Source: Bacteroidales bacterium (GTDB lineage Bacteria; Bacteroidota; Bacteroidia; Bacteroidales; Tenuifilaceae). From it: a stretch of DNA of 64,000 nucleotides. Shown here in pieces: positions 1-64,000 of this stretch; positions within the stretch are counted from its first letter, which is position 1; each line of letters starts with the position of its first letter. The stretch lies in NCBI GenBank assembly GCA_003818205.1, contig RPRQ01000017.1, forward strand, positions 1-64,000, given 5' to 3'. The notes beneath the pieces were generated by a model. It searched no databases, was not told the origin of the DNA, and saw only the letters and a program-made list of their open reading frames with translations. The translations under genes were made by a program, and so were the position numbers.

Positions 1-1
1 A

Positions 2-256
2 AATAAGAGCTACCTCCTGCTGCTCGATATTAACATGCCGAAAATGGATGGGGTTGAAGTGCTAAGAAGAATAAAAGCCGATGAGGAGCTAAAAGAAATT
101 CCCGTAGTAATGCTCACCACAACTGATGATCCGAGGGAGGTTGAAGCATGCTATAAAATTGGCTGTAACATTTATATCACTAAACCCGTTGATTTCTTTA
201 AATTTGCAGAGACGCTGAAACGGCTTAGCCTATTCATCCAAATTGTAAAAGTTTAA
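2..256 (+). CDS. Response regulator receiver domain, 5' end cut by window
   Basis: This is the C-terminal part of a CheY-like phosphoacceptor receiver; the reading frame is open to the window edge. The phospho-acceptor Asp is visible in the LLLLDINMPKMDG block (codon 26-28), followed by the switch Thr in VVMLTTTDD and the conserved Lys in YITKPVDF. The protein ends at VKV with no output domain, so it is probably a single-domain CheY/Rcp-type regulator. The next gene, a REC-PAS-histidine kinase, starts 20 bases downstream on the same strand, so the two are probably co-transcribed and may be partners. The family call is firm; the partner and signal are unknown. Confidence 0.9.
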   Translation, partial: NKSYLLLLDINMPKMDGVEVLRRIKADEELKEIPVVMLTTTDDPREVEACYKIGCNIYITKPVDFFKFAETLKRLSLFIQIVKV

Positions 257-276
257 TTAATATTAGAAATACTCCA

Positions 277-1788
277 ATGGAAGATGATGCTAGAGTAATT
301 CTCATTATCGAGGATGATGCTGGGCTCAGCGAACTCCTAGCTGAGCGGGTTGAGGGTAGTGGTTACCAAACGGTTTGCATGCTCCACCCTAGCGATGCGC
401 TCGAGTGGCTTGCTACGCATACACCATTCCTAATGACATTGGATTATGGTCTTCCTGAAATGAACGGCGAAGAGTTTATTCATGAACTAAAAAAGAAGAA
501 AATACACATCCCCCCTTTCATCGTATCAACCGGACAAGGCGACGAGCGCGTTGCTGTTGAGATGATGAAACTTGGCGCCAAGGACTACATCATAAAGGAT
601 CGAAACCTGCTCGATATGATACTCCTGGTTATCAGAAAAGTTGCCCGAGAGGTTGAGAACGAGCATAAGCTAAAGCTAGCAGAGCAAGCGCTAATCGAAT
701 CGAACCAATTCAATAAACAAATAATCCGTAGCGCTCAAGAGGGTATTATTGTTTACGACCGAAATCTAATCTATCAGGTATGGAATCCATTTATGGAGAA
801 CTTAACCGGAGTGCCCGCCACTGATCTGATCGGTAAGCATCCTCTAGATTTATACCCATTTCTATTCCACTTTTGTGTTATCGAAACCCTTGAAAGTGCT
901 CTTCAGGGTGAAACTATTCATGAAGCGGATCTACCCTTTAATATTGTTGAATCGGGAAAATCGGGTTGGATATCAAACACCATAGCCCCGCTATATAACA
1001 CCAAAGGGGAGATAGTTGGTGCAATTACCACTGTACGTGATATAACAAAACGAAAGAATGATGAGGAAACACTAAAAGCCAATGAGATTCTATTAAAAGG
1101 GTTAAATGCCGACAAGGATCGCTTCCTGTCAATTCTGGCTCACGATTTAAAAAACCCATTCCATCTCCTACTCGGTTTCTCTGAAATACTATCGGAAAAC
1201 CTTCGAATTTGGGATATTGATAAAATTGAAACCCTTGCCGTTCAGATTAATAATTCATCACAAAAAATATATAACCTCTTAGAGGATATACTATTGTGGG
1301 CACGCTCACAATCGGGCAAAATCCCCTACAAACCCGAAAAATTAGATTTTATCGATATTTGCATGGGGGTTGTTGAAAATGCTAAGATGAATGCAAGCAA
1401 TAAGAACATAACCATCAAATACTTTGCAGCAGAGGAGATAGCTGTTTTTGCCGATTCGAATATGCTGAAAACAATTCTACGAAACCTTATCTCAAACGCT
1501 ATAAAATTTACAAATATCGGAGGAAACATTCACGTTTACGCCGAGGCAAAGGATTCCATTATCACTATTTCAGTTACCGATAATGGAATTGGAATACCCC
1601 AAAAAATACTAAATAACCTGTTTGACATAACACAAACCCAAACCACAGAAGGCACTGCAAATGAAAGCGGAACGGGATTAGGGTTATTCCTTTGCAAAGA
1701 TTTTGTGGAAAAACATGGTGGAAAAATTTGGGTTGAGAGCGAAGTTGGCAAAGGCTCAACGTTTTACTTTACAATTCCTGAAAAATAG
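277..1788 (+). CDS. REC-PAS-histidine kinase hybrid
   Basis: A soluble sensor kinase of 503 residues. Domains in order: an N-terminal receiver (about 5-125, phospho-acceptor Asp56 in TLDYGLP), a PAS domain (about 145-260, ending in the VRDITKRK linker), a HisKA dimerization domain with His289 in LAHDLKNP, and a HATPase_c domain with N box (NLISNAIKFT), G1 (DNGIGI) and G2 (GTGLGLFL) near residues 400-500. The receiver Lys lies in IIKDRN rather than the common KP. There is no transmembrane segment, so it probably acts in the cytoplasm and is itself controlled by phosphotransfer. It follows the receiver gene by 20 bases. The architecture is certain; the stimulus is unknown. Confidence 0.93.
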   Translation: MEDDARVILIIEDDAGLSELLAERVEGSGYQTVCMLHPSDALEWLATHTPFLMTLDYGLPEMNGEEFIHELKKKKIHIPPFIVSTGQGDERVAVEMMKLGAKDYIIKDRNLLDMILLVIRKVAREVENEHKLKLAEQALIESNQFNKQIIRSAQEGIIVYDRNLIYQVWNPFMENLTGVPATDLIGKHPLDLYPFLFHFCVIETLESALQGETIHEADLPFNIVESGKSGWISNTIAPLYNTKGEIVGAITTVRDITKRKNDEETLKANEILLKGLNADKDRFLSILAHDLKNPFHLLLGFSEILSENLRIWDIDKIETLAVQINNSSQKIYNLLEDILLWARSQSGKIPYKPEKLDFIDICMGVVENAKMNASNKNITIKYFAAEEIAVFADSNMLKTILRNLISNAIKFTNIGGNIHVYAEAKDSIITISVTDNGIGIPQKILNNLFDITQTQTTEGTANESGTGLGLFLCKDFVEKHGGKIWVESEVGKGSTFYFTIPEK

Positions 1789-2326
1789 CTATTGAATATT
1801 TTATAATCAGCAAGAATACTGCTAATAATTATATCGGATCGTTCGCTTATATAGTTGTTTCAGGTATAATAGACAAAAGGGAGGCTGTTTTTTTAACCCT
1901 TTTTAGGCTTTATAATTTACTTACCACTTCAAGTGAAACTGACGCAAACTCTGCTGGGGAGCAACTTGCTAGGGATAACCTTGATGACCGACAAAAAAGT
2001 CAAACCGACACACGACCAAAATTTATAAAAAAGCTGTTTCCTTGCCGACACACCCAAACGCACCCACTACCCACTTTGCTAAAGTTGATTGAATGTTGGT
2101 AACTTGTAGATAGAAATTTTTTTTAGAAACCGACATAAACCATTAAGGAAATAACAACCCTCTTCAGCGCTATCTCTTACTTCTTATAGCTCTCAAAGGA
2201 ATTGGTATCCATAATCAGATTTTATGATGAGGAATATCATTCGAATTTCAGTCTATTTCATACGTTGTTTCAGTAATTTGCACTACTTTTTAGTATGTAA
2301 TTTTCAATAAAACAATTTTAACCACA
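1789..2326. other. Intergenic region with no recognised gene
   Basis: About 540 bases between two histidine kinase genes. I see no convincing ORF, RNA gene or terminator. Part of it (about 1930-2080) has short recurring CCGACA/CGACACAC motifs that may be decayed coding or repeat sequence, but nothing can be assigned. Confidence 0.5.
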
Positions 2327-5221
2327 ATGATCTTTTTATCCCTTTTTAATAATATCACATTACTACTATCGCTTAGCGTTCTCTATAGCCTTATCTCTCG
2401 ACGTTGGGATTACACCAATATTTGGCATAAAGTTTTTGCAGGGGTTCTATTTGGCCTTGTTGCCATTGTAGGTATGCTCAACCCCTTATACCTACAGCCA
2501 GGCGTTATTTTCGATGGACGAAGTATAATACTGAGCATTGGAGGCCTTTTCGGGGGTGGGGTAACCGCAATAATTGCAACCCTAATTAGCTCATCATATC
2601 GCATTTACCTCGGTGGTGCTGGCTCAATTATGGGGGTAAGCGTTATTGTATCCAGCTCTGCCATAGGTGTAGCCTATCATTATATCCGTTCTAAAAACAG
2701 AAAAGCAACACAAATCGTGTATCTATACGTATTCGGAGTTGTCGTTCATTTGATAATGTTACTCCTGACCTCTACCCTTCCTTCAAACACATCAGTGGAA
2801 GTATTAAAGGCAGTTGCAATACCGGTAATCATCATATATCCCCTCGCATCGTTACTCATCTGCTTACTTTTTCTTCAACACGAATCGAAACAAAAGGTTT
2901 CAAAAGCGCTTAGGGAAAGTGAAGAAAACTACCGGCTATTAGTTGAAAAGGCATCTAGCATAATCGTTAAACTCGATAGCAATGGTAGAATCGTTTTTAT
3001 CAACTCATTTGCTCAGGATCTATTAGGTTACAATTTGAATGAACTAATGGGCAAATTTGCCATTGGTTCTGTCATTCAAAAAGAAAGTACATCATTTAGG
3101 GAGTTCGCTCAGATTATCGATTATTTACTTCAAAACCCCGATAAACATGCATTCTCCGAGACACAGGTTGTATGTAAGTACGGCGAAATTAAATGGATTT
3201 CGTGGACCTATAAGGTTCTAGCTGATGAAAAAAAACCGAATCTTTTAGAAATCCTTTGTGTTGGAACCGAAATCACCCAAAAGAAAAAAGCAGAACTGGC
3301 TTTACACGAATCGGAAAAAAAATACAGGCTATTATACGATAGCTTAATCGACGGATACGTAAAAGTCGATATGGGTGGCAGGATCAACGACTGCAATCAT
3401 GCCTTTGAGGAGATTACGGGCTATTCAAAGGAAGAGCTGTTTAAGCTAACCTATATTGATTTAACACCCAGCCGATGGCATAAGTTTGAGAAGGAGCAGA
3501 TGAACGATGATTTCTACAAAAATGGATACACCCAACCCTACGAAAAGGAGTTCATAAAAAAGAGCGGTGAGGTTATCAGCGTTGAGCTGAGAACATACCT
3601 GTGCTCGGACAATGAACATGGACCAACCGCAATGTGGGCAATAGTACGCGATATTACTCATCGGAAAACGGTGGAGAATGAGCTCATTAAATCGGAGGAG
3701 AAATACAGAACCATCATCGAGCTGGCAGCCGACACCATTCTTCTAGGCAATAGCAATGGCAATATCATTGGAGCAAACCTTAAAGCAACAGAGCTAACAG
3801 GCTATTCAATCGAGGAGCTGATTGGAAAAAATATTACTTCCCTATTCTCAAAGCAAGTCTTGGAGAAAAACCCGCTTCAATATGATGCGCTTAAAGAGGG
3901 TAAAGCATTAATAACCGAACGGTTAATATGCCGTAAAGACGGTAGCGAAGTCCCTATAGAAATGAATTCTAAGCTGATGCCTCATAATACTTATATTTCG
4001 ATGATAAGGGATATAACGGAAAGAAAACATACCCTCGAAGCCCTAAAACAGAACGAAGAACGTTTTCGAACCGTGGTAACCAGCACACCCATGGTAACTT
4101 TCACTCTTGATTTACAAGGTATTTTTACCTTTTCGGAGGGTCTTGGGCTTTCAAAAATTGGGTTAAAACCAGGGCAGGTGGTTGGTTTATCGGTTTACGA
4201 TGTATATAAGGACTATCCCAAAATATCAAAAACGATTAAAACCGTTTTTAATAAAGGCGAGACCATTCGCGAAGATATAACCGTTAACGGGATTACATTT
4301 GATACCCTCTTTTCGCCAATCAAGGACGAGAATAATGAAGTTAAGGGAATAATTGGAGTGGCAACCGATATAACTGACCGTAAACTAGCCGAACAAAAGA
4401 TTATAGAAAGTAAACAGCTTTTAAAAAATCAAAACGCTGAATACATCGCATTGAATGAGGAACTTAACGAGAGCAACCAACGAATTCGCGAGATTAACGA
4501 TAAACTAATACAAACCACCGAGAAAGCCCAGGAAAGCGAAAGGCTTAAGTCATCGTTCTTGGCAAATATGTCGCACGAAATCAGAACACCGATGAATGGG
4601 GTTATTGGCTTTAGCGAGCTTCTTCTTCGGCCTGATATTTCCAAAGTGGATCAGAGAAAGTATATTGAAATAATAATAAAGTCAAGCAAACAGCTCCTAT
4701 CCATCATCAATGATATCATCGATATCTCAAAGATTGAGGCAGAGCAAATAGTCATAAACAGGAATGTCGTTAATATCGATTCGGTTGTAACCGACACCTT
4801 CAACCTTTTCGCTGAATCAGCAAAGAGTAAGAACGTATGCCTATTCTGCTCAATTCCCAAAAAGGGCAAAGAGACAATCATTAATACCGATGAAATAAAG
4901 CTTAAACAAATCCTTATGAATTTAGCTAACAACGCATTGAAATTTACTGAAAAGGGAAATGTTGAAATTGGTTACACCATTAAGGATAGCGTAATTGAAT
5001 TGTATGTTAAGGATAGCGGTATAGGTATCGATCCAAAAAATCATTCGCTAATATTCGAGAGATTCCTCCAGGTTGAAGGGGATAATCATTCATCGATCAA
5101 AGGAACAGGCCTCGGGTTGGCCATTTCAAAATCGTTGGTTGAACTTCTGGGTGGGGAAATATGGGTTGAAAGTAAAAGGGGCAATGGAGCTACGTTTTAC
5201 TTCACATTACCAATAGATTAG
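2327..5221 (+). CDS. Membrane sensor histidine kinase, 5TM receptor plus multiple PAS
   Basis: A 964-residue membrane kinase. The first 190 residues form a 5TMR_LYT-type sensor: several hydrophobic helices with the family-like stretch around GVIFDGRSIILSIGGLFGG and the following YRIYLGGAGS. Four PAS modules follow (about 200-325, 330-450, 455-570, 580-690), each ending in an (I/R)DITxRK-type linker. A coiled coil leads to HisKA with His750 in NMSHEIRTPMNG, then HATPase_c with DSGIGI and GTGLGLAIS. There is no receiver domain, so it must signal to a separate regulator, not identifiable here. The kinase and membrane sensor are clear; the ligand is unknown. Confidence 0.93.
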   Translation: MIFLSLFNNITLLLSLSVLYSLISRRWDYTNIWHKVFAGVLFGLVAIVGMLNPLYLQPGVIFDGRSIILSIGGLFGGGVTAIIATLISSSYRIYLGGAGSIMGVSVIVSSSAIGVAYHYIRSKNRKATQIVYLYVFGVVVHLIMLLLTSTLPSNTSVEVLKAVAIPVIIIYPLASLLICLLFLQHESKQKVSKALRESEENYRLLVEKASSIIVKLDSNGRIVFINSFAQDLLGYNLNELMGKFAIGSVIQKESTSFREFAQIIDYLLQNPDKHAFSETQVVCKYGEIKWISWTYKVLADEKKPNLLEILCVGTEITQKKKAELALHESEKKYRLLYDSLIDGYVKVDMGGRINDCNHAFEEITGYSKEELFKLTYIDLTPSRWHKFEKEQMNDDFYKNGYTQPYEKEFIKKSGEVISVELRTYLCSDNEHGPTAMWAIVRDITHRKTVENELIKSEEKYRTIIELAADTILLGNSNGNIIGANLKATELTGYSIEELIGKNITSLFSKQVLEKNPLQYDALKEGKALITERLICRKDGSEVPIEMNSKLMPHNTYISMIRDITERKHTLEALKQNEERFRTVVTSTPMVTFTLDLQGIFTFSEGLGLSKIGLKPGQVVGLSVYDVYKDYPKISKTIKTVFNKGETIREDITVNGITFDTLFSPIKDENNEVKGIIGVATDITDRKLAEQKIIESKQLLKNQNAEYIALNEELNESNQRIREINDKLIQTTEKAQESERLKSSFLANMSHEIRTPMNGVIGFSELLLRPDISKVDQRKYIEIIIKSSKQLLSIINDIIDISKIEAEQIVINRNVVNIDSVVTDTFNLFAESAKSKNVCLFCSIPKKGKETIINTDEIKLKQILMNLANNALKFTEKGNVEIGYTIKDSVIELYVKDSGIGIDPKNHSLIFERFLQVEGDNHSSIKGTGLGLAISKSLVELLGGEIWVESKRGNGATFYFTLPID

Positions 5222-5327
5222 GGAATTATAGGGGTGTATATGTTTTTGTTTTACTATATTTAACGTCAGTTCGATGTAAAAAACAAGTTAAATAAAAGAA
5301 TGCCAGCATATTACCTTGTAATCAATG

Positions 5328-5470
5328 TTGGAATAATGGAAAAATGGAATATTGCCTGCCTGTCGCCTGCCTGCCGGTAGGTAGGGAAGACAGGGAAGAA
5401 AAAAGTTGGATGCACCCTCCAGTATTCCCTGCCTACCGGCAGGCAGGCATCATTCCAGTCTTCCAAAAAC
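5328..5470. repeat. Composite interspersed palindromic repeat
   Basis: Two GC-rich palindromes (about 5355-5384 and 5428-5448, core CCTGCCTACCGGCAGGCAGG) lie between an outer pair of arms of the ggaataatgga / attcca type. The same core recurs at 8531-8570 and 11797-11816, always between genes. This is a chromosomal intergenic repeat family able to form hairpins. ORFs called across it are artefacts. Confidence 0.8.
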
Positions 5471-5585
5471 ACAATATCAACATTAAAGCATTAAATAACA
5501 GCAATATAACAAATCATCTTATGTCGAGTTCACGTTATATTTACAAAAAGTAAAATACTTTATTCAACCATTCATACCTCCAGCC

Positions 5586-6689
5586 ATGAAAATCTATTCT
5601 GCTCTATTCACCCTGCTATTCGTATTTGGATGTCAAAAAAAACAATCGCTTCAGGTAACAGCCGACTCAATCTCCCCTCAGAGAAAACACATCATCCTGA
5701 TGCACCCAACGGTTAGCAATATCAAAACCTTCAAATATCTTGTTGAAAATAAAATCTTCCCACTACCCGAGGACTATAAAGCCATTGGGGTATATCATTC
5801 ATTGGAGGAATACAATTACATGGATACAGAAGACTTTATTAAGCAGAAGGGAATAACCAATGTTGTTCTAGTGCGGATTGATGCCGAATTTTCTGCTAAT
5901 AACATCTTCAAAAGCAATTCATGCTCCGATGTATTCAAAACGCTTTTCGAGAAATCGAATGGTGCAATCTTTTTCGGAGGACCCGATATTCCCCCTAGCT
6001 GCTACGAAGAGCAAACGAGTTTACTAACTACAATTACAGATCCTTACAGGCATTATATGGAGCTCTCGTTCCTATACCATCTGCTCGGGGGAGATCAAGA
6101 TTCAACCTATACTCCATTGCTAAATATTAGACCCGATTACCCCATTTTAGGTATTTGCCTTGGGATGCAAAGCATCAACGTGGCAACAGGCGGAACGCTG
6201 TATCAGGATATTCCTTCGGAGCTTTACAACCAAAAAACGATTGAGGAGGTGATGAATACCCAACAAAATCAGCAGCACCGCAACTATCAAACAAACTATA
6301 GCCTTGATGCTGAAGTAACCTACTATTTTTACCACCAAATTGCTCTTGAGAATGATTCGCCGCTCAGAACATACGTATCGAGCGATACAATCCACCCCTA
6401 TGTTTGGAGTAGCCATCACCAATGCTTAAAACAGCTAGGGCAGGGGATTAAGGTGGCTGCAAGATCAATGGATGGAAAAATAGTTGAATCGATAAACCAT
6501 TTAAAGTTCCCAAACGTACTAGGAGTACAATTTCATCCCGAGAAGAAAGAGCTGTATGAGCCCAACGATAAGATTAGAATTTCACCCTTAAAACCTGCTG
6601 AGTTCTCATATATCGACCTTTACAGCGGCGATAAAGGGGAGAGTTTCCAAAGAGCAATTTGGAGAGAATTTGCAAGTAAGTTTCGGTAG
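5586..6689 (+). CDS. Class I glutamine amidotransferase-like (peptidase C26) lipoprotein
   Basis: A predicted lipoprotein of 367 residues: the signal peptide ends in a lipobox FVFGC with Cys16, so the protein is probably membrane-anchored outside the cytoplasm. The body is a class I amidotransferase fold of the gamma-glutamyl hydrolase type (peptidase C26): the nucleophile elbow GICLGMQ carries Cys191, and the C-terminal GVQFHPEKK supplies the catalytic His and Glu. Known members cleave gamma-glutamyl bonds, for example gamma-glutamyl-GABA or folylpolyglutamate. The substrate here cannot be read, and an exported location is unusual for the family. It stands alone between intergenic repeats. 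Start chosen at the ATG giving a complete lipoprotein signal. Confidence 0.82.
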   Translation: MKIYSALFTLLFVFGCQKKQSLQVTADSISPQRKHIILMHPTVSNIKTFKYLVENKIFPLPEDYKAIGVYHSLEEYNYMDTEDFIKQKGITNVVLVRIDAEFSANNIFKSNSCSDVFKTLFEKSNGAIFFGGPDIPPSCYEEQTSLLTTITDPYRHYMELSFLYHLLGGDQDSTYTPLLNIRPDYPILGICLGMQSINVATGGTLYQDIPSELYNQKTIEEVMNTQQNQQHRNYQTNYSLDAEVTYYFYHQIALENDSPLRTYVSSDTIHPYVWSSHHQCLKQLGQGIKVAARSMDGKIVESINHLKFPNVLGVQFHPEKKELYEPNDKIRISPLKPAEFSYIDLYSGDKGESFQRAIWREFASKFR

Positions 6690-6782
6690 AATTAAGCGGA
6701 TGAGAATCAAGCGGGCTCTATTCGCCTCAGCTAATTTGCAGTATTCAAGCTGGAACAAGCTGGAAAGCACAATAACGAATTG

Positions 6783-7913
6783 CTAATCCATTAGAGGCAT
6801 GGAAATAATGAAGCGGCTACCTTTTCCTCGCTGGCTTTCAACGCTTATTGCTCCATTATTCTTTTCAACAAACTCCTTGCATAGCAATAGCCCTAATCCT
6901 GTGCCCTCCTCGTTGGCCGTTCCTATTTTGGATAACTTGCTGTCGATTCTGAAAATTTTTTCAACATGAGCAGGGTCAATGCCTATGCCATTATCGGCAA
7001 CAATAATATCGCAAACATCAGAATGTTCCTGAATATTAACGCTTACTTCACCGTTACAACTTGTAAACTTAATAGCATTTGACACAAGGTTTCTTAATAC
7101 CGTTTTCATCATCGCTGCATCAGCGTAGATGTAAGCATCGGTATCATTCTCGAAAATCAATTCAATATTTTTCTTTTTGGCAGCATCATCGAAAAGGGAT
7201 TTAATTTCTGCAATAATTGCCTTACAGCTTATCCGTTCAGGCTTTGCTTGTAAATTCCCTGTTTGCATTCGAGCCCACTCCAATAAGTTCTCTAGCAGGT
7301 TGAATGTCTGTTTCGATGTGCTATTAATACCTTTTACAACCTCTTTAACGGTTTCAATATCTAAATTTTGAATATTATCCATCAGCTCATTGCTCAAACC
7401 CATTAACAAATGAAGAGGATTCTTTAAATCATGAGCGATGATTGAGAAAAATTTATTCTTTGTTGAGTTGAGCTCCTCCAGCTCCCTCGAATATTCCTCA
7501 AGCTTTTTCTCCCTTTCTTTAATCTGCTTATTTGCGTTGATGGTTTTAAAGTGATTAACAATTTTAAGCGTTAACTCTATGTCCTTAAATGGTTTCGGGA
7601 TGTAATCAATGGCTCCAAGCTCCAAGCCCTTTTTAATATTCTCGGCATCAGATATTCCCGTCAGAAAGATGACAGGAATATCCTTCACCGAAGCATCTTT
7701 ATGAATCTCAGCATAAACCTCAAAGCCTGTTATATCGGGCAAAACAATATCGAGAAGGATTAAATCTGGCATTCCCTCGGCGAGCAGCTGCAATGCTTCG
7801 CTCCCAGAATATGCTGATATGGGTAAAAAATTATTCTTTATAAGTATCTCCGAGATATATGAATTGATGAGCTTACTATCATCAACTACCAATACTTTAC
7901 CCGAATAATTCAT
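6783..7913 (-). CDS. Receiver-histidine kinase hybrid
   Basis: 376 residues with an N-terminal receiver (DD at 11-12, phospho-acceptor Asp55 in LILLDIVLP, Lys in IPKPFKD), a short coiled coil (about 125-150), HisKA with His161 in IAHDLKNP, and HATPase_c with DNGIGI and GTGLGLLL. It is closely similar in layout to the kinase at 277-1788 but lacks the PAS domain, and both share the AHDLKNP H-box and the RMQ/RSQ-containing helix, so the two are probably paralogues. It has no transmembrane helices. A TerB-like gene lies 76 bases upstream on the same strand. The family call is firm; its partner is unknown. Confidence 0.93.
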   Translation of the reverse strand: MNYSGKVLVVDDSKLINSYISEILIKNNFLPISAYSGSEALQLLAEGMPDLILLDIVLPDITGFEVYAEIHKDASVKDIPVIFLTGISDAENIKKGLELGAIDYIPKPFKDIELTLKIVNHFKTINANKQIKEREKKLEEYSRELEELNSTKNKFFSIIAHDLKNPLHLLMGLSNELMDNIQNLDIETVKEVVKGINSTSKQTFNLLENLLEWARMQTGNLQAKPERISCKAIIAEIKSLFDDAAKKKNIELIFENDTDAYIYADAAMMKTVLRNLVSNAIKFTSCNGEVSVNIQEHSDVCDIIVADNGIGIDPAHVEKIFRIDSKLSKIGTANEEGTGLGLLLCKEFVEKNNGAISVESQRGKGSRFIISMPLMD

Positions 7914-7989
7914 GAAAATACATTTTAACTTAGAATGCGTTTCCCTCGATGCAGCTTGTTAATCAATACAATCTCAACGCTACAACCGT

Positions 7990-8418
7990 TTACTTCCTCA
8001 TCTTGAAAACGCTAAAAAGCTCATCCTCGCTCCTATTCTGCTTTATGCCGTTTACAAGAAGATTAATAAGCCTTTCGGTGTCAGCATCGCTAAATGAAGA
8101 TGCAATAGCCAATCGCTTAATCATGTTGATTTCATTAGTAAACATTACGCCATCAGCCATAGCCATGGCAACAACGTCGTAAAGTTGATGAAATCTTTCC
8201 TCCAATGAGTAAGGAGGGTTATATGTTTTTGAATCGCGTTTTTCGATCAATGCGCTAATTTCGGGGTCTGTAAACCCAAGTCGTTTACCAACCCGATAAA
8301 GCAATTCGGACTCTTTCCTATCAATAACTCCATCAGCATTTGCCACTTGAATTAGATGCAAGAAGTGCTCTTTACTAACTTTTTTATCATGATGATCGAA
8401 ATAGTTTAGCATAGTCAT
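7990..8418 (-). CDS. TerB-like tellurite-resistance family protein
   Basis: A 142-residue acidic, all-helical protein. It has two TerB-like helical repeats, each with an acidic turn of the kind ANADGVIDRKE (about residues 27-37) and AMADGVMFTNE (about 87-97). These DG turns are typical of TerB/DUF533 relatives, which bind metal and associate with membrane stress complexes. There are two candidate ATG codons two residues apart (8418 and 8412), and neither has a clear ribosome binding site. It sits 76 bases upstream of the REC-histidine kinase and may share its transcript. The family assignment is good; the role is unknown. Confidence 0.75.
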   Translation of the reverse strand: MTMLNYFDHHDKKVSKEHFLHLIQVANADGVIDRKESELLYRVGKRLGFTDPEISALIEKRDSKTYNPPYSLEERFHQLYDVVAMAMADGVMFTNEINMIKRLAIASSFSDADTERLINLLVNGIKQNRSEDELFSVFKMRK

Positions 8419-8516
8419 GTTGGTTTAAATTGGTTACTTATAAACAAAAATTGAAATAGAAATGTTTTTAATTGAGTTTTTGATTCATTCTAAATTGACT
8501 AAAGTGAAAACTATTT

Positions 8517-8730
8517 ACCATGGAGGCACACCTGCCTGCCGCCTGCCTGCCGGTAGGCAGGGTAGGCAGGGAGATCACAGAGGCATGTTTCACTGACCAC
8601 AGAATTATAATCTTGATAAATTTTTTACCTAATGTACAAAAACAAATACTTTTTTTAATCATTAAGACCAAATAAGAATATTCTAAACTATTATTCTCTG
8701 TGCTCTCAGGGTCTCCGTGGTTTTTTATTC
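8517..8730. repeat. Intergenic inverted repeat with embedded GC-rich palindrome
   Basis: Outer arms of the type accatggaggcaca...atcacagag and ctctgtgctctcag...tccgtggt, about 150 bases apart, enclose the palindrome at 8531-8570 (CCTGCCTGCC / GGTAGGCAGG). Same family as the repeats near 5.4 kb and 11.8 kb. No gene is supported here. Confidence 0.7.
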
Positions 8731-8795
8731 ATTTTCGATTACTAATGAATAGTTACCCAAAGTTAAATAATCGCTTGCTATTTACTACAAATTCT

Positions 8796-8825
8796 TTTGC
8801 ATTTTTCAAAAACTTCATATATTTG
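8796..8825 (+). promoter_or_regulatory. Bacteroidota-type promoter for the leader ORF and MATE gene
   Basis: TTTG at 8796-8799, an 18-base spacer, then TATATTTG at 8818-8825, matching the -33 TTTG / -7 TAnnTTTG consensus of Bacteroidota. It implies a start near 8832 and an unusually long leader of about 150 bases before the first possible start codon. Confidence 0.5.
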
Positions 8826-8984
8826 CATCGTCACAGATTTATACTTCGATGAAACCTATTCTAGTAATCCGATTTAACCCCATGCCTTTAGCCACCTGCT
8901 AAAGCGCAATTTTTTTTATTCCTTTTCAATATTTTTTTTTCAAATTAATTATTTACTAACCATTTAATTCTTGGAGGATTTCCT

Positions 8985-9107
8985 ATGAAAATTACTGTAT
9001 TCAATTCAACTGTCGTGCTTATTACGCCGACCACATTGGCATTGCCAAACCCTTTTACAGCTAAAAATCAAGTTAAACATCGAAAACGAAAACGAAATGA
9101 GACATAA
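8985..9107 (+). CDS. Possible 40-codon leader ORF upstream of MATE gene
   Basis: A small ORF of 40 codons with a strong Shine-Dalgarno sequence (GGAGG at 8973-8977, about 7 bases before the ATG), which is rare in this window. It encodes a hydrophobic N-terminal half and a strongly basic tail (KHRKRKRNET). Its stop codon lies inside the first codons of the MATE gene, an 11-base overlap, so translation of the exporter could be coupled to it. It may be a regulatory leader peptide or a chance ORF; no family is recognised. Confidence 0.4.
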   Translation: MKITVFNSTVVLITPTTLALPNPFTAKNQVKHRKRKRNET

Positions 9108-10518
9108 TAGATTCAACCAATATTTTCTATCCATTAAAAATGTTATAAAAGAAATTTCAGATGCAATAAAGGGCACCGAGGTCGACTACACCTCGATAAG
9201 CCTTCGCAAGGCGTTAATACTACTCTCCATCCCAATGGTACTCGAAATGTCGATGGAATCGATATTTACCATTGTCGATATTTACTTTGTCTCTAAGCTA
9301 GGCTCTGATGCAACATCAATTGTAGGTCTTACAGAATCGTTGCTAACGCTAATCTATGCTTTTGGTATTGGCTTTGCTATATCGGCAACAGCTATCGTTT
9401 CGCGTAGAATTGGAGAAAAAGAACCCCGTAAAGCGGCCAATGCAGCATTTCAGGGAATACTTGTTGCTGGAGTTGTATCATTGCTAATATCAGCTATAGG
9501 GATTCTATTTAGCGACAGTTTACTTCGGGTAATGGGTGCAAGCGATGAGGCGATTACGAATCATGGTGGTTATACCAAGCTGATGCTTGGAGGAAATATG
9601 ACCATTATGTTTCTGTTCATCCTGAATGGAATATATCGTGGGGCGGGCGATGCGGCTATAGCGCTAAGGGTATTAATAATATCGAACTTGATAAACATAA
9701 TACTCGACCCAATGCTAATTTTTGGTATTGGTCCCTTCCCTGAGCTAGGGGTTACAGGTGCTGCAGTTGCTACAAATATTGGAAGAGGTATTGGAGTTAC
9801 CATTCAACTCTACACATTGTTTTCAGGTAGCAGCAGAATTCGATTGTTTTTGAAAGATTTAAAGCCCGATTTAAGTCAAATCGTATCCTATCTAAAACTT
9901 TCATCGGCAGGGATTTTTCAACTAATCATCGGAACAACGAGTTGGGTTGCTATGGTTCGAATAATTTCAGAATTCGGCAGCGTTGCGGTTGCGGGTTATA
10001 CAATTGGGATTAGGGTAATAATTTTTGCCATACTTCCTTCGTCGGGGCTAAGCAATGCGGCAGCAACCCTCGTAGGGCAAAATCTTGGGGCGGGTAAGCC
10101 AAAGCAAGCGGAACGTTCGGTATGGTCAACGGGAATTGCCAACTCGATTTTCTTGGGCATTATCGGGCTAGTTCTCGTTATTTGGCCTGAATCCGTAATA
10201 AGATTGTTGGTTCAACAAGCCGACGTTGTTGAGAAAAGCGTTGAATGCCTTAGGATTGTCAGCATTGGTTTTATTTCCTATGGGTTTGGAATGGTGCTAG
10301 TGAACTCATTAAACGGAGCAGGAGATACGCTAACCCCGATGTATATCAATATTTTCTGCTTTTGGCTTCTTGAGATTCCATTGGCATATCTACTTGCTAT
10401 TAAGTTTGGAATGCAGGAAAGAGGCGTTTACTACGCCATTGTAGTCGCTGAAACGACAATGACCTTAACCGCACTTCTGTTCTTTATAAGGGGAAAATGG
10501 AAGTTGAAGAAGGTGTGA
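9097..10518 (+). CDS. MATE family efflux transporter
   Basis: A 473-residue inner-membrane protein with about 12 hydrophobic helices in two related halves, typical of MATE (NorM/DinF-like) exporters that use a Na+ or H+ gradient to expel cationic drugs or metabolites. Family-like blocks include LRKALILLSIPMVLEM at the start of helix 1, GADAAT-like positions, and GAGKPKQAERSVW in the second half. A cytoplasmic extension of about 35 residues precedes helix 1. The start at 9097 overlaps the upstream small ORF. The substrate cannot be predicted. Confidence 0.9.
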   Translation: MRHNRFNQYFLSIKNVIKEISDAIKGTEVDYTSISLRKALILLSIPMVLEMSMESIFTIVDIYFVSKLGSDATSIVGLTESLLTLIYAFGIGFAISATAIVSRRIGEKEPRKAANAAFQGILVAGVVSLLISAIGILFSDSLLRVMGASDEAITNHGGYTKLMLGGNMTIMFLFILNGIYRGAGDAAIALRVLIISNLINIILDPMLIFGIGPFPELGVTGAAVATNIGRGIGVTIQLYTLFSGSSRIRLFLKDLKPDLSQIVSYLKLSSAGIFQLIIGTTSWVAMVRIISEFGSVAVAGYTIGIRVIIFAILPSSGLSNAAATLVGQNLGAGKPKQAERSVWSTGIANSIFLGIIGLVLVIWPESVIRLLVQQADVVEKSVECLRIVSIGFISYGFGMVLVNSLNGAGDTLTPMYINIFCFWLLEIPLAYLLAIKFGMQERGVYYAIVVAETTMTLTALLFFIRGKWKLKKV

Positions 10519-10528
10519 TAAAAACATA

Positions 10529-10590
10529 AACGCAAAGTCACAAAGTCGCAAAAAAGTAATTCAAACTTTGCGGCTTTGTGCCTTAGCGTT
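10529..10590. terminator. Repeat hairpin between convergent genes, likely bidirectional terminator
   Basis: Imperfect inverted repeat: arms 10529-10552 (aacgcaaagtcacaaagtcg) and 10567-10590 (ctttgtgccttagcgtt). It lies exactly between the ends of the MATE gene and pyrF, which converge. It belongs to a GCAAAG-type intergenic repeat that also occurs at 23.9-24.0 kb. Confidence 0.55.
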
Positions 10591-10593
10591 AAG

Positions 10594-11421
10594 TTAAAAT
10601 CCTGCGGTAACTAAAATCTGCTCCATCTCCTTCTGGAGCTGCATAGCCTTTTGTTTTGCAGCATCGGCAAAGCGCTCAGTGCTGTCGGCATAGATAATGC
10701 CCCGTGAAGAGTTCACCAAAAGCCCACATTTACTATTTAACCCATATTTGGCAACCTCTTTAAGGCTACCGCCTTGCTCGCCAACACCAGGGACTAGAAG
10801 AAAATGCTCGGGGGCAACTTTACGTATATCGCTAAATAACTCCGCACGAGTAGCTCCAACAACATACATGGTGTTATCGGGGTTTCCCCACTTGGATGAC
10901 TTTTCTATCACCTCTTCAAATAATTTCTTACCAGAGGTACTCTCAATCATCTGAAAATCGGAGAAGCTATCGTTCGAGGTTAGGGCAAGAAGAATAACCC
11001 ATTTATTGGCGTACTCAAGGAATGGAGCCACCGAATCCTTGCCCATGTATGGTGAAATGGTTATGGAGTCGCAATCGAGGGTTTGAAAGAATGTACGGGC
11101 GTACATCTTTGCAGTGCTAGTAATATCGCCCCGTTTGGCATCGGCAATAAGAAATAATTCGGGGTATTTACTACGTATATACTTCAAGGTTTTTGAAAGG
11201 CTGTTCCAGCCAGCTGCTCCATGTACCTCATAGAAAGCTAAATTCGGTTTTACGGCAACTACATGATCGGCTGTGGCATCGATAATCGCCTTATTGAACT
11301 CAAAAATAGGATCATCGCAGGCAAGGATATGCTGTGGAATCTTCGATAAATCGGTATCAAGCCCAATACAAAGGAAACTCTCCTTAATCTTAATCTGTTC
11401 GAATAGCTGATCAGCGGTCAT
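10594..11421 (-). CDS. pyrF: Orotidine 5'-phosphate decarboxylase
   Basis: Converts OMP to UMP, the last step of de novo pyrimidine synthesis, in the cytoplasm. At 275 residues it is the longer form (PyrF subfamily 2) common in Bacteroidota. The catalytic DxKRGDI signature appears as [12 protein letters not shown], the N-terminal [14 protein letters not shown] holds the first active-site Asp, and VPGVGEQGG and [11 protein letters not shown] form the phosphate-binding end. It is the last gene of a purM-prfA-pyrF run on the minus strand, although about 470 bases of repeats separate it from prfA. The call is secure. Confidence 0.96.
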
Positions 11422-11479
11422 GTTAATATGATTGATGCAAAACTTTAATTAATATCTACCTAAAAAAGTCATTATTAAC

Positions 11480-11640
11480 CGAGAAAAAAACTAAATTCAA
11501 TAGGTCGCAGCGATGCTGCTTCTGGCTAAAATATAATCATCTATTCTACAAATAGTTCGCAGCCATGCTGCTTTTTAAAAGTCGCATAGCGACGACCTAT
11601 TTGTAGCAATCTTAACTAAAACGAAATCCAAGCCCCATTG
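11480..11640. repeat. Intergenic repeat with direct and inverted copies
   Basis: Two near-identical direct copies of an AATAG(g/t)TCGCAGC(g/c)ATGCTGCTT unit (about 11500-11522 and 11546-11570) followed by an inverted partner (GTCGCATAGCGACGACCTATTTG, about 11580-11602). No gene is supported. It is probably a mobile or structural intergenic repeat. Confidence 0.6.
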
Positions 11641-11747
11641 GGGGGGTGACCTATACATTGAATTAGTAATATCAAGTATTTCATGAATTCTATAATATTT
11701 TAGTCGGTCAGTAGTGAAAAAAAGTAATGATTTAGAACCAAAGAATT

Positions 11748-11835
11748 ATTGGAATGATGGAATAATGGGTTCAACAAACCACCCTCTTCCGTGTATGCCC
11801 TGCCTACAGGCAGGCAATATTCCATCATTCCATAT
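11748..11835. repeat. Composite palindromic repeat, third copy
   Basis: Outer arms TGGAATGATGGAAT (about 11750-11764) and ATTCCATCATTCCA (about 11819-11832) enclose the GC-rich palindrome at 11797-11816 (CCTGCCTACAGGCAGG). It has the same layout as the copy near 5.4 kb, which shows the outer and inner palindromes belong to one element. Confidence 0.75.
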
Positions 11836-11887
11836 TGTATATTGCATGTAAAAGAAACGCTCGGTTGTAACACTTACACAAAAAAAC

Positions 11888-12976
11888 CTACTCTTGGCTT
11901 GCTGCCTTCAACCTCTCGGCATTCTCAGCAAGCTGTAGTTTGTCAATAATCTCCTGAATATCACCATCAATAATAGCAGATAAATTATAGAGAGTTAGGT
12001 TGATTCGATGATCGGTAACCCTGCCCTGCTGATAGTTATAGGTGCGAATTTTAGCCGAACGATCACCCGTTGAAACCATCGTTTTACGCTTTAACGAAAT
12101 TTCATCAATATATTTTTGATATTCAAGATTATACAGTCTTGTCCTTAGCTCTGCTAGGGCCTTATCGTAGTTTTTCAGCTGAGATTTTTGATCCTGACAC
12201 TGAACAACGATACCGCTAGGAATATGGGTTAATCGAATTGCCGAGTAGGTTGTATTAACGCTCTGCCCTCCAGGCCCCGATGCGCAGAAAGTATCCTTCC
12301 GGATATCCTCGGTTCTCAGGTCAATATCAAACTCCTCTGCTTCAGGAAGAACGGCTACTGTTGCCGCAGATGTGTGAACACGACCTTGGGTTTCGGTTTG
12401 AGGTACACGCTGTACCCGATGAACACCCGATTCATATTTCAGTATTCCATAAACACCCTTTCCGGTAACGCTTAAAACAATCTCTTTGTACCCACCCGAA
12501 GAACCTTCGGAAATACTCGACACCTCGTATTTCCAACCTTTTGCTTCGATATACTTGATGTACATTCTATATAGATCTCCAGCAAATATACTCGCCTCAT
12601 CGCCACCTGTTCCTGCTCGAATTTCAAGGACCGCATTCTTATTGTCCTGTGGATCGGCAGGGAGTAATAAAACTTTTATCTCCTCTTCGAGATTGGCTTG
12701 CTGCTGAGTTAAAGTTTCAAGTTCCATCTTGGCCATCTCACGCATCTCCTCATCCTTTTCGTTCTGTAAGATTTCTCTCGATGATTCAATATTACTAAGA
12801 ATATTTTTGAAAGTATCGTATGCTTCAACTAATGGCTCAAGCTCACGGTATTCCTTATTAAGGCTTACATAACGTTTCATGTCACCAATCACAGCGGGGT
12901 CGGTAATCTGCTGTCCAATCTCCTCGAATTTATGCCTTAAACCCTCTAACTTTCTTAAAATTGAATTTTCTTCCAT
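11888..12976 (-). CDS. prfA: Peptide chain release factor 1
   Basis: RF1 recognises UAA and UAG and triggers peptide release on the ribosome. The 362-residue protein has the GGQ catalytic motif (GPGGQSVN, about residue 238) and the PxT stop-codon tripeptide as PQT in [15 protein letters not shown], which separates RF1 from RF2 (SPF). The helical N-terminal domain covers about residues 1-110. It lies 64 bases downstream of purM on the same strand and is followed by pyrF, a gene order also found in other Bacteroidota. A -7-like box lies just upstream. The call is secure. Confidence 0.97.
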
Positions 12977-12997
12977 GACATTTTATAAAATTGCGTG

Positions 12998-13005
12998 CAA
13001 AGGTA
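12998..13005 (-). promoter_or_regulatory. -7 box upstream of prfA
   Basis: Read on the minus strand, TACCTTTG matches the Bacteroidota -7 consensus TAnnTTTG and lies 22 bases before the prfA start codon. No good -33 TTTG is seen at the right spacing, so it may only supplement read-through from purM. Confidence 0.35.
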
Positions 13006-13040
13006 GCTATATTTTTTAAAAAGGGTTTTCTTAAACTTCA

Positions 13041-14210
13041 CTAGTAGATAAACTCTCCGAATTGGCTTTTAATAGTCAACTTCTGACCATGATGATTGGA
13101 GCAGTACCCAACCACTTGCGCATCAACACCAAACTCCTTCGATAGAGCAATAATATCATCTGCAAACTCTGGATATACATAGATTTCAAATCTATGCCCC
13201 ATGTTAAAAACCTTGTACATCTCCTGCCATCCAGTTCCTGATGTTTCCTGAATAATTCTAAATAGCGGGGGTACAGGGAATAGATTATCCTTTACAACGT
13301 GCATGTTATGCACAAAGTGCATCACCTTGGTTTGAGCACCCCCTGAGCAATGTACCAGTCCATGGATAACCGGGTGATAGTGCTCAAGCACCTCCCTGAT
13401 TATTGGGGCATAGGTTCTTGTAGGTGAAAGCACCATTTTGCCAGCAGTCATCCCAATCTCATCTATCTGATCGGTCAATCGGTATTTCCCTGAATATACC
13501 AAATCATGAGGCACATTGGGGTCATAGCTTTCGGGATATTTTTGTGCTAAATAGTTGTCGAAAACATCATGCCTAGCAGATGTTAATCCATTGCTTCCCA
13601 TTCCGCTATTGTACTCTTTCTCGTATTTTGCTTGTCCATAGGAACTGAGACCAATAATTACATCGCCATCATGAATATTCCCGTTGGATATAATTTTGGA
13701 GCGCTGCGCCCTTGCCGTTACGGTTGAATCAACGATAATGGTTCGAACCAAATCGCCGACATCGGCGGTTTCGCCACCCGTAAGGGTTATTCCAACGCCC
13801 ATATCGCGTAGCTGCTGACATAGCTCCTCTGTTCCGTTAACCACTGCCGATATAACCTCTCCAGAAATCAGGTTCTTGTTCCTACCAATGGTTGATGAGA
13901 GTAAAATATTATTGGTAATCCCTACGCAAAGCAGGTCATCGAGGTTCATAACAATTGCATCCTGCGCAATTCCTTTCCAAACCGACATATCGCCCGTTTC
14001 TTTCCAGTACATGTAGGCTAAAGAGGATTTTGTCCCAGCACCATCGGCATGCATAACGGTGCAGTAATCGCTGTCGCCAGTAAGAATATCGGGGACCACT
14101 TTACAAAAAGCTTTTGGGAATAAGCCTTTGTCAAGGTCTTTTATTGCGCTGTGAACATCTTCCTTTGAGGCGGAAACGCCACGCTGGGTATAACGGGATG
14201 TATTTGTCAT
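13041..14210 (-). CDS. purM: Phosphoribosylformylglycinamidine cyclo-ligase (AIR synthetase)
   Basis: Closes the imidazole ring of FGAM to give AIR in de novo purine synthesis, using ATP. The 389-residue protein shows the PurM/AIRS fold: the N-terminal YTQRGVSASKEDV, the ATP/metal segment with MHADGAGTKSS, the QDAIVMNLDDLLCVG block and the glycine-rich ITLTGGETADVGD. The length and divergent sequence fit the Bacteroidota form of PurM. It heads the minus-strand run purM-prfA-pyrF. A TATTTTTG box (14231-14238) lies 20 bases upstream and could be its -7 element. The call is secure. Confidence 0.93.
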   Translation of the reverse strand: MTNTSRYTQRGVSASKEDVHSAIKDLDKGLFPKAFCKVVPDILTGDSDYCTVMHADGAGTKSSLAYMYWKETGDMSVWKGIAQDAIVMNLDDLLCVGITNNILLSSTIGRNKNLISGEVISAVVNGTEELCQQLRDMGVGITLTGGETADVGDLVRTIIVDSTVTARAQRSKIISNGNIHDGDVIIGLSSYGQAKYEKEYNSGMGSNGLTSARHDVFDNYLAQKYPESYDPNVPHDLVYSGKYRLTDQIDEIGMTAGKMVLSPTRTYAPIIREVLEHYHPVIHGLVHCSGGAQTKVMHFVHNMHVVKDNLFPVPPLFRIIQETSGTGWQEMYKVFNMGHRFEIYVYPEFADDIIALSKEFGVDAQVVGYCSNHHGQKLTIKSQFGEFIY

Positions 14211-14406
14211 CTTTACTCTTTAAAATCATGCAAAAATATAAAAAACTCAAGTATATATCTGATGTAAATATTGTATTTAACTTCTTTGTACCTATAATTA
14301 ACTTTGATCTTTCAATTAATAATTCTTTGCCAACCAGTCAAATTACGATATCAGTAAATATTCTTATTTTCAAATTGATTCATTGACATATTGTCAAATT
14401 AACACC

Positions 14407-14748
14407 TCACTCTATCTTAAACATATCCTTTTTCGACTCGTTCTTCAGCCCTGCCTGCTCAGGCGCATCAACAAGGCAAATTTTGATGTTTGAAAGTTTC
14501 TCATCATCAACAAAAATCAATAAAAAATTTGCCTCCTTTTTATTAACAACCTGCATCCAGTAGCCCACTTTGGTGACGTCCTTGGCCTCATATACAAAAA
14601 ACACCAAAAGGTCAGCATCCTCAGGCTTATCCACAGCATATACCTTAACCTGCGCCGAGTCGATTGTGCTTACCTCATAGTATCTCTGTGCCCAACTGCT
14701 GAATGTCAGCGAAATAAACAGAAAAAGGAGAAAACAAAAGCGATGCAT
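14407..14748 (-). CDS. Small exported protein of unknown function (DUF6150-like)
   Basis: 113 residues with a clear signal peptide (MHRFCFLLFLFISLTFSSWAQ). The mature part has repeating short strands: a valine-rich VKVYAVDKPEDADLLVFFVYEA and a similar ANFLLIFVDDEKLSNIKICLVD, ending in a basic/acidic tail. This alternation of A-D-L-hydrophobic strands resembles a family of small Bacteroidota periplasmic proteins I know as DUF6150, but the match is from memory and tentative. It is encoded 69 bases downstream of the PorE-like gene on the same strand and may be co-transcribed. Confidence 0.55.
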   Translation of the reverse strand: MHRFCFLLFLFISLTFSSWAQRYYEVSTIDSAQVKVYAVDKPEDADLLVFFVYEAKDVTKVGYWMQVVNKKEANFLLIFVDDEKLSNIKICLVDAPEQAGLKNESKKDMFKIE

Positions 14749-14817
14749 CTTAAAGTTCTCTGTTTGGTATATAAAAAAGGAGCTCGAAAGCTCCTTTTAG
14801 TCGTTATGTATAAATGG

Positions 14818-16803
14818 TTACTCCTTCCCAGAAACCTTATAATCGGTACGTAAAACCTTGAATTCGGTTCTTCGGGAGATTTGATAAACAATCTCCTTCT
14901 TATCATTATCGAGGGCATCGATAACCTTCTGATCAAGGGTTGCGCCCATCACCATGAATGAATATTGAGCGTTGAGCTGTGCATCGGCTACCTTGGGCTG
15001 CGATTGCGCATAACCCTTAGCTTTTAACCTATCGGTGGCAATACCCTTTTCGATTAGATAGTTTACTACCGACTGTGCACGCTTTTGGGATAATTCGTAG
15101 TTGTACTCCAGCGAACCACGGCTATCGGTATGCGAACCTAGCTCAATGGTAATATTGGGGTTATCGTTAAGAATTTCAACGAGCCTATCCAGCGCAGCCA
15201 TCGATTCGGGTCTAAGCTCCCAACGATCGTAATCGTAAAAGATATTCGGAAGTTCAATGGGTTTTTCGGTTGATGTAAGCGCAATGGTTGCGGTAAAGTC
15301 CTTACTTTGGTTAATGCCTCGGGTTGTCTCCTTGCTCTTATTATTCAAATACCCTTTTTTTGATGCGATTACAACATAATCGGTATTGGGGTTAAGCATA
15401 AACTTGAACCCGCCATCGGTAGATGTTTCGGCGGTTGTAATCAGACCATCGCTACCCACCAGCTTAACGGTTGATTGTGCAATGGGTTTGCTCGTCTTCT
15501 CATCATTCACCTGACCGATCATGTTCATGATAATTGGGGGGAGATAGAAGAAGTAAATATCATCGGCACCTCTGCCTCCGGCTCTACGCGATGAAAAATA
15601 GCCCGATTCGCGCTCCTTCTCGAACACTATTCCAAAATCATCGGATGGTGAATTTACAGGGAATCTCATGTTTTCAACATTCCACCCATTCTTATCGTTG
15701 GGCTTCGCCCTGAAAATATCTAATCCTCCAATTCCGGGCTGTCCATCGGATGAGAAATAAAGCGTACCATCGGAATGGATAAATGGAAACATATCGTTAC
15801 CCGATGTATTAATATCGCCACCAGCATTAATGGGTTCGCCCCAATTATCGGTTGTTGAGGTTCGGGTTACCTTCCAAATATCGATACCACCAAAACCATT
15901 GGGTATATTACTTGCGAAGTATAGCGTCAATCCATCAGCCGATAAGGATGGATGGGCAACAATCATACTATCGGTTGTAACCTTGATTACCTCAGGTGCA
16001 AGCCATCCACCCTCGCTCTTCTTTGATGAAAGAATTTCACAACCAAGTTTTTCACGCTTACTCACCCTGCAACGGGTAAAGAACAGCGTATTGAAATCGG
16101 AACTGAATGAACAAGTTCCTTCATCAAATGAAGTATTAATGCTTTCGTCGATGGGCTTAGGCTGACTCCAAACCCCTTTTAGATCACGTTCGGTATAGAA
16201 AATATCCGAGAAAAGTTCGCCTGTTGCTGATGATACTTTACCTCCTGTTGCTCCTGTTCTGGAAGATGTGAAAAATAGAGAGCTATAATCATCGGATCCG
16301 TAAACAGGGCTATATTCGCTCTGCTTAGTATTAACGCTTCTTACATTGGTTAGCTCATACCCCGATGGGGTTGCAATCCACTGCTTTGCAAGTTCGCACG
16401 AACGAATACCCACATCGGCTAGCTTATCATTGGGAACAAGCAGTTTGTACTTTTGATAGTTTTCAAGGGCTTCATCATACTTTTCAGCCATCTTAAGCAT
16501 TTCGGCATAGTAGTAATACGCTTTCGGATCGGCGCAGTTTCTAAGAATTGCCTTTTGATACCAAAGCTCCGCCTGGCGGGCATTCCCGATTAACCGATAG
16601 CAGGTAGCTATTTTATTCAAATACTTTGCCAGTTCAACTTTATCCTGTTGGATTTTCTCGAGCTCGTTTTTATAAATATCGATAGCATCGAAATAGGCTC
16701 CCGCTTTAAAGAGGGCATCAGCACGCTGAAGTTTTGCATTTTGTCCTTGAACAAAAGCAAATCCAGCAAAAATGATTAGGATACTTAAAATGTATTTTTT
16801 CAT
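14818..16803 (-). CDS. PorE-like OmpA-family protein: TPR, PD40 propeller, CRD, OmpA
   Basis: A 661-residue exported protein. After the signal peptide (MKKYILSILIIFAGFAFVQGQ) come TPR helices (about 25-140), a PD40/WD40-type propeller with repeated LYFSSD/LFFTSSR strands (about 160-430), a carboxypeptidase-regulatory-like beta domain (about 445-535) and a C-terminal OmpA peptidoglycan-binding domain (NITIELGSHTDSRG). This is the domain order of PorE, a type IX secretion cell-envelope component, but a lipobox Cys is absent. The 5'-most ATG (16896) would bury the signal peptide, so the ATG at 16803 is chosen. No other T9SS gene is in the window. Confidence 0.85.
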   Translation of the reverse strand: MKKYILSILIIFAGFAFVQGQNAKLQRADALFKAGAYFDAIDIYKNELEKIQQDKVELAKYLNKIATCYRLIGNARQAELWYQKAILRNCADPKAYYYYAEMLKMAEKYDEALENYQKYKLLVPNDKLADVGIRSCELAKQWIATPSGYELTNVRSVNTKQSEYSPVYGSDDYSSLFFTSSRTGATGGKVSSATGELFSDIFYTERDLKGVWSQPKPIDESINTSFDEGTCSFSSDFNTLFFTRCRVSKREKLGCEILSSKKSEGGWLAPEVIKVTTDSMIVAHPSLSADGLTLYFASNIPNGFGGIDIWKVTRTSTTDNWGEPINAGGDINTSGNDMFPFIHSDGTLYFSSDGQPGIGGLDIFRAKPNDKNGWNVENMRFPVNSPSDDFGIVFEKERESGYFSSRRAGGRGADDIYFFYLPPIIMNMIGQVNDEKTSKPIAQSTVKLVGSDGLITTAETSTDGGFKFMLNPNTDYVVIASKKGYLNNKSKETTRGINQSKDFTATIALTSTEKPIELPNIFYDYDRWELRPESMAALDRLVEILNDNPNITIELGSHTDSRGSLEYNYELSQKRAQSVVNYLIEKGIATDRLKAKGYAQSQPKVADAQLNAQYSFMVMGATLDQKVIDALDNDKKEIVYQISRRTEFKVLRTDYKVSGKE

Positions 16804-16961
16804 TGCCAAAACTTTAGAATGGCTATTGGTTTGATTACTTTTTAACGGTGCAAACAATTTATTATTGTTATACACAAACAGTGTAAAAGTAAGCAATATT
16901 TCGAAAATATAAAATGAATTAAAAAGAGACCGTTTCGTCAGCTGCTCCTTGGTCTTTCCTT

Positions 16962-17459
16962 TCAGTTAGTTCCAACTCGTGTACTTCTACGTTCTAATAA
17001 TATTGTATCCCTCCAAACATTATTCATTTTTCCAATTTTTTCTCTGTAGCCAACCTTTCTAAAACCAAGTTCTTGGTGAATCCTTAAACTCGTCACATTT
17101 TCTGGAAATATTCCTGCTTGTAGAGTCCATAAATTGGCTTCTTCGCTTTCATCAATTAATTTGTCAAGCAGTTTTATTCCTATTTTCTGTCCACGATGTT
17201 TGTCTGAAACGTACACGCTCACTTCTGCAACCCCTGCATATACGGATCGACTAGAAACTGGTGATAAAGCCGCCCAACCAATAATCTCACTTTCAACTTC
17301 GGCTACAATTCGACATGTTTTTAAATGTCCTTTGTCCCATTTCTCCCAAGTTGGAATGTCTTTCTCAAAAGTTGCATTACCCGTTTCAATTCCTTGTTTA
17401 TAAATATCTGCAACACTTGCCCAGTGATCAGCAATCATCGGTTTTATCAATACTTCCAT
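16962..17459 (-). CDS. GNAT acetyltransferase, phosphinothricin N-acetyltransferase-like
   Basis: A 165-residue GCN5-type N-acetyltransferase that transfers acetyl from acetyl-CoA to an amine. The acetyl-CoA pyrophosphate loop is seen in VYVSDKHRGQKIGIKLLDKL. The TFE-containing N-terminus (GNATFEKDIPTWEKW) and the C-terminal ENVTSLRIHQELGFRKVGY are typical of the PAT/bar-like branch, which acts on phosphinothricin, methionine sulfoximine or similar amino acids. The longest ORF starts at 17546, but the ATG at 17459 gives the usual N-terminus (MEVLIKPM) and is preferred. The substrate is not certain. Confidence 0.85.
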   Translation of the reverse strand: MEVLIKPMIADHWASVADIYKQGIETGNATFEKDIPTWEKWDKGHLKTCRIVAEVESEIIGWAALSPVSSRSVYAGVAEVSVYVSDKHRGQKIGIKLLDKLIDESEEANLWTLQAGIFPENVTSLRIHQELGFRKVGYREKIGKMNNVWRDTILLERRSTRVGTN

Positions 17460-17618
17460 TTGTTTTTTGATTATTTTATAGGTTTTAGATGACATTGCCT
17501 TTAATATGCCTGCTACTGAAAAAAAATTAAGGTTAACCAAAAACACAAAGAACGAAGCAATTAAAAAAACCTTGTGTTTTTGGTTGAATCATCTTTAAGA
17601 AAGTCTTGATTTTACTGT

Positions 17619-19814
17619 TTACCTAACAAACAGTAATTCGCGATACTTTGGCAATGGCCACATCTCGTCATCAACTATCAGCTCCAGCTTATCGATATGA
17701 TCCCTGATCTCTTCGAGGAATGGTTTAACCCTTTTTGAGTATTCCTGTGCTCGTTTGGGGAACTCATCAATTAGGTTCAGCTCTTTTCGTGTTTCGTCCA
17801 TAACCCTTACCAGCTCGCGAACGGCCTCGATATGCTCCGATAGCTTTTTCAACGTTTCTATCTGATTCTCGGCCATTGAGAGAAATTCCTTTTTATCGGG
17901 GAACAGCTCTTTCAGCCCTCTAACATTTGTAATGATCACATTCTGATAAGCAATGGCAGTGGGGATGATATGATTTATGGCTAAATCGCCAAGAATACGT
18001 GCCTCGATCTGTACTTTTTTTACAAAAATCTCATTCCGAATATCGAACCGTGCTTCAAGCTCACGCTCAGATAGCACCTTATTTTCATCCATTAATTTAA
18101 TGGATGAAGGGTAAAGGAACGTTTTAAATGCCTCGGTTGCATCGGGGAAGTTGGACAAACCACGTTCCCCTGCTTCCTCAATCCATTCTTGGCTATACCC
18201 ATTCCCCTCAAATCGTATCTTCTTTGAATCAATAATAGCCTTTCGAAGGCATTGGAAAATGGCCTCATCCTTCTTCACCCCCTTCTCAATCAGCTTGTCC
18301 ACATCAACCTTGAACTTGTTGAGCTGATCGGCTACAGCCGTGTTGAGAACGATTAACGGAGATGCACAATTTGCAGATGAACCCACCGCTCTAAACTCAA
18401 ATCGATTTCCAGTAAAAGCAAAAGGTGATGTACGATTACGATCTGTATTATCGAGTAATATTTCAGGGATTTTTCCAATAATGTCAAGCTTTAGCTCAGT
18501 TTTTTCATCGGGGGTCATTTTACGGTCAGAAATTCGTTGCTCCAAATCATCGAGAACGCTATTAAGCGTTTTCCCAATGAATACCGACATAATAGCAGGT
18601 GGTGCTTCGTGCGCTCCTAACCTATGGGTGTTCGGCTCGCTCGCAATGCTTCCAAGTAGTAATGCAGAATAATCATGAACCGCCTTTATTGTATTCACTA
18701 AAAAGGTTAAGAATTGCAGGTTGTTTTTTGGTGTACCTCCGGGTGATAATAGGTTTACTCCCGAATCGGTCATCATCGACCAGTTGTTATGCTTACCCGA
18801 ACCGTTTATCCCCTTAAACGGTTTTTCGTGGTATAACACCCTGAATTTATGTCTGCGGGCAATCCTCTCCATCAACGACATGATCAGCTGATTGTGGTCA
18901 ACCGCTAAGTTTGCCTCCTCGAAGATTGGCGCACACTCAAACTGATTGGGAGCAACCTCGTTATGCCTTGTTTTTACGGGTATTCCTAGCTTGTAAGCCT
19001 CCATCTCAAAATTTCGCATAAATGCAGAAACCCTCTCGGGGATTGAGCCAAAGTAATGATCCTCCAATTGCTGATCTTTTGCAGCGGCATGTCCCATCAA
19101 TGTACGTCCGCTTAGAGCAAGGTCGGGACGAGCATTGAAAAGCGATTCATCGACCAAGAAATACTCCTGCTCCCACCCAAGGGTTGCAAATACTTTATTT
19201 ACGTCCTTATCGAAATAGGATAATACAGAAACCGCTGCTTTATCGAGCGCATTCAATGATTTTAGGTGCGGGGTTTTAAAGTCCAAAGCTTCCCCGGTAT
19301 ATGAAACAAATATTGTAGGAATACAAAGCGTGTGCTCAAGAAGAAAAGCGGGAGAAGTTGGATCCCATGCAGAATAACCACGGGCTTCGAATGTGTTTCG
19401 GATTCCTCCACTCGGAAAGCTCGAAGCATCGGGCTCTTGCTGAACCAGAAAATCACCGCTAAAACTTTCAATCGCCTCACCATTCTTATCGAGCGCAAAG
19501 AATGCATCGTGCTTCTCAGCAGTAGCTCCATTCAATGGGTGAAACCAGTGAGAATAATGGGTTGCTCCTTTCTCAATCGCCCACGCTTTCATCCCAGCAG
19601 CAACCTGTCCTGCAATCTTTCGATCTATCCTCCGCCCCTCATCCATAGCGCTAACTACGCTATCGTAGGCTTCGCGCGATAGGTATCGTTTCATCTTTTG
19701 TCTATCGAAAACGTTAACTCCAAACACTTCCGATATTCGATTTGAAGTAGCCTCGAACTGAACTGGAATTCGATTTACCGCTTCTTCAATTGCCTTAAAT
19801 CTTAAATGTGCCAT
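17619..19814 (-). CDS. glnN: Glutamine synthetase, type III
   Basis: ATP-dependent condensation of glutamate and ammonia to glutamine, in the cytoplasm. The 731-residue length and sequence are those of GSIII, the large form typical of Bacteroidota and cyanobacteria. Visible family motifs are VKTRHNEVAPNQFECAPIFE (about residue 280), PFKGINGSGKHNNWSM (ATP and glutamate site) and TSPFAFTGNRFEFRAVGSS. The N-terminal extension LEHTLCIPTIFVSYTGEALD is also typical. It stands alone with its own likely promoter directly upstream. The call is secure. Confidence 0.96.
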   Translation of the reverse strand: MAHLRFKAIEEAVNRIPVQFEATSNRISEVFGVNVFDRQKMKRYLSREAYDSVVSAMDEGRRIDRKIAGQVAAGMKAWAIEKGATHYSHWFHPLNGATAEKHDAFFALDKNGEAIESFSGDFLVQQEPDASSFPSGGIRNTFEARGYSAWDPTSPAFLLEHTLCIPTIFVSYTGEALDFKTPHLKSLNALDKAAVSVLSYFDKDVNKVFATLGWEQEYFLVDESLFNARPDLALSGRTLMGHAAAKDQQLEDHYFGSIPERVSAFMRNFEMEAYKLGIPVKTRHNEVAPNQFECAPIFEEANLAVDHNQLIMSLMERIARRHKFRVLYHEKPFKGINGSGKHNNWSMMTDSGVNLLSPGGTPKNNLQFLTFLVNTIKAVHDYSALLLGSIASEPNTHRLGAHEAPPAIMSVFIGKTLNSVLDDLEQRISDRKMTPDEKTELKLDIIGKIPEILLDNTDRNRTSPFAFTGNRFEFRAVGSSANCASPLIVLNTAVADQLNKFKVDVDKLIEKGVKKDEAIFQCLRKAIIDSKKIRFEGNGYSQEWIEEAGERGLSNFPDATEAFKTFLYPSSIKLMDENKVLSERELEARFDIRNEIFVKKVQIEARILGDLAINHIIPTAIAYQNVIITNVRGLKELFPDKKEFLSMAENQIETLKKLSEHIEAVRELVRVMDETRKELNLIDEFPKRAQEYSKRVKPFLEEIRDHIDKLELIVDDEMWPLPKYRELLFVR

Positions 19815-19830
19815 AATTTAAAAGTTTTGA

Positions 19831-19862
19831 CAAAAATATGTTATTTTTATCTATACCCCAAT
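19831..19862 (-). promoter_or_regulatory. Likely promoter of the glutamine synthetase gene
   Basis: On the minus strand, an ATTG near 19859-19862 and TATTTTTG at 19831-19838 are separated by 20 bases, close to the Bacteroidota TTTG-N19-20-TAnnTTTG pattern. The implied start is only about 10 bases before the ATG, so the leader would be very short. Confidence 0.35.
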
Positions 19863-19995
19863 TTTTAATGGGGGTAATTTAATGATTTTTTACTTTTTTA
19901 TTATTTTTTTACATTTAACAAGGGGGCATGTATTCATATTTTATATTTTTTATCCTTTTTAAGTAAAATAAATGCATTTATCAAAGTATTCATAA

Positions 19996-20095
19996 TAGAA
20001 CGCTGAATACACGGATTTTCAAACGCTGATAATCACAGATAAAAAGCAGCGTTAATCAGCGATGGTTTCCATCCGTTAAATCTGCATTCCATCTT
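19996..20095. repeat. Intergenic hairpin-forming repeat
   Basis: An imperfect palindrome of the acacggattt / atccgttaaat and aacgctgataatcacag / cagcgttaatcagcg type. It lies between the divergent glnN and gpmI genes. It resembles generic interspersed bacterial repeats and holds no gene. Confidence 0.5.
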
Positions 20096-20155
20096 TTTAA
20101 TGCTATTTCTTAATTCTTTTGATTTTCAAAATTCATATTCAACCCGAAAAAAGGA

Positions 20156-20163
20156 TAACTTTG
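20156..20163 (+). promoter_or_regulatory. -7 box upstream of gpmI
   Basis: TAACTTTG matches the Bacteroidota -7 consensus and lies 76 bases before the gpmI start. No strong -33 TTTG is present at the expected distance. Confidence 0.4.
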
Positions 20164-20238
20164 CCTGTTTTTTTATAACAAGAGACAAACTTTTACTAAC
20201 TCTTTTTGTTTACATAATACACTTTTTATCAAATATTT

Positions 20239-21765
20239 ATGGACAATAAATCTAAAGTCTTGTTGATGATCCTCGATGGATGGGGAATTGGAAATAAGCA
20301 GAAATCGGATGTGATATTCAATGCAAATCCAGAATATATTAACTCGCTAACCAAGAATTATCCAAACGCTCAACTTCTTACAAGTGGTGAAAACGTTGGA
20401 CTTCCTGATGGTCAAATGGGTAACTCCGAGGTTGGCCACTTAAATATTGGCGCAGGCAGAGTTGTTTATCAGGATTTGGTGATGATCAACAAGGAGATTA
20501 AGGAGAATAAGATTAGCAGTAATCCTGTTCTTGTAAATGCTTTCAAATATGCTCAGCAAAAAGGTGCTGCGGTTCACTTCCTTGGATTAGTATCCGATGG
20601 AGGAGTCCATTCACTTGACAAACATCTTTATAAACTTTGCGATATTACCAAGGAGTATAATCTTAAGAAAGTATTTATCCATGCATTCACCGATGGTCGC
20701 GACACTGACCCCGAAAGCGGATTAGGTTTTATCAAGAATCTAGAAGAACATCTTAAAACCAGCAACGGTGAAATTGCAACGCTAGTGGGCAGATACTATG
20801 CCATGGACAGGGATAAACGTTGGGAGCGAATTAAAATCGCTTACGATATGCTACTTTCAGGTGTTGGAAAACCAACCACAAGCATTGTCAAGGCAATTGA
20901 GGAGTCGTACAAGGAGGGAGTAACCGATGAGTTTATCAAACCTACGGTTAAAGTTGATGAAAAGGGAAATCCGATTGGCTCAATCAAAGAGGGCGATGTT
21001 GTTATCTGCTTCAATTACAGAACCGATCGTTTAAGAGAGATGACCGTTGTCCTTACACAAAAGGATATGCCCGAGCATGGCATGAAAACTTTACCCCTAC
21101 ATTATGTTACCCTTACATGCTACGATGAGTCATTCAAGGGAGTTCATATGATTTACGAAAAGGATAACCTACTCAACACCATTGGCGAAGTGGTTTCAAA
21201 AGCAGGTCTCAATCAGCTAAGAATTGCAGAAACAGAGAAATATGCGCATGTTACCTTCTTCTTTTCTGGTGGGCGTGAGGAGGTCTTCCCCAATGAAAAA
21301 AGAATTCTTATTCAATCACCAAAGGTTGCAACCTATGACTTGCAGCCCGAGATGAGCGCATTTGAGGTTAAGGATGCCATTGTTGAAGAGCTAAAAAATA
21401 AAACACATGATTTTATCTGCCTAAACTTCGCAAATGGCGACATGGTTGGACACACAGGTATTTACGAAGCCATCACCAAAGCCATTAAAGCCGTTGACAG
21501 TTGCGTACACGATGTGGTTGAAACCGCAAAGGCGAATGGCTACACTGTAATTATTATCGCTGACCATGGAAATGCGGATTTTGCTGTAAACCCCGATGGC
21601 TCCCCCAATACTGCACATTCATTAAACCCAGTACCAATTATTTTAGTCTCCAGTAAATACAAAAAGGTGGAAAGTGGAATTCTTGCCGATGTTGCCCCTA
21701 CAATACTGTCGATAATGGGATTACCAATCCCTTCGGAGATGAGCGGCAAAGTACTTTGCAGTTAA
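20239..21765 (+). CDS. gpmI: 2,3-bisphosphoglycerate-independent phosphoglycerate mutase
   Basis: Interconverts 3- and 2-phosphoglycerate in glycolysis and gluconeogenesis, using two Mn2+ ions. The 508-residue protein has the alkaline-phosphatase-like metal site: Asp13 in ILDGWGIG, the phospho-accepting Ser63 in [12 protein letters not shown], substrate-binding [11 protein letters not shown] and [12 protein letters not shown], and the C-terminal metal ligands in [20 protein letters not shown] and TAHS. The length is standard. A DUF3109 gene follows by 15 bases and is probably co-transcribed. The call is secure. Confidence 0.97.
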
Positions 21766-21780
21766 TTTTTAGCGAACAGC

Positions 21781-22359
21781 ATGATTCAAATTGACGATAA
21801 GATACTTAGCCTCGATATCCTCCAAAAGCATTTCTGCTGCGATTTGGCGAAATGCCATGGTTCCTGTTGCGTTCAAGGGCAATCGGGAGCACCGCTTACT
21901 CAGGACGAGGTGCTAATCCTTGAAGATATTATTAAAAAAATCACCCCCTTCTTAAAACCTGAGGGGATAAAATCAATCAAAGAGCAGGGGGTGGCCACAA
22001 TTGATGGCGATGGTGACGTAGTAACACCTTTAATAGATGGTAAGGAGTGCGCTTACTGTATTGAAGAGAACGGGGTCAGCCTATGCGCCATTGAAAAGGC
22101 ATGGCTGAATAAAAAGATTGATTTTAGAAAACCAATATCCTGCCATCTCTACCCCATCAGAGTAAAGAGTTACACCTCTTTTATTGGCTTAAATTACGAC
22201 CAATGGGATGTATGCGAACCTGCTCGAAAACTAGGGATAAAGCAGAATATTCCTGTTTATAAATGCTTAAAGGACGCCATTACTCGTGCCTACGGAAAGG
22301 AATTCTACCAACAAATTGAGGATGCAGCAAGACTTTTGGAAAATGAGGGTGATGAATGA
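21781..22359 (+). CDS. DUF3109 family cysteine-rich protein
   Basis: A 192-residue cytoplasmic protein with at least ten Cys residues, arranged as FCCDLAKCHGSCCVQG at the N-terminus, ECAYC and LCAIE in the middle, and ISCHLYPI and DVCEPA later. This pattern matches DUF3109, a Bacteroidota family related to YkgJ-type (CxxxCxxCC) proteins thought to bind zinc or an iron-sulfur cluster. The function is not established. It follows gpmI by 15 bases on the same strand. Confidence 0.85.
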   Translation: MIQIDDKILSLDILQKHFCCDLAKCHGSCCVQGQSGAPLTQDEVLILEDIIKKITPFLKPEGIKSIKEQGVATIDGDGDVVTPLIDGKECAYCIEENGVSLCAIEKAWLNKKIDFRKPISCHLYPIRVKSYTSFIGLNYDQWDVCEPARKLGIKQNIPVYKCLKDAITRAYGKEFYQQIEDAARLLENEGDE

Positions 22360-22379
22360 GAAAGGGAGAATGGGAGAAC

Positions 22380-22455
22380 CGAATAATGGAATTATTTATT
22401 ACTAAACCGTTGAAACATCCCATTATTCAATCTTTCAATTATTCCAACATCAAAT
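22380..22455. repeat. Intergenic inverted repeat, degenerate
   Basis: Arms of the gaataatgg / cccattattc kind with further caattattcca downstream. This resembles the outer arms of the composite repeats at 5.3 and 11.8 kb, but without the GC-rich inner palindrome. Confidence 0.4.
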
Positions 22456-22483
22456 GAATAATAAATTCTAAAACCATACAAGC

Positions 22484-23857
22484 ATGGATAACATTAAAAA
22501 GTACATCGATGAAAACAAGGGCAGGTTCCTTGAAGAGCTATTCGGGTTGATTCGCATCCCCTCAATCAGCTCGCTAAGCGAAAACAAACCTGATATGATT
22601 AGGGCTGCAGAGTATTGGAAAAAAACCATACTCGATGCGGGTGCTGATAAAGCCGAAGTAATGCCAACCGAAGGTAATCCCATTGTTTATGGTGAAAAGA
22701 TTATCGAACCAAAACTTCCTACGGTTCTCGTTTACGCCCATTACGATGTAATGCCCGTTGACCCCATCGATCTATGGAAATCGAAACCCTTTGAACCAGA
22801 GGTTCGCGATGGTAGAATTTGGGCTCGTGGTGCAAACGACGATAAAGGACAATCATTCATCCATGCTAAGGCGTTTGAGCTGATGGTGAAAACCAATACC
22901 CTTCCTTGCAACGTTAAGTTTATGATTGAAGGGGAAGAGGAGATTGGCTCATCGAGTTTAACCAAATGGTGTGCCGTTCATAAGGATATGCTTAAAGCAG
23001 ATATTATCTTAGTATCCGACACATCTATGATTGATAAGGACACTCCATCTATTACAACTGGTCTTAGGGGATTAGCCTACATGGAGGTTGAGGTTACCGG
23101 GCCAAATCAGGATTTACATTCAGGCCTATTCGGTGGAGCAGTTGCAAATCCAATCAATATCCTAGCCAAGCTAATTGCATCGCTACACGATGAGAATAAC
23201 CATATTACTATTCCAGGGTTTTATGATGATGTGCAAGAGGTTGATGCAGCTGAGCGTGCTGAAATGGCAAAAGCCCCATTCGATCTGAATAAATACAAGA
23301 AAGCCCTTGATATTGATGAAGTTCATGGTGAAAAGGGATACACAACCATTGAACACACTGGCATTCGTCCGACCCTTGATGTGAATGGAATTTGGGGTGG
23401 ATACACCGCAGAGGGCTCAAAAACAGTTCTACCATCAAAGGCTTTTGCAAAAATATCGATGCGCTTGGTACCAAATCAGGATCATAAAAAGATAGCAAAG
23501 CTATTTCAGGATCATTTCAATGCCATCGCTCCGAAATACGTTAAGGTTAAAGTTAATGCACACCACGGTGGCCAGGGATATGTTGCTCCTACCAATACTA
23601 CAGGCTACAGGGCTGCAAGTCAAGCCTTACTTGAAGTGTTTGGCAAAAAGCCTATTCCATTCCGAAGCGGTGGCAGCATACCAATCATCAGCACATTCGA
23701 AAGCATATTGGGGATAAAATCAATCCTTTTAGGGTTTGGCCTCGAATCGGATGCGATCCATTCACCCAACGAAAATTTTTCGGTTGATCTATTCTATAAA
23801 GGGATAGAGGTTGTTCCCCGATTCTTTAAATATTTTGCTGAATACAACAAGAAGTAA
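22484..23857 (+). CDS. M20 family dipeptidase/metallopeptidase
   Basis: A 457-residue zinc peptidase of the M20 family (carnosinase/PepV-like branch). The first metal site is VYAHYDVMPVDP, followed by the bridging Asp in ARGANDDKGQ, the general-base Glu in IEGEEEIGSS, the ligand in ILVSDTSM and the final His in SDAIHSPNE. The inserted lid domain (about 200-370) contains the substrate-binding GLFGGAVANPI. It probably cleaves dipeptides in the cytoplasm, as there is no signal peptide. It is separated from the DUF3109 gene by a 124-base repeat region, so it is probably transcribed alone. Confidence 0.92.
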   Translation: MDNIKKYIDENKGRFLEELFGLIRIPSISSLSENKPDMIRAAEYWKKTILDAGADKAEVMPTEGNPIVYGEKIIEPKLPTVLVYAHYDVMPVDPIDLWKSKPFEPEVRDGRIWARGANDDKGQSFIHAKAFELMVKTNTLPCNVKFMIEGEEEIGSSSLTKWCAVHKDMLKADIILVSDTSMIDKDTPSITTGLRGLAYMEVEVTGPNQDLHSGLFGGAVANPINILAKLIASLHDENNHITIPGFYDDVQEVDAAERAEMAKAPFDLNKYKKALDIDEVHGEKGYTTIEHTGIRPTLDVNGIWGGYTAEGSKTVLPSKAFAKISMRLVPNQDHKKIAKLFQDHFNAIAPKYVKVKVNAHHGGQGYVAPTNTTGYRAASQALLEVFGKKPIPFRSGGSIPIISTFESILGIKSILLGFGLESDAIHSPNENFSVDLFYKGIEVVPRFFKYFAEYNKK

Positions 23858-23877
23858 AATCAAGAACGTCATAATTT

Positions 23878-24035
23878 AACCGCAACGCTTACCCTGAAGC
23901 TTACGCCGAAGCTTCAGCATAGGAGCACAGCGAAGGCGCAAAGTTCGCTGAGATAGCGCAAAGTCCGCAATGAAAAGAATAAAATAAAACTCATGCGATC
24001 TTTGCGTAAAGGCTTTGCGATCTTTGCGGTTAATT
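23878..24035. repeat. GCAAAG-type intergenic repeat
   Basis: A long imperfect inverted repeat: aaccgcaa...gcgcaaagttcgc...gcgcaaagtccgcaa on the left, and gcgatctttgcg / ctttgcgatctttgcggtt on the right. It also contains an inner palindrome (gaagcttacgccgaagcttc). No gene. Same class as the hairpin at 10.53 kb. Confidence 0.6.
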
Positions 24036-24125
24036 TTTCTCTTTAAGTACGCTCTTTTATTTGCGTTTTTTTTTAATAGATATCTCTGTTCTTCCTATAT
24101 TCGTATATTCTTTAAAAACAGAGCC

Positions 24126-24647
24126 ATGAAAGAGTCAACAAAAGTGCTTGTTTTGCTAATAGGCCTACCAATTCTAGCATTTCAGCTATCCTGCAATAAG
24201 GTTGCAGAAAAGAAACCTGCTAGCATTTCGGTACTACAGGAAAGAGCTAAAGTGAGCATTAACAATTGGGTTCGAAAGCATCCCGATGAGTTTATCAAGT
24301 ATAAGCCAATCGCTTTCGAAGCGTTTACTGCACGATACGAGAGAACCGAGATGACATCCTACCTATCCGATAAGGTGGAGGAAGAAATGGCTAAACCCAC
24401 CGTTAATCAGCACAAGGTCGATAGCCTTAAAAACCTGCTTGAGAAGAATAAGGGGATTTTAATGGGCTATACCATTCTCCATAAATACCAAACAAAAAAC
24501 ATTACAGGTGAGGTCGTTAAGCACGAAGATCTGGTTTTCCTCGATTCTACCTTTCATGTAGCCACTATTCTTAACCCCGATGCGTACGATATGATTATGG
24601 ATTTGAAGCTGATATTCAGACCCGATTCGCTGCATGAGCAGAAATAA
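24126..24647 (+). CDS. Small lipoprotein of unknown function
   Basis: A 173-residue predicted lipoprotein: signal peptide with lipobox FQLSC followed by NKVAEKKP. The mature part is helical and charged, with no recognised domain. The longest ORF starts at 24015 inside a repeat, but the ATG at 24126 gives a normal lipoprotein signal and is preferred. A strong terminator follows directly. No function can be given. Confidence 0.65.
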   Translation: MKESTKVLVLLIGLPILAFQLSCNKVAEKKPASISVLQERAKVSINNWVRKHPDEFIKYKPIAFEAFTARYERTEMTSYLSDKVEEEMAKPTVNQHKVDSLKNLLEKNKGILMGYTILHKYQTKNITGEVVKHEDLVFLDSTFHVATILNPDAYDMIMDLKLIFRPDSLHEQK

Positions 24648-24656
24648 CCACAAAAA

Positions 24657-24687
24657 AACCATCAGGCAGTTGCCTGATGGTTTTTTC
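24657..24687 (+). terminator. Rho-independent terminator
   Basis: A perfect stem (accatcaggca / tgcctgatggt) with a two-base loop, followed by six T. It lies 10 bases after the lipoprotein gene; an A-run on the left lets it also act for the minus-strand repressor gene. Confidence 0.85.
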
Positions 24688-24701
24688 ATTGATGAATGAA
24701 T

Positions 24702-25040
24702 TTATAAATCATCGATATTATCAACCATCTTTTTTAGAATATCTTTTATCTCACCTCTAATTATATTTCTATTTGAATAGATTGGTAGAGGTTCATTTAT
24801 ATTGTCGCTTAGGTATGAATTTTTCTTCATTTCTCCTTTTCCCAAGAGTAACCATTCAGCACGATACTGAGGGAAATGTTCTAATATTTTTATTAAAATA
24901 TCTGAACTAGGATAATACGTATTGTTGATCCATCCATTATAAGCTTGCTTTGATACCCCTAAAATTGAAACAAAATCATCTATTTTATAACGAGTATCCT
25001 TCTTGATTTTTTCAATCCTGTCTCCCAGCGTGTTATCCAT
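24702..25040 (-). CDS. XRE-family helix-turn-helix repressor
   Basis: 112 residues with an N-terminal helix-turn-helix (about 5-60; IDDFVSILGVSKQAYNGWINN) and the phrase ILEHFPQYRAEWLLLGKGEM, common in Bacteroidota phage-type repressors. The C-terminal 40 residues may mediate dimerization. It is divergent from a small Cro-like gene at 25187, and the 146-base gap between them holds inverted repeats that look like operators. This is the arrangement of a phage or element immunity switch, but no phage genes are adjacent. Confidence 0.75.
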   Translation of the reverse strand: MDNTLGDRIEKIKKDTRYKIDDFVSILGVSKQAYNGWINNTYYPSSDILIKILEHFPQYRAEWLLLGKGEMKKNSYLSDNINEPLPIYSNRNIIRGEIKDILKKMVDNIDDL

Positions 25041-25068
25041 GTTTTATCAATTAGAATAAAATATATTT

Positions 25069-25139
25069 GATTTTTAGTCAAATTAATTTTGTTTTTTAAA
25101 ACTATTTTACTTTATTTTGTTGTGATTAATTCGCAACAA
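25069..25139. promoter_or_regulatory. Candidate operators between divergent repressor and Cro-like genes
   Basis: Two inverted repeats: TTTGA...TCAAA at about 25068-25083, and a 23-bp near-perfect palindrome TTGTTGTGA-TTAAT-TCGCAACAA at 25117-25139 (one mismatch in 9-bp arms). Their position between divergent DNA-binding genes fits operator sites. Confidence 0.5.
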
Positions 25140-25186
25140 ATATACAACTTAAATAAAACTAAGGAAATACTTAATTCAAGCGATTT

Positions 25187-25414
25187 ATGGAATTAAATCT
25201 TAATGAGATAAAAAAATACTTGGGTAGATACGACAGAAAGATGATAGCTAATAAGCTAAACAAAAGTGTATCAATGGTAAACTATGTACTACGAGGAGAA
25301 AAGAAAAATATTGAGATACTCGAAGAGTGTATCAGAGTTGCTGAGCTAAATATTAAAAAAACGAAAGAATTAATAAAAAGATCTAATGACCTATCAAAAT
25401 GGACTAATCCATAA
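25187..25414 (+). CDS. Small Cro-like DNA-binding protein
   Basis: 75 residues. The segment IKKYLGRYDRKMIANKLNKSVSMVNYVLRG reads as a compact helix-turn-helix, followed by a helical basic tail. It is transcribed divergently from the XRE repressor across a palindrome-rich gap, so a Cro-like or regulatory role is inferred. No close family is recognised. Confidence 0.5.
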   Translation: MELNLNEIKKYLGRYDRKMIANKLNKSVSMVNYVLRGEKKNIEILEECIRVAELNIKKTKELIKRSNDLSKWTNP

Positions 25415-25535
25415 AAATGCAGAATACTCTGTCAACGTAAAATGCCCCTCCTTACAACGGTAGAGTCTGCCATTTAAACGCCTATCCTAATGTAATTCAT
25501 TCACCTTCAATTGAATAGCTTTAATAAAACACTCT

Positions 25536-25787
25536 ATGAATTTCTATCGAACTTACAACCAAAGAAAATTTATTGCAACGGACTTTAAAATGAGCGTTGT
25601 AATAACAAAAAGTGAATCGGGAAGTAGCATCTCGGCTTTTATGATTCCTTACTACAGCAATGATGATGAAATGTATGAGCCTTCATCACCAATTGAGTTC
25701 TTCAATGAGTACGATAAAATAACCGCTTTTATAAATGCTATTGCCGAATCAAAAAGGAATGGACAAAGGCCTGTACAAAACTGCTAG
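25536..25787 (+). CDS. Hypothetical 83-aa protein
   Basis: 83 residues, mixed alpha/beta, with no signal peptide or recognised motif. It has a coding-like composition (balanced acidic and aromatic residues, IEFFNEYDKITAFINAI near the C-terminus). It lies 121 bases after the Cro-like gene and may belong to the same small remnant. Function unknown. Confidence 0.45.
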   Translation: MNFYRTYNQRKFIATDFKMSVVITKSESGSSISAFMIPYYSNDDEMYEPSSPIEFFNEYDKITAFINAIAESKRNGQRPVQNC

Positions 25788-25954
25788 CAGAATATTCAAC
25801 ATTATTATAGATTAAGAACCAGTTGTTGTCTATTCCGTTTACACGATACAAATTTTGAGCAAGGGTTAAACGAATAACTCCGCTCCTACCTTACCGGCAA
25901 GAAAGGTTTAAGGCAGAAGCAAAGAGAAGGGCTCCTCATACCTCTTCCCCAACT

Positions 25955-25997
25955 AAAAAATCAAAAAAATAAGCCCCCCTTAAATAAGGGGAGCTTA
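25955..25997 (-). terminator. Terminator of the tRNA-Phe transcript
   Basis: On the minus strand, directly after the tRNA 3' end, a hairpin (AAGCTCCCC / GGGG(G)GCTT with a TTATTTAA loop) is followed by a T-rich run. Confidence 0.7.
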
Positions 25998-26000
25998 CTG

Positions 26001-26073
26001 TGGTGCCACCAGGAATCGAACCGGGGACACAAGGATTTTCAGTCCTTTGCTCTACCAACTGAGCTATGGCACC
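26001..26073 (-). tRNA. tRNA-Phe (anticodon GAA)
   Basis: A 73-nt cloverleaf on the minus strand: acceptor GGTGCCA / TGGCACC perfectly paired, D stem GCTC / GAGC, anticodon stem-loop AAGGA-CTGAAAA-TCCTT with anticodon GAA, variable loop GTGTC, and T arm with TTCGATT. The T stem has one C-T mismatch at its third pair. Discriminator A; CCA is not encoded. A terminator follows. Confidence 0.95.
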
Positions 26074-26253
26074 ATTGATAAATGCGGTGCAAATATATAC
26101 GTTTTTTATTTATCCCAAAAACTTTACAGCTTGCTAAGCCCATTTTTTTCAAAGTTATTTATTTATTTTCTAGCTATCAGATGTTTATCATCAAGAAATT
26201 ATCAACAATAATTTCAAAACAAACTACTTTAGGGCATCAATTATTTAAAAACC

Positions 26254-26285
26254 TTTGTTCATTATCATCTTTTAGAGTAGGTTTG
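26254..26285 (+). promoter_or_regulatory. Consensus Bacteroidota promoter for the M16 protease operon
   Basis: TTTG at 26254-26257, an exact 20-base spacer, and TAGGTTTG at 26278-26285: a full match to -33 TTTG / -7 TAnnTTTG. The implied start leaves a leader of about 12-14 bases before the ATG at 26305. Confidence 0.65.
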
Positions 26286-26304
26286 CGCACAAATCTAATA
26301 TAGA

Positions 26305-27525
26305 ATGGACTTTGAAATCCATACGCTGCAAAACGGTATTCGGGTAATCCATAAGCGAACCGACTCCCCTGTTGCCCATTGCTCAATTATGATTAATGCG
26401 GGAACAAGGGATGAGCTGGAGCATGAGCATGGAATTGCCCATTTCATCGAGCACGTTGTTTTCAAAGGGACTAAGAAACGTAAAGCATATCATATCATGA
26501 GCCGGCTGGAGGATGTTGGGGGCGAGCTCAACGCCTATACCACCAAGGAGGAGACGGTAATTCATGCAACATTCCTAAAAGACGATTTCGATAGAGCCGT
26601 TGAGCTGATTGCCGATATTACCTTCCGTTCAACCTTCCCCGATAAAGAGATAAAGAAAGAGAAAGAGGTTGTACTAGATGAAATAAACTCATATAAAGAC
26701 AACCCCTCGGAGCTGATTTTCGACGATTTCGAGGAGTTGATCTACAACGGACATCCATTCGGGCTAAATATCCTCGGTACAAAAAAAGATATCAAACGTT
26801 TTACTAGAGCCGATATTCAAAGTTTTATCGAAAGAAACTACAATACCGACCAAATCGTTTTCTGCTCCATCGGAAATATCTCATTCAATCGGGTACAGAA
26901 ACTTGCCGAAAGGCATTTGGGCTGGGTTGCACCGAATAAACGAAAAATTCAACGGGATGGTTTTAGGAATTATACTCCTCATACAAAGATTGTAAAAAAA
27001 TCGACGTTTCAAACGCATTGTGTAATCGGTAATATCGCCTACGATTTGCAAGAACCGAAGCGAATCGGAATGCATCTTCTGAATAACATTTTAGGTGGTC
27101 CTGGCCTTAACTCCCGATTAAACCTTGCATTGCGTGAGAAACATGGGTATGCCTACAACATCGAATCGATGTACAATCCATACTCCGATACTGGTTTATT
27201 CTGCATCTACTTTGGCACCGATAAGGGGAATCTCGATAAATCGATGGCGCTAATAAATAAAGAGTTGGATAGAATAATGGCCAAAAAACTTGGCGTTTTA
27301 CAGCTCTTCAAAGCGAAACGGCAGCTCATGGGGCAGCTAGCAATCGCTTCTGACAGCAACGAAAGCCTAATGCTTTCTGTAGCCAAGAGCTTTATGGTCT
27401 ATAATACAGCCGATAGCCTTGAAGTAATCTATGCACAAATTGAGAACCTTACATCAGCAAATTTACTGGACATTGCAAACGATATACTCAATCCCAATAA
27501 ACTATCTACCTTAATATATAAGTAA
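26305..27525 (+). CDS. M16 family zinc protease (insulinase-like)
   Basis: 406 residues, typical of a single-chain processing-protease-type M16 peptidase. The inverted zinc motif HxxEH is present as H46-F-I-E49-H50, with the downstream Glu ligand in KEKEVVLDEINSY. The second, inactive-like half carries GGPGLNSRLNLALREKHGYAYNIES, the conserved R/Y substrate-binding region. There is no signal peptide, so it is probably cytoplasmic. The O-methyltransferase gene starts 7 bases downstream, so the two form an operon behind a consensus promoter. Confidence 0.93.
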   Translation: MDFEIHTLQNGIRVIHKRTDSPVAHCSIMINAGTRDELEHEHGIAHFIEHVVFKGTKKRKAYHIMSRLEDVGGELNAYTTKEETVIHATFLKDDFDRAVELIADITFRSTFPDKEIKKEKEVVLDEINSYKDNPSELIFDDFEELIYNGHPFGLNILGTKKDIKRFTRADIQSFIERNYNTDQIVFCSIGNISFNRVQKLAERHLGWVAPNKRKIQRDGFRNYTPHTKIVKKSTFQTHCVIGNIAYDLQEPKRIGMHLLNNILGGPGLNSRLNLALREKHGYAYNIESMYNPYSDTGLFCIYFGTDKGNLDKSMALINKELDRIMAKKLGVLQLFKAKRQLMGQLAIASDSNESLMLSVAKSFMVYNTADSLEVIYAQIENLTSANLLDIANDILNPNKLSTLIYK

Positions 27526-27532
27526 CGATTCG

Positions 27533-28177
27533 ATGGGTAAAACGAATAACGATCTTGAGCTGTACTTAACTCAGCACACGACCCCCGAGGATCAAGTGCT
27601 TACTGAGCTAACCCGGTTTACATATTTAACTACCTACAACCCACGAATGCTAAGCGGTAGGCAGCAAGGGCTTTTCCTTCAAATGCTTTGCTCAATGCTA
27701 AAACCCAAAAGGGTTCTTGAAATTGGAACCTTCACAGGGTATTCAGCAATTTGTATCGCCCGAGGGATTATGCCCCATGGAATACTAGACACCATTGAGA
27801 TAAACGATGAGCTAGAGGAGTCTATCCTGAAATTTCTGAGGCAAGCCGAGGTGAACCAATCGGTGAACCTGCATATCGGAAATGCGCTTGAAATAATACC
27901 AACCCTTGATTCAACCTACGATTTAGCATTCATCGATGGCGATAAGCGTGAATACGCTGAGTATTATAAAAAGGTATTCCATAAAGTGAGTGTTGGGGGA
28001 TTTATTATAGCCGATAATGTGCTTTGGGATGGTAAGGTAATCAACTTCGATCCGAATGATATACATACAAATGCCATAAATACCTTTAACCAAATGGTAC
28101 AAAACGATGAGCGCGTTCAAAATGTGATTCTCCCCATGCGCGATGGGTTAATGCTTATTCAAAAGGTTAAGGATTAG
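27533..28177 (+). CDS. Class I SAM-dependent O-methyltransferase
   Basis: 214 residues of the caffeoyl-CoA/catechol O-methyltransferase type. SAM-binding motif I is VLEIGTFTGYSAI, the metal-binding Asp lies in LAFIDGDKREY, and DNVLWDGKV is the next metal/substrate block. These enzymes transfer methyl from SAM to a hydroxyl using a divalent cation. The substrate is unknown. It is in an operon with the M16 protease (7-base gap). Confidence 0.9.
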   Translation: MGKTNNDLELYLTQHTTPEDQVLTELTRFTYLTTYNPRMLSGRQQGLFLQMLCSMLKPKRVLEIGTFTGYSAICIARGIMPHGILDTIEINDELEESILKFLRQAEVNQSVNLHIGNALEIIPTLDSTYDLAFIDGDKREYAEYYKKVFHKVSVGGFIIADNVLWDGKVINFDPNDIHTNAINTFNQMVQNDERVQNVILPMRDGLMLIQKVKD

Positions 28178-28295
28178 CGTTATTCGTATAAAGATTCTAT
28201 TCTGTCAATTTAATAAACATTGTAACTTTTAGGTAAGTTCTTCGTCATTTAGGCAATCTTTATATTAAAAATTCAAAAACTTTATCAAAAAAACT

Positions 28296-29243
28296 ATGGT
28301 ACGAATTCTCCTTATCCTTTTAATCTCCTCACAAGCGTTTGCTCAATCGAATATCGACAAGGCGAAAAAATTATGGGAGGCAAAAAGTAATGCTGAAGCG
28401 AAAAAAATCCTTACAGCCATTGATGATGAAAGTAAAGACTATGCCGCTGCTCAGTTTTACCTTGGCAGAATTTCCGTCGATGAGAAAAACTTTGACGATG
28501 CTGCCGAATTCTTCGAAGAAGCGGTTGATGCCAACGATAAAATTGCAGAATACCACTTATGGTTAGGAGATACATACGGAACCATTGCGCAAAGCGCAAA
28601 TATGCTCAAACAGGGTATGCTTGCCCCTAAAATGAAAAGCGCATGGGAAAAGGCTGTTTCCATTGACCCAACCCTTATTGATGCCAGACAATCGCTTATT
28701 CAATTTTACCTTCAAGCCCCAAGTTTTATGGGAGGTAGTATCGATAAAGCCAAAGAAATGGCAAAGGAGATTATCAAAATTAAACCTGCCGATGGTCATT
28801 TACAAATGGGGAATATTTACTTGAAGGAGAATAATCCTCAAGCCGCAGAAAAGGAGTATAACGAAGCTATTAAAGCAGATCCAACCTATATATCCATTCT
28901 GGGCTCTTTCTATTTAAACCAAAAACAGTACGATAAGGCTTTTGCTTTTTTTGAAGATGCAGTTAAAAAGAATTCTACCGATTATAAATCAATTTACCAA
29001 ATAGGAAAGACCTGCGCACTATCGGGTCAGAAGTTGGACAGAGGAGAGGAATGTTTAAAAAAATATCTCGGATATACACCCAAGAAAAATGAGCCAAGTC
29101 ACGCAGGGGCAAATATGCGCTTAGCTCAAGTTTACGAGAAGCAGGGAAAGAAAGCAGAAGCTAAAAAACTTTTTGAAAGCGCATATAAGACCGATGCTAC
29201 GCTTAAAGAGGCCAAAGAGGGGTTGGAACGTTTATCGAAATAA
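28296..29243 (+). CDS. Exported TPR-repeat protein
   Basis: 315 residues: a short signal peptide (MVRILLILLISSQAFAQ) followed by about six tetratricopeptide repeats covering most of the mature chain (for example AAQFYLGRISVDEKNFDDAAEFFEEA near residue 52 and a last one with MRLAQVYEKQGKKAEAKKLFESA). It is probably a periplasmic protein-protein interaction scaffold. No enzymatic domain. It lies 118 bases after the O-methyltransferase, so it probably has its own promoter. Confidence 0.85.
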   Translation: MVRILLILLISSQAFAQSNIDKAKKLWEAKSNAEAKKILTAIDDESKDYAAAQFYLGRISVDEKNFDDAAEFFEEAVDANDKIAEYHLWLGDTYGTIAQSANMLKQGMLAPKMKSAWEKAVSIDPTLIDARQSLIQFYLQAPSFMGGSIDKAKEMAKEIIKIKPADGHLQMGNIYLKENNPQAAEKEYNEAIKADPTYISILGSFYLNQKQYDKAFAFFEDAVKKNSTDYKSIYQIGKTCALSGQKLDRGEECLKKYLGYTPKKNEPSHAGANMRLAQVYEKQGKKAEAKKLFESAYKTDATLKEAKEGLERLSK

Positions 29244-29386
29244 GCATTTTACTTTTACCAAGGAAATTTTTTCTACTTCTCCGAGTTTTTTGTCTATTAT
29301 TGTTGTATTATTGATAAGCTACAATATTTTATTGGGGATTTTTGAACAATCTCATTATTAGGCTTGTTATACTCTAAAGTTTGATT

Positions 29387-30277
29387 ATGAGTATCTATAC
29401 GATTAAACAGCTCGAACTTGTATCGGGAATAAAGGCGCATACCATACGTATGTGGGAGCGCCGCTATAAACTATTTACACCACTACGAACCGATACCAAC
29501 ATCAGGAGATATTCAGGTGAGGATGTTCAGCTCATTCTAAACATTGCGCAGCTACTACGTAATGGATACAAGATCAGTAAACTTGCCTCAAAATCGCTCG
29601 ATGAGATTGTTGAACTAACGCTTCAAAACTCGAAAAGTTCATCTTTATCAAATGAGAATGAGCTAGAACCGTTTATCCTCTCCCTCCTTTCGTTCAATCA
29701 AGGTTCATTCAAGTCTTCTCTAAAAAAACGGATTGATGAACAAGGGCTCGAAACAACCTATGAACGGCTTCTTCTACCTTTACTATATAGAATTGGAATT
29801 CTTTGGCAAACAGGAATGCTTAACCCTACACATGAGCATTTTGTAACTAATATTGTTAAACACCTGCTGATTTCGAGCTACGAAGGGCTAAATGAGCCTA
29901 AGGATGATTCCCAGACTGCTATTTTCTTCCTCCCCGAGGGTGAATTCCATGAAATAGGACTTCTTTTCTTTGCCTATGTGGCCAAGAAGAATGGAATTCG
30001 AACCATATACTTGGGTCAATCGACTCCCATTGAATATTTGATTCAAACCTCAAAGGAGATTAAGCCTTCAATCATTTTCACATCTTCAAGCTCCTCAATA
30101 TCCAAGGTCAACCTAGTAGAACTATCTAAATCAGTTCGTAAAAACATCAAGGGCTGTCGCCTCTGCATTACAGGCTATAAGGCAAATCAGGACAGGTTTA
30201 AACTGCCAAAGGAAATCCACGCAATTTCATCCGTTGAAACGTTCAACAAGATCATTAAAGTGGTTTTAAAAAAATAA
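29387..30277 (+). CDS. MerR-type regulator with cobalamin-binding domain (CarH/LitR-like)
   Basis: 296 residues. An N-terminal MerR winged helix (IYTIKQLELVSGIKAHTIRMWERRY) is joined to a B12-binding region. The AdoCbl motif W-x9-E-H of CarH is present as W140 to E150-H151, and the lower-ligand motif (D/E)xHxxG as E186-F-H188-E-I-G191. CarH-type proteins repress in the dark with adenosylcobalamin and release DNA in light. The residue after the Trp, His132 in Thermus CarH, is Gln141 here, so bis-His photoproduct ligation may differ. ATG at 29387 is preferred to the TTG at 29381. It is followed by an ECF sigma gene, as in other Bacteroidota light-response loci. Confidence 0.87.
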   Translation: MSIYTIKQLELVSGIKAHTIRMWERRYKLFTPLRTDTNIRRYSGEDVQLILNIAQLLRNGYKISKLASKSLDEIVELTLQNSKSSSLSNENELEPFILSLLSFNQGSFKSSLKKRIDEQGLETTYERLLLPLLYRIGILWQTGMLNPTHEHFVTNIVKHLLISSYEGLNEPKDDSQTAIFFLPEGEFHEIGLLFFAYVAKKNGIRTIYLGQSTPIEYLIQTSKEIKPSIIFTSSSSSISKVNLVELSKSVRKNIKGCRLCITGYKANQDRFKLPKEIHAISSVETFNKIIKVVLKK

Positions 30278-30621
30278 GCAGCATAGCCCTTTTTTGAAAA
30301 TCGTCACACGTATAATCCTTACAATCTTCAACTTACAAATAGTTGATGCTTGTATGTTTTTTCATACCACCTGTTTCAGGCTATCTGCTTGATTATCTTG
30401 AAATTAAAATACAGATTTTAGGTTCTCGCTATTTAGATGTAATTTAAACAGATACAACAAACCTCCGACCAGTATTATAAAGCGTCATTTTCTTATTTAG
30501 AATCAATTTAGAAAGTGATGCAAATCACCCATCCCCATTAGGTTCTTGTTCAATTGCTCTTTAAATTTGCTTAAACATTTTATATGGAATTAGTCTAAAT
30601 AATAATTAAAATCATATAGCT
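30278..30621 (+). promoter_or_regulatory. Regulatory gap between CarH-like gene and ECF sigma gene
   Basis: 344 bases with no gene. A -7-like TAAATTTG lies at 30562-30569, 52 bases before the sigma factor start; no good -33 partner is seen. As CarH/LitR regulators usually bind near their own gene or the neighbouring sigma gene, this gap is the likely operator region, but I could not pick a specific site. Confidence 0.35.
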
Positions 30622-31119
30622 ATGTCACAAGCAGAATTTAATACCGCACTTATCGGGCTAGAGCCTAATCTAGAACGATTCGCTTACAGCTTAACTTCAA
30701 ACCTAGAAGATGCAAGAGATCTTCTTCAGGAAACCTATCTAAAAGCGCTTACCTACCGCGATAAATTTGAGGATGATACCAACATGAAGGCTTGGACATT
30801 CACCATCATGAAAAACACATTCATCAACAACTACCGCAAATCGGTTAAGCAGAATACCACCTTCGATTCGAGCGATAATCAGTTCCTGATGAACAGCAAA
30901 TCGGAATCCAACGGACCCGAATCGCAGTATTCTCACAACGAGATAAATAAAAAGATAAAAGATTTGGATGATGACTTCCGCATTCCATTTCAAATGCACA
31001 CTTCGGGCTATAAATACAAGGAGATTGCGGAGGAGCTTAACCTTAAAATTGGAACGGTAAAGAGCAGAATCTTCTTTTCGAGGCAGAAGCTGATGAACGC
31101 TCTTCCTGATTACGAATAA
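30622..31119 (+). CDS. ECF RNA polymerase sigma factor
   Basis: A 165-residue group IV sigma factor. Region 2 (about 10-75; LEDARDLLQETYLKALTYRDKF and AWTFTIMKNTFINNYRK) and region 4 (about 105-160; RIPFQMHTSGYKYKEIAEELNLKIGTVKSRIFFSRQKL) are complete. No anti-sigma gene is next to it. Its position after the CarH-like regulator suggests light or B12 control. In related genomes such a pair precedes carotenoid genes, but here the chromosome is interrupted by the island at 31,267, so any targets are not visible. Terminator immediately after. Confidence 0.93.
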   Translation: MSQAEFNTALIGLEPNLERFAYSLTSNLEDARDLLQETYLKALTYRDKFEDDTNMKAWTFTIMKNTFINNYRKSVKQNTTFDSSDNQFLMNSKSESNGPESQYSHNEINKKIKDLDDDFRIPFQMHTSGYKYKEIAEELNLKIGTVKSRIFFSRQKLMNALPDYE

Positions 31120-31141
31120 AGAGTTTATTTGGGTTTGGTTT

Positions 31142-31178
31142 AAAAAAACCATTAGGTGAAAACCTAATGGTTTTTTTA
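31142..31178 (+). terminator. Rho-independent terminator after the ECF sigma gene
   Basis: Perfect stem accattaggt / acctaatggt with a short GAAA-type loop, a run of seven T after it and A-rich sequence before it. Confidence 0.9.
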
Positions 31179-31266
31179 TTTAGCCATTGGCTCAAGTCAA
31201 TACGAAAAAAAGAGTGCTTCGAATGGTGCTTTAACGACAAAAGCCCCGATTACTCGAGGCTTTCCG

Positions 31267-31322
31267 TACCCGGGGCGGGACTTGAACCCGCACAGCCGCA
31301 ATGGCCACAGGATTTTAAGTCC
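31267..31322 (-). other. tRNA-Leu(UAA) 3' fragment, probable attachment site
   Basis: On the minus strand the sequence runs from the anticodon arm (GGACTTAAAATCC, anticodon TAA) through a long class II variable arm (GGCCATTGCGGCT) and the T arm (GCGGG-TTCAAGT-CCCGC) to the acceptor 3' strand. The 5' half of the gene (acceptor 5' strand, D arm) is absent, and the 5' side of the anticodon stem beyond GGA no longer pairs. Tyrosine integrases commonly use such tRNA 3' ends, so this is read as one end (att) of the island that follows. Confidence 0.75.
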
Positions 31323-31391
31323 ACACAAATTTCCTGAAAACCCCGTAAATACTAGCCTTCCAACCTTGCATTTCGATGCAAAATACGACAT

Positions 31392-31436
31392 TTCCGCACC
31401 TTGCTTCCGCACCCTATTTCCGCACTTTTCCGCACC
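31392..31436. repeat. Four tandem TTCCGCAC repeats beside the attachment site
   Basis: TTCCGCAC(C/T) occurs at 31392, 31405, 31418 and 31428 (spacing 13, 13 and 10 bases). Helically spaced short direct repeats beside an att core are typical of integrase arm-type or excisionase binding sites. Confidence 0.6.
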
Positions 31437-31464
31437 CCACTTTTTTGAAAATCTAATTCTCCAA

Positions 31465-31487
31465 CCGCAGGATATAGAATCCTGTGG
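31465..31487. promoter_or_regulatory. Inverted repeat upstream of the first island gene
   Basis: CCGCAGGAT (31465-31473) and ATCCTGTGG (31479-31487) form an imperfect palindrome 41 bases before the start of the first island ORF. It could be an operator; no T-run follows, so it is not a clear terminator. Confidence 0.35.
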
Positions 31488-31528
31488 TGTAAAATATTTC
31501 AATTTATTAACCATTAAATCTTAAAGCT

Positions 31529-32113
31529 ATGGAAACTAAGAAAGGTAAGACTGTATTTGTCGAGTACAGCACCGCAGACAAAGGTCAACATTTTATGACC
31601 GTGGTTCAAAATAAGGATCACCATAGAATAATTATAGGACGTATCTATAAGGAGTATGATAAGGAGAACAAGAAGTATGAATACTTCGCCACTGATTTTG
31701 CCAATAATCAGGTTTTTGCTGACTACAAAGACTTACATGCAATAAAGAAACAGTTTATCGAGCATGGCGATAATCTTGCCTATGCAGTCCCTGTGAACCC
31801 AAATAGACCAAGACATTCCGAAAGGTTGATATCACCTCAAAGGGATGAAAGAGCTACTGATCTGAAAGGTATTAGGGATAAGAAATCTTCGAAAGAAAAA
31901 GCCAAAGAGGTTCCAAGGCAAAATCCTGATACCAAAATAAACGAAGACCAAAAGGAGAAAGAACAGGATTTGAAGAATACTGAAAAGTACACGGATACAG
32001 AACAAATACAGGAAGATCAAGAGCAGGACATAGCATCAGAAAGAATGGAGGAACTTGAGGAGCTCAGGGATCAAGGCGATGACAGGGAGCAGGAGATGGA
32101 AATAGAAATGTAA
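31529..32113 (+). CDS. Hypothetical island protein with charged tail
   Basis: 194 residues. The first 95 form a compact globular domain (VFVEYSTADKGQHFMTVVQNKDHHRIIIGRIYKEY...), and the rest is a disordered, extremely charged tail of Glu, Lys, Asp and Gln. No family is recognised. It is the first gene of the plus-strand mobilization operon, 10 bases before the next gene, so it is probably an accessory of DNA transfer or element maintenance. Confidence 0.65.
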   Translation: METKKGKTVFVEYSTADKGQHFMTVVQNKDHHRIIIGRIYKEYDKENKKYEYFATDFANNQVFADYKDLHAIKKQFIEHGDNLAYAVPVNPNRPRHSERLISPQRDERATDLKGIRDKKSSKEKAKEVPRQNPDTKINEDQKEKEQDLKNTEKYTDTEQIQEDQEQDIASERMEELEELRDQGDDREQEMEIEM

Positions 32114-32123
32114 AACAGGGTCT

Positions 32124-32498
32124 ATGAAAACTACACATAATGATAGAGCACTTGTAAACTTCAGCTCACCTGATCCAATTACTAACCATATTGTAGTAAG
32201 CAGGGTTCTGCCAGATCATAGCGTTGAACCCATTGGAATAATCTACCCTGATTTCGGAAACGAAGAGATTTCCGCAATGTATGCTTCCACCGATAACCAA
32301 GGAGCAATGCTCTTCCCTCCTACCTCCGATTTCATTGACTTGGAAAATAGGTTTGAAAGATACGCCAAGGAACTCGCTGAAAAATCATTTATGGAGGATA
32401 TGAACAGGAAAGCGAATGAGTTCGGAGGAAGGGAAGAGTCAATCAAAGGCTTACGCCGATTTAAACTCAATCTGGAAGTTAAGCTACTCAGCAGATAA
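32124..32498 (+). CDS. Hypothetical island protein
   Basis: 124 residues, soluble, no recognised motif. The first half (LVNFSSPDPITNHIVVSRVLPDHSVEPIGII) faintly resembles the globular start of the upstream gene, so the two may be distant paralogues. It lies in the same operon, 10 bases after the previous gene and 26 before the next. Function unknown. Confidence 0.6.
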   Translation: MKTTHNDRALVNFSSPDPITNHIVVSRVLPDHSVEPIGIIYPDFGNEEISAMYASTDNQGAMLFPPTSDFIDLENRFERYAKELAEKSFMEDMNRKANEFGGREESIKGLRRFKLNLEVKLLSR

Positions 32499-32524
32499 TT
32501 ATAAACGCTAAAAACTTTAAAACC

Positions 32525-33601
32525 ATGAAAAATCAATCCATCACAATCTCATCCGGCAATATATATGATCCTGTTATGGAGGAGATGATGAAAAAACGGG
32601 ATGCCGAGCTTAAGGAGCTGGCTAGAAAAAATGCTAAGCATTTCGCAAAGAGAAATCTTCCCTCCTCTCGTGGTGATAATCTTTCAAATTTCACAGGGGA
32701 AATAAAAGCGGGGTATGAAAAGCTGGCTACCGATGTTAACTGCCATCTTCAACCATCAGCCCATCTCCCTGAAGCCAAAATGGATGCTGAGTATTTTAAG
32801 GAGAAAGTTTTAGACCTAGAAAATGAGATAAAGGAGAAGGAGGCGCAAAACCGGAATGACGAGTATGAGCTGAATGATTTTGACCAGAGCAGTATTCCTT
32901 CAAGAATACGCTGGGCATTAATCGGAACAACCATTATTACGATAGGTGAAATTATGTATAACACCAAAGCGTTTCAGGTAACAGGCGAGAATCTGCTGTT
33001 CTCTCTTATCCTCTCAATCTGCATCTCCTTTGCCGTTTTTATCTTTTCACATTTAACACCCCTATTATATAAAGGTGTAGAAACCAGATCACAAAGATGG
33101 CTGGTGGTAATCGGTTCACTTCTTCTGGTAACAGGTCTATTCATTGCTCTAGCTATTTTCCGCTCAAGTTATCTCGCCGCACACGATGTGCATATCAACC
33201 CCACCTACTTCGTGGTCATCAATATTTTCTTCTTCATCGTCTCAACCCTACTCTCGTTTTTTGTTCTGCCCTCATGGTCTGAGATCAAGCAGAATGCAAT
33301 GCGATTGAAAATCTACTACGCGATGAAGAAACGCACGAAGGAGATTGACCTGCTAAAGAATGAAATAGATAGGATTAAGCTAACCATTCTGGAGAGAACC
33401 AAACTTCGCCTTCGGATTGCCCACCACGCCAACTATGCCGCTGATCGGATCAGGAAGATGTACTGGGAGGCTCTAGAGATATTCAAAACAACAAATCTTA
33501 CTTTCCGCTCGGATAACAGAACACCCGACTGCTTCAATGAAACCCTTTCTGAGCCGAATATTGATGGCTTCAATTACACCATTGTAATCTCTAATGATTA
33601 A
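32525..33601 (+). CDS. Island membrane protein with coiled coil
   Basis: 358 residues: a soluble N-terminal region with a coiled coil (about 95-120), four transmembrane helices between about 138 and 255, then a second charged helical segment (about 260-310) and a soluble C-terminus. No catalytic motif. Membrane proteins of this build accompany mobilization modules in Bacteroidota and may couple the transfer machinery to the envelope; that role is inferred from position only. The downstream lipoprotein gene starts within a few bases of its stop. Confidence 0.7.
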   Translation: MKNQSITISSGNIYDPVMEEMMKKRDAELKELARKNAKHFAKRNLPSSRGDNLSNFTGEIKAGYEKLATDVNCHLQPSAHLPEAKMDAEYFKEKVLDLENEIKEKEAQNRNDEYELNDFDQSSIPSRIRWALIGTTIITIGEIMYNTKAFQVTGENLLFSLILSICISFAVFIFSHLTPLLYKGVETRSQRWLVVIGSLLLVTGLFIALAIFRSSYLAAHDVHINPTYFVVINIFFFIVSTLLSFFVLPSWSEIKQNAMRLKIYYAMKKRTKEIDLLKNEIDRIKLTILERTKLRLRIAHHANYAADRIRKMYWEALEIFKTTNLTFRSDNRTPDCFNETLSEPNIDGFNYTIVISND

Positions 33602-33605
33602 CGCC

Positions 33606-34313
33606 ATGAAAAGGATTATAACAGCCATAGTAGTAGTAACGGCAATAGCTCTGCTTGTGGCGTGCACATCGCAAAGCCCTGAAGTAACCGAGATTGTTGT
33701 TCTGCGAGATATTACGGACAATCATTTGGTTCAGCCGAATGCGGATGAAATCCTGACCCTGTTCAATCCAAAAAGCAAATGGAATGGCAGGGTTTTCCAT
33801 TTCACTGACCTAACGAATGTCAGCTATAATCAGGCAATGGAAGTGAAGTTGGAAGCCCAAAACGAATGGCTTTCCAATGAGTTGGACAGGGACAAGGAGA
33901 TTAAGGGGTTTGAGAATAGACTTACTGAAATCCTTGGTAAAAATGAAAGGGAAACAATCGGTAAGGATAATTCATCCGTGTATTTCCCAATAGCGAAAGA
34001 GCTAAACCGCTTAGTTCAAAGCAGCTCGGCTAAAAAGATACTGCTCATCTATAGCGATCTGATGGAGAATACAAGGGAGATGTCTTTCTACGATAGAGGG
34101 AAGTTCAGCTTGCTGAAAACAAATCCGAATGATGTGAAGATATATTTTGATTCACAGGTTGAGCTAAAAAACCTGAGTGGAATAACAATCTACATCATCT
34201 TTCAACCCAAGGGGATTAAGGAGGACGAGCAGTTTAAAGGGGTCTCGGGATTTTATAAAAACCTGCTTGAGAGTAAAGGGGCAGAGGTTGAAATAGCTGC
34301 AAGCATCAGCTAG
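33606..34313 (+). CDS. Island lipoprotein
   Basis: 235 residues beginning MKRIITAIVVVTAIALLVACTSQ, a clear lipoprotein signal with lipobox LLVAC. The mature domain includes ILLIYSDLMENTREMSFY and a GITIYIIFQPKG strand, faintly like a von Willebrand A-type Rossmann fold without an obvious MIDAS. An upstream in-frame ATG (33594) overlaps the previous gene; the ATG at 33606 gives a better signal peptide. Role in the element unknown. Confidence 0.7.
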   Translation: MKRIITAIVVVTAIALLVACTSQSPEVTEIVVLRDITDNHLVQPNADEILTLFNPKSKWNGRVFHFTDLTNVSYNQAMEVKLEAQNEWLSNELDRDKEIKGFENRLTEILGKNERETIGKDNSSVYFPIAKELNRLVQSSSAKKILLIYSDLMENTREMSFYDRGKFSLLKTNPNDVKIYFDSQVELKNLSGITIYIIFQPKGIKEDEQFKGVSGFYKNLLESKGAEVEIAASIS

Positions 34314-34358
34314 GTTAAAGAGAAAAAGTAAAGAATCGGAATCTTAAAATTTACTACA

Positions 34359-34508
34359 ATGAAACTCAGGAATATCCTTTGGAGGTTTACTAAATGGTTT
34401 TTTAGACTCGTATTCAAGCTATTCATTACTCTTCTATGGGGTTCATTAAGCCTAGTAGAGGTGGTTCTGCACCATCTCAATATTTACCTCAAGAAAATTA
34501 TCAGCTAA
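34359..34508 (+). CDS. Small single-pass membrane protein before the coupling protein
   Basis: A 49-residue ORF with a basic start (MKLRNILWRF) and one hydrophobic helix (LVFKLFITLLWGSLSLVEVVL). It lies between the lipoprotein and the coupling protein and stops 14 bases before the latter's start. Its position and clean membrane segment make it a plausible accessory to the coupling protein, whose own start region is also hydrophobic. Confidence 0.5.
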   Translation: MKLRNILWRFTKWFFRLVFKLFITLLWGSLSLVEVVLHHLNIYLKKIIS

Positions 34509-34522
34509 CCAATACATTCATC

Positions 34523-35968
34523 ATGGACGTAATTATCCAAATTTTTAAACTTCTCTTTGAAATGCTTGAAGGAATAATAAACTTCTCCTTTGAGGCGATT
34601 GAGCTCTGCTTCTCACCAAGGAAGAAGGAGTACAATGCGGAGTTCGCCTCGCAGGGAGCTCTACTTTCAAGGTATAACCACGGTTTCTGCCTAACGGGCA
34701 GAAGGAACTTAACGGTGAAGGATTCATTTCAGAATGCGTTGATTATCGGGGGAACTGGAACAGGGAAGAGCTCGGTTGTGCTTATTCCATCACTTTTCAC
34801 CATGCGGGGTAGCTTTATCGTTCACGATCCATCGGGGGAGCTATTCCTGAAAAGTGCAGGGTATCTGAAAGGGAAAGGTTATGAGATCAAGGTTTTGAAC
34901 TTTGCCAACCCAGAGGGCTCATCGGGTTACAACCCGCTAATCCGAGCCAACAGCTCCTCCGATATTCAAAAGGTGGCATCCATGCTTGTAGAGAATGCTC
35001 TGGGTGGAAAGACGAAGGACCCGTTCTGGAATACGCAGGCAGTTGCGCTACTGGCAATGCTTATCAGCATTCTTAAAAAACAGGATGCTGAATTTCAGAA
35101 TCTGTACAATGTCCGCCAGCTGCTCAATCGTCTTGGTGGAAGCCCTGAGAGCGTGGATGCTCTATTCAGCAGATATGCTGATGAGGTTCTTTTCGCCGAG
35201 TATAAATCGTTTATCGCCTACGATGAGAAGGTGATAAGCGGAGTAATTGCTACCTGCAAGGCATCGCTACAGATTTTCAATGACGAAGCGGTGGCAAGAG
35301 TCACCTCTTTTGATAGCCTGAATTTTCTTGACTTCCGAAAAAAAACAACAGTGCTGTTTATCCAAAACTCCGTTGCCGATCAGAAGTACTACAGCGTGCT
35401 TACCTCCATACTCTTCGAGCAGTTCTTTTCATTTCTACTCGGTCGATTTCCGAATGGCAACGAAAAGGATATTTTTCTGCTGATCGATGAGGCATCATCG
35501 CTGAACCTTCCGACACTGCCTCTGGCGGTTGCCAATGTTCGTAAGCACTGCTCAGGCATTATGCTTCTGGTTCAGGATTTCAACCAGCTGGTACACCACT
35601 ACGGGAAGTACGATGCGGATGGAATAAAATCCAACTGCTTCGCCAAGATGTATTTTACAGGTACATCCCTTGAAACCGCCAAGGAGCTGGAGCAAACGCT
35701 CGGTAAATATCAGTTCGAGGATGACAAAAAAAGAACCGTTGTCCGTCCGCTGATGACCAATGACGAGATCCGCACCATGGATATTAGAAGAGCTTTGCTG
35801 ATCTGCGGGCACCACCCTCCGATTATCGGAAGGCTAAGACCGTACTATAAAAACTCAACCCTCAATGGATACAGTAAGATTCCTGTTCCTCTGATCGAGA
35901 ACAATGAGCTGCTCGGAAGCGTTGCAATATTACCAATGAGTGTTCCTGAAAGAAATGTAGATGAGTAG
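34523..35968 (+). CDS. Type IV coupling protein (TraG/VirD4 family)
   Basis: A hexameric inner-membrane ATPase that delivers the relaxase-DNA complex to a type IV secretion channel. 481 residues: a short hydrophobic N-terminus (MDVIIQIFKLLFEMLEGIINF), Walker A GGTGTGKSSVVLIPS, the VirD4-type HDPSGELFLKSAGYL block, and Walker B FLLIDEASSLNLPTLP, followed by GIMLLVQDFNQL. The longest ORF (34436) overlaps the small membrane gene; the ATG at 34523 is preferred. It overlaps mobC by 8 bases. No other T4SS genes are present, so a channel from another element may be used. Confidence 0.93.
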   Translation: MDVIIQIFKLLFEMLEGIINFSFEAIELCFSPRKKEYNAEFASQGALLSRYNHGFCLTGRRNLTVKDSFQNALIIGGTGTGKSSVVLIPSLFTMRGSFIVHDPSGELFLKSAGYLKGKGYEIKVLNFANPEGSSGYNPLIRANSSSDIQKVASMLVENALGGKTKDPFWNTQAVALLAMLISILKKQDAEFQNLYNVRQLLNRLGGSPESVDALFSRYADEVLFAEYKSFIAYDEKVISGVIATCKASLQIFNDEAVARVTSFDSLNFLDFRKKTTVLFIQNSVADQKYYSVLTSILFEQFFSFLLGRFPNGNEKDIFLLIDEASSLNLPTLPLAVANVRKHCSGIMLLVQDFNQLVHHYGKYDADGIKSNCFAKMYFTGTSLETAKELEQTLGKYQFEDDKKRTVVRPLMTNDEIRTMDIRRALLICGHHPPIIGRLRPYYKNSTLNGYSKIPVPLIENNELLGSVAILPMSVPERNVDE

Positions 35969-36539
35969 TACCAAAAAAGGTAAAGGCGGGATGTGGGCAT
36001 TTCTTGATGCCTCCGGCGTTCTCGAGAAAGGGACTGAGGAGGAGATCAAGGCTGCCAAGAAGGCGTACCGCAAGGGGTACATACTCAGCTATAGAAAAAA
36101 GCAGAGGGCTAATAAACCAGAATTTATCGTATTCCTTTCCAAAATCAATGGCGATTATTCTAGGATTTCTCTAGCTGCCAAACAGCATCGGATGCCCATC
36201 ACGACCTTTCTCCGTGCATCCGCCTTAGCCTATACCAACAAAACATATATCGTCCCCGACCGATTGCAGGTGGCTGAGCTGAAGGGATTGCTTTCTCAAT
36301 GTCTGAACGAGATTCAAACCATCGTTATACAAAAAGAAAAATACTTCTGGGGAAAAGAGCAGAAGTTTAAGGGTGTTGAAAAAAGAATTGAGAAACTGGA
36401 AACAGAAATTAGCCAGAAGCTGAAACAGCCATATACTCTGGAAGAATTAGTCCTAAAAGAAATTGAGAGAAAACCTGAGTTTAAAGTTCGATTACTCGCT
36501 ACTCTTAACTCGTATGATCATCAAAATCAAATCGCATAA
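35961..36539 (+). CDS. MobC-like relaxosome protein
   Basis: A 192-residue basic protein encoded directly before the relaxase, as MobC is in Bacteroidota mobilizable elements. The segment ISLAAKQHRMPITTFLRASALAYTN is a ribbon-helix-helix/MobC-like block, and a coiled coil follows (about 125-160). It probably binds the origin of transfer and helps the relaxase nick. It overlaps the coupling protein gene by 8 bases and the relaxase gene by 26, so translation is coupled. Confidence 0.75.
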   Translation: MSSTKKGKGGMWAFLDASGVLEKGTEEEIKAAKKAYRKGYILSYRKKQRANKPEFIVFLSKINGDYSRISLAAKQHRMPITTFLRASALAYTNKTYIVPDRLQVAELKGLLSQCLNEIQTIVIQKEKYFWGKEQKFKGVEKRIEKLETEISQKLKQPYTLEELVLKEIERKPEFKVRLLATLNSYDHQNQIA

Positions 36540-37368
36540 AAACAGAACATCGTTCCAAAAGTTGCTGAACTATATGCTGTACGACAGGGACAGGCTGTTT
36601 GACGATAAAGGGTACAGCTTTGCTGTAACGCATAACCTAAAAGGAGACAGCATCAAGGAATGGGTAAGGCAGTATCAGGAGAACGAGGAGTCCCGCCAGC
36701 ACAAACGGGTTGATAACGTTCTTGCGACCCATGAGATTATTTCCTTTCACAAGGATGATGCGGTAAATATTTCTTTAGCCAAGCTGGAGGATATTGCAAG
36801 GCGTTACGTTAGGGAGCGTAATATTAACGGAATGTATGTGGCAGTTCCTCATTTTGACAAGGAGCATTACCATATCCATATCTGCGCATCGGGAATTGAG
36901 TATATGACAGGGAAGTCCATGCGGTTGGCAAAAAAGGATTTAGGGATACTAAAACAAAAGGTTCAGGGGTACCAGCTAGAGAAATACCCTGAGCTAAGTA
37001 AATCTATCGTAAATCATGGGAGCCCCCCAAAAGAGAAAGCCCTCCTTTCCGAGAAGGAGTACCAGTACAGGCTAAGGACTGGGAGGGCAACGGACAAAGA
37101 GCAGGTGATTGGAATGCTTAAAACATGCTATAAAAAAGCGAATTCAAGGGATACCTTTTTTGAAATGCTTAAGGAAAGCGGGCTATCCACCTATGTGAGA
37201 GGTGGAAGGATTTCTGGTGTTGTTTTTAGTGATAGAAAGTTCAGGCTGAAAACGCTAGGGTTTACGGAGGAGAGGTTGCAGGAGTTGGATAGAACATTGA
37301 AGCAGTCGAAGGAGATGAACAGGGTAAGGGGGATAACGAAGGAGAAAGAGATTAGGCGTAGGGGATAA
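36514..37368 (+). CDS. Relaxase/mobilization nuclease (MobA/VirD2 family)
   Basis: A 284-residue relaxase that nicks and covalently holds the transferred strand. The metal-binding three-His motif is clear in VPHFDKEHYHIHICASG, and the nucleophilic Tyr is probably in FQKLLNYMLYD near the N-terminus. A TTG at 36463 gives a longer ORF, but the ATG at 36514 starts the domain properly (MIIKIKSHKN). Its C-terminal third (ISGVVFSDRKFRLKTLGFTEERL) exists as degenerate copies at 38.97-39.23 and 49.18-49.43 kb. Confidence 0.92.
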   Translation: MIIKIKSHKNRTSFQKLLNYMLYDRDRLFDDKGYSFAVTHNLKGDSIKEWVRQYQENEESRQHKRVDNVLATHEIISFHKDDAVNISLAKLEDIARRYVRERNINGMYVAVPHFDKEHYHIHICASGIEYMTGKSMRLAKKDLGILKQKVQGYQLEKYPELSKSIVNHGSPPKEKALLSEKEYQYRLRTGRATDKEQVIGMLKTCYKKANSRDTFFEMLKESGLSTYVRGGRISGVVFSDRKFRLKTLGFTEERLQELDRTLKQSKEMNRVRGITKEKEIRRRG

Positions 37369-37387
37369 CATTTACTGATAATGGATT

Positions 37388-38380
37388 ATGAAAGACAAGA
37401 AAGTACGAACTGATGTGTATTCAATGGTTACAAATCGTATCATTGGATATCTGGACAAAGGGGTTGTTCCCTGGCATAAGCCTTGGGCAGATGCTGGCCT
37501 ACCAAGAAATTTAGTAACAGGAAAACATTACAGGGGGATAAATGTATGGCTCCTATCCTCCCTCAGCTATTCTCAGAATGATTTCCTTACCTTCAAACAG
37601 GTAAAGGGATTGGGAGGGTCAGTAAAAAAAGGTGAAAAGGCGCAGATAGTAATTTTTTGGAAGTTGAAAGAAAAAGAAAATAAGGAAACAAAAGAAACAG
37701 AGAAGATTCCAATCCTCAGATATTATAAGGTTTTCAATATTGATCAGTGCGCTGGTATTCCCAAGGAGAAACTCCCACCTGTTATAGAAAGAAATAATAA
37801 TCCACTAGATACCTGTGAAAAAATAATTAGGGGAATGCCAAAGCAACCGAATATAAAGAGCAACGAGCAGAGGGCTTACTACAATAGATCGGATGATTAT
37901 GTGAACGTACCGAGGTTGGAAACATTTACCAGCGGTGAGCGCTACTATAGCACGCTCTTTCATGAGCTGGTACATAGTACGGGGCATAAGGAAAGGTTGA
38001 ACAGAAAAGAGCTTTTGGAGAGTAAGGGTTTACGCTCCGATGATTATGCTGTAGAAGAATTAACAGCAGAGATGGGAGCTTCTTACCTCGAATCCTACGC
38101 AGGGATTCCGGCAGAACACCTTGAAGATAATGCGTCATACATCCAATGCTGGCTTGAGCGGTTAAGGAATGACCGAAAGTTTATCATCTACGCAAGCGCT
38201 CAGGCTCAAAAGGCTACGGATTATATTTTGAATATTAGGAATGGTGGTAAAGAGTTGGGGTATGTAGAGGGTGTTCAAAGGGACGACAATTCTATTGACA
38301 ATGAAAAGGGAAGGTTAGAAGAGCTTGTAACTACTCGTCAAAAGAAGAGTGTTGGTAAGGAATTATCAATTAATGTGTAA
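37388..38380 (+). CDS. ArdC-like antirestriction protein with zinc metallopeptidase domain
   Basis: 330 residues. The N-terminal ArdC ssDNA-binding domain (DVYSMVTNRIIGYLDKGVVPWHKPWA, then GKHYRGINVWLLS) is followed by a zincin-like domain with HEXXH as LFHELVHSTGHKERL and a later Glu in ELTAEMGASYL. ArdC-type proteins protect incoming single-stranded DNA from host restriction during transfer. It lies 19 bases after the relaxase gene and ends the mobilization operon. Confidence 0.9.
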   Translation: MKDKKVRTDVYSMVTNRIIGYLDKGVVPWHKPWADAGLPRNLVTGKHYRGINVWLLSSLSYSQNDFLTFKQVKGLGGSVKKGEKAQIVIFWKLKEKENKETKETEKIPILRYYKVFNIDQCAGIPKEKLPPVIERNNNPLDTCEKIIRGMPKQPNIKSNEQRAYYNRSDDYVNVPRLETFTSGERYYSTLFHELVHSTGHKERLNRKELLESKGLRSDDYAVEELTAEMGASYLESYAGIPAEHLEDNASYIQCWLERLRNDRKFIIYASAQAQKATDYILNIRNGGKELGYVEGVQRDDNSIDNEKGRLEELVTTRQKKSVGKELSINV

Positions 38381-38453
38381 TCACTTAACTAAAGATAGGT
38401 TAAGAGTGTACCTCATAAAACTTAGAACCATCTGGTTCTTTAATCTTTTAAAC

Positions 38454-38500
38454 AATATTGGAAACTCAATTTATGATTTATAGTTGGAAACCGCACCTCA
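38454..38500 (+). repeat. Recurrent island motif, copy R1
   Basis: First of five copies of a ~45-base motif: AATATTG(g/a)(g/a)AACTCAA(t/g)TTATGATTT followed by GGAAACYGCAC. Other copies begin near 38918, 39307, 49472 and 49741. All are on the plus strand and flank decayed gene tails and the defence cargo. Confidence 0.7.
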
Positions 38501-38761
38501 AAGAAAAATTTCATCACCGACACTCGTGAAGAAATTTACACCGACACGTCGGAGAAAACGTCGGAGAAAACGTCGGGGAAAACGTCGGGGAAAATTCTCG
38601 AATTAATAGAAGCCAATAACTATATTACCATACCTGAGATTGCTAAAAAAATCGGAATAACAGAGCGTTCAGTAGAACGAAATATTCAAAAACTTCAATC
38701 GGAAGGTAGTTTAAAACGGGAAGGTGCAGCAAAGGGTGGGCATTGGATGATAATCAAATAA
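38477..38761 (+). pseudogene. Winged-helix C-terminal tail of an AAA_4/AlbA_2-type protein, remnant
   Basis: An open frame without a start codon encodes repeated TSEKTSEKTSGK units followed by ILELIEANNYITIPEIAKKI and a winged helix ending in REGAAKGGHWMIIK. Such EKxxEK linkers plus HTH and a final KGGHW are typical of the C-terminus of divergent AAA_4 (AlbA_2) ATP-binding proteins. The rest of the gene is missing. A second copy is at 49502-49758. Confidence 0.7.
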
Positions 38762-38917
38762 TTAAGAAATAGATACTCTTCGAGTAGTTCTATAATACCA
38801 GTTCACATAGCATATTCCAAAATTTAAAAGTCATTTACTAAGTTTTCTACCCTTACAAGAACCTACGTAAAACAAAAAAAGCACTGCAAAGTACATCTGA
38901 AAATCATAGTTAACATT

Positions 38918-38964
38918 CCCAATATTGAGAACTCAAGTTATGATTTTCAGACAGAAACTGTACG
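38918..38964 (+). repeat. Recurrent island motif, copy R2
   Basis: Same ~45-base motif (CCCAATATTGAGAACTCAAG, then TTATGATTTTCAGACAGAAACTG). It runs straight into the truncated relaxase tail, so the motif marks a junction. Confidence 0.7.
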
Positions 38965-39226
38965 GGAGCAGCTGATTGGAATGCATAAAACCTGCTACAA
39001 GAAAGTGAATTCAAGAGATTCCTTTTTTGAACTAATTAAGGAGCGTGGACTGTCAACATATATATATTAGGGTTAGAGGGATTTCAGGGGTTGTTTTTAG
39101 CGGGCGAAAGTTCAGGCTATTACGGAGGAGAGGTTACAGGGGTTGGATAAAGCATTGAAGCAGTCAAAAGAGTTGAACAGGGTAAGGGAGAAAACGAAAG
39201 AGAAAATTATTAGCCATAGGAGATGA
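38965..39226 (+). pseudogene. Degenerate relaxase 3' end
   Basis: Matches the relaxase from about position 37096 to its end: GAGCAG-TGATTGGAATG, then SRD(S/T)FFE, LSTY, ISGVVFSGRKF. An in-frame stop follows LSTYIY, and a deletion removes the RLKTLGF codons, so it cannot be functional. Confidence 0.85.
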
Positions 39227-39345
39227 TATTAAATTACCTAAAATACCTCAAAAGGAATTAGAGGAATTTTTTAGCATCGCTTCATTTTCTATTTTTCAAC
39301 CCTTTTCTCAATATTGAGAACTCAAGTTATGATTTTACGACGAAA
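38985..39345 (+). repeat. Left direct repeat flanking the ~10-kb cargo
   Basis: This copy of relaxase tail plus downstream spacer (ACCTCAAAAGGAA, then AGCATCGCTTCATTTTCTAT, then the R3 motif at about 39307-39345) is repeated in the same orientation at about 49185-49500. Homologous recombination between the copies would remove about 10.2 kb. Confidence 0.7.
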
Positions 39346-39435
39346 ATTGATGGGAGAAAAAAACTCTCTTAAAAAAATGCTTGCAGTGTTGACTTGTGCG
39401 TTTTTTAAGAGTGTATTTTTTGTTCGTTGGCTTTT

Positions 39436-42291
39436 CTATTCATGTAAAATTATTATTGGATAAATTATTTTTCTCAAACCATCTTTAAATTGAACAAGTG
39501 AAACAGTTATTTTTTTATTTTTATTCTCAGTTGCAAATAGATAATCCAAATCAAATTTGAAATCATTTAAAAATGTCTTAGCGGTTTGATTACTAGCTTT
39601 AAACAGAGAATTGAATATTTTTTTTGCAGCAGCAATTTTTTTTGCATCGGTAAAATTACCAAAAGGAATTTCGGTTTGAATCTTGCATAAAACAAAAACT
39701 TTCTTTGAATTTAATTCTTCATCAAGATAAACAGGAATGTAATTTATTTCCGAACTAATCCTTAAGTCTTCATATAACTTATCTTTTCTTGAGAACCTAT
39801 CAAGATGTAAAATAAAATGATTACCGTTAATAATTTCATTAGCACTATGGAAGAGAAAAAAATCGTAAACCAACTTTGGCAAACCAATACTAAAACCAGA
39901 TACACATACTTTAATCTCCTTTTCTATTTTACGCAACGAAAAAAAATATCTTGATTTACTCTCAACATTTTTCTTTTTAGTCAACTGCATTAATAGTTTT
40001 TCTTCAAGTGAAAATTTATTGGATTCTATTTTATCCAATTCAGCGTTAGATTTTTTAACTGGGATTATCTTCCCCGATACACCATTTTCAAATTGAAGAA
40101 CATACCGTTCAACTTTAACTTCATTTGAAGTTGTTTTTGTTAATTCATCGTAAGATTTATTCACTAAAATAATGTCTCCAACTTCTCCATTTTCGTAGGG
40201 GTAAACAAAATCATCAAAGCCCCCTTCCTTAAATATTTCGGGTGAAGCAACAAGAAAAAAAGTAAACAACCATGAAAGCGAATCTGTGCATTTGGAAACG
40301 GTCTTGAGATTATCAGAAATCAAAAATCCTCTTAACCCTGGCTTCTGATGAAAGTATTTAATAAGTTCTAATTCGTTTTTGTCATACCAATGTCTTAAAA
40401 GCGGTTCTAATAACTCTTTACTCTTACTGATACCTTGATAGATTCTATTTATCATGTCAGAAAAAGTCCTTACTTGTGGGCTGTTCAAATCTCTTCTTTG
40501 CTTTAATTCCTCTAACAACCTATTAACTTCCTTAGATTGTTTAAGTTTATATTTCTCAACAAGGTGGTTTGCATCGTCAGCGTAACTTTGAGCCCTTTCG
40601 TATTCTCCTAAGTCCATTAGATAAAAACCACAATTAATTTTTGCGACTGCTCCAAATTCATAAAAAGCAGTTCCTTCAACTACATCAATTATTTTTTGCC
40701 AAACTTCAAAAAGTTTATCTTGGTTTCCCAACTTCGCATTTATTTCATTAATGCCTAAAAGTGTATGAGCATACTCACCGATAATATTTTGCTCCTCATA
40801 AATCTTTGCAATCTTGTATGAAATTTCTAAAGCACTTCGCAAATCGTTTAATTGAAAATAGACGAATGATATTTTACCAAGAATGTATGCCTTCTTAGCT
40901 TCTGATTGCTCCTTTGCAAATTGACTTTCGTAGTGCTTTATTAAAAAATCAAGATGCTTATTCCTTTTTTCAATGTCTCCCTTTTTGTCTGCAATTTGAG
41001 CTAAATCTTTATAGGCATGAGCTATTGAATGTTGTAAATCGTTCTCCTCTGCAAACTTTATTAATTCAGCAATATATTTTTCCGCATCCTCATATTTTTT
41101 TTGAGCAATGAAATAAGATACAAATTGTTCCAGAAAATATGCAACACCTTTTTTATCATTTGTCTTTTTGATTTCTTCATATCCCTCTTGGAAAATTTGA
41201 AGTGAAAGTTCTTTCTGCCCTGACATATAAGCAATCCTTGAAACTAAATCTATACATCTTGCAAGCCAACTATAATCTTGCATTTCACGAAAAATACTCT
41301 TGGCTTCCTCAATGTATTCTTTCCACTTACCTTGTGCAAAATTGCCTTCAAAACATTCTATCTCTGTTAATTCAAATAGTAGTTGAGCATACTCTTTTCT
41401 CTTCTTTAGAATTTTATGTCCATCTAATGCTTTTAAGCAATACCCTTTTGCCTCTGAAATTTTCCCAAGTCGTTTGAAAATGACTGATTTGTTTTGATAG
41501 CAAAAAGTGATGGTTTCAGTTCCTATGTTTGTTTCTTTTTCGTCTTCACTAAGAGTTAAACGAATACCATACTTAATGGCTTCATCCATTAAATCATTTG
41601 CTTTTTGCAAATCATCTTTTTGCATAAATACAAAACCTACAATCATGTATGCCCTTGCTAAATCATCATTCTCGGATTTAATTTTAGCGAAATCAAGAAA
41701 GTCATTTGCAAAAATTTCAGCACTACTGAGGTCGCCTAAAAATGCTTTTGTTTGTGCAAGGGATTCTTTGGTATAAGCAATGTCGTCTTCCTTCTTATAT
41801 TTTTCAAAAACTTTAAGGCACTCTAAGAGTATCTCATCTTTCTTTTCAAGATTGAAATACTTTTCATTGACAATTCTTGCATATTGCTTTTTTAACTTAG
41901 CAATACTATACTCATGATTGGTTACATCTGAAAGAACCTTTGCCTTCAAATAAATATCTTCTGCTTCATCGTATTTGTGTTCATCAATTAACTTTTTCAA
42001 TTCTTCAAGTAAGGGTTTAATTTCTTTATCAACTTCAACATGAATAACTGAACTGATTTTTAGTTTAACTCTTTTTACTTCTTCCTCTTTCCTTATTCCC
42101 TTAGTAATTTCTTCGTGACAGGAAGGGCAAAGCATTATTAGGTTTTCAATGTGGTTGCTTTCAGGTTCAGTAACAATGTGGTGAATTTCAAAAATTGCTA
42201 CATCAGTTCTTGGGCAAAAAGGACACTTTGAACCTATCTCTTGTTGAAGAATTTTTAAAGTTGCAGGTTTATGTGGCGTTCTATTTTTCAT
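39436..42291 (-). CDS. HNH nuclease-TPR protein, third gene of ATPase/kinase/HNH operon
   Basis: 951 residues. The N-terminal 65 form an HNH nuclease: zinc-knuckle C23-x2-C26, catalytic-type H37-H38 in FEIHHIV, Asn50, and C55-x2-C58-H59. About residues 75-640 are a long series of TPR-like helical repeats. The C-terminal 300 residues are mixed and unrecognised, with two similar segments (about 700 and 740). The start codon directly follows the kinase-fold gene's stop, so translation is coupled. HNH nucleases often cut phage DNA in ATPase-nuclease defence systems; the TPR array may sense or scaffold. Function inferred. Confidence 0.82.
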   Translation of the reverse strand: MKNRTPHKPATLKILQQEIGSKCPFCPRTDVAIFEIHHIVTEPESNHIENLIMLCPSCHEEITKGIRKEEEVKRVKLKISSVIHVEVDKEIKPLLEELKKLIDEHKYDEAEDIYLKAKVLSDVTNHEYSIAKLKKQYARIVNEKYFNLEKKDEILLECLKVFEKYKKEDDIAYTKESLAQTKAFLGDLSSAEIFANDFLDFAKIKSENDDLARAYMIVGFVFMQKDDLQKANDLMDEAIKYGIRLTLSEDEKETNIGTETITFCYQNKSVIFKRLGKISEAKGYCLKALDGHKILKKRKEYAQLLFELTEIECFEGNFAQGKWKEYIEEAKSIFREMQDYSWLARCIDLVSRIAYMSGQKELSLQIFQEGYEEIKKTNDKKGVAYFLEQFVSYFIAQKKYEDAEKYIAELIKFAEENDLQHSIAHAYKDLAQIADKKGDIEKRNKHLDFLIKHYESQFAKEQSEAKKAYILGKISFVYFQLNDLRSALEISYKIAKIYEEQNIIGEYAHTLLGINEINAKLGNQDKLFEVWQKIIDVVEGTAFYEFGAVAKINCGFYLMDLGEYERAQSYADDANHLVEKYKLKQSKEVNRLLEELKQRRDLNSPQVRTFSDMINRIYQGISKSKELLEPLLRHWYDKNELELIKYFHQKPGLRGFLISDNLKTVSKCTDSLSWLFTFFLVASPEIFKEGGFDDFVYPYENGEVGDIILVNKSYDELTKTTSNEVKVERYVLQFENGVSGKIIPVKKSNAELDKIESNKFSLEEKLLMQLTKKKNVESKSRYFFSLRKIEKEIKVCVSGFSIGLPKLVYDFFLFHSANEIINGNHFILHLDRFSRKDKLYEDLRISSEINYIPVYLDEELNSKKVFVLCKIQTEIPFGNFTDAKKIAAAKKIFNSLFKASNQTAKTFLNDFKFDLDYLFATENKNKKITVSLVQFKDGLRKIIYPIIILHE

Positions 42292-44127
42292 TTACTCGTT
42301 TATGAGTTCAATTATTTTTTTACTGAGAACTTCCGCTGTTGCCAAGGCATACGATTGATTTAGGTCTGCATATTGAATTTGCCGAAAGTTTATAATGAAT
42401 AGTGAGATTAGGTATTCTAAAGGATTGGTGTTGTCAATCATATGTTGTTTAGCGTTCTCTCTGATTTGAGTGATAAGTTTGACTATTTCCAAAACTGATG
42501 GTCTCTTGATAAATAAGAGGTCAAATGATTTTGAGAAACTACTGATTGAGAGAAGTTCTGTCTCGCAACTTGTCAACTCATCTACTGGAATATAAAAAGG
42601 CAAATGCTTAAACTTCAAAGAACATTCAAGTGTCGCATGGTCAATCAATGAGTGATGTTGATTCGTCCAACCAAAATCAATTAAGTAAACGCCTGCTTGT
42701 TCATCTTTGAAAAAGTTTTCACTATGTAAATCTCCATGACATATTTTTTTATAGGTTCTGAGAGAAGAATTTTTTATCGTTTTATAATTTCTGACTAATT
42801 CCTCTGTATTGATTGCAGATTCATCAATGCCTTTGATAAGCGAAATTGCTTTCAATATTTTGGCTTCTGATTTTAAATAGTCGCCATAAAGTGTTTTTAC
42901 AGAAAAAGTATCTTCTGATTTCTTTGTGTTCCATATTTGATATGGGGCACAACCAAACAATTCATCAATTACTTTTTCAAGGGTGAATGAGTGATTGTAT
43001 TTATCTCTTAATTTATCGCTAACCAATTTTGAAAATGGAAACGAATCTTTCTTGCTGTCTGACGAAGCATAATTGTATCGGATTGCTTCATGAGTAACTG
43101 TATCTTCATATTCGGCTGTATAATTTGGAACTAACAAATCGGAAATGTATTGCCTAAAAAGCGATTTTTCTTTCTTGATTTTTCTCTCTTGATTTTTCAC
43201 ATCAAACTTGACAACAAACCTTCCCATTTCGGGATGGTTACCTCTAAGCGGTTGGATTTCTATAACCTTTGAACCACTGTTGCCACTTTTCAGAAATTTA
43301 TAATCAAGAATCATTTCGTTGCCGTCAAATAGTTTTTTGATTATTAATTCTTCCTCAAATGACAAAGCACGGTTGTTGAATATTTTATCAGAATAACTTT
43401 TTATACTTTCTAAGCCATCACCTGAATCACGAACATCATAATCTCCTGCAACCGATACTGGAATTTTCTTTAGTGAAATAAAACTTGTGTTTGAAAAAAT
43501 GCCAAGTAATTTTTCAACATCAGGAACAAAGATTTCATTGTTCCGAAGGTTTGAGGCGATTAAGAAAACACATAAATAATTTTGATTGGCTACTTCGGGT
43601 TTCTTATTAGCCAACTCTAAAAAATCCTTCAACTGATATTTCTCAATGTGAAGATTTTCATCCTTTACATCAAATGAGTTTATCTCAGGATGCCTACTGT
43701 AGCTTTCATCATAAAGAACAATGACTTTGGTTTTTGTATCAATAGCGTTTTCTAATTTGTAAACGAAATACCCTTTTATTTTAAGGAAGAAAGATTCATA
43801 CTTTGAGAAAAAATTGAACAAGACCTTATTGAAATCATCTTCAATGTCTATTTTCTTTTCTTTCTTTTTTACTGTGGTAATTTTTGATGACGCTTCCCAT
43901 GTGGCTTTATCTTTTTCTAAAGTTTCGTAGTTCAGATTAGGAATTTCAATTCCATCCTCAAACGATTCATTTTCTATTTGCTTAAAAAGCGGAAGGAGTT
44001 CATATCTTTCTTCAGGTGGTAGAGCTAAAAGTTTTGCAACGAAATCCTGTGCTAATCCGAAAGCATATTCTTGCTTTAGCCGAATTTCAGTGTATTCTTG
44101 AAGATATGTTGAAAGCACATTTTTCAT
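42292..44127 (-). CDS. Kinase-fold (aminoglycoside phosphotransferase-like) protein, second gene of the operon
   Basis: 611 residues. The N-terminal 220 are unrecognised. From about residue 265 there is a protein-kinase-like/APH fold: a Lys-containing strand in RFVVKFDVKNQ, the catalytic loop KKICHGDLHSENF (about residue 462), and the metal loop YLIDFGWTN (about 479). HGDxxxxN and DFGW are intact, so phosphotransfer is plausible. Related kinase-fold domains appear in bacterial conflict systems, where the substrate is usually unknown. It starts 2 bases after the ATPase stop. An antibiotic-resistance role is unlikely given the size and context. Confidence 0.75.
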   Translation of the reverse strand: MKNVLSTYLQEYTEIRLKQEYAFGLAQDFVAKLLALPPEERYELLPLFKQIENESFEDGIEIPNLNYETLEKDKATWEASSKITTVKKKEKKIDIEDDFNKVLFNFFSKYESFFLKIKGYFVYKLENAIDTKTKVIVLYDESYSRHPEINSFDVKDENLHIEKYQLKDFLELANKKPEVANQNYLCVFLIASNLRNNEIFVPDVEKLLGIFSNTSFISLKKIPVSVAGDYDVRDSGDGLESIKSYSDKIFNNRALSFEEELIIKKLFDGNEMILDYKFLKSGNSGSKVIEIQPLRGNHPEMGRFVVKFDVKNQERKIKKEKSLFRQYISDLLVPNYTAEYEDTVTHEAIRYNYASSDSKKDSFPFSKLVSDKLRDKYNHSFTLEKVIDELFGCAPYQIWNTKKSEDTFSVKTLYGDYLKSEAKILKAISLIKGIDESAINTEELVRNYKTIKNSSLRTYKKICHGDLHSENFFKDEQAGVYLIDFGWTNQHHSLIDHATLECSLKFKHLPFYIPVDELTSCETELLSISSFSKSFDLLFIKRPSVLEIVKLITQIRENAKQHMIDNTNPLEYLISLFIINFRQIQYADLNQSYALATAEVLSKKIIELINE

Positions 44128-44129
44128 AG

Positions 44130-46031
44130 TTAAGCATTATCACCATAGAGTTTTTTTCTTGTATCAAAAGCTTCTTTTCCGCCTTCAAGCAAAGTCAAAA
44201 TATTTTCCTTCACATTCTTAATTGAACCCGAAACATCAATCTTGGATTTTTTCTCGTCATAGTTTAAGAATACATTATGCTCTGAATCGGAAAGAACAGG
44301 AATGTTAGGATTGTGAGTGATAAAAATTAACTGTCTCTTTTCTTTTTGCTCACGAATGATTTTATGAATTGCATCAGTGATATACTTGTTGTCCAAATTA
44401 TCTTCTGGCTGGTCAATCAACAAAGGATTATCTGATACTGCAAAAACTATTGGTAAAACTGTTGTGCATCTTTGACCTGTTGAAAGTTCATCTGATTTTT
44501 TGTAATGCTCCTTTGCTTTTTTGTCTTTGCTTCCTTTGGCATCAACTTTCAGAAAGAACTCAGGCAAATCTTCACTGTATAAACTTTCAATTTCGTAAAT
44601 CTCCTCGCTTTCATGCAAAGCATCAATGATTGCATTTGACCTTTCTTCATCAATCTGTGCTACATTTTTTAAGGTTTCAAAATCTCTTTCATGGATGGTT
44701 GCAGCAAACTTGTCGGGGGATAGATTTTGAACGATATAAGGAATGATTGCATTGTATCTCAAATTAGAACCCTTCAAAGCATTTCTCAAATGAGTTTCAT
44801 ATTCGTCTGTTATACCTCCAAAAGTCAAAGTGATTTTAATTGAACCTTCCAATTCAGTGTTTAACTCATTGACTATATTTTTTCGGAGTGTAAAGAGTTC
44901 TCTCTTTTTGTCGTTCAGTTGTTTTACAAGCGTTACTCTTTGGGTTTTTACTTTTTGTCTTTTCGTTTCTAATGTTCCAATTTCTTTTTCAAGTATTTGT
45001 TTTTCCTCAACTTTTTTTGAAAGTTGATTGTATTTGTTGATGTATTCTTTGTGCTTGTCAAACTTCTGTTTCAGTTTGACAAACTCACTCTGCTGAGTTT
45101 GGTGAACATTTTTTAATTCCCCTGATATTTTTTCAACTTTAGAAATTGACTGAGTTATCAATTTAATGTTAGCAGAATTTTCCTTTAAGATTTTATTCAA
45201 TGATTCTTCTAATTCGGTTTTGATTTTACCAATGATTTCTTTATTGATAAATGATTTGGCATCTGAGTTAATCGTCAGGAAACTTTGTATCTCCTCATTT
45301 ACATCTTGCAAACTATCCTTTGTCTCAGTAAGCTTTTCAAGAACTTTTGCCGCATACCTCTTTTCTGAATTTCTTATTTTTTCATTGCCATCTGCCTTCT
45401 CAAATTCTTCTTGCTCCTTCTGCTTAATATCGTCTGGCTTTTCTTCCTTTTGCCGTTTTAAATCTTCTTCAACAGTTTTGAAATTCAGAAGTTGTTCTTT
45501 TATCTGTGCAACTCTTGCGTTCTCACTTCTTATTGAAACTGCATTTTGCTTTAAAGCAATACGCAACTTCTTTATTTCAGATTTAGTTGTGTTTACCTCA
45601 GCACGAATTTGTTTGTCAATAAGGTCAAGACGGTCTTTGCTGCTTAATCCAATTCGTTCTATTTTCAATGCAGGATAAATGTCGCACTCAAAAATGTCCT
45701 CTAAACTTTCCAAAGAAATATTACGCTTGCCAGGGAGTGTATTAACCTGTGGTTCATCACCAAATGTTTTCACTACTTCGTAAGATTTCCCTTCGTTGTC
45801 CTCAACCAAAAGTTGTATCGTCCCGTTTAGCAAATTTGCTTTTAGGATATTTGAAACATTTGAATCTTCTTCTGCTTCATTATTCAATGCTGCCTGAATA
45901 AAATACAACAGTGTTGATTTTCCTGTCCCTCGTCCACCCATTAAGCAATTCAGCTTTTCTGAAAAACTGAGTGAGAAGTTTTCTTCAAAGAAGGAAGAAC
46001 CTTTTACCGATAATGATTTGATTCTTTTCAT
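44130..46031 (-). CDS. SMC/Rad50-like ATPase, first gene of the operon
   Basis: 633 residues with a split ABC ATPase head: Walker A MGGRGTGKSTLL (residues 32-40), a long coiled coil (about 130-400), the ABC signature LSTGQR (about 514), Walker B LLIDQPEDNLDN (about 540) and a switch His in IFITHNPNIPVL. This is the build of PtuA/RecN/Rad50-type ATPases that regulate nucleases in Septu, Gabija and related defences. Its partners here are a kinase-fold protein and an HNH-TPR protein, which matches no system I can name. About 900 bases upstream carry no gene on this strand apart from a small ORF. Confidence 0.87.
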   Translation of the reverse strand: MKRIKSLSVKGSSFFEENFSLSFSEKLNCLMGGRGTGKSTLLYFIQAALNNEAEEDSNVSNILKANLLNGTIQLLVEDNEGKSYEVVKTFGDEPQVNTLPGKRNISLESLEDIFECDIYPALKIERIGLSSKDRLDLIDKQIRAEVNTTKSEIKKLRIALKQNAVSIRSENARVAQIKEQLLNFKTVEEDLKRQKEEKPDDIKQKEQEEFEKADGNEKIRNSEKRYAAKVLEKLTETKDSLQDVNEEIQSFLTINSDAKSFINKEIIGKIKTELEESLNKILKENSANIKLITQSISKVEKISGELKNVHQTQQSEFVKLKQKFDKHKEYINKYNQLSKKVEEKQILEKEIGTLETKRQKVKTQRVTLVKQLNDKKRELFTLRKNIVNELNTELEGSIKITLTFGGITDEYETHLRNALKGSNLRYNAIIPYIVQNLSPDKFAATIHERDFETLKNVAQIDEERSNAIIDALHESEEIYEIESLYSEDLPEFFLKVDAKGSKDKKAKEHYKKSDELSTGQRCTTVLPIVFAVSDNPLLIDQPEDNLDNKYITDAIHKIIREQKEKRQLIFITHNPNIPVLSDSEHNVFLNYDEKKSKIDVSGSIKNVKENILTLLEGGKEAFDTRKKLYGDNA

Positions 46032-46651
46032 ACTTAATTTCTTTTGGTATTATTCTAAAATTAAATTTATAAAGTAAGAAAACTGAATTGAAGATGTTAA
46101 GACTAAACCGAACAAAGCGTTGGAGATTACTCTTTTTTGCTTTGTCTTCAGGCTGGCTTGTGCATTGGCAGGCAAAAGTAAATGTTAGCAATGTGTATTG
46201 GCAATAAAATAAAAAAATAAAACTTCATTGGGTAGGCATGTGTGTCTGCCTGTCAGTTGAATTATCCTCATCTCGCTGTTTTTTAATATTTGTTCGTCTG
46301 TCATTGTATTCTATCAAGTAACTGCGTCATTGTCTATGGAGAACTGTCGTTTTTTAGAGTTCTAACTAATGTTTTTACAAATATCACATATTCTGTTAAT
46401 TACGTTTATCTGTTTATTCATTGTACTTTAGCTTTCATTCAAAAGAAAAACGTTCGCATTAGAGATCAGTTACTCCGATTCAAGGTGGATTATGACTAAC
46501 GTTTTTGTAAAAATATATATATATGAGCATATTATAAAATTTAATTATCACATATTTATTCAGATTCTTTCCTCATTCTCGTTAACTCTGGAAATGAATT
46601 CAGTTTACGAGATAGGGAGAGTTGATTACAAAGTTCTTCTACTAAAAAAGG
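46032..46651. other. AT-rich intergenic region upstream of the ATPase operon
   Basis: About 620 bases without a supported gene. It must hold the promoter of the ATPase operon, but no full TTTG/TAnnTTTG pair was found. Short ORFs here have no coding character. Confidence 0.4.
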
Positions 46652-46697
46652 AGGGGAGCGGGGGACTCGAACCCCCAGCTCTCTACCCTGAATTCAG
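46652..46697 (-). other. tRNA-like 3' fragment
   Basis: Minus strand: a perfect T arm (GGGGG-TTCGAGT-CCCCC) followed by an acceptor-like GCTCCCC and then a T-run. No matching 5' GGGGAGC strand or D arm exists nearby, so it is only the 3' part of a tRNA-like sequence, possibly the scar of an insertion between the two defence operons. tRNA identity cannot be set. Confidence 0.45.
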
Positions 46698-46706
46698 ATT
46701 ACACAA

Positions 46707-46967
46707 CTACTGGTTCCAATGTCTTATAGTATGGAGTTTGGAAACCGTTCTCCCCGCGAGAGCAACCCCAACTACTACACTTATGATTCCGTTTATCATA
46801 GTTGTAAAGTTTTGAATTAACATCATTGTTACCAATGAGGAGAACGTCACCACTCCAACTAAGGGCATTGCAAATTCAATAGTCAATGTAACCCTTAAAC
46901 TCAGGCTCTTTTGTCCCGATTCTGGGACTATATTTTCAATGGATATTATCATAAATTTCTGCTTCAC
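46707..46967 (-). CDS. Possible small two-TM protein downstream of TIR-STING
   Basis: An 86-residue ORF with two hydrophobic helices (EFAMPLVGVVTFSSLVTMML and MINGIISVVVGVALAG) and a basic tail. Its start codon lies inside the last 32 bases of the TIR-STING gene in another frame, which suggests translational coupling, and most of it does not overlap any other gene. No family is recognised. It may be a third CBASS component or chance; confidence is moderate to low. Confidence 0.4.
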   Translation of the reverse strand: MKQKFMIISIENIVPESGQKSLSLRVTLTIEFAMPLVGVVTFSSLVTMMLIQNFTTMINGIISVVVGVALAGRTVSKLHTIRHWNQ

Positions 46968-47889
46968 GTTTAACTAATACCATTTCGTCAAATCCGTGTC
47001 TGATTAATAATTTTTTTAGAGTAGTAATAAATCGTCTTAACTCTCTCTCAAGAATCGAATTATAGTCAGGACTTAATTTATTAAAATCGTTAGGAAGCAG
47101 ATTTGCTATGGAGTGATTTATTCCAGCAATTATTGTTGGAAAGTCAATAAATTCAAGAGTGTTATTTTTTATTTGAGTGTCGATGCTTACATGCCTTGGT
47201 CTTCCTGCATATTTGAATGAGACATTTTCAGTCTCAATTGACGATTTCAATTTTTCAAATTGAAGATTTACATCTTCATTAATTCTGTCAGGTATGATAA
47301 CATTCACTTTGCATTTTTTGTAATGAATATCTTTGGATGTAAATCCTCCGTTTTCAATGATGAACCTACAAATGGGGACAAGTAGATTTTCAAAATATAC
47401 CGAAGCCAATGTTGCGGACGGAAAGAAATTAATTTCATCATCTGCACTTGAAAGAAACAAATCCTTTATCTGATTTACCGCAGTTTCAAAACTTGCTTTG
47501 TCCTTCTTGTCAAAATGAGCTAAAGACAGTCCGTTAAAATCTGAAAGTAATTTTATTTCTTTGTCAATTAGAAATGCACATTTGGATGTCCCTAAACGTC
47601 CAGTAAATAAACCTAATTCAAAAAGGACATTATCTCTTGGTTGCATAACTTCTTTACCTCTAAAAACCACCATGTCATCATTAGTGCCAAGCAAAATGCC
47701 GAAGTCAAATTGCAAAGATGCTTTTAAAAGGTCGGCTAAAAAATTCTGATTTATTTTGAAAACTGAAGTGTCCCAAACCTTTTCATTCCAGATGCTAACA
47801 TCAAAATCTTTTTCTAAAATAGATTTAGCAATTTCAGCAAGTACGAGTTCTTCAGTTGAAGAACCAATGAACAATTTCTTTTTTATCAT
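46936..47889 (-). CDS. TIR-STING CBASS effector
   Basis: 317 residues. Residues 1-150 form a TIR-like nucleotide-binding domain (LFIGSSTEE at the start; putative catalytic Glu91 in DNVLFELGLFTG). Residues 155-317 resemble prokaryotic STING: the FKYAGRPRHVSIDTQI lid strands and then TLEFIDFPTIIAGINHSI, which align in pattern with the lid and LEYATPLQTLFA region of human STING. In known TIR-STING systems, c-di-GMP made by the partner CD-NTase drives filament formation and NAD+ cleavage, killing the infected cell. It overlaps the CD-NTase gene by 4 bases (ATGA), so the two are co-translated. Confidence 0.85.
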   Translation of the reverse strand: MIKKKLFIGSSTEELVLAEIAKSILEKDFDVSIWNEKVWDTSVFKINQNFLADLLKASLQFDFGILLGTNDDMVVFRGKEVMQPRDNVLFELGLFTGRLGTSKCAFLIDKEIKLLSDFNGLSLAHFDKKDKASFETAVNQIKDLFLSSADDEINFFPSATLASVYFENLLVPICRFIIENGGFTSKDIHYKKCKVNVIIPDRINEDVNLQFEKLKSSIETENVSFKYAGRPRHVSIDTQIKNNTLEFIDFPTIIAGINHSIANLLPNDFNKLSPDYNSILERELRRFITTLKKLLIRHGFDEMVLVKREAEIYDNIH

Positions 47890-48944
47890 ACTCTTACTGT
47901 GCTTTTAAAATCAATAAAGATTGCTTCTACTTCTGCTAATAGTAATTTTAAGTTTTGCAGTTTGGTTGCCTTGTTTCTAAATATGTATTCTTTATTATCT
48001 ACAGAAGTTACATCATCAGAATGTGTTTGTTTGGTGCAAATACTTTTCATTTGATTATACAAAACAGGAACAAGTTCATAAAATGACAAGTTCTGATATT
48101 CAGAAGCTTTAATGTCATAGCAAATTGCGTTTATGTCAAAACTGCTTAAATCTATTTCGTGGTCAGAGTTCGCTTTGCTATTCTTTAAGAACCTAATCAT
48201 CTTTTTAAGTCTTCCGTTTGTTTCCGAACTACGGTCATTAATTCGTTTGATACTTAGAAATGGAAAGTCAGCACTTTCTCTTGAGTGAGTTTCTTTGTTA
48301 TAAACTTGAATTCCTCTGTAATCTCCTTTGTCATTGATGACAGAAGAAACATCATCATACCAATTGGCAATAACAATATCAACTTCACGATTTAGACTTA
48401 GGTTTTTTATTTTGATAGATTTGGGCTTTGTTAAGTCACGTGTTTGATACTTGTCTGATAGAATTCTTTCGCTATCCAGTCTTAACTCTCGTAAATCATT
48501 TAAAGCATTGCCGGTATAGGAAGGTAAATTTATTTCTCTCTGAAGTTTGTCAATATATGTTTGATTGTATTTTGCCCTTCGTTCAGGTGTATCTAAAATC
48601 GTTTTAAAGTTCCTTGTATCAGGCTGGTAGAATTTTTCACAGATAGTAAGCAAGTCAATGTCGCTGTATCCTTTAATGTGGGTGTCGGTCATTACTGAGC
48701 CTTGATACTTGAATGAAACATCTTTTAATTCGTTAGCAAGATGTTCCTTTACTCGTTCCCCAGCATCTCTGCTCTTCTGAGTGTATTCAGGTTCAACCCC
48801 TTTCATAGCAACTCTTATGTAAGTCAATACATCACTATAAGATATTGTAGACAGTTCATCAGAAAATGCTTTTTTGATTGCAAAGTTTTCAGGGTTGATT
48901 CGTCCGCGAATACTTTCTGTTAGTTGTTTGTAATTTTTTGCCAT
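47886..48944 (-). CDS. CD-NTase (CdnE-like cyclic dinucleotide synthase) of CBASS
   Basis: 352 residues of the cGAS/DncV-like nucleotidyltransferase superfamily. The active site is intact: G82-S83 of FKYQGSVMTDT, the metal-binding D95-I-D97 in GYSDIDLL, and the third Asp189 in NREVDIVIANW. It should be switched on by phage infection to make a cyclic dinucleotide that activates the effector encoded next to it. STING-linked enzymes of this kind make c-di-GMP; that product is inferred from the partner. No ubiquitin-like or HORMA/TRIP13 regulators are nearby, so this is the minimal two-gene (type I-like) layout. Confidence 0.88.
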   Translation of the reverse strand: MAKNYKQLTESIRGRINPENFAIKKAFSDELSTISYSDVLTYIRVAMKGVEPEYTQKSRDAGERVKEHLANELKDVSFKYQGSVMTDTHIKGYSDIDLLTICEKFYQPDTRNFKTILDTPERRAKYNQTYIDKLQREINLPSYTGNALNDLRELRLDSERILSDKYQTRDLTKPKSIKIKNLSLNREVDIVIANWYDDVSSVINDKGDYRGIQVYNKETHSRESADFPFLSIKRINDRSSETNGRLKKMIRFLKNSKANSDHEIDLSSFDINAICYDIKASEYQNLSFYELVPVLYNQMKSICTKQTHSDDVTSVDNKEYIFRNKATKLQNLKLLLAEVEAIFIDFKSTVRV

Positions 48945-49179
48945 TGTCTATTGTTTGAAATTTTGATGTGGGTCAGCTGGACTTACCCATAACATGTTTA
49001 ACTGTTCACTAAAGGCTTGCTTAAACATAGTACATCAAAAGGGCATATGTACAACTATCCATATTTTATATAAATATATTTTATTTCTACATATTATCAA
49101 AATATTTTTCACACAATGGAATTGACATTGCTATTCTGATCTATATCGTCAATATTTAAGACTACATTAGAGGCTTAAT
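48945..49179. other. AT-rich gap upstream of CBASS
   Basis: About 235 very AT-rich bases between the CD-NTase start and the right direct repeat. It should contain the CBASS promoter; no convincing -33/-7 pair was found. Confidence 0.4.
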
Positions 49180-49426
49180 AAAAATCCAAACAAGAAAGAG
49201 AATTAATAAATCTCTTTTAGAACTATTTCATGAAAGGGAATTGTCAACCTCTATGAGAGGGGAAAGGATTTCTGGTGGTTTTTTTAACGGGTGGAAGTTC
49301 AGGCTGAAAACGCTTGGGTTTACGGAGGAGAGATTGCTGAAGTTGGATATAGCATTGAACAAGTCAAAAGAACTAAACAGAACAAGAGATAACGAGAATT
49401 ACCCAAAATACCTCAAAAGGAAATAG
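49180..49426 (+). pseudogene. Second relaxase 3' remnant, right direct repeat
   Basis: Encodes LSTSMRGERISGG then GWKFRLKTLGFTEERLLKLDI and a Lys/Arg-rich end, clearly the tail of the relaxase at 36514-37368, without its catalytic part. With the spacer and R4 motif that follow (to about 49500), it is a direct repeat of 38985-39345 and bounds the cargo on the right. Confidence 0.85.
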
Positions 49427-49471
49427 AGGGATTTTTTAGCCTCGTTTCATTTTCTATTTTTCAACCCTATT

Positions 49472-49523
49472 CCCAATATTGGGTACTCAATTTATGATTT
49501 ACAGATGGAAACTGCACCTCAAA
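49472..49523 (+). repeat. Recurrent island motif, copy R4
   Basis: CCCAATATTGGGTACTCAAT then TTATGATTTACAGATGGAAACTGCACCTC. Near-identical to R1 at 38454 and continuing into the same winged-helix tail, so R1 and R4 plus tails are duplicated as a unit. Confidence 0.7.
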
Positions 49524-49758
49524 GAAAAATTTCATCACCGTCACTCCCGAAGAAATTTACACCGACACGTCGGAGAAAACGTCGGAGAAAATCATCGAAC
49601 TCATTCGCACCAACAAGTTTATCACAATAAAAGAACTTGCAGAGAGTATTGGGATTAGCAATCGTTCGATAGAACGAAACATTAAAAAACTTCAGAACGA
49701 GAATAAATTGAAACGTGTAGGGGCTGACAAAGGAGGACATTGGGAACTCAAGATATGA
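49502..49758 (+). pseudogene. Second copy of the AAA_4-type winged-helix tail
   Basis: Start-less frame with TSEKTSEK, then IIELIRTNKFITIKELAESI, and a winged helix ending in RVGADKGGHWELKI. It is clearly homologous to 38477-38761 but about 60-70 percent identical in protein by eye, so it came from a related element rather than a recent duplication. Confidence 0.7.
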
Positions 49759-49781
49759 TTTTAGACGGAAACTGCACGGCA
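49741..49781 (+). repeat. Recurrent island motif, copy R5
   Basis: GGGAACTCAAGATATGATTT then TAGACGGAAACTGCACGG. It overlaps the end of the winged-helix tail and lies 110 bases before the end of the radical SAM gene, again at a module boundary. Confidence 0.6.
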
Positions 49782-49891
49782 GATTTCATGATAGTAGGAT
49801 TGTCAGATGTGTGCGATTGTTATACGCAATTAGTTGTACCGCTTTTTCTTCAATTAAAAACTTAATGTATTTATCTAATCAATTACTAGCA

Positions 49892-51370
49892 TTAAGAATT
49901 CATAAGCTTTTCCGTCCGTTCAAGCACTATTCTTTTTTTGAGTTTTACGATATTGCAAAAATACTCATTAACTGCTAACGGGTCTCCCTGAGGATTTTCA
50001 TTTGCATTTCTAACCATACACATAGTACAAAACTCTTTATCAGGACATTGAATACATTTAGGAAAGTCTTGATTGCGTAAGGCTCTTAAATATTTCACTT
50101 TTTCAGAATTATCCCAAATATCATTGAGAGCAGTTTCGTTTACATTACCAACAACATAATCCTGCCAGCCAGCACAAGGATAGACATTTCCATTGTCTGC
50201 TATGCAAATAGAGGAATGACAAACACTACAGACAAAATCGTTTGGAGTAGTATTTTTTTTCTTCTCAACTTCCATTTCCATTTGTTCCAAATATTTTGCA
50301 TCATTCTCAACTTTGTCGTTAATCACTTCTTTGATTTCATTAATTGATAGACGGTAACTCAAATTTTGTGTTGTATGGTTATATCTTGCTATGATGCCAT
50401 AATCATCTCCGACACGAATCTTATTCTTTTTCGCCCATTTGATAACGTCATCATAACAGTTCTTGTTTTGTTTCAATATTGGACAGCTTATTTGCAAAGG
50501 GATATCATTCTCAATCAGTTTCAAAATTGCTTTTTTTGTTTTTTCAAAACTCCCTTTCATTTGGGTAATCTCATCGTGAATACAGGAATCCATTGAGTAT
50601 AATGAGACTTGAACACCTAAAAGGGGGTTTGCCTTCATCTCTTTAATAATTTCATCATTAAGTAATGTCAAATTACTAAGGACATTTACAGAAAAATCAT
50701 ATTCTTTGCATGTTCTTAAAAAATCGCAAAAATTTTTGTGCAACATTGGTTCGCCACCACTTAACGTCAAATGCAATAACCTCATATTTTTACTTTGTTC
50801 TAAAACAGCATAAAAAAAATCAGGCTCGATATGATTTACTTTGTTATCATGTGGAATATAACAATGTACGCATCTTTCGTTGCACTTGCTTGTAATTTCA
50901 ATGTGTAAATTTGTAAGCTGTGGTTTGCCTTTAAAGTATTCTTCTAGAAAATCCTGTGTGGATTTTTCAGGATGCATAATAGTCGGAGAAGAATCCTTTT
51001 TTATTGTTTCGTGTTTTAATGTCTTGTAGGAAAACCTCGTGTCTTTTTCTTCGCACTCTTGCAAGGTCTCGCCAGATACAATAAATCCATCCCGTTCAAG
51101 CATGTAATAAAATTCTCTGACATCATTCTTTATTGTTCTAATGTCAACATCTGTAAATTGCTTCTTTATTTTTTTTGCAAGTTCATCAAGGGTTTGTGGT
51201 TTTCTATCTAAAACAGACATAAAAACTGCCCCACTTTCCGATAGGATTTTGTCACCGATGTAGTTTTCGTTATTATTTGTTTGTTTATATCCGAAATTCC
51301 TATTGTCCGTTATATACCCAAAAGACTCATATTTTCTGAATAAAACATTAGATTTTTGCTTGAAAAACAT
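49892..51370 (-). CDS. Radical SAM/SPASM peptide maturase
   Basis: 492 residues. An N-terminal PqqD-like peptide-binding domain (about 40-105; TLDELAKKIKKQFTDVDIRTIKNDV) precedes the radical SAM core with the CxxxCxxC cluster C163-NER-C167-VH-C170, the GGE motif in LTLSGGEPML, and a C-terminal SPASM domain with CSVCHSSICI, the PCAGW Cys and CIQCPDKEFCTMC for auxiliary Fe-S clusters. Such enzymes install C-C, thioether or epimer modifications on RiPP precursors. A 41-residue precursor is encoded just upstream across a hairpin. The chemistry cannot be predicted. Confidence 0.9.
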   Translation of the reverse strand: MFFKQKSNVLFRKYESFGYITDNRNFGYKQTNNNENYIGDKILSESGAVFMSVLDRKPQTLDELAKKIKKQFTDVDIRTIKNDVREFYYMLERDGFIVSGETLQECEEKDTRFSYKTLKHETIKKDSSPTIMHPEKSTQDFLEEYFKGKPQLTNLHIEITSKCNERCVHCYIPHDNKVNHIEPDFFYAVLEQSKNMRLLHLTLSGGEPMLHKNFCDFLRTCKEYDFSVNVLSNLTLLNDEIIKEMKANPLLGVQVSLYSMDSCIHDEITQMKGSFEKTKKAILKLIENDIPLQISCPILKQNKNCYDDVIKWAKKNKIRVGDDYGIIARYNHTTQNLSYRLSINEIKEVINDKVENDAKYLEQMEMEVEKKKNTTPNDFVCSVCHSSICIADNGNVYPCAGWQDYVVGNVNETALNDIWDNSEKVKYLRALRNQDFPKCIQCPDKEFCTMCMVRNANENPQGDPLAVNEYFCNIVKLKKRIVLERTEKLMNS

Positions 51371-51388
51371 AACAATATCTCTTTAATA

Positions 51389-51429
51389 ATCAGGCGACGA
51401 GTTTTAATTGAATAATATCGCCGCCTGAT
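51389..51429 (-). terminator. Hairpin between RiPP precursor and maturase genes
   Basis: 12-bp arms ATCAGGCGGCGA and TCGTCGCCTGAT (one G-T pair) with a 17-base AT-rich loop. It lies between the precursor stop and the maturase start and is not followed by a long T-run. It would fit an attenuator or RNA-stability element that makes the precursor in excess over the enzyme. Confidence 0.65.
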
Positions 51430-51440
51430 CTATTTGCACA

Positions 51441-51566
51441 TTAACGTCCACCTGGCTTTGGTGGATTACAAGGTCTGCCACTCGGTTTACTATTGGGACG
51501 GCATTCTGCCATCTGTACAGTACTTTGTGCCAAAATTTCAGGTCTTTTGTAAATTGCTTTTTTCAT
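51441..51566 (-). CDS. RiPP precursor peptide
   Basis: A 41-codon ORF with leader-like start MKKAIYKRPEILAQSTVQM and a core of about 20 residues rich in Pro, Gly and Arg with Cys22 and Cys33, ending in KPGGR. It is directly upstream of, and on the same strand as, a PqqD-radical SAM-SPASM enzyme, the usual order for a modified peptide. No export or protease gene is within the window next to it. The assignment rests on position and composition; I recognise no named family. Confidence 0.75.
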   Translation of the reverse strand: MKKAIYKRPEILAQSTVQMAECRPNSKPSGRPCNPPKPGGR

Positions 51567-51831
51567 CTCTTTTTTGTTTAATTATTACTTTTACTACTTA
51601 GCATAATGTAAAAATACAGAACCAAAACTATTCCTCAAAATTTTATCATGTAATAACTTTACTTTATTCAAATGTTTCTTTAATGGTTTGCAGTTGTTTT
51701 TCAATGCGGCCTAAAGTTTTTTGGGGAGTTAAGATCAGACCATCTATCCCACCATAAACGTTTATTCAAGTACTAAAACTTGCTTGTCTGTGCATCAGTC
51801 TCAATAGATTTTGCCACACTTTAGATTATGT

Positions 51832-52440
51832 TTATTCTTGAATTTTAAACTTTTCTTTTCTTATATAGGTATTTGTATTATCGTCTTCATTATCAGTCTG
51901 AAAGCAAAATAATATTAACCCTATTCCAAATAAAACCAAGGATGCTGAGAAAATCCTATATCCAATCAATATTCTCATAACTGTTCCACTTAAGATGCAA
52001 TCAGTAATAATCATCAAAACAGTAACAAACACTAATGTTTTGAGATTATTCTGAACCTCGTTTTTACTTTTAAATCGAAGATAGTTTTTATACTTAACAT
52101 CATTGTTTTCGCGATTCGAGTCTTCCAATAAATCGTCTAAGTAATAATACTCTTTTCTTGACTTGTAATAGTCTTCATCTCTTTTAGGGTAAAAAAATGA
52201 AATCCTTATAAGAGTCATAATTAAAAATCTCACAAGTTTCAGAATGTAAAAAATGCAGAAATAGCCAATGATAGGATACGTTATTTCTATCAAAGTTAAT
52301 TTAGAAAATTTTTCAGCAATATTTATTTCCCAAACAGCGATTGAAAACCAATCAATAAAACAAAATGCGCTTAGGAAAAGAAAAAATACCTCCAATCCGC
52401 CTTTTCTAATCTCATCAAGTTTATTAAAAAACCAATCCAT
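51832..52440 (-). CDS. Hypothetical four-TM membrane protein
   Basis: 202 residues with about four hydrophobic helices (around 20-40, 48-72, 137-155 and 160-182) and a charged cytoplasmic loop between the second and third (KRDEDYYKSRKEYYYLDDLLEDSN). No known family. It lies 266 bases upstream of the RiPP precursor on the same strand, so it could be an immunity or export partner, but the gap argues against a shared operon. Confidence 0.65.
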   Translation of the reverse strand: MDWFFNKLDEIRKGGLEVFFLFLSAFCFIDWFSIAVWEINIAEKFSKLTLIEITYPIIGYFCIFYILKLVRFLIMTLIRISFFYPKRDEDYYKSRKEYYYLDDLLEDSNRENNDVKYKNYLRFKSKNEVQNNLKTLVFVTVLMIITDCILSGTVMRILIGYRIFSASLVLFGIGLILFCFQTDNEDDNTNTYIRKEKFKIQE

Positions 52441-52597
52441 AACTGTAACGTTTAAGAATTAGACTAATAAGTAATTTTTAAAATATTTTCATAAACTTAC
52501 CTATTTAATATATATTATCAAATTCTATTTCATAAATGATACAAATTAGATATTCTATACTATATCGTTAATTATTGAGACGCTCATGTTGGGGGTT

Positions 52598-52666
52598 CGG
52601 GGGATACCCCCGACAAGATAGCGTGTGAACGAGACAATTTTTGTTGTCCGTTCACACGCTATCTTG
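52598..52666. repeat. Long perfect inverted repeat beside a GC-rich hairpin
   Basis: CGGGGG-ATA-CCCCCG (52598-52612) is followed at once by an 18-bp perfect inverted repeat, CAAGATAGCGTGTGAACG (52614-52631) and its complement (52649-52666), whose spacer has further pairing (GACAA / TTGTC). It sits where the gene content changes from the RiPP locus to the signalling locus. It could be a bidirectional terminator, a transposon end or a recombination site. Confidence 0.7.
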
Positions 52667-52736
52667 CTAAGCTGGAGTCCCACTATTAATCCATTGAACA
52701 ATAGTTCAGAGTTTACCTTCAACGTAGCAGGGAAGA

Positions 52737-53372
52737 CTATTCCTTAATCCGCCAACCATCATCGTATAGGATCATCGTGGATGTATAGAGCTTGCTCTCT
52801 ATTTTCGCTTCGCCAATAAGTTTTCTGACGTATTGCTCGCTCCTATCAAAGGCTTTATACTCCTTCGATTTTGAAATATCGGCTGGTCGTTCCTTCCAAA
52901 CATTTCCGAAATTCCAGACCTCAGTAATATCGTGTAGCAGCTCCTGCCCATCGGTTTGATCCTTGAATACCCAATAGAAATTTGTAGGGAAACCACTTGT
53001 TCTCTTCTCTATCGGCTTTAGGGTCAAAAGACGTTTTTTTAAGGATTGCATGGCTGAAAGCCATTTTTCCAATTCCTGCGGTCTTGCTACAGCAATGTCT
53101 TTCCATTCAACTTTAACCTCAACGTCTGATATCTTTTGTATCCCCAAAATCTCAATGGAATACGAGTAGAAGACTTCATTCTTAATATCTAAGAATTCTG
53201 GCTTACTCGATAGGGTCTCTAATAATCTGGAGTTTTTGGCATAATACTCCTCGTACTTTTCTAGAATTATCCTTTTTGCTTTACTGCGCCTAAGCTCACC
53301 ATGCCCACACCCTGCTATTGTTGAGCCTATTATTAGAATAAGGATTACTTGATGTATTGTTTTCATTTTCAT
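52737..53372 (-). CDS. Hypothetical lipoprotein
   Basis: 211 residues with a lipoprotein signal (lipobox STIAGC) and an alpha/beta mature domain ending in TSTMILYDDGWRIKE, a strand pattern seen in small NTF2-like or DUF4878-type lipoproteins, though I cannot assign one. Two Met residues at the start leave the exact start uncertain by two codons. It is 138 bases after the outer-membrane protein gene on the same strand and is the last gene of the signalling locus. Confidence 0.65.
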   Translation of the reverse strand: MKMKTIHQVILILIIGSTIAGCGHGELRRSKAKRIILEKYEEYYAKNSRLLETLSSKPEFLDIKNEVFYSYSIEILGIQKISDVEVKVEWKDIAVARPQELEKWLSAMQSLKKRLLTLKPIEKRTSGFPTNFYWVFKDQTDGQELLHDITEVWNFGNVWKERPADISKSKEYKAFDRSEQYVRKLIGEAKIESKLYTSTMILYDDGWRIKE

Positions 53373-53510
53373 TATTTCTTATTGCTTACTCATATGGCTT
53401 TTGGGTTTCGCCCCGTTTTTTAGAGTGGGTTCTGATCTCCACTTTTTCATGTTCCTCGCTACATGAAAACTCTAATGTTTTGGCGGCTTATTTCATAAGT
53501 CTAATCGCAT

Positions 53511-54197
53511 CTAAAATCCATAGCTTAATAAAGCTTCTACTCGGTATATTGAGCGATTTATGGCGAAATTGTTTAAATGCTCTGTATCTGCCCAGTATTT
53601 ACCATACATTGAATTGTTACTATCATACTTCACAGGGGATATAGCAGCTTTTCCTATTAACCAAAGTCTTTTTGACAGCTTAATATTAAGACAACATCCA
53701 ACATCAAATGCTAAAAGGGAATTACCATAATCTTTTTTAAGCCGTTTGCCTACCTCTATATCATTCCAATACCTGATCAATTCACCATCACCGATGGTTT
53801 CGTTAATATTATCATCTTTGAATTGAGCAACGTCAAAACGAACACCCGCAAAAAGCACAAAATGGAAACCTCGTAACAAGTAAAATTCCTGAGCAAGCCC
53901 AGCATCGTAAGAAATTATTTTTGTATCGGAGCTGTGCTCCTTATCCTTAAAGATAAATGGCCTATCAAATGAGATTTCCTGATAACCTATATCAAAATAT
54001 AGCCTTGTTCCAGATCTACCAGAACTAGTGGTCGCAAATCGCAAATTACCGCCACACACTATTCCGTGTGTTCCGTAGCCGGCAAATAAATTAAATTTCG
54101 GGGCTGTGTTCTTATCAGTTACATTCTGACCGAATAGGCTCACAGCGCATAAAACAGAAGTGCTGAAAAGAATTAATCTGTAAATTTTGTTTTTCAT
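53511..54197 (-). CDS. Outer-membrane beta-barrel-like protein
   Basis: 228 residues: signal peptide (MKNKIYRLILFSTSVLCAVSLFGQ) and alternating amphipathic strands (LYFDIGYQEISF, FHFVLFAGVRFDVAQF, SLLAFDVGCCLNIKL, LWLIGKAAISPV) ending in LLSYGF, with a C-terminal aromatic as expected for OmpW/OmpX-sized barrels. Role unknown. It begins 12 bases after the TIR-like gene, so it is in the caspase-TIR operon, an odd partner for cytoplasmic effectors. Confidence 0.7.
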   Translation of the reverse strand: MKNKIYRLILFSTSVLCAVSLFGQNVTDKNTAPKFNLFAGYGTHGIVCGGNLRFATTSSGRSGTRLYFDIGYQEISFDRPFIFKDKEHSSDTKIISYDAGLAQEFYLLRGFHFVLFAGVRFDVAQFKDDNINETIGDGELIRYWNDIEVGKRLKKDYGNSLLAFDVGCCLNIKLSKRLWLIGKAAISPVKYDSNNSMYGKYWADTEHLNNFAINRSIYRVEALLSYGF

Positions 54198-54209
54198 ATT
54201 TTACAATAA

Positions 54210-54581
54210 TTAAATAAAACCTAAAACATTATCCCATGTCCACTCTTTACAAGATATTGAATTCATATTGGCTGGTTTATCTGATGAAGTAGCACCACCT
54301 ATATAAATACCCATCATAGCTATTTTTTCATCTTTAGCGCAATCAATTTCCCATAACTCGCCATTTGCTTTCTTTGTGTTTTTCGAAATCAATGCAATAA
54401 ACGCATCGCATCCCTTAATTTTAGTTCTGCAATTTGTTTTCCATTTTTCATCCCATGGTTGCTTTACCGACATATCAACAAAATCATAAGGAACATATTT
54501 ATTTTTTGCCTGCCCGGTAAACAATATTTTTGTTGTTTCATCCTCGATAGCAAAGGCTACAAATACTCTTTTATTTGCCAT
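54210..54581 (-). CDS. ThsB-like TIR domain protein (MTH538/DUF1863 family)
   Basis: A single 123-residue TIR-like domain. The order of elements fits the MTH538 TIR-like family that includes Thoeris ThsB: RVFVAFAIEDE at strand A, PYDFVDMSV, the SVKQPWDEKWK loop, KIKGCDAFIALISKNTKK, and the putative catalytic Glu78 in GELWEIDCA. ThsB proteins make an NAD-derived signal in response to phage. No ThsA-like partner is in the window, so this is not a standard Thoeris. It lies 19 bases after the caspase gene in the same operon. Confidence 0.82.
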   Translation of the reverse strand: MANKRVFVAFAIEDETTKILFTGQAKNKYVPYDFVDMSVKQPWDEKWKTNCRTKIKGCDAFIALISKNTKKANGELWEIDCAKDEKIAMMGIYIGGATSSDKPANMNSISCKEWTWDNVLGFI

Positions 54582-54600
54582 TTTAATTAGTTTTTAATCG

Positions 54601-55569
54601 TTAGATTTTGTTGTCTTTCACTAATCTCCAGTAGTGATATCCAAGACTTGTAAGTTTACATGCCTTTGAATTCATTGCCGCGAAATACATAAATTGTTCT
54701 TCAACAGGTACAACAAGTCCAATACTTTGCAATTTTTGAAGATTCTTAAATATTGTTACATTCTTACGTTTTGCATATGGTTTAACTACTTTATGCTCAA
54801 TTTGCAAAGTATTTGTATCTTCATAGGATGGGTCTAAAAAGTAGAGTTCTGTAGGAGATGGGAAATATTCAGCCAATTTTCGTATAATATCTATTGGAAC
54901 TTGAGGGATCACGGTTCTTAATGATATAAATCTTGTAATATTTGTTTTAAAAACAGGACGTTGATCCCACGCTCCCAAGGCCTGATCGATGTACGCATAA
55001 ACACTACCCGGTGTAATATGGCCATTAAGGTCTGCTGCCCCCCCCAGTAAAGCATCAAGCAACAAATTCGTAAAAACGCCATGTCCGTTAATTTCTAAAG
55101 ATGTCTCGCTATCCCTACTGGCAGTAAGAATTGAAACCCCTTCAGCTATGTGAGCAGATCGGTCTCCAGTAATTTTGGGAGAACCAAATGCCCCAGAATA
55201 ACAACAATCAAGAACAATTACCCGGTTTTCTGCTTTAGATTCATTTGCAATAGCAAGTATTTCATCCATCGAAACCCCTTCATCGTTTCGCTTATAATCA
55301 GGCGTTACGATATATCCACCGATGTCATTAATAAAACCATGTCCAGAAAAATAGAATAGTGCAGTTTCATTTTTCCCTTTAAATAATTCGATAATTAAAC
55401 TTTTTAACTCACCTTTTGTTGGAACATCTGTTTTTAGTTTCACATCGTAATTCGGAGAACCATTACCATTCTTTTCAATGATACTGGCAAACGCTTCCGC
55501 ATCATTAACACACCCGCTAAGAGGTGCGCTGGGGTATTTATTTATACCAATAACAAGTGCTTTCTTCAT
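54601..55569 (-). CDS. Caspase-like peptidase (C14 family)
   Basis: 322 residues. The N-terminal 210 are a caspase fold with the start KKALVIGINKYP, catalytic His77 in YFSGHGF and catalytic Cys123 in VLDCCYSG. The C-terminal 110 residues (RKLAEYFPSPTELYFLDPS...) look like a separate helical, perhaps winged-helix, domain. In bacterial conflict systems such proteases are activated effectors that cleave cell proteins. It is the first gene of the caspase-TIR-OMP run and follows DUF4407 with a 181-base gap, so it may have its own promoter. Confidence 0.88.
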   Translation of the reverse strand: MKKALVIGINKYPSAPLSGCVNDAEAFASIIEKNGNGSPNYDVKLKTDVPTKGELKSLIIELFKGKNETALFYFSGHGFINDIGGYIVTPDYKRNDEGVSMDEILAIANESKAENRVIVLDCCYSGAFGSPKITGDRSAHIAEGVSILTASRDSETSLEINGHGVFTNLLLDALLGGAADLNGHITPGSVYAYIDQALGAWDQRPVFKTNITRFISLRTVIPQVPIDIIRKLAEYFPSPTELYFLDPSYEDTNTLQIEHKVVKPYAKRKNVTIFKNLQKLQSIGLVVPVEEQFMYFAAMNSKACKLTSLGYHYWRLVKDNKI

Positions 55570-55750
55570 ACTTCAAAATTGTTTTTATTTATACTTTTTA
55601 TTGCAAAAAAAATAGAGCGAACCATTATAAGATGAATTAGTTCCTTATTAGTTTGTAAAAATCCTTTTCAGTGAGAATAATAAATATGCATGTATAGATT
55701 GCCATTTTTTATTTGAATGTATAATTTGAATCAGTCATCATCTTAAGTTT

Positions 55751-56983
55751 TCACTGTTTCTTAATATCAAATAATTCTTCAGTTTTTAAACTTTTTATTA
55801 TCTCTTCATACATTTGCTGTACACAACTTTCATTCGCCAATTTCTGTAATCGATTATAATATTGTTTTTCAATCACCGTTAAGTCAAATTCTGTTTTTTC
55901 TTTCCATATTCTATTTTTAATTTGTTCATCGTAGACAACTTCACCATTGTATTGGGATATCTTTCTTTTTGCCTCTACTCTTTTTTCATATTCTTGAAAA
56001 TCGGAATTGTCTTGAATATTTTTGATGTTTTCTTTTTCATGGGCTTCTAATAGTTCTTCATACAATCCTTTTGTTTGTGAGAACTTAACTAATACTGGTG
56101 CCGTTTCAATGAGAATAAAAATAAGAGTCAAAAAGATATTGACGAATTTTAGTATTGTTGTTTTGCTAGTTAAACTGGATAGAGCTTCAATTTCTGCTAA
56201 TGGACCTTCGTAACCTTCCGCCTCTTCTTTAATTGAACTACTTTTTCGGTCAACTTTCTTTTGTAAGTCTTGCCAATCTTTATCAATATTATTAATTCTT
56301 AACTTCACTTTTTTATTCAACTCTTCGTATTCTTCTTTAACTTGAATTCGAATACTGTCTTTCCTCTCAGCTTCTTTACCATAACCTTGCCTTCCCGTTG
56401 TGGTAACTGAGCCTTTTCCATTTACTTCATTGTAATAGTCTTCTTCACTGCGTTTCCATTCTCTTCTCTTTTTTGAGATCATGCTATCTAGTTGATTTCT
56501 TTCATTTTCAAATCGTCTGGTTGTAGAATCAATTTGAGCAATTTCTGTGTTTGAACTTAGCATTTCATTATGCTTTTGATTTCTTATATTGACCATCTCT
56601 GTTTCTATTTCATGCTCAAACAGTTTTAATTCCAAAGGCTTAGCTACAACAATGCCGAGACAGATTGCTAGAAATATTCTGGGAAGTGCATTGATGTACT
56701 TTCTATTTGCATTAAAATCCATACTTGTTACTAAATATCGATCAAGCGAAAAAATAACAAGGCCCCAAAAAATTCCAAACAAAATTGCTAAAAGTGCTTG
56801 TTTAAATGCAGCAAAGAAAAAATAGCCTCCAGAAAGACTAGCCATTAATGCAGTGATTAAAAGTATTGTTCCCATTGTAGAATACTTTGTAACTTGAGTC
56901 GGACACTTTTCCATTATATGCAAACTGGCTCCTGCACATTTGCATAAAAAAGCAGTAAAGGGTTTAATTTTATTTATTTCCAT
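55751..56983 (-). CDS. DUF4407 membrane protein with coiled coil
   Basis: 410 residues. Transmembrane helices lie around residues 38-60, 65-87, 98-115 and 280-298, and a long acidic/basic coiled coil (about 125-265) sits between the third and fourth. The sequence pattern (STMGTILLITALMASLSGGYFF, SLDRYLVTSMDF) is that of DUF4407. The family has no established function but often sits near signalling genes. Its start overlaps the kinase gene end by 14 bases, so it is part of that operon and probably anchors the system to the membrane. Confidence 0.85.
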   Translation of the reverse strand: MEINKIKPFTAFLCKCAGASLHIMEKCPTQVTKYSTMGTILLITALMASLSGGYFFFAAFKQALLAILFGIFWGLVIFSLDRYLVTSMDFNANRKYINALPRIFLAICLGIVVAKPLELKLFEHEIETEMVNIRNQKHNEMLSSNTEIAQIDSTTRRFENERNQLDSMISKKRREWKRSEEDYYNEVNGKGSVTTTGRQGYGKEAERKDSIRIQVKEEYEELNKKVKLRINNIDKDWQDLQKKVDRKSSSIKEEAEGYEGPLAEIEALSSLTSKTTILKFVNIFLTLIFILIETAPVLVKFSQTKGLYEELLEAHEKENIKNIQDNSDFQEYEKRVEAKRKISQYNGEVVYDEQIKNRIWKEKTEFDLTVIEKQYYNRLQKLANESCVQQMYEEIIKSLKTEELFDIKKQ

Positions 56984-59084
56984 GGCATTGAAATTTAAGT
57001 TGATTAAATATTTCTGGACTTATTTCGAAACTATATATGCTCTCGGCAGGCTCTTTATTGAAAAGACTATCAGGAGGTGTTATATTGAATAACATAGATA
57101 AACTAATCGCTTTTGATGTTTTAACTCCAAATAACGATGTAGCCGTTAACGTAAATACATTCTGATCGGTTAAACAGATTTCAGTCTCATTTTTGTTAGA
57201 GACCTCCCCAGGGAAAGGCAAAATATAAATATGCTCTGCATCAATTACCTCCCACGAGAGTTTAAAAATATTATCAAAAAGATCAATTGCTTCATATTCG
57301 AATTTTTCAATAATTGGAGGTTTTTTTGATACATTAACTGTAAGGCTTTTCTCAGTTTTAATACCAAAAAAACTTTCAGCCAATAATGTATAAGTTGTTA
57401 TGTCCAAAGGTTTAACTTCAATATCTGTTTTGCCAGTAATATCATTGTTGCCCGGGTTTAGAATAAGTAGATGCGCATTTTCAACTTGCCATTGTAGTTT
57501 TATTGGATTACTGTTCAACCTTATAGAATTATCTGATTTAAATTCCTTTATAATAGGCGGTTGGTCAGATATACTTATGGAGAGGCTCTTTTGGCATTCA
57601 TATCCGAAGAAGTTTTTGGCAATTAACGTATAAGTTGTATCAACCATTGGTTCAACCTCAACACTGGTTTTCCCATCAACATTAATATTTCCCGGATTCA
57701 GTATTAGTTCACTGCAATTATCCACATTCCATGAAAGTTTTATCGGAGAGGCAACAGTTCTAATCGATTCATCCGATTTAAATGCAATTATTTCAGGAGG
57801 TTGTTTGGAGATTTTTACTTCCAATTCCATTTTATGCTCTCCACAGTAGTTTTTTGCAATAAGTGCATAAAGTGTATCTGTAACAGGGCTTACATTATAA
57901 CTATCCATACCAGTAACATTAACATTACCAGGTTGGAGGATTAACTCTTCCTCATATTTTACAATCCAATGAAGTTTAACAGAATCCAAATTGATTCTTA
58001 CTTTCTTATTACTTGTAAAAACAACTATTTGAGGTGAATTCTGAATTTTTTGTAGAGCGTATTTCCAAGTACCATATAAACTTCGCATGGCAGGACTAGA
58101 GTATCCGTCATTAAAAGTAGTTTCGAATATCTTTTTGATTTCAACTGATATATTCTGTTTATACCATGAAACAAACTGATTATAAAATGATTCGTTGTCC
58201 TTGTTGAAATAATCTTCATTTGGATTTATATTTGGCCATTGGTTTTTCGAGAAATAATCAGCGATTGTTTCTGGAGCGGTATTTGAAAGCATAAAAAATG
58301 GGTGGGAAGAGCAAATAAGATAGAAAATGGCCACTGTGATAGACCACCTATCGGAATTCAAGTTCACATTTATTTCTTGCTGCTCATGAATGGATTTTCC
58401 AAACTGCCCCATTATCTCAGGGGCTAACCAATCCTGAAATGAACCTAGTGTAGTTGGCTGATCATTGGAACTATCGGCAACTGCACCGCTGTCAAAGTCT
58501 ATTATAACACATTCTTTGGTTGAAGTATTTAAGAAAAGTGCATCCTCCTTTAAATCGGCATGTATATAAAAAATTGAACTTAAAAAATCAAATGCTCTAA
58601 TCAGATGATAGATCATTGGTATTTTGATATCAAAACCCACATGTTGAATAATACTTTTATCCAATGCTTCACTGAAACTTATAAAGCCTAAACTATTTAA
58701 ATTATTTGCGGAGTATCCATAAACCTCTTCACCATTTAATATTCCAATAAAACTGAATTGTGGAACAGCTTTTAATGCGGAGTATTCTTTTATAATTGAA
58801 TCTGTACCATTCTGCCTTACCTCTTGATTTTTGATCTTTAACTTTTTCTGCAATTTCTGAATTGTTTCGTAACCCTTCCTGTGTATATCTCTATTTGGGG
58901 TTAGTATTTTAATAAGTTGATCTACAGAGCATACAGAATTATTTACAGTGTAGCATTTATACACTTTTCCAAAACCACCTTCACCACCGCTGATTATGGT
59001 ATCCGAAATTTCGATTGTCTTTATTACATCAAATTCGACAAGTAATCCAGTTGAAAGTGATGAATTAACTTTAATGGTTTGCAT
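56970..59084 (-). CDS. Ser/Thr protein kinase with four Ig-like repeats
   Basis: 704 residues. The kinase domain (about 18-335) is complete: Gly-rich loop GGEGGFGKVYKC (33-44), Lys59, catalytic loop as HADLKEDALFLN (HAD in place of HRD, about 176), DFD metal loop, and APEIM. Four tandem Ig-like modules of about 80 residues follow (starting near 352, 430, 510 and 590) with the repeated pattern LILNPGN...TTYTLIAKNFFG. There is no transmembrane helix. It overlaps both PP2C (14 bases) and DUF4407 (14 bases), so kinase, phosphatase and membrane protein are made together. Confidence 0.88.
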   Translation of the reverse strand: MQTIKVNSSLSTGLLVEFDVIKTIEISDTIISGGEGGFGKVYKCYTVNNSVCSVDQLIKILTPNRDIHRKGYETIQKLQKKLKIKNQEVRQNGTDSIIKEYSALKAVPQFSFIGILNGEEVYGYSANNLNSLGFISFSEALDKSIIQHVGFDIKIPMIYHLIRAFDFLSSIFYIHADLKEDALFLNTSTKECVIIDFDSGAVADSSNDQPTTLGSFQDWLAPEIMGQFGKSIHEQQEINVNLNSDRWSITVAIFYLICSSHPFFMLSNTAPETIADYFSKNQWPNINPNEDYFNKDNESFYNQFVSWYKQNISVEIKKIFETTFNDGYSSPAMRSLYGTWKYALQKIQNSPQIVVFTSNKKVRINLDSVKLHWIVKYEEELILQPGNVNVTGMDSYNVSPVTDTLYALIAKNYCGEHKMELEVKISKQPPEIIAFKSDESIRTVASPIKLSWNVDNCSELILNPGNINVDGKTSVEVEPMVDTTYTLIAKNFFGYECQKSLSISISDQPPIIKEFKSDNSIRLNSNPIKLQWQVENAHLLILNPGNNDITGKTDIEVKPLDITTYTLLAESFFGIKTEKSLTVNVSKKPPIIEKFEYEAIDLFDNIFKLSWEVIDAEHIYILPFPGEVSNKNETEICLTDQNVFTLTATSLFGVKTSKAISLSMLFNITPPDSLFNKEPAESIYSFEISPEIFNQLKFQCHGNK

Positions 59085-59958
59085 TTTTTTGTCGGTTTTT
59101 GAAATAGGTTAAAGCCTGCCCAGTGATTATTATTCCAAGAGAACAATCATCGTCCATTCCACCTAGTGTTTCTTTAAGTTCTTTTAGATAGTTTTTCATT
59201 GCCAACTCAAGTGTTTCCTTTTTGTAATCCTCATTTTGTAAGACATAAGTTCTTAGCGTTTTTATGAGTTTTAGTAAAGTCTTATTTACTTCTAACCAAA
59301 TATTACCATTACTATCTTTTCCTACATTGTCATGATCTGATGAATATATTCCATCGGAACAAATGATGATTATATCTCCAAACTCTAGATTGTCCTTTGT
59401 AAATTCAATAATACTTGGAGAATACTGCTTTGGGGATGCTCCGTAAGAAAGATACTTATACAAGGCCTCTTTGCCGTTTTCAGGAACCGTATGGGGGTTA
59501 AGATAATTTTTTAAGCACCATGGTAGATAATAAATATCCTCGGGAAAATCAATAAAATTTCCTTTCAGGTGTAAAATTGCTCCATTACCAGAATAACCTA
59601 TTTTAAAGAAATCTTGGGTTTCAATAGCACAAATGGAGGTTGTTCCATACGCATTTTCAGGAATTTTCTGATTTTCATCTAAGTTTTTATTTATATCGTA
59701 ATCGAGTGACTTTGCCAACTTTTCAAAAAGAGGCTGTAACTCTACTTCTTTTATAGTTTCTGCTTTCTTAAAATAGTCCTTTATACTTTTTATAATAGCA
59801 CTTGATGCCAACTCTGCTTTATCAAACGATCCAAGACCATCTGCTATTGCTATTAAATTAGCCCCGATAGAATCATTCCTTGAATTACAATCCCAATCCT
59901 GATTTACAGGTTTGACCGTTTCTCGTAGACTAACTACAATACTTCTTGATGTATCCAT
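59071..59958 (-). CDS. PP2C-type protein phosphatase
   Basis: 295 residues of the metal-dependent PP2C/PPM family: NQDWDC, IADGLGSFDKAELAS (first metal Asp), YGTTSICAIE, IGYSGNGAIL, IIICSDGIYSSD, and MDDDCSLGIII for the last metal Asp. It should reverse phosphorylation by the kinase encoded next. One base separates it from the vWA gene, and it overlaps the kinase gene by 14 bases, so the three are one translational unit. Confidence 0.9.
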   Translation of the reverse strand: MDTSRSIVVSLRETVKPVNQDWDCNSRNDSIGANLIAIADGLGSFDKAELASSAIIKSIKDYFKKAETIKEVELQPLFEKLAKSLDYDINKNLDENQKIPENAYGTTSICAIETQDFFKIGYSGNGAILHLKGNFIDFPEDIYYLPWCLKNYLNPHTVPENGKEALYKYLSYGASPKQYSPSIIEFTKDNLEFGDIIIICSDGIYSSDHDNVGKDSNGNIWLEVNKTLLKLIKTLRTYVLQNEDYKKETLELAMKNYLKELKETLGGMDDDCSLGIIITGQALTYFKNRQKNANH

Positions 59959-59959
59959 T

Positions 59960-60886
59960 TTAATTAATTTTTACGCCTGATGCTCTTGATATAGACCTCA
60001 CAAAAAAGTTGCGCAAAGTTTCAGGATCATAAGTTCTCGTGAATCCCAAGATAGGATCCGATGCAATCTCTTTCATCAACTCTTCTGCTGCTGTATTTTT
60101 ATCCCCAGTGTGAGATAAAAAAGTAGTACAGATACTTACTTTCTCCATTCTTTTAATGGAATTAGCAACTCCCTGAGTTTTATCTGGCTGATGGCACTCC
60201 CCATCTGATAACAGAAGGATAATTACCGAGTGCGGGATGCCGCTTGTTGGATTTGAAAGAAAAGCCTCGGCTATCTTTTGGGCCTCTTCCAAACCAGAAT
60301 GAATGTAAGTGCCACCTCCATGATTTATAGTAGGATCATAATTCCCATTTTCATTTATATTTTTTAATGGAGTTGTGTTGGTTTGTACTGATGCTGTGAA
60401 ATCAAAAGAGATAACAGAGAAAGAAAAATTATTTTTCTTTCGGCTTACTTTGAACCGGGTTAATACATCGCGTATTGCCATATTAACAGCATCTTTTTTC
60501 TTGATATTTCCGTTGGTTAATTCCTCCATGGAGCCGCTCCCATCCATTACAAATATTCCTAACTGATGAAACTGTTGAGGAGAACTTGTATCTGTTGGAG
60601 GTACAAGAGGCTCTATTTTTTTGGAGGAAGAGTTGTTGGGGCTCGAATTATCGAGGCTTAAATAGAGTTTTGAGCCATCACGAACATTGAGTTCATAAAA
60701 TTTTTTGCTGCTATCGAGAATCTGGCCATATTCTGTTTTCAAAACCACATTCCCATTTAAATTAGCAAATTCATTTTCTTTTAATAGTTGTTCAATGATT
60801 TCTGATACTATATCATTGGAATCAACTGAACCATTATAACAAGAATTATTTATCTCGTTTATAAATTCAATTTTTATCTCACTCAT
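59960..60886 (-). CDS. Ubiquitin-like/von Willebrand A domain protein
   Basis: 308 residues. Residues 1-78 have the strand order of a ubiquitin-like beta-grasp domain of the EsaB/YukD type (KIEFINEI... then GSKLYLSL), followed by a Ser/Pro linker and a vWA domain with a complete metal site: D115-G-S117-G-S119, the Thr in HGGGTYIHSGL and the Asp in LLLSDGECHQ. The vWA part resembles TerY. In the TerY-P triad, a vWA protein, a PP2C phosphatase and a kinase work together; the same trio is here. It lies 21 bases after the SPFH-like gene. Confidence 0.88.
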   Translation of the reverse strand: MSEIKIEFINEINNSCYNGSVDSNDIVSEIIEQLLKENEFANLNGNVVLKTEYGQILDSSKKFYELNVRDGSKLYLSLDNSSPNNSSSKKIEPLVPPTDTSSPQQFHQLGIFVMDGSGSMEELTNGNIKKKDAVNMAIRDVLTRFKVSRKKNNFSFSVISFDFTASVQTNTTPLKNINENGNYDPTINHGGGTYIHSGLEEAQKIAEAFLSNPTSGIPHSVIILLLSDGECHQPDKTQGVANSIKRMEKVSICTTFLSHTGDKNTAAEELMKEIASDPILGFTRTYDPETLRNFFVRSISRASGVKIN

Positions 60887-60907
60887 GGGTTATTAATTTT
60901 AAGGTTG

Positions 60908-63154
60908 CTATTCATTTGTATTGGGATCCTCATTGTGATCAAAATCTATTTCTATGTTTTTCGTTACAGATGAGAGTATTTCGGTTATTTCTGGCAACTT
61001 TAATTTTTCTCGGATATTTTTTCCTGAAGTTTTGGTGAGGGTCTCATTTATTTCATCGATTCTTTTATTTATATATTTTTCCATTTCAGAATCATTATAT
61101 TTCATATCAAGTTCCTTCTTTTGGAAATTAATCATGTTACTTAGTTTTTCTTCTTCAAACTCTTTAATTTTTATCATATCGTTAATGACTCTTTCCTTAT
61201 CAAATAAATTCTTCTTCTGTTGTATCTCGTCAGTTATAGACGGGTGTCTTCTTAACCAAGGTGCAATCTTTATATCCAGACCAAATGCCTCGGCAACAAT
61301 ATTTCGAGTAGCATTTAATAAGACTACCAAATGCCGAAAGAATTCATCCGTGTTAATGTTCTCTTCATTTAGTTCATGAATCTTATTTAGATGTAATTCG
61401 ACATTATGTTTAACAAATCTCGAAATGTCCTCTAGTAGGATTAAAATATCCTTACTCTTATAGGCATCACATTTTGCCTTAAAAAGATCGTAGCTGTCTT
61501 CATGCACGCTGACAACCATAAATTGCGCATCGAACTTCGCCTGTAGTTGATATATCTCAATGTTTATGGTATGATTAACCCCAAATAGCGTTTTAAAACT
61601 TCGAACCAGATCGGTTTCCAATTGTTTCAGGATAATGTCAACCTCTTTAGTTCCAAATTCTTCATTCAGTTTGCTTAATATCTTTTTTCTAAGTTCGTCT
61701 GCAAGCGAATCTCCCTTTCCATTTTCTGGAAAATTAAAATTCAAGTAGAACCTTTTGGGATCTACTTGGTGAATAAACTGCCGTACTGTATTCACAACAG
61801 TTTCTTTCATTTTTGAAATAATTCCATCACGTGTGGTTTTGGGGTTTATTAATCTGGCAATTTTTTTTGGATCTTCGATTTTTCCGCTTGCGATGATGTT
61901 TAGTTTGATCCGTACATCTTCCTTATGGGTAGGAAATTCGATATCATTACCCACTTCAAAATCAAAATGATCAGGTATAATGCCTTCCAGTTTAGGTATT
62001 GTAATAAGTTGCCTGATCTCGTAACCCTTCTTGGTTAATGATTTAGCCATCTCAAGTTTGATGTAATCACTATTGAAGTTGAGGGCTAGTTCAGTGAAAT
62101 CTTTTTCAAATATGCAATCCTGAGTGATTCGGTTCAATTCATCTTTCACCCATTCGTTAATATCCTTAATCCCAGAATTATAAAAATCTCCCAGATTTTT
62201 TAATGTAAGAATCAGGTGATGTTCAATGTCGATCCCATAACTATTTTTCGTGATACAACTAACATTGTGGATTAGCTGTGAACGTTCGGGAGGAACGTTC
62301 CTTAGTTGTGATTCAAGTGTTAGAAATTCAGGTTTTAAACCGTCTCTATCTAGATCAATATCTAATTCACGAATCAGAAACTCTCTTAGCCCTGTATGAA
62401 GATTGAAATGAAAATAGTGGAGGTCTATAGTGCTTTTACTATTAATACTTTTTTTGATGATTTCTTTTACTTTTTCATCTAGTTTGATTGTGTTCATTAA
62501 AGTTTGCATTCCCTCAACCTTTTTGTTTTCCAAAACATTAACCTCCAATTCATACGATAATGGTATTCTGTTATGGAAATCATTTACTTTTACATCAACC
62601 TGCCCACGTAGAGTTTTGGACACTTTTTCTTCACGAACTTCAATTGCTAAATCTAGGCTGAGTCCTAGTTTTCTAGCTTCATCCTCTAGGTAATTCTTTA
62701 ATTTGGTTTGTAAACTGTAGAATCGTTTAACAAATTGTGGTTCATTGCTAGCAAAAGTTGATATCCATCTGACAATTCGGTTATTTAATGCATTCTCAAA
62801 GCGAGGCTCGGTTACAAGAAGTTTAATCAGATCTTTCTGGTGATTTTGCTGTATCTGCGCACTGTAGTTGATCGTAATGCTCAAGGAACATGAATTGTCT
62901 AACTCGGTCAACTCTTTTTTCAGACCTTTTATTTCAACAATCTCATTAAAATCAATAATATAGTAAGCCCATTCTTTTTTTGAGAATGAAATAGGTTTGT
63001 TCTCATAAACCTCCATCGAACCCTTATCTAAATAGTATTTCTTTTCTGAAGAATTAGGTTTATAGGTAGAATCAACCTCTCTAATCAGATTGTTAATATT
63101 ATTTATAGATGTTGAAGATTTAAGTTCTTCTGCGAGTATTCGTTGTAGTCCCAT
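60908..63154 (-). CDS. Large protein with tandem SPFH/band-7-like units
   Basis: 748 residues with no transmembrane helix. I see about four consecutive units (roughly 85-190, 195-290, 300-400 and 405-520). Each has a beta strand such as SLSITINYSAQIQ or VRIKLNIIASGKIEDP, then a long amphipathic helix ending in a strand like GLSLDLAIEV or GYEIRQLITI. That is the alternation of SPFH/band-7 domains, which scaffold membranes. A charged coiled coil (about 620-710) ends the chain. No closer family is recognised. It opens the vWA-PP2C-kinase run and may be its scaffold or sensor. Confidence 0.6.
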   Translation of the reverse strand: MGLQRILAEELKSSTSINNINNLIREVDSTYKPNSSEKKYYLDKGSMEVYENKPISFSKKEWAYYIIDFNEIVEIKGLKKELTELDNSCSLSITINYSAQIQQNHQKDLIKLLVTEPRFENALNNRIVRWISTFASNEPQFVKRFYSLQTKLKNYLEDEARKLGLSLDLAIEVREEKVSKTLRGQVDVKVNDFHNRIPLSYELEVNVLENKKVEGMQTLMNTIKLDEKVKEIIKKSINSKSTIDLHYFHFNLHTGLREFLIRELDIDLDRDGLKPEFLTLESQLRNVPPERSQLIHNVSCITKNSYGIDIEHHLILTLKNLGDFYNSGIKDINEWVKDELNRITQDCIFEKDFTELALNFNSDYIKLEMAKSLTKKGYEIRQLITIPKLEGIIPDHFDFEVGNDIEFPTHKEDVRIKLNIIASGKIEDPKKIARLINPKTTRDGIISKMKETVVNTVRQFIHQVDPKRFYLNFNFPENGKGDSLADELRKKILSKLNEEFGTKEVDIILKQLETDLVRSFKTLFGVNHTINIEIYQLQAKFDAQFMVVSVHEDSYDLFKAKCDAYKSKDILILLEDISRFVKHNVELHLNKIHELNEENINTDEFFRHLVVLLNATRNIVAEAFGLDIKIAPWLRRHPSITDEIQQKKNLFDKERVINDMIKIKEFEEEKLSNMINFQKKELDMKYNDSEMEKYINKRIDEINETLTKTSGKNIREKLKLPEITEILSSVTKNIEIDFDHNEDPNTNE

Positions 63155-63170
63155 AACCGTTGTGTTATTG

Positions 63171-64000
63171 TTAGTTAAATTTTAAATACAAGGTTCTGCA
63201 TGCTTTTACCTTAGCTAAAAAAAGTAGTGTAAATTGATAGTCAGTCTTTCTTTTGTATTTGCTGACCTCTTGCATGTATTCTCTGGTCATTAAAGCCCAT
63301 TGTTGTTTTAACATAATCTGCTGAACATGAGTTATTTCTTCTAATAGAGTATTGTAAAACTCATCAATAACGTTTTTTTGTAGTGGCTTTAGTTCTACAT
63401 TTTCGTTAGTACCATTCAGAATGAGATACCATGATTCCAAAATAAAAGCCTGAGCTTTTGTAAGCACTTCTTCCACATTGATATCAGATGTTATTCTTTG
63501 ATTGTCAGCAACTTTGTACGCTTTAACCATATCTGGGTGAAACAACCATTGAATAAGAAACTTCCAAACGTCTTTTGCATTTTCCTCTTTAAAATTGAAG
63601 AGAAAGAATTTAGATGGCCATTTTCCATAATTTATCAAAGGGAATCGCCCATATAATGGGTTGGCAAGGAATAGAATTAGCAGAATACTATTTGCCTGGC
63701 ACAAGGATAAACTTCCATTTGAAGGTTTATGTAACCACCATTTCTGTATTTTCTCAAGAATATCAAATGTTTCATAAGTATTCAACTTGGAAATTCTATA
63801 TAAACTTTTAATACACTCATAATGTATCTCACCTTTAGCCCCCTTTTGATTAAGTATCCTCTTAATCCATACCATTGCATTGATATGAGAGAAGTCTTGT
63901 AGGTCTTCTACAATCCTAAGTACTACTAGGAATAACTCTTTTTGAAATAGGAATTCGATGAAATCTTGTACTTGCTGACGCAAAAGTTCTGATTTATCCA
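63171..64000 (-). CDS. Hypothetical helical protein, 5' end beyond the window
   Basis: At least 276 residues; the frame stays open through 64000, so the TTG at 63983 is not a real start. The visible part is almost all helical, rich in Leu, Trp and Lys (for example MVWIKRILNQK and FLIQWLFHPDMVKAYKV), with no catalytic motif. It ends 16 bases before the SPFH-like gene and belongs to the same operon. No family is recognised. Confidence 0.7.
   Translation of the reverse strand, partial: DKSELLRQQVQDFIEFLFQKELFLVVLRIVEDLQDFSHINAMVWIKRILNQKGAKGEIHYECIKSLYRISKLNTYETFDILEKIQKWWLHKPSNGSLSLCQANSILLILFLANPLYGRFPLINYGKWPSKFFLFNFKEENAKDVWKFLIQWLFHPDMVKAYKVADNQRITSDINVEEVLTKAQAFILESWYLILNGTNENVELKPLQKNVIDEFYNTLLEEITHVQQIMLKQQWALMTREYMQEVSKYKRKTDYQFTLLFLAKVKACRTLYLKFN

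Follow-up and report, generated by a model that had tools for sequence, protein, structure and literature searches.

A candidate two-gene ATPase-kinase unit followed by an HNH-TPR gene in a Bacteroidales bacterium

Genes at the locus and features of their products

The window analysed here, a stretch of 64,000 nucleotides from a contig of a Bacteroidales bacterium, carries three intact open reading frames on its minus strand, spanning positions 46031 to 39436 with gaps of 2 and 0 bp. These encode an SMC/Rad50-type ABC ATPase that resembles the ATPase half of TrlF but lacks a PHP domain (44130-46031, minus strand, 633 aa); a TCAD9/APH-fold kinase (42292-44127, minus strand, 611 aa), recognized from Pfam, an AlphaFold model, and Foldseek and VIA matches; and an HNH endonuclease-TPR protein, HNH-TPR (39436-42291, minus strand, 951 aa), with Pfam HNH and TPR_12 matches above cut-off. 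An earlier note on this sequence had described this three-gene arrangement, the operonic placement of the kinase with the ATPase, and intact catalytic motifs in all three proteins; the ORF coordinates, the shared strand and our reading of the junctions (TAA-CT-ATG between ATPase and kinase, TAA-ATG between kinase and HNH-TPR) agree with it, and the motifs were located in each protein, those of the ATPase and kinase being conserved in alignments. The GC content of the trio is 0.31-0.33, against 0.39 in twelve other window genes taken as a host-like baseline. In a promoter and terminator scan of the locus, promoter-like sites were no commoner than in shuffles, the sigma-70 consensus being one that may not suit this host.

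The same-strand neighbour upstream, located 904 bp from the ATPase gene and outside the ATPase-kinase(-HNH-TPR) unit, is a CBASS (46936-48944). Its adjacency, also pointed out earlier, is confirmed by a TIR-STING effector gene (46936-47889, minus strand) with prok_STING and CAP12 TIR domains above cut-off (135 and 99 bits), while the overlapping gene (47886-48944, minus strand) is a probable CD-NTase judging from its position and a weak NTP_transf_2 match (17.1 bits, below the cut-off of 21). On the plus strand, a mobilisation block (34436-38380) displays Pfam matches to a T4SS coupling protein, a relaxase and an ArdC-like protein. Farther along the window are a radical SAM/SPASM protein with a PqqD-like domain, possibly a peptide-maturation gene (49892-51370), and, about 6 kb past the CBASS genes, a caspase-domain protein (54601-55569; Peptidase_C14, 66.5 bits).

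In the ATPase, the Walker A motif GGRGTGKST starts at residue 32, the signature LSTGQR at 516, the Walker B motif LLIDQPEDNLDN at 537 and ITHN at 571; all four are kept in an alignment of five relatives. Its Pfam AAA_23 match barely exceeds the cut-off (28.2 bits vs 27), and its clearest full-length NCBIfam relative is TrlF (TrlF_fam_ATP, 275 bits), matched from profile position 289 of 944. We take the first part of TrlF to be its PHP domain, which the window ATPase lacks, given where the match begins. Among the solved relatives of the ATPase family profile, SMC3, SMC and Rad50 rank on top, an ABC-F protein being also present. Within PADLOC, 11 families were matched at E up to 0.1, with scores of 72 bits for Ppl, 31.4 for LmuB and 22 for AriA.

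The kinase is constituted by a helical N-terminus (residues about 1-116), an alpha/beta domain (about 119-250) and a kinase domain (about 251-611). The kinase fold proposed in the earlier note is borne out by the Pfam TCAD9 model (PF19974), which matches with 66.7 bits against a curated cut-off of 40, and by structure searches, which indicate a choline-kinase/APH fold. An AlphaFold model built from 19 sequences (mean pLDDT 69, the C-terminal domain 251-611 being better) matched glucosamine kinase, methylthioribose kinase, maltokinase, choline kinase and APH/aminoglycoside kinases in Foldseek and VIA; the best structural match reached Z 16.2 with an rmsd of 5.3 over 304 residues, and the VIA-align rows cover residues 251-610. 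Folds of the choline-kinase/APH type mostly phosphorylate small molecules. The catalytic residues are K307, E320, H464-G465-D466, N471, D484 and D496; in a 10-row alignment all are invariant except K307 and E320, which are nearly so, and in a 19-row alignment H464, D466, N471, D484 and D496 are invariant, with K307 and G465 nearly so. Response_reg is absent from the Pfam matches of the kinase. By eye, the alpha/beta domain might pass for a degenerate receiver; two hhalign profile comparisons, with few sequences, gave no receiver homology.

In HNH-TPR, the HNH domain (residues 23-63) presents the motif residues C23, C26, H37, H38, N50, C55, C58 and H59, whose functional roles we assume; with a Pfam HNH (PF01844) score of 26.7 bits against a cut-off of 21.4, and with the HH/N/H residues and paired cysteines present, the protein has the features of an HNH endonuclease. 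An array of about 560 TPR residues had been proposed for it. Its size is roughly right according to a single-sequence model (pLDDT 46.6, low confidence) with helical repeats from about 92 to 620, the Foldseek matches listed for it being TPR proteins, LGN and kinesin light chain among them, but only the middle, where TPR matches fall between about 176 and 502, is well supported. The C-terminal 330 residues or so gave no convincing domain match; the last 311 aa were found only in the own genome among 395 phylum-sample and 286 order-sample genomes, and a pattern search of genome contigs, which detects close relatives only, returned no relative.

Conservation of gene content among relatives

The window ATPase belongs to a clade with a tree support of 100. 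Its four known members are the window, Terrimonas (locus L028), Mucilaginibacter endophyticus (L029, with the kinase in L112; genome G708) and genome G828 (L114), the latter lying outside the tree and placed by its kinase. ATPase and kinase are found next to each other, in the same order and with intact catalytic motifs in all four, and HNH-TPR in one, a weak count because only four clade members are known. The Mucilaginibacter locus is divided between contig ends, and there the C-terminus of the ATPase was read directly upstream of the kinase. The ATPase is 52% identical to that of Terrimonas (44-52% within the clade, two relatives measured), and the kinase is 35% identical to the kinase of Terrimonas pollutisoli and 32% to that of G828; the two Terrimonas genes are adjacent, and with such identity to a gene pair elsewhere the window trio is more than a set of chance ORFs.

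The surroundings of the pair differ from one clade member to another. The Terrimonas ATPase gene is preceded, at a distance of 15 bp, by the gene of a stand-alone 185-aa HSDR_N protein (L028 332-889; 40.5 bits, cut-off 25.1), and past the kinase the next gene listed lies on the opposite strand. In the Mucilaginibacter and G828 loci, both from one family sample, no nuclease is joined to the pair; in G828 the kinase is followed at 77 bp by a lipoprotein-like ORF and almost 1 kb farther by a 323-aa ORF. More distantly, the pair without HNH-TPR is also present in L017, L055, L073, L088 and L092, L055 stopping at a contig end. The earlier note had read the trio as one system, and had counted frequent occurrence of each gene without the others as evidence against it; the nuclease is the gene that fails in this respect, as the ATPase-kinase pair stands without HNH-TPR in L028, L029/L112 and L114 as well as in the distant loci. 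As far as gene order and sequence indicate, the conserved unit thus consists of two genes, ATPase and kinase, with the nuclease gene not kept.

Two explanations of the third gene have to be weighed against this pattern. In one, in line with the earlier note, the nuclease is under the control of the kinase, which would phosphorylate HNH-TPR or a co-factor as an on/off switch once the ATPase has sensed phage. The zero-base junction between the two genes, their closely similar codon use (distance of 0.151, the lowest among ten pairs compared) and the intact active sites of all three proteins argue for such control; however, ATPase and kinase persist without the nuclease in three of the four clade members, where the kinase must have another role, and the kinase fold is nearest to small-molecule kinases, so that we consider this explanation unlikely. 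In the other, HNH-TPR came to lie behind the pair as unrelated cargo, and the three proteins do not work together. The HNH pattern was found in none of 3276 ORFs from 85 ATPase loci, and the GC3 of HNH-TPR is lower than that of its partners (0.241 vs 0.29-0.30), both consistent with a chance arrival; on the other hand, the stop-start junction is direct and on the same strand, and extra effector-like genes are tightly joined to the pair elsewhere, namely the HSDR_N gene of L028 and an Abi_C gene of L092, which makes an accidental neighbour improbable in our judgement.

The occurrence of these genes is patchy. Of the 301 genomes sampled from the Mucilaginibacter family, 2 have the clade kinase. 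Within the window's own family, the ATPase was detected at E 1e-30 in 2 of 27 genomes, the second being a 28% match in a frame of TrlF size, as its 895 aa indicate; the short-form ATPase is confined to the own genome among these 27. Any match to the kinase was obtained in 4 of 395 phylum genomes and 8 of 295 order genomes (the own genome counted in both), and those beside an ATPase are the window and L017 (genome G208) only. Weak kinase matches from the order and phylum samples (L002, L004-L011) were rejected as members of the system, being TCAD9-type with no ATPase match within the fetched 15-19 kb. Searches of viral contigs, phages and plasmids gave no relatives of the window kinase, the ATPase clade or HNH-TPR, nor was the DNA of the whole trio found in plasmids. 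Other TCAD9-type kinases of the window's order (L019 and L020; genomes G587 and G487) stand alone with no nearby ATPase, and two carry an N-terminal extension that looks STAS-like by eye.

Partner classes in the wider ATPase family

Scanning genome contigs with the ATPase alignment confirmed at least 547 relatives, and the best 80 of these were surveyed for their partner genes. A TCAD9-type kinase is encoded in the operon at 18 of these best 80 loci, 13 times as a receiver-kinase fusion after a histidine kinase and 5 times directly. We distinguished five classes: A, the window clade (2 loci, in one of which the contig ends ahead of the kinase); B, relatives with HEAT-HATPase and/or receiver-wHTH partners (21 loci); C, with a histidine kinase and a receiver-TCAD9 kinase (13 loci); D, an ATPase with a TCAD9 kinase that has another N-terminus (5 loci, including L079, which was placed here on an N-terminal kinase match only, of 42-46 bits); and E, with an AlbA_2-HATPase partner and ATPase ORFs of TrlF, that is PHP-sized, length (28 loci). 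The remaining 11 loci were left unassigned. Classes were assigned from phmmer and HMM matches, and Pfam covered examples only, namely three proteins of class B, four receiver-kinases from plasmids and two histidine kinases for class C, three kinases of class D and one class E partner. Beyond the 80, separate searches supplied locus L017 of class D and four plasmid loci of class C.

On an ATPase tree of 85 rows, to which the window was added and from which the B locus L059 was left out as too short, the partner type follows the ATPase phylogeny, with 9 class changes against 48.7 in shuffles, a comparison that tests clustering only. The sister of class A (support 80) is formed by class B and two unassigned rows, rather than by the kinase-bearing classes C or D; therefore, the pairing with a kinase may have arisen more than once. 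The accessory genes differ by locus, being HNH-TPR in the window, HSDR_N in L028 and Abi_C in L092 (9887-13083), where the pair is followed by a 405-aa Abi_C protein (53 bits) with an overlap of about 12 bp. Small genes directly upstream of two class D pairs (L073 7389-7907 and L088 7463-7885) look like HTH regulators by eye. Class B ends in a receiver-wHTH protein; three-gene operons in which this ATPase type is joined by a HEAT-repeat HATPase and by such a receiver-wHTH protein were observed in L030, L033-L046, L049, L056 and others, mostly of Planctomycetota and Verrucomicrobiota.

Class C operons were seen on plasmids and chromosomes of several phyla (L012-L015, L053, L054, L061-L066, L072, L077, L086, L089, L104), the plasmid locus L013 being from Leclercia. 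Their histidine kinases share an invariant His-Glu and the N and G residues (15 aligned) and their receivers invariant Asp residues and a Thr (12 aligned); the receiver-kinase is present in 47 plasmid records, 36 of them from Piscirickettsia. PADLOC profiles, run on two class C loci, did not match the histidine kinase, and matched the receiver-kinase only in the receiver region, apart from one weak MkoA stretch. Class C thus looks like a complete His-Asp relay, a histidine kinase followed by a receiver-kinase fusion, attached to an SMC-type ATPase, with the TCAD9 kinase as the predicted response-regulator output by architecture. This is the main reason for reading the window kinase as an output as well, and not merely as a regulator of the nuclease. 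The relay proteins are absent from the window's branch, and in the window kinase the alpha/beta domain occupies the place of the receiver of the sister relay kinases.

Comparison with known systems and a proposed circuit

An ABC-type ATPase beside an HNH protein recalls Septu (PtuA/PtuB), from which the window differs in its other type of ATPase, its kinase and its TPR array; the earlier note had already set the locus apart from Septu on the last two grounds, and PADLOC profiles do not assign it there. A divergent Septu with an inserted kinase could account for the presence of an ATPase and an HNH domain, and the PtuB profile touches HNH-TPR in the HNH region only (14.9 bits, E 0.0042). Against this, no PtuA model is among the 11 PADLOC families matched by the ATPase at E up to 0.1, the solved relatives of the ATPase are headed by SMC/Rad50, the 611-aa kinase gene separates the two members of the would-be two-gene unit, and no HNH pattern occurs at the relatives' loci; we regard such an origin as extremely improbable.

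The window ATPase aligns along its full length to the ATPase part of TrlF and Ppl, which are PHP-fused SMC-type ATPases, Ppl being anti-phage by its NCBIfam name. The scores, however, fall below the curated thresholds (275.1 vs 350 for TrlF and 97.3 vs 1000 for Ppl), the ATPase begins at the start of the protein with no N-terminal PHP, and its partner is a kinase instead of an AlbA_2-HATPase; membership in TrlF/Ppl was rejected on the profile results. Weaker ATPase similarity links the locus to Lamassu (LmuB) and PARIS (AriA), but the partner proteins match neither LmuA nor AriB, and membership in Lamassu was rejected accordingly. TCAD9 is tied to vWA-MoxR-VMAP conflict systems in a figure legend of one paper (PMC10910872), as are APH-superfamily kinases in another (PMC7159879). 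The window kinase resembles the TCAD9 of these ternary systems in exceeding the curated cut-off, but its N-terminus is another one and its partner is an SMC-type ATPase; Pfam showed neither vWA nor MoxR in its operon partners, the ATPase and HNH-TPR. The class C operons (plasmid loci L012-L015 and 13 genome loci) share the ATPase type and the kinase domain, although they place a phosphorelay between the two, which the window locus lacks. The combination of this ATPase with an APH-fold kinase is absent from the PADLOC 2023 models scanned, and its coupling, direct or through a phosphorelay, was not found described in full-text searches restricted to open-licence articles.

From the observed gene linkage, intact motifs, kinase fold and differing third genes, we tentatively favour reading the ATPase and kinase genes as the signalling core of an SMC/TrlF-type conflict system, to which a nuclease has been added locally. 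The ATPase would sense an invader-related state of DNA, and its binding of ATP would release or activate the kinase through the N-terminal part of the latter, which would replace the histidine kinase and receiver of the sister systems. The kinase would then phosphorylate a small molecule, a peptide or a protein as the conserved output, probably leading to growth arrest. HNH-TPR, whose gene directly follows that of the kinase, would be a second effector that cuts DNA, its TPR array perhaps docking it to the complex or to the target.

A role in defence is suggested by the CBASS neighbour, the Abi_C partner in L092, the presence of class C on plasmids, the patchy occurrence and the NCBIfam name of Ppl. 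Conversely, the family could form a regulatory rather than a lethal circuit, because sister class B ends in a receiver-wHTH protein. The pair might even be a DNA-damage or stress signalling module unrelated to defence, as the sister operons resemble two-component systems, with a receiver-wHTH output and histidine kinases bearing invariant residues; the rarity of the short-form ATPase and of the clade kinase in their family samples, together with the plasmid-borne relay class, the Abi_C partner and the adjacent CBASS, argues against it and leaves it quite improbable.

Considered as a whole, the ATPase-kinase pair has the look of a defence circuit that has received little study and in which phosphate transfer is the signal. 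A broader generalization, possible but doubtful, is that SMC-type ATPases of this family serve as sensors of immune circuits signalling by phosphate transfer, through a His-Asp relay to a small-molecule-type kinase in one branch and directly from ATPase to kinase in the window branch, the nuclease being a second, kinase-gated effector. If the role is indeed defensive, bacteria would possess an immune pathway based on a phosphorylation cascade, and the substrate of the kinase would become a tractable question. The coupling of ABC/SMC-type ATPases to nucleases is a known defence theme, and the ingredients of the window locus are known singly. ABC ATPases paired with varied nucleases are reported in PMC12839542, and HATPase and REC domains are named for predicted systems in a figure legend of PMC13092281.

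Follow-up and report, generated by a model that had tools for sequence, protein, structure and literature searches.

The window, a 64,000-nucleotide stretch of Bacteroidales DNA, was analyzed at a locus where a 41-codon ORF, an RNA hairpin, and a 492-codon ORF follow one another on the minus strand (Table 1). The short ORF encodes the peptide MKKAIYKRPEILAQSTVQMAECRPNSKPSGRPCNPPKPGGR, and the sequence-only reading, which had placed a two-cysteine precursor of this size directly upstream of the enzyme, was correct on this point and in its other structural statements. The leader (MKKAIYKRPEILAQSTVQMA) and the core (ECRPNSKPSGRPCNPPKPGGR) were separated at a border inferred from conservation. A scan for sigma-70-type promoters found no site on the minus strand.

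Table 1. Features of the locus and of the adjoining CBASS pair.
Feature	Position	Strand	Basis
Precursor peptide gene, 41 aa	51441..51566	-	Conserved upstream of the enzyme in 24 other loci
Intercistronic RNA hairpin, 13 bp (GAUCAGGCGGCGA ... UCGUCGCCUGAUU)	51388..51430	-	Fold and covariation
Radical SAM/SPASM peptide maturase, 492 aa	49892..51370	-	Pfam, invariant Cys ligands, closest PDB SkfB 6efn
PqqD-like RRE of the maturase (N-terminal)	residues about 43-97		Pfam PqqD, 43-97
Radical SAM core of the maturase	residues 157-312		Pfam Radical_SAM, 157-312
SPASM region of the maturase	residues 381-472		Pfam SPASM, 381-443
Cap12 TIR-STING (CBASS)	46936-47889	-	510.8 bits, above cut-off
CD-NTase (CBASS)	47886-48944	-	Paired with Cap12

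The PqqD, radical SAM, and SPASM domains attributed to the enzyme all scored above their Pfam cut-offs. The three groups of Fe-S cysteines claimed for it were also found: C163, C167, and C170 of the CxxxCxxC (CX3CX2C) motif and the SPASM cysteines C381, C389, C399, C439, C442, C448, C451, and C472 were invariant in 17 diverse homologues, and C384 was nearly so. By profile, the closest solved sequences were SkfB (6efn), PqqE, and the radical SAM enzyme 5v1q. The enzyme fell below the cut-off for all of the best 25 NCBIfam models listed; against models of known maturases (AlbA, SkfB, StsB, and PapB), it reached no more than 68 bits compared to cut-offs of 300–850, and the criterion of matching a known maturase model was thus unmet. 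An AlphaFold2 model was too poor to use (mean pLDDT 59, below 50 at the N-terminus).

Two other identities were tried and rejected. Membership in an anaerobic sulfatase maturase clade without peptide substrates would have refuted the sequence-only reading, but the enzyme lies outside this family, with 49.2 bits for TIGR03942 against a cut-off of 349.45. With the prokaryotic viperin model NF038283, it scored 52.8 bits against a cut-off of 180 and had only the radical SAM fold in common.

Conservation of the precursor and the intercistronic hairpin

A scan of genome contigs with the enzyme as query gave 25 loci, and a precursor was identified upstream of the enzyme in 24 loci besides the window, distributed over Bacteroidota, Desulfovibrionaceae, Deferribacteraceae, Clostridia, and plasmids of Enterobacterales and Vibrionales. 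The earlier reading would likewise have been refuted had the short ORF not been conserved beside related enzymes; among the intact close homologues examined, only one copy, damaged by an IS, lacks the adjoining precursor. Separate tblastn searches of plasmids with the enzyme and with the precursor returned the identical seven records (five E. coli, one Salmonella, and one Photobacterium), in which the enzymes are 52–54% identical to that of the window and the core is MAQCRPNSKPSGRPCNPPGPSGR. The criteria for a radical SAM/SPASM RiPP, namely a short precursor gene conserved beside the enzyme and a PqqD-like RRE together with radical SAM and SPASM cysteine ligands, were both met.

In an alignment of 25 precursors, the leader KP, the MA-x-C junction, and P-(S/C)-G-R-P-C were essentially fixed, and the conserved leader motif was KPxxLAQ. 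The core C-x-P-N-S-K-P-S-G-R-P-C-x-P-P is near-invariant even where the enzyme has diverged to approximately 50% identity; the copy on an E. coli plasmid shares 19 of the last 22 precursor residues with the window, while the enzymes are 52% identical. Examples are MIYTKPKILAQSTVQMAECRPNSKPSGRPCNPPKPGGR (L006), MVYKKPVIVAEGTEQMAKCNSKPSGRPCNPPGPGGS (L019, Deferribacteraceae), and MVYKKPEILAQDTVRMAECRPNSKPSGRPCNPPKPGGR (L020, Oscillospiraceae). A two-residue gap between the two core cysteines is tolerated in L016 and L019. Position 29 is occupied only by Ser or Cys, the swap being seen in L022, L042, and L067, and the absence of any other residue hints that this side chain is involved in the chemistry or in binding the target. 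A formylglycine-type reaction like that of sulfatase maturases was considered and rejected: although the swap is suggestive, S-G-R-P-C differs from the sulfatase motif C/S-x-P-x-R.

The precursor genes of L021 and L034 differ from that of the window by 16 and 15 synonymous codon changes, respectively, which indicates that conservation acts on the protein. It could be argued that an ORF of only 41 codons, with relatives absent from public plasmid gene tables, is a chance or leader ORF and that the enzyme acts on another substrate. This explanation has a negligible probability and is already refuted by the conservation of the protein with abundant synonymous change, its fixed position, and its recovery, together with the enzyme, from one set of seven plasmid records. 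With protein-level conservation across phyla and so many synonymous differences, a chance origin is excluded, and the short ORF is a real gene.

The precursor matched no NCBIfam or Pfam model and was not present in the public plasmid gene tables checked, which are incomplete. The strings KPSGRPC, PSGRPC, YAAGCP, and GSYAAGC were not found in the literature searched, which did not cover subscription papers and supplements. The precursor family is apparently undescribed, while the radical SAM/SPASM kind of RiPP is itself known; what is new is the near-invariant core, the minimal gene content, and the mobile spread.

The hairpin between the two genes, previously described as 12 bp, was found with 13 bp and a folding energy of -21.4 kcal/mol (z -4.55; none of 200 shuffles was as good). 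Over 21 distinct spacers, 94.4% of cells were paired and 7 of 12 pairs had changed on both sides. Two-sided changes occupied 19 cells in the hairpin, compared to 1–5 in slid controls and a shuffled mean of 3.2. Judging from this covariation, the hairpin is conserved with compensatory changes. It lacks a U-run in the window and is thus not a textbook terminator; a T-rich tract follows the stem in plasmid copies of E. coli and Photobacterium. L020 has no hairpin, L019 has a different stem, and no Rfam family was found over the hairpin. In two Desulfovibrio-type copies (L037, 4958-5170; L011, about 535-900), an additional 200–400 nt or so with further hairpins lies between precursor and hairpin. 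These stretches are apparently related and may be non-coding RNA.

Mobility and occurrence

On the E. coli plasmid NZ_LT985265 (L034), the cassette lies inside a complete Tn3-family transposon (5898-12035) with 49-nt inverted repeats and a perfect 5-bp TSD, TTATA; the other genes are tnpA (DDE_Tnp_Tn3), tnpR (Resolvase), and a broken second resolvase copy. A second complete Tn3-type element with the cassette was identified in Photobacterium NZ_CP150463 (L032, 6478-11660), with 55-nt inverted repeats and a perfect TSD, TATAT. The cassette is the only recognized passenger in both elements. Their resolvases are only 28% alike, the maturases 77% alike, and the precursors identical. On the viral contig L037, the cassette adjoins the lysis genes for a holin and a transglycosylase (SLT). 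In the enzyme tree, Bacteroidota, Deferribacterota, Thermodesulfobacteriota, and Pseudomonadota are intermingled, though many forks are weak and MAG binning is a caveat. Taken at the level of sequence, these observations identify the pair as a horizontally mobile two-gene cassette. No paper on a Tn3 element with a radical SAM passenger gene was found in the literature searched, again without subscription papers and supplements. The phage contig L037 also contains two type II hammerhead ribozymes (1-58 and 1018-1089).

The cassette is rare, patchy, and often decayed. It was present in 2 of 395 genomes of the phylum sample, 7 of 393 of the order sample, and 2 of 341 and 2 of 321 genomes from the classes of L020 and L017, respectively, counts that include the genomes used as centres. 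A collection of E. coli genomes gave no DNA match to the plasmid cassette, and a collection of phage genomes gave no precursor and only enzyme matches of 24–27%. L027, L028, and L029 retain only pieces of the enzyme gene, and L022 is apparently frame-shifted. Exactly one precursor copy was found in 8 of the 9 genomes or records searched. The exception, Acerihabitans, had none; by eye, the end of an IS3-like transposase and apparently only the 3' half of the hairpin precede its enzyme gene.

The pair could also be an addiction module, in which the peptide or its modified form is toxic and stabilizes the carrier plasmid, transposon, or island: both genes are small, they are linked and carried on mobile elements, and on some plasmids other addiction genes lie nearby. 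Several copies have decayed, some to the enzyme alone (L017, L027, L028, and L029), which also speaks for such a module; however, decay is expected for the loss of any cargo, a modifying enzyme would be an unusual antitoxin, and there are no toxicity data. An addiction module is regarded as very unlikely.

Genomic neighbours and relatives

In the neighbour comparison, no conserved third gene was common to the loci. L006, L012, and L013, with a TPR protein immediately downstream, and L008 and L009, with RadC-like proteins, came closest. Beside the cassette of the window are the CBASS pair, a caspase-like protease, and a TIR protein. Counted within three ORFs of the cassette, the defence neighbours of other loci were Lamassu LmuB/LmuC and TIR (L006), Ppl (L008), type IIG RM and PDC-S01 (L013), type I RM (L014), an OLD/AriA-like ATPase (L016), AbiD (L021), Hachiman HamA (L022), TIR and PDC-S02 (L025), and a restriction enzyme (L026). 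Strong PADLOC matches (E ≤ 1e-40) were obtained for 9 of 97 cassette neighbours compared to 1 of 97 control ORFs (p = 0.018). The criterion of enrichment near known defence genes was met, with the reservation that the controls, drawn from other contigs of cassette-carrying genomes, form a small set. About half of the loci have no assigned PADLOC neighbour, and no single defence gene is common to them. The location in defence islands is an association only, and such islands also carry unrelated cargo. The sequence-only reading had missed how little the core varies and that the cassette is mobile and often lies in defence islands.

Two further arrangements were seen in the window, both on the minus strand. 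At 42292-48944, the CBASS pair adjoins a Ppl/LmuB-like ATPase and a large protein without a PADLOC match, and at 54210-55569, a ThsB-like TIR protein beside a caspase-like protease may form another defence pair with it.

More distant enzymes (L023, L043/L073, and L069/L071; L023 and L043 are 58 and 42% identical to the window enzyme) pair with another core, GSYAAGCP...C..C.R. These type B relatives (L023, L073, and L071) resemble the cassette in having related enzymes and a KP-type leader and differ in the core; in two of the three loci, an Amidohydro_2 protein follows the maturase. KP-leader precursors therefore form a wider family, in which the PSGRPC type represents the mobile two-gene branch. 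The GSYAAGCP-type precursor, maturase, and Amidohydro_2 genes of L071 (6700-9109) and L073 (4700-7049) constitute a second apparently undescribed RiPP type. Another relative (L072, 3900-11333; 48% identity) lies, by eye, between a DNA methylase/restriction-like cluster and UmuD/UmuC-like genes.

Among known systems, the cassette resembles those of sactipeptide and ranthipeptide maturases (SkfB, AlbA, CteB, and PapB) in combining a PqqD-like RRE, radical SAM, and SPASM with a short cysteine-containing precursor directly upstream. SkfB is the closest solved sequence (68 bits), and the PapB and AlbA models match at 61–68 bits. In contrast to these systems, the enzyme is far below every curated cut-off, the core is rich in Pro/Gly/Arg with a near-invariant PSGRPC, and the cassette is mobile across phyla without an exporter, protease, or immunity gene. 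The grasp-with-spasm and GG-Bacteroidales systems are also Bacteroidota RiPPs with SPASM enzymes, and the core had been described as unlike their precursors. This description holds: the precursor has no double-Gly leader and no NCBIfam precursor match, no ATP-grasp protein was seen beside the cassette, and no such maturase was among the best 25 models listed. Autonomous mobile defence cassettes such as prokaryotic viperin share the small self-contained format, the sites in mobile elements and defence islands, and a radical SAM enzyme; however, the cassette enzyme is not viperin, and defence has not been demonstrated.

Proposed action of the mature peptide

Chemistry and function are inferred here, and no chemistry was observed. 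The PqqD-like domain would bind the leader, and the enzyme would generate a 5'-deoxyadenosyl radical and abstract hydrogen from core residues between or around the cysteines. The two conserved core cysteines make a thioether of the sacti- or ranthipeptide type possible, and a thioether is the commonest outcome for cysteine-containing SPASM substrates; the likely product would carry one or two such crosslinks in the C22–C33 segment. The hairpin might hold the precursor in excess over the enzyme through protection or termination of the upstream message, a role in expression that fits but is untested. A housekeeping protease would trim the leader, and the resulting compact cationic Pro/Arg peptide most likely acts inside the producer.

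Our preferred reading, adopted tentatively and with confidence just short of even, is an autonomous mobile RiPP cassette whose peptide acts inside its producer and is of benefit against phages or competing elements. Intracellular action is preferred because the pair moves as cargo of transposons, phage, and defence islands without accompanying genes for export, immunity, or a dedicated protease. That the core is unchanged from phylum to phylum implies a single conserved target, whether cellular or viral. That the pair is a stand-alone immune cassette, its crosslinked intracellular peptide blocking phages or invaders via one such target as it spreads between phyla, is possible but doubtful. Defence or intracellular action is the least certain part of the preferred reading. 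Conflict systems tend to diversify, and a near-invariant core, more typical of cofactor or signal peptides such as PQQ and mycofactocin, is unusual for them and counts against defence.

The same near-invariance over several phyla, while the enzyme diverges to approximately 50% identity, together with the single precursor per genome in all records searched but Acerihabitans, would suit a peptide-derived cofactor, metal ligand, or signal of the PQQ or mycofactocin kind, used by host enzymes or regulators encoded elsewhere. Such a role is distinctly unlikely for a cassette that is rare, patchy, and carried on transposons and in defence islands, and no enzyme that would use the product travels with it.

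Antibiotics of the sactipeptide and ranthipeptide types typically rely on radical SAM/SPASM enzymes with cysteine-containing precursors, and SkfB, the closest solved sequence, is the maturase of a killing factor. The mature peptide could thus be released as a bacteriocin-like antibacterial that kills competitors, with export and immunity supplied by host genes or with a producer whose own target is insensitive. In the Clostridia relative L070 (5086-9960), the enzyme gene comes after a shorter core, AKCGSGPCGRPCDNKAG, and is itself followed by genes for a UvrA-like ABC protein, apparently in the same operon, and for a second radical SAM protein. UvrA-like ABC ATPases are a known type of self-resistance protein, and this cluster looks more like an antibiotic cluster with self-protection, which counts against the defence reading. 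The presence of the UvrA-like protein could mean that the product of this cluster is directed at DNA. Killing peptides usually diversify, but the PSGRPC core does not; in addition, the loci share no gene for export, proteolysis, or immunity, and the two genes are the only recognized passengers of the Tn3 elements. Bacteriocin genes also co-localize with defence systems (PMC12715929), which supports the antibacterial explanation. On balance, this explanation is considered unlikely.

The cassette, read as a mobile pair whose peptide may act inside the producer, would be easily overlooked as a family, since the precursor is missing from the plasmid gene tables checked. RiPPs are usually encoded by multi-gene clusters with export and immunity functions and have variable cores. 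The present cassette is instead a minimal package of one enzyme and a near-invariant core that is carried across phyla by transposons and phage, alongside anti-phage systems. A core so conserved implies one conserved target, which merits identification, and two genes suffice to ask directly whether modified peptides serve bacteria as intracellular immunity.
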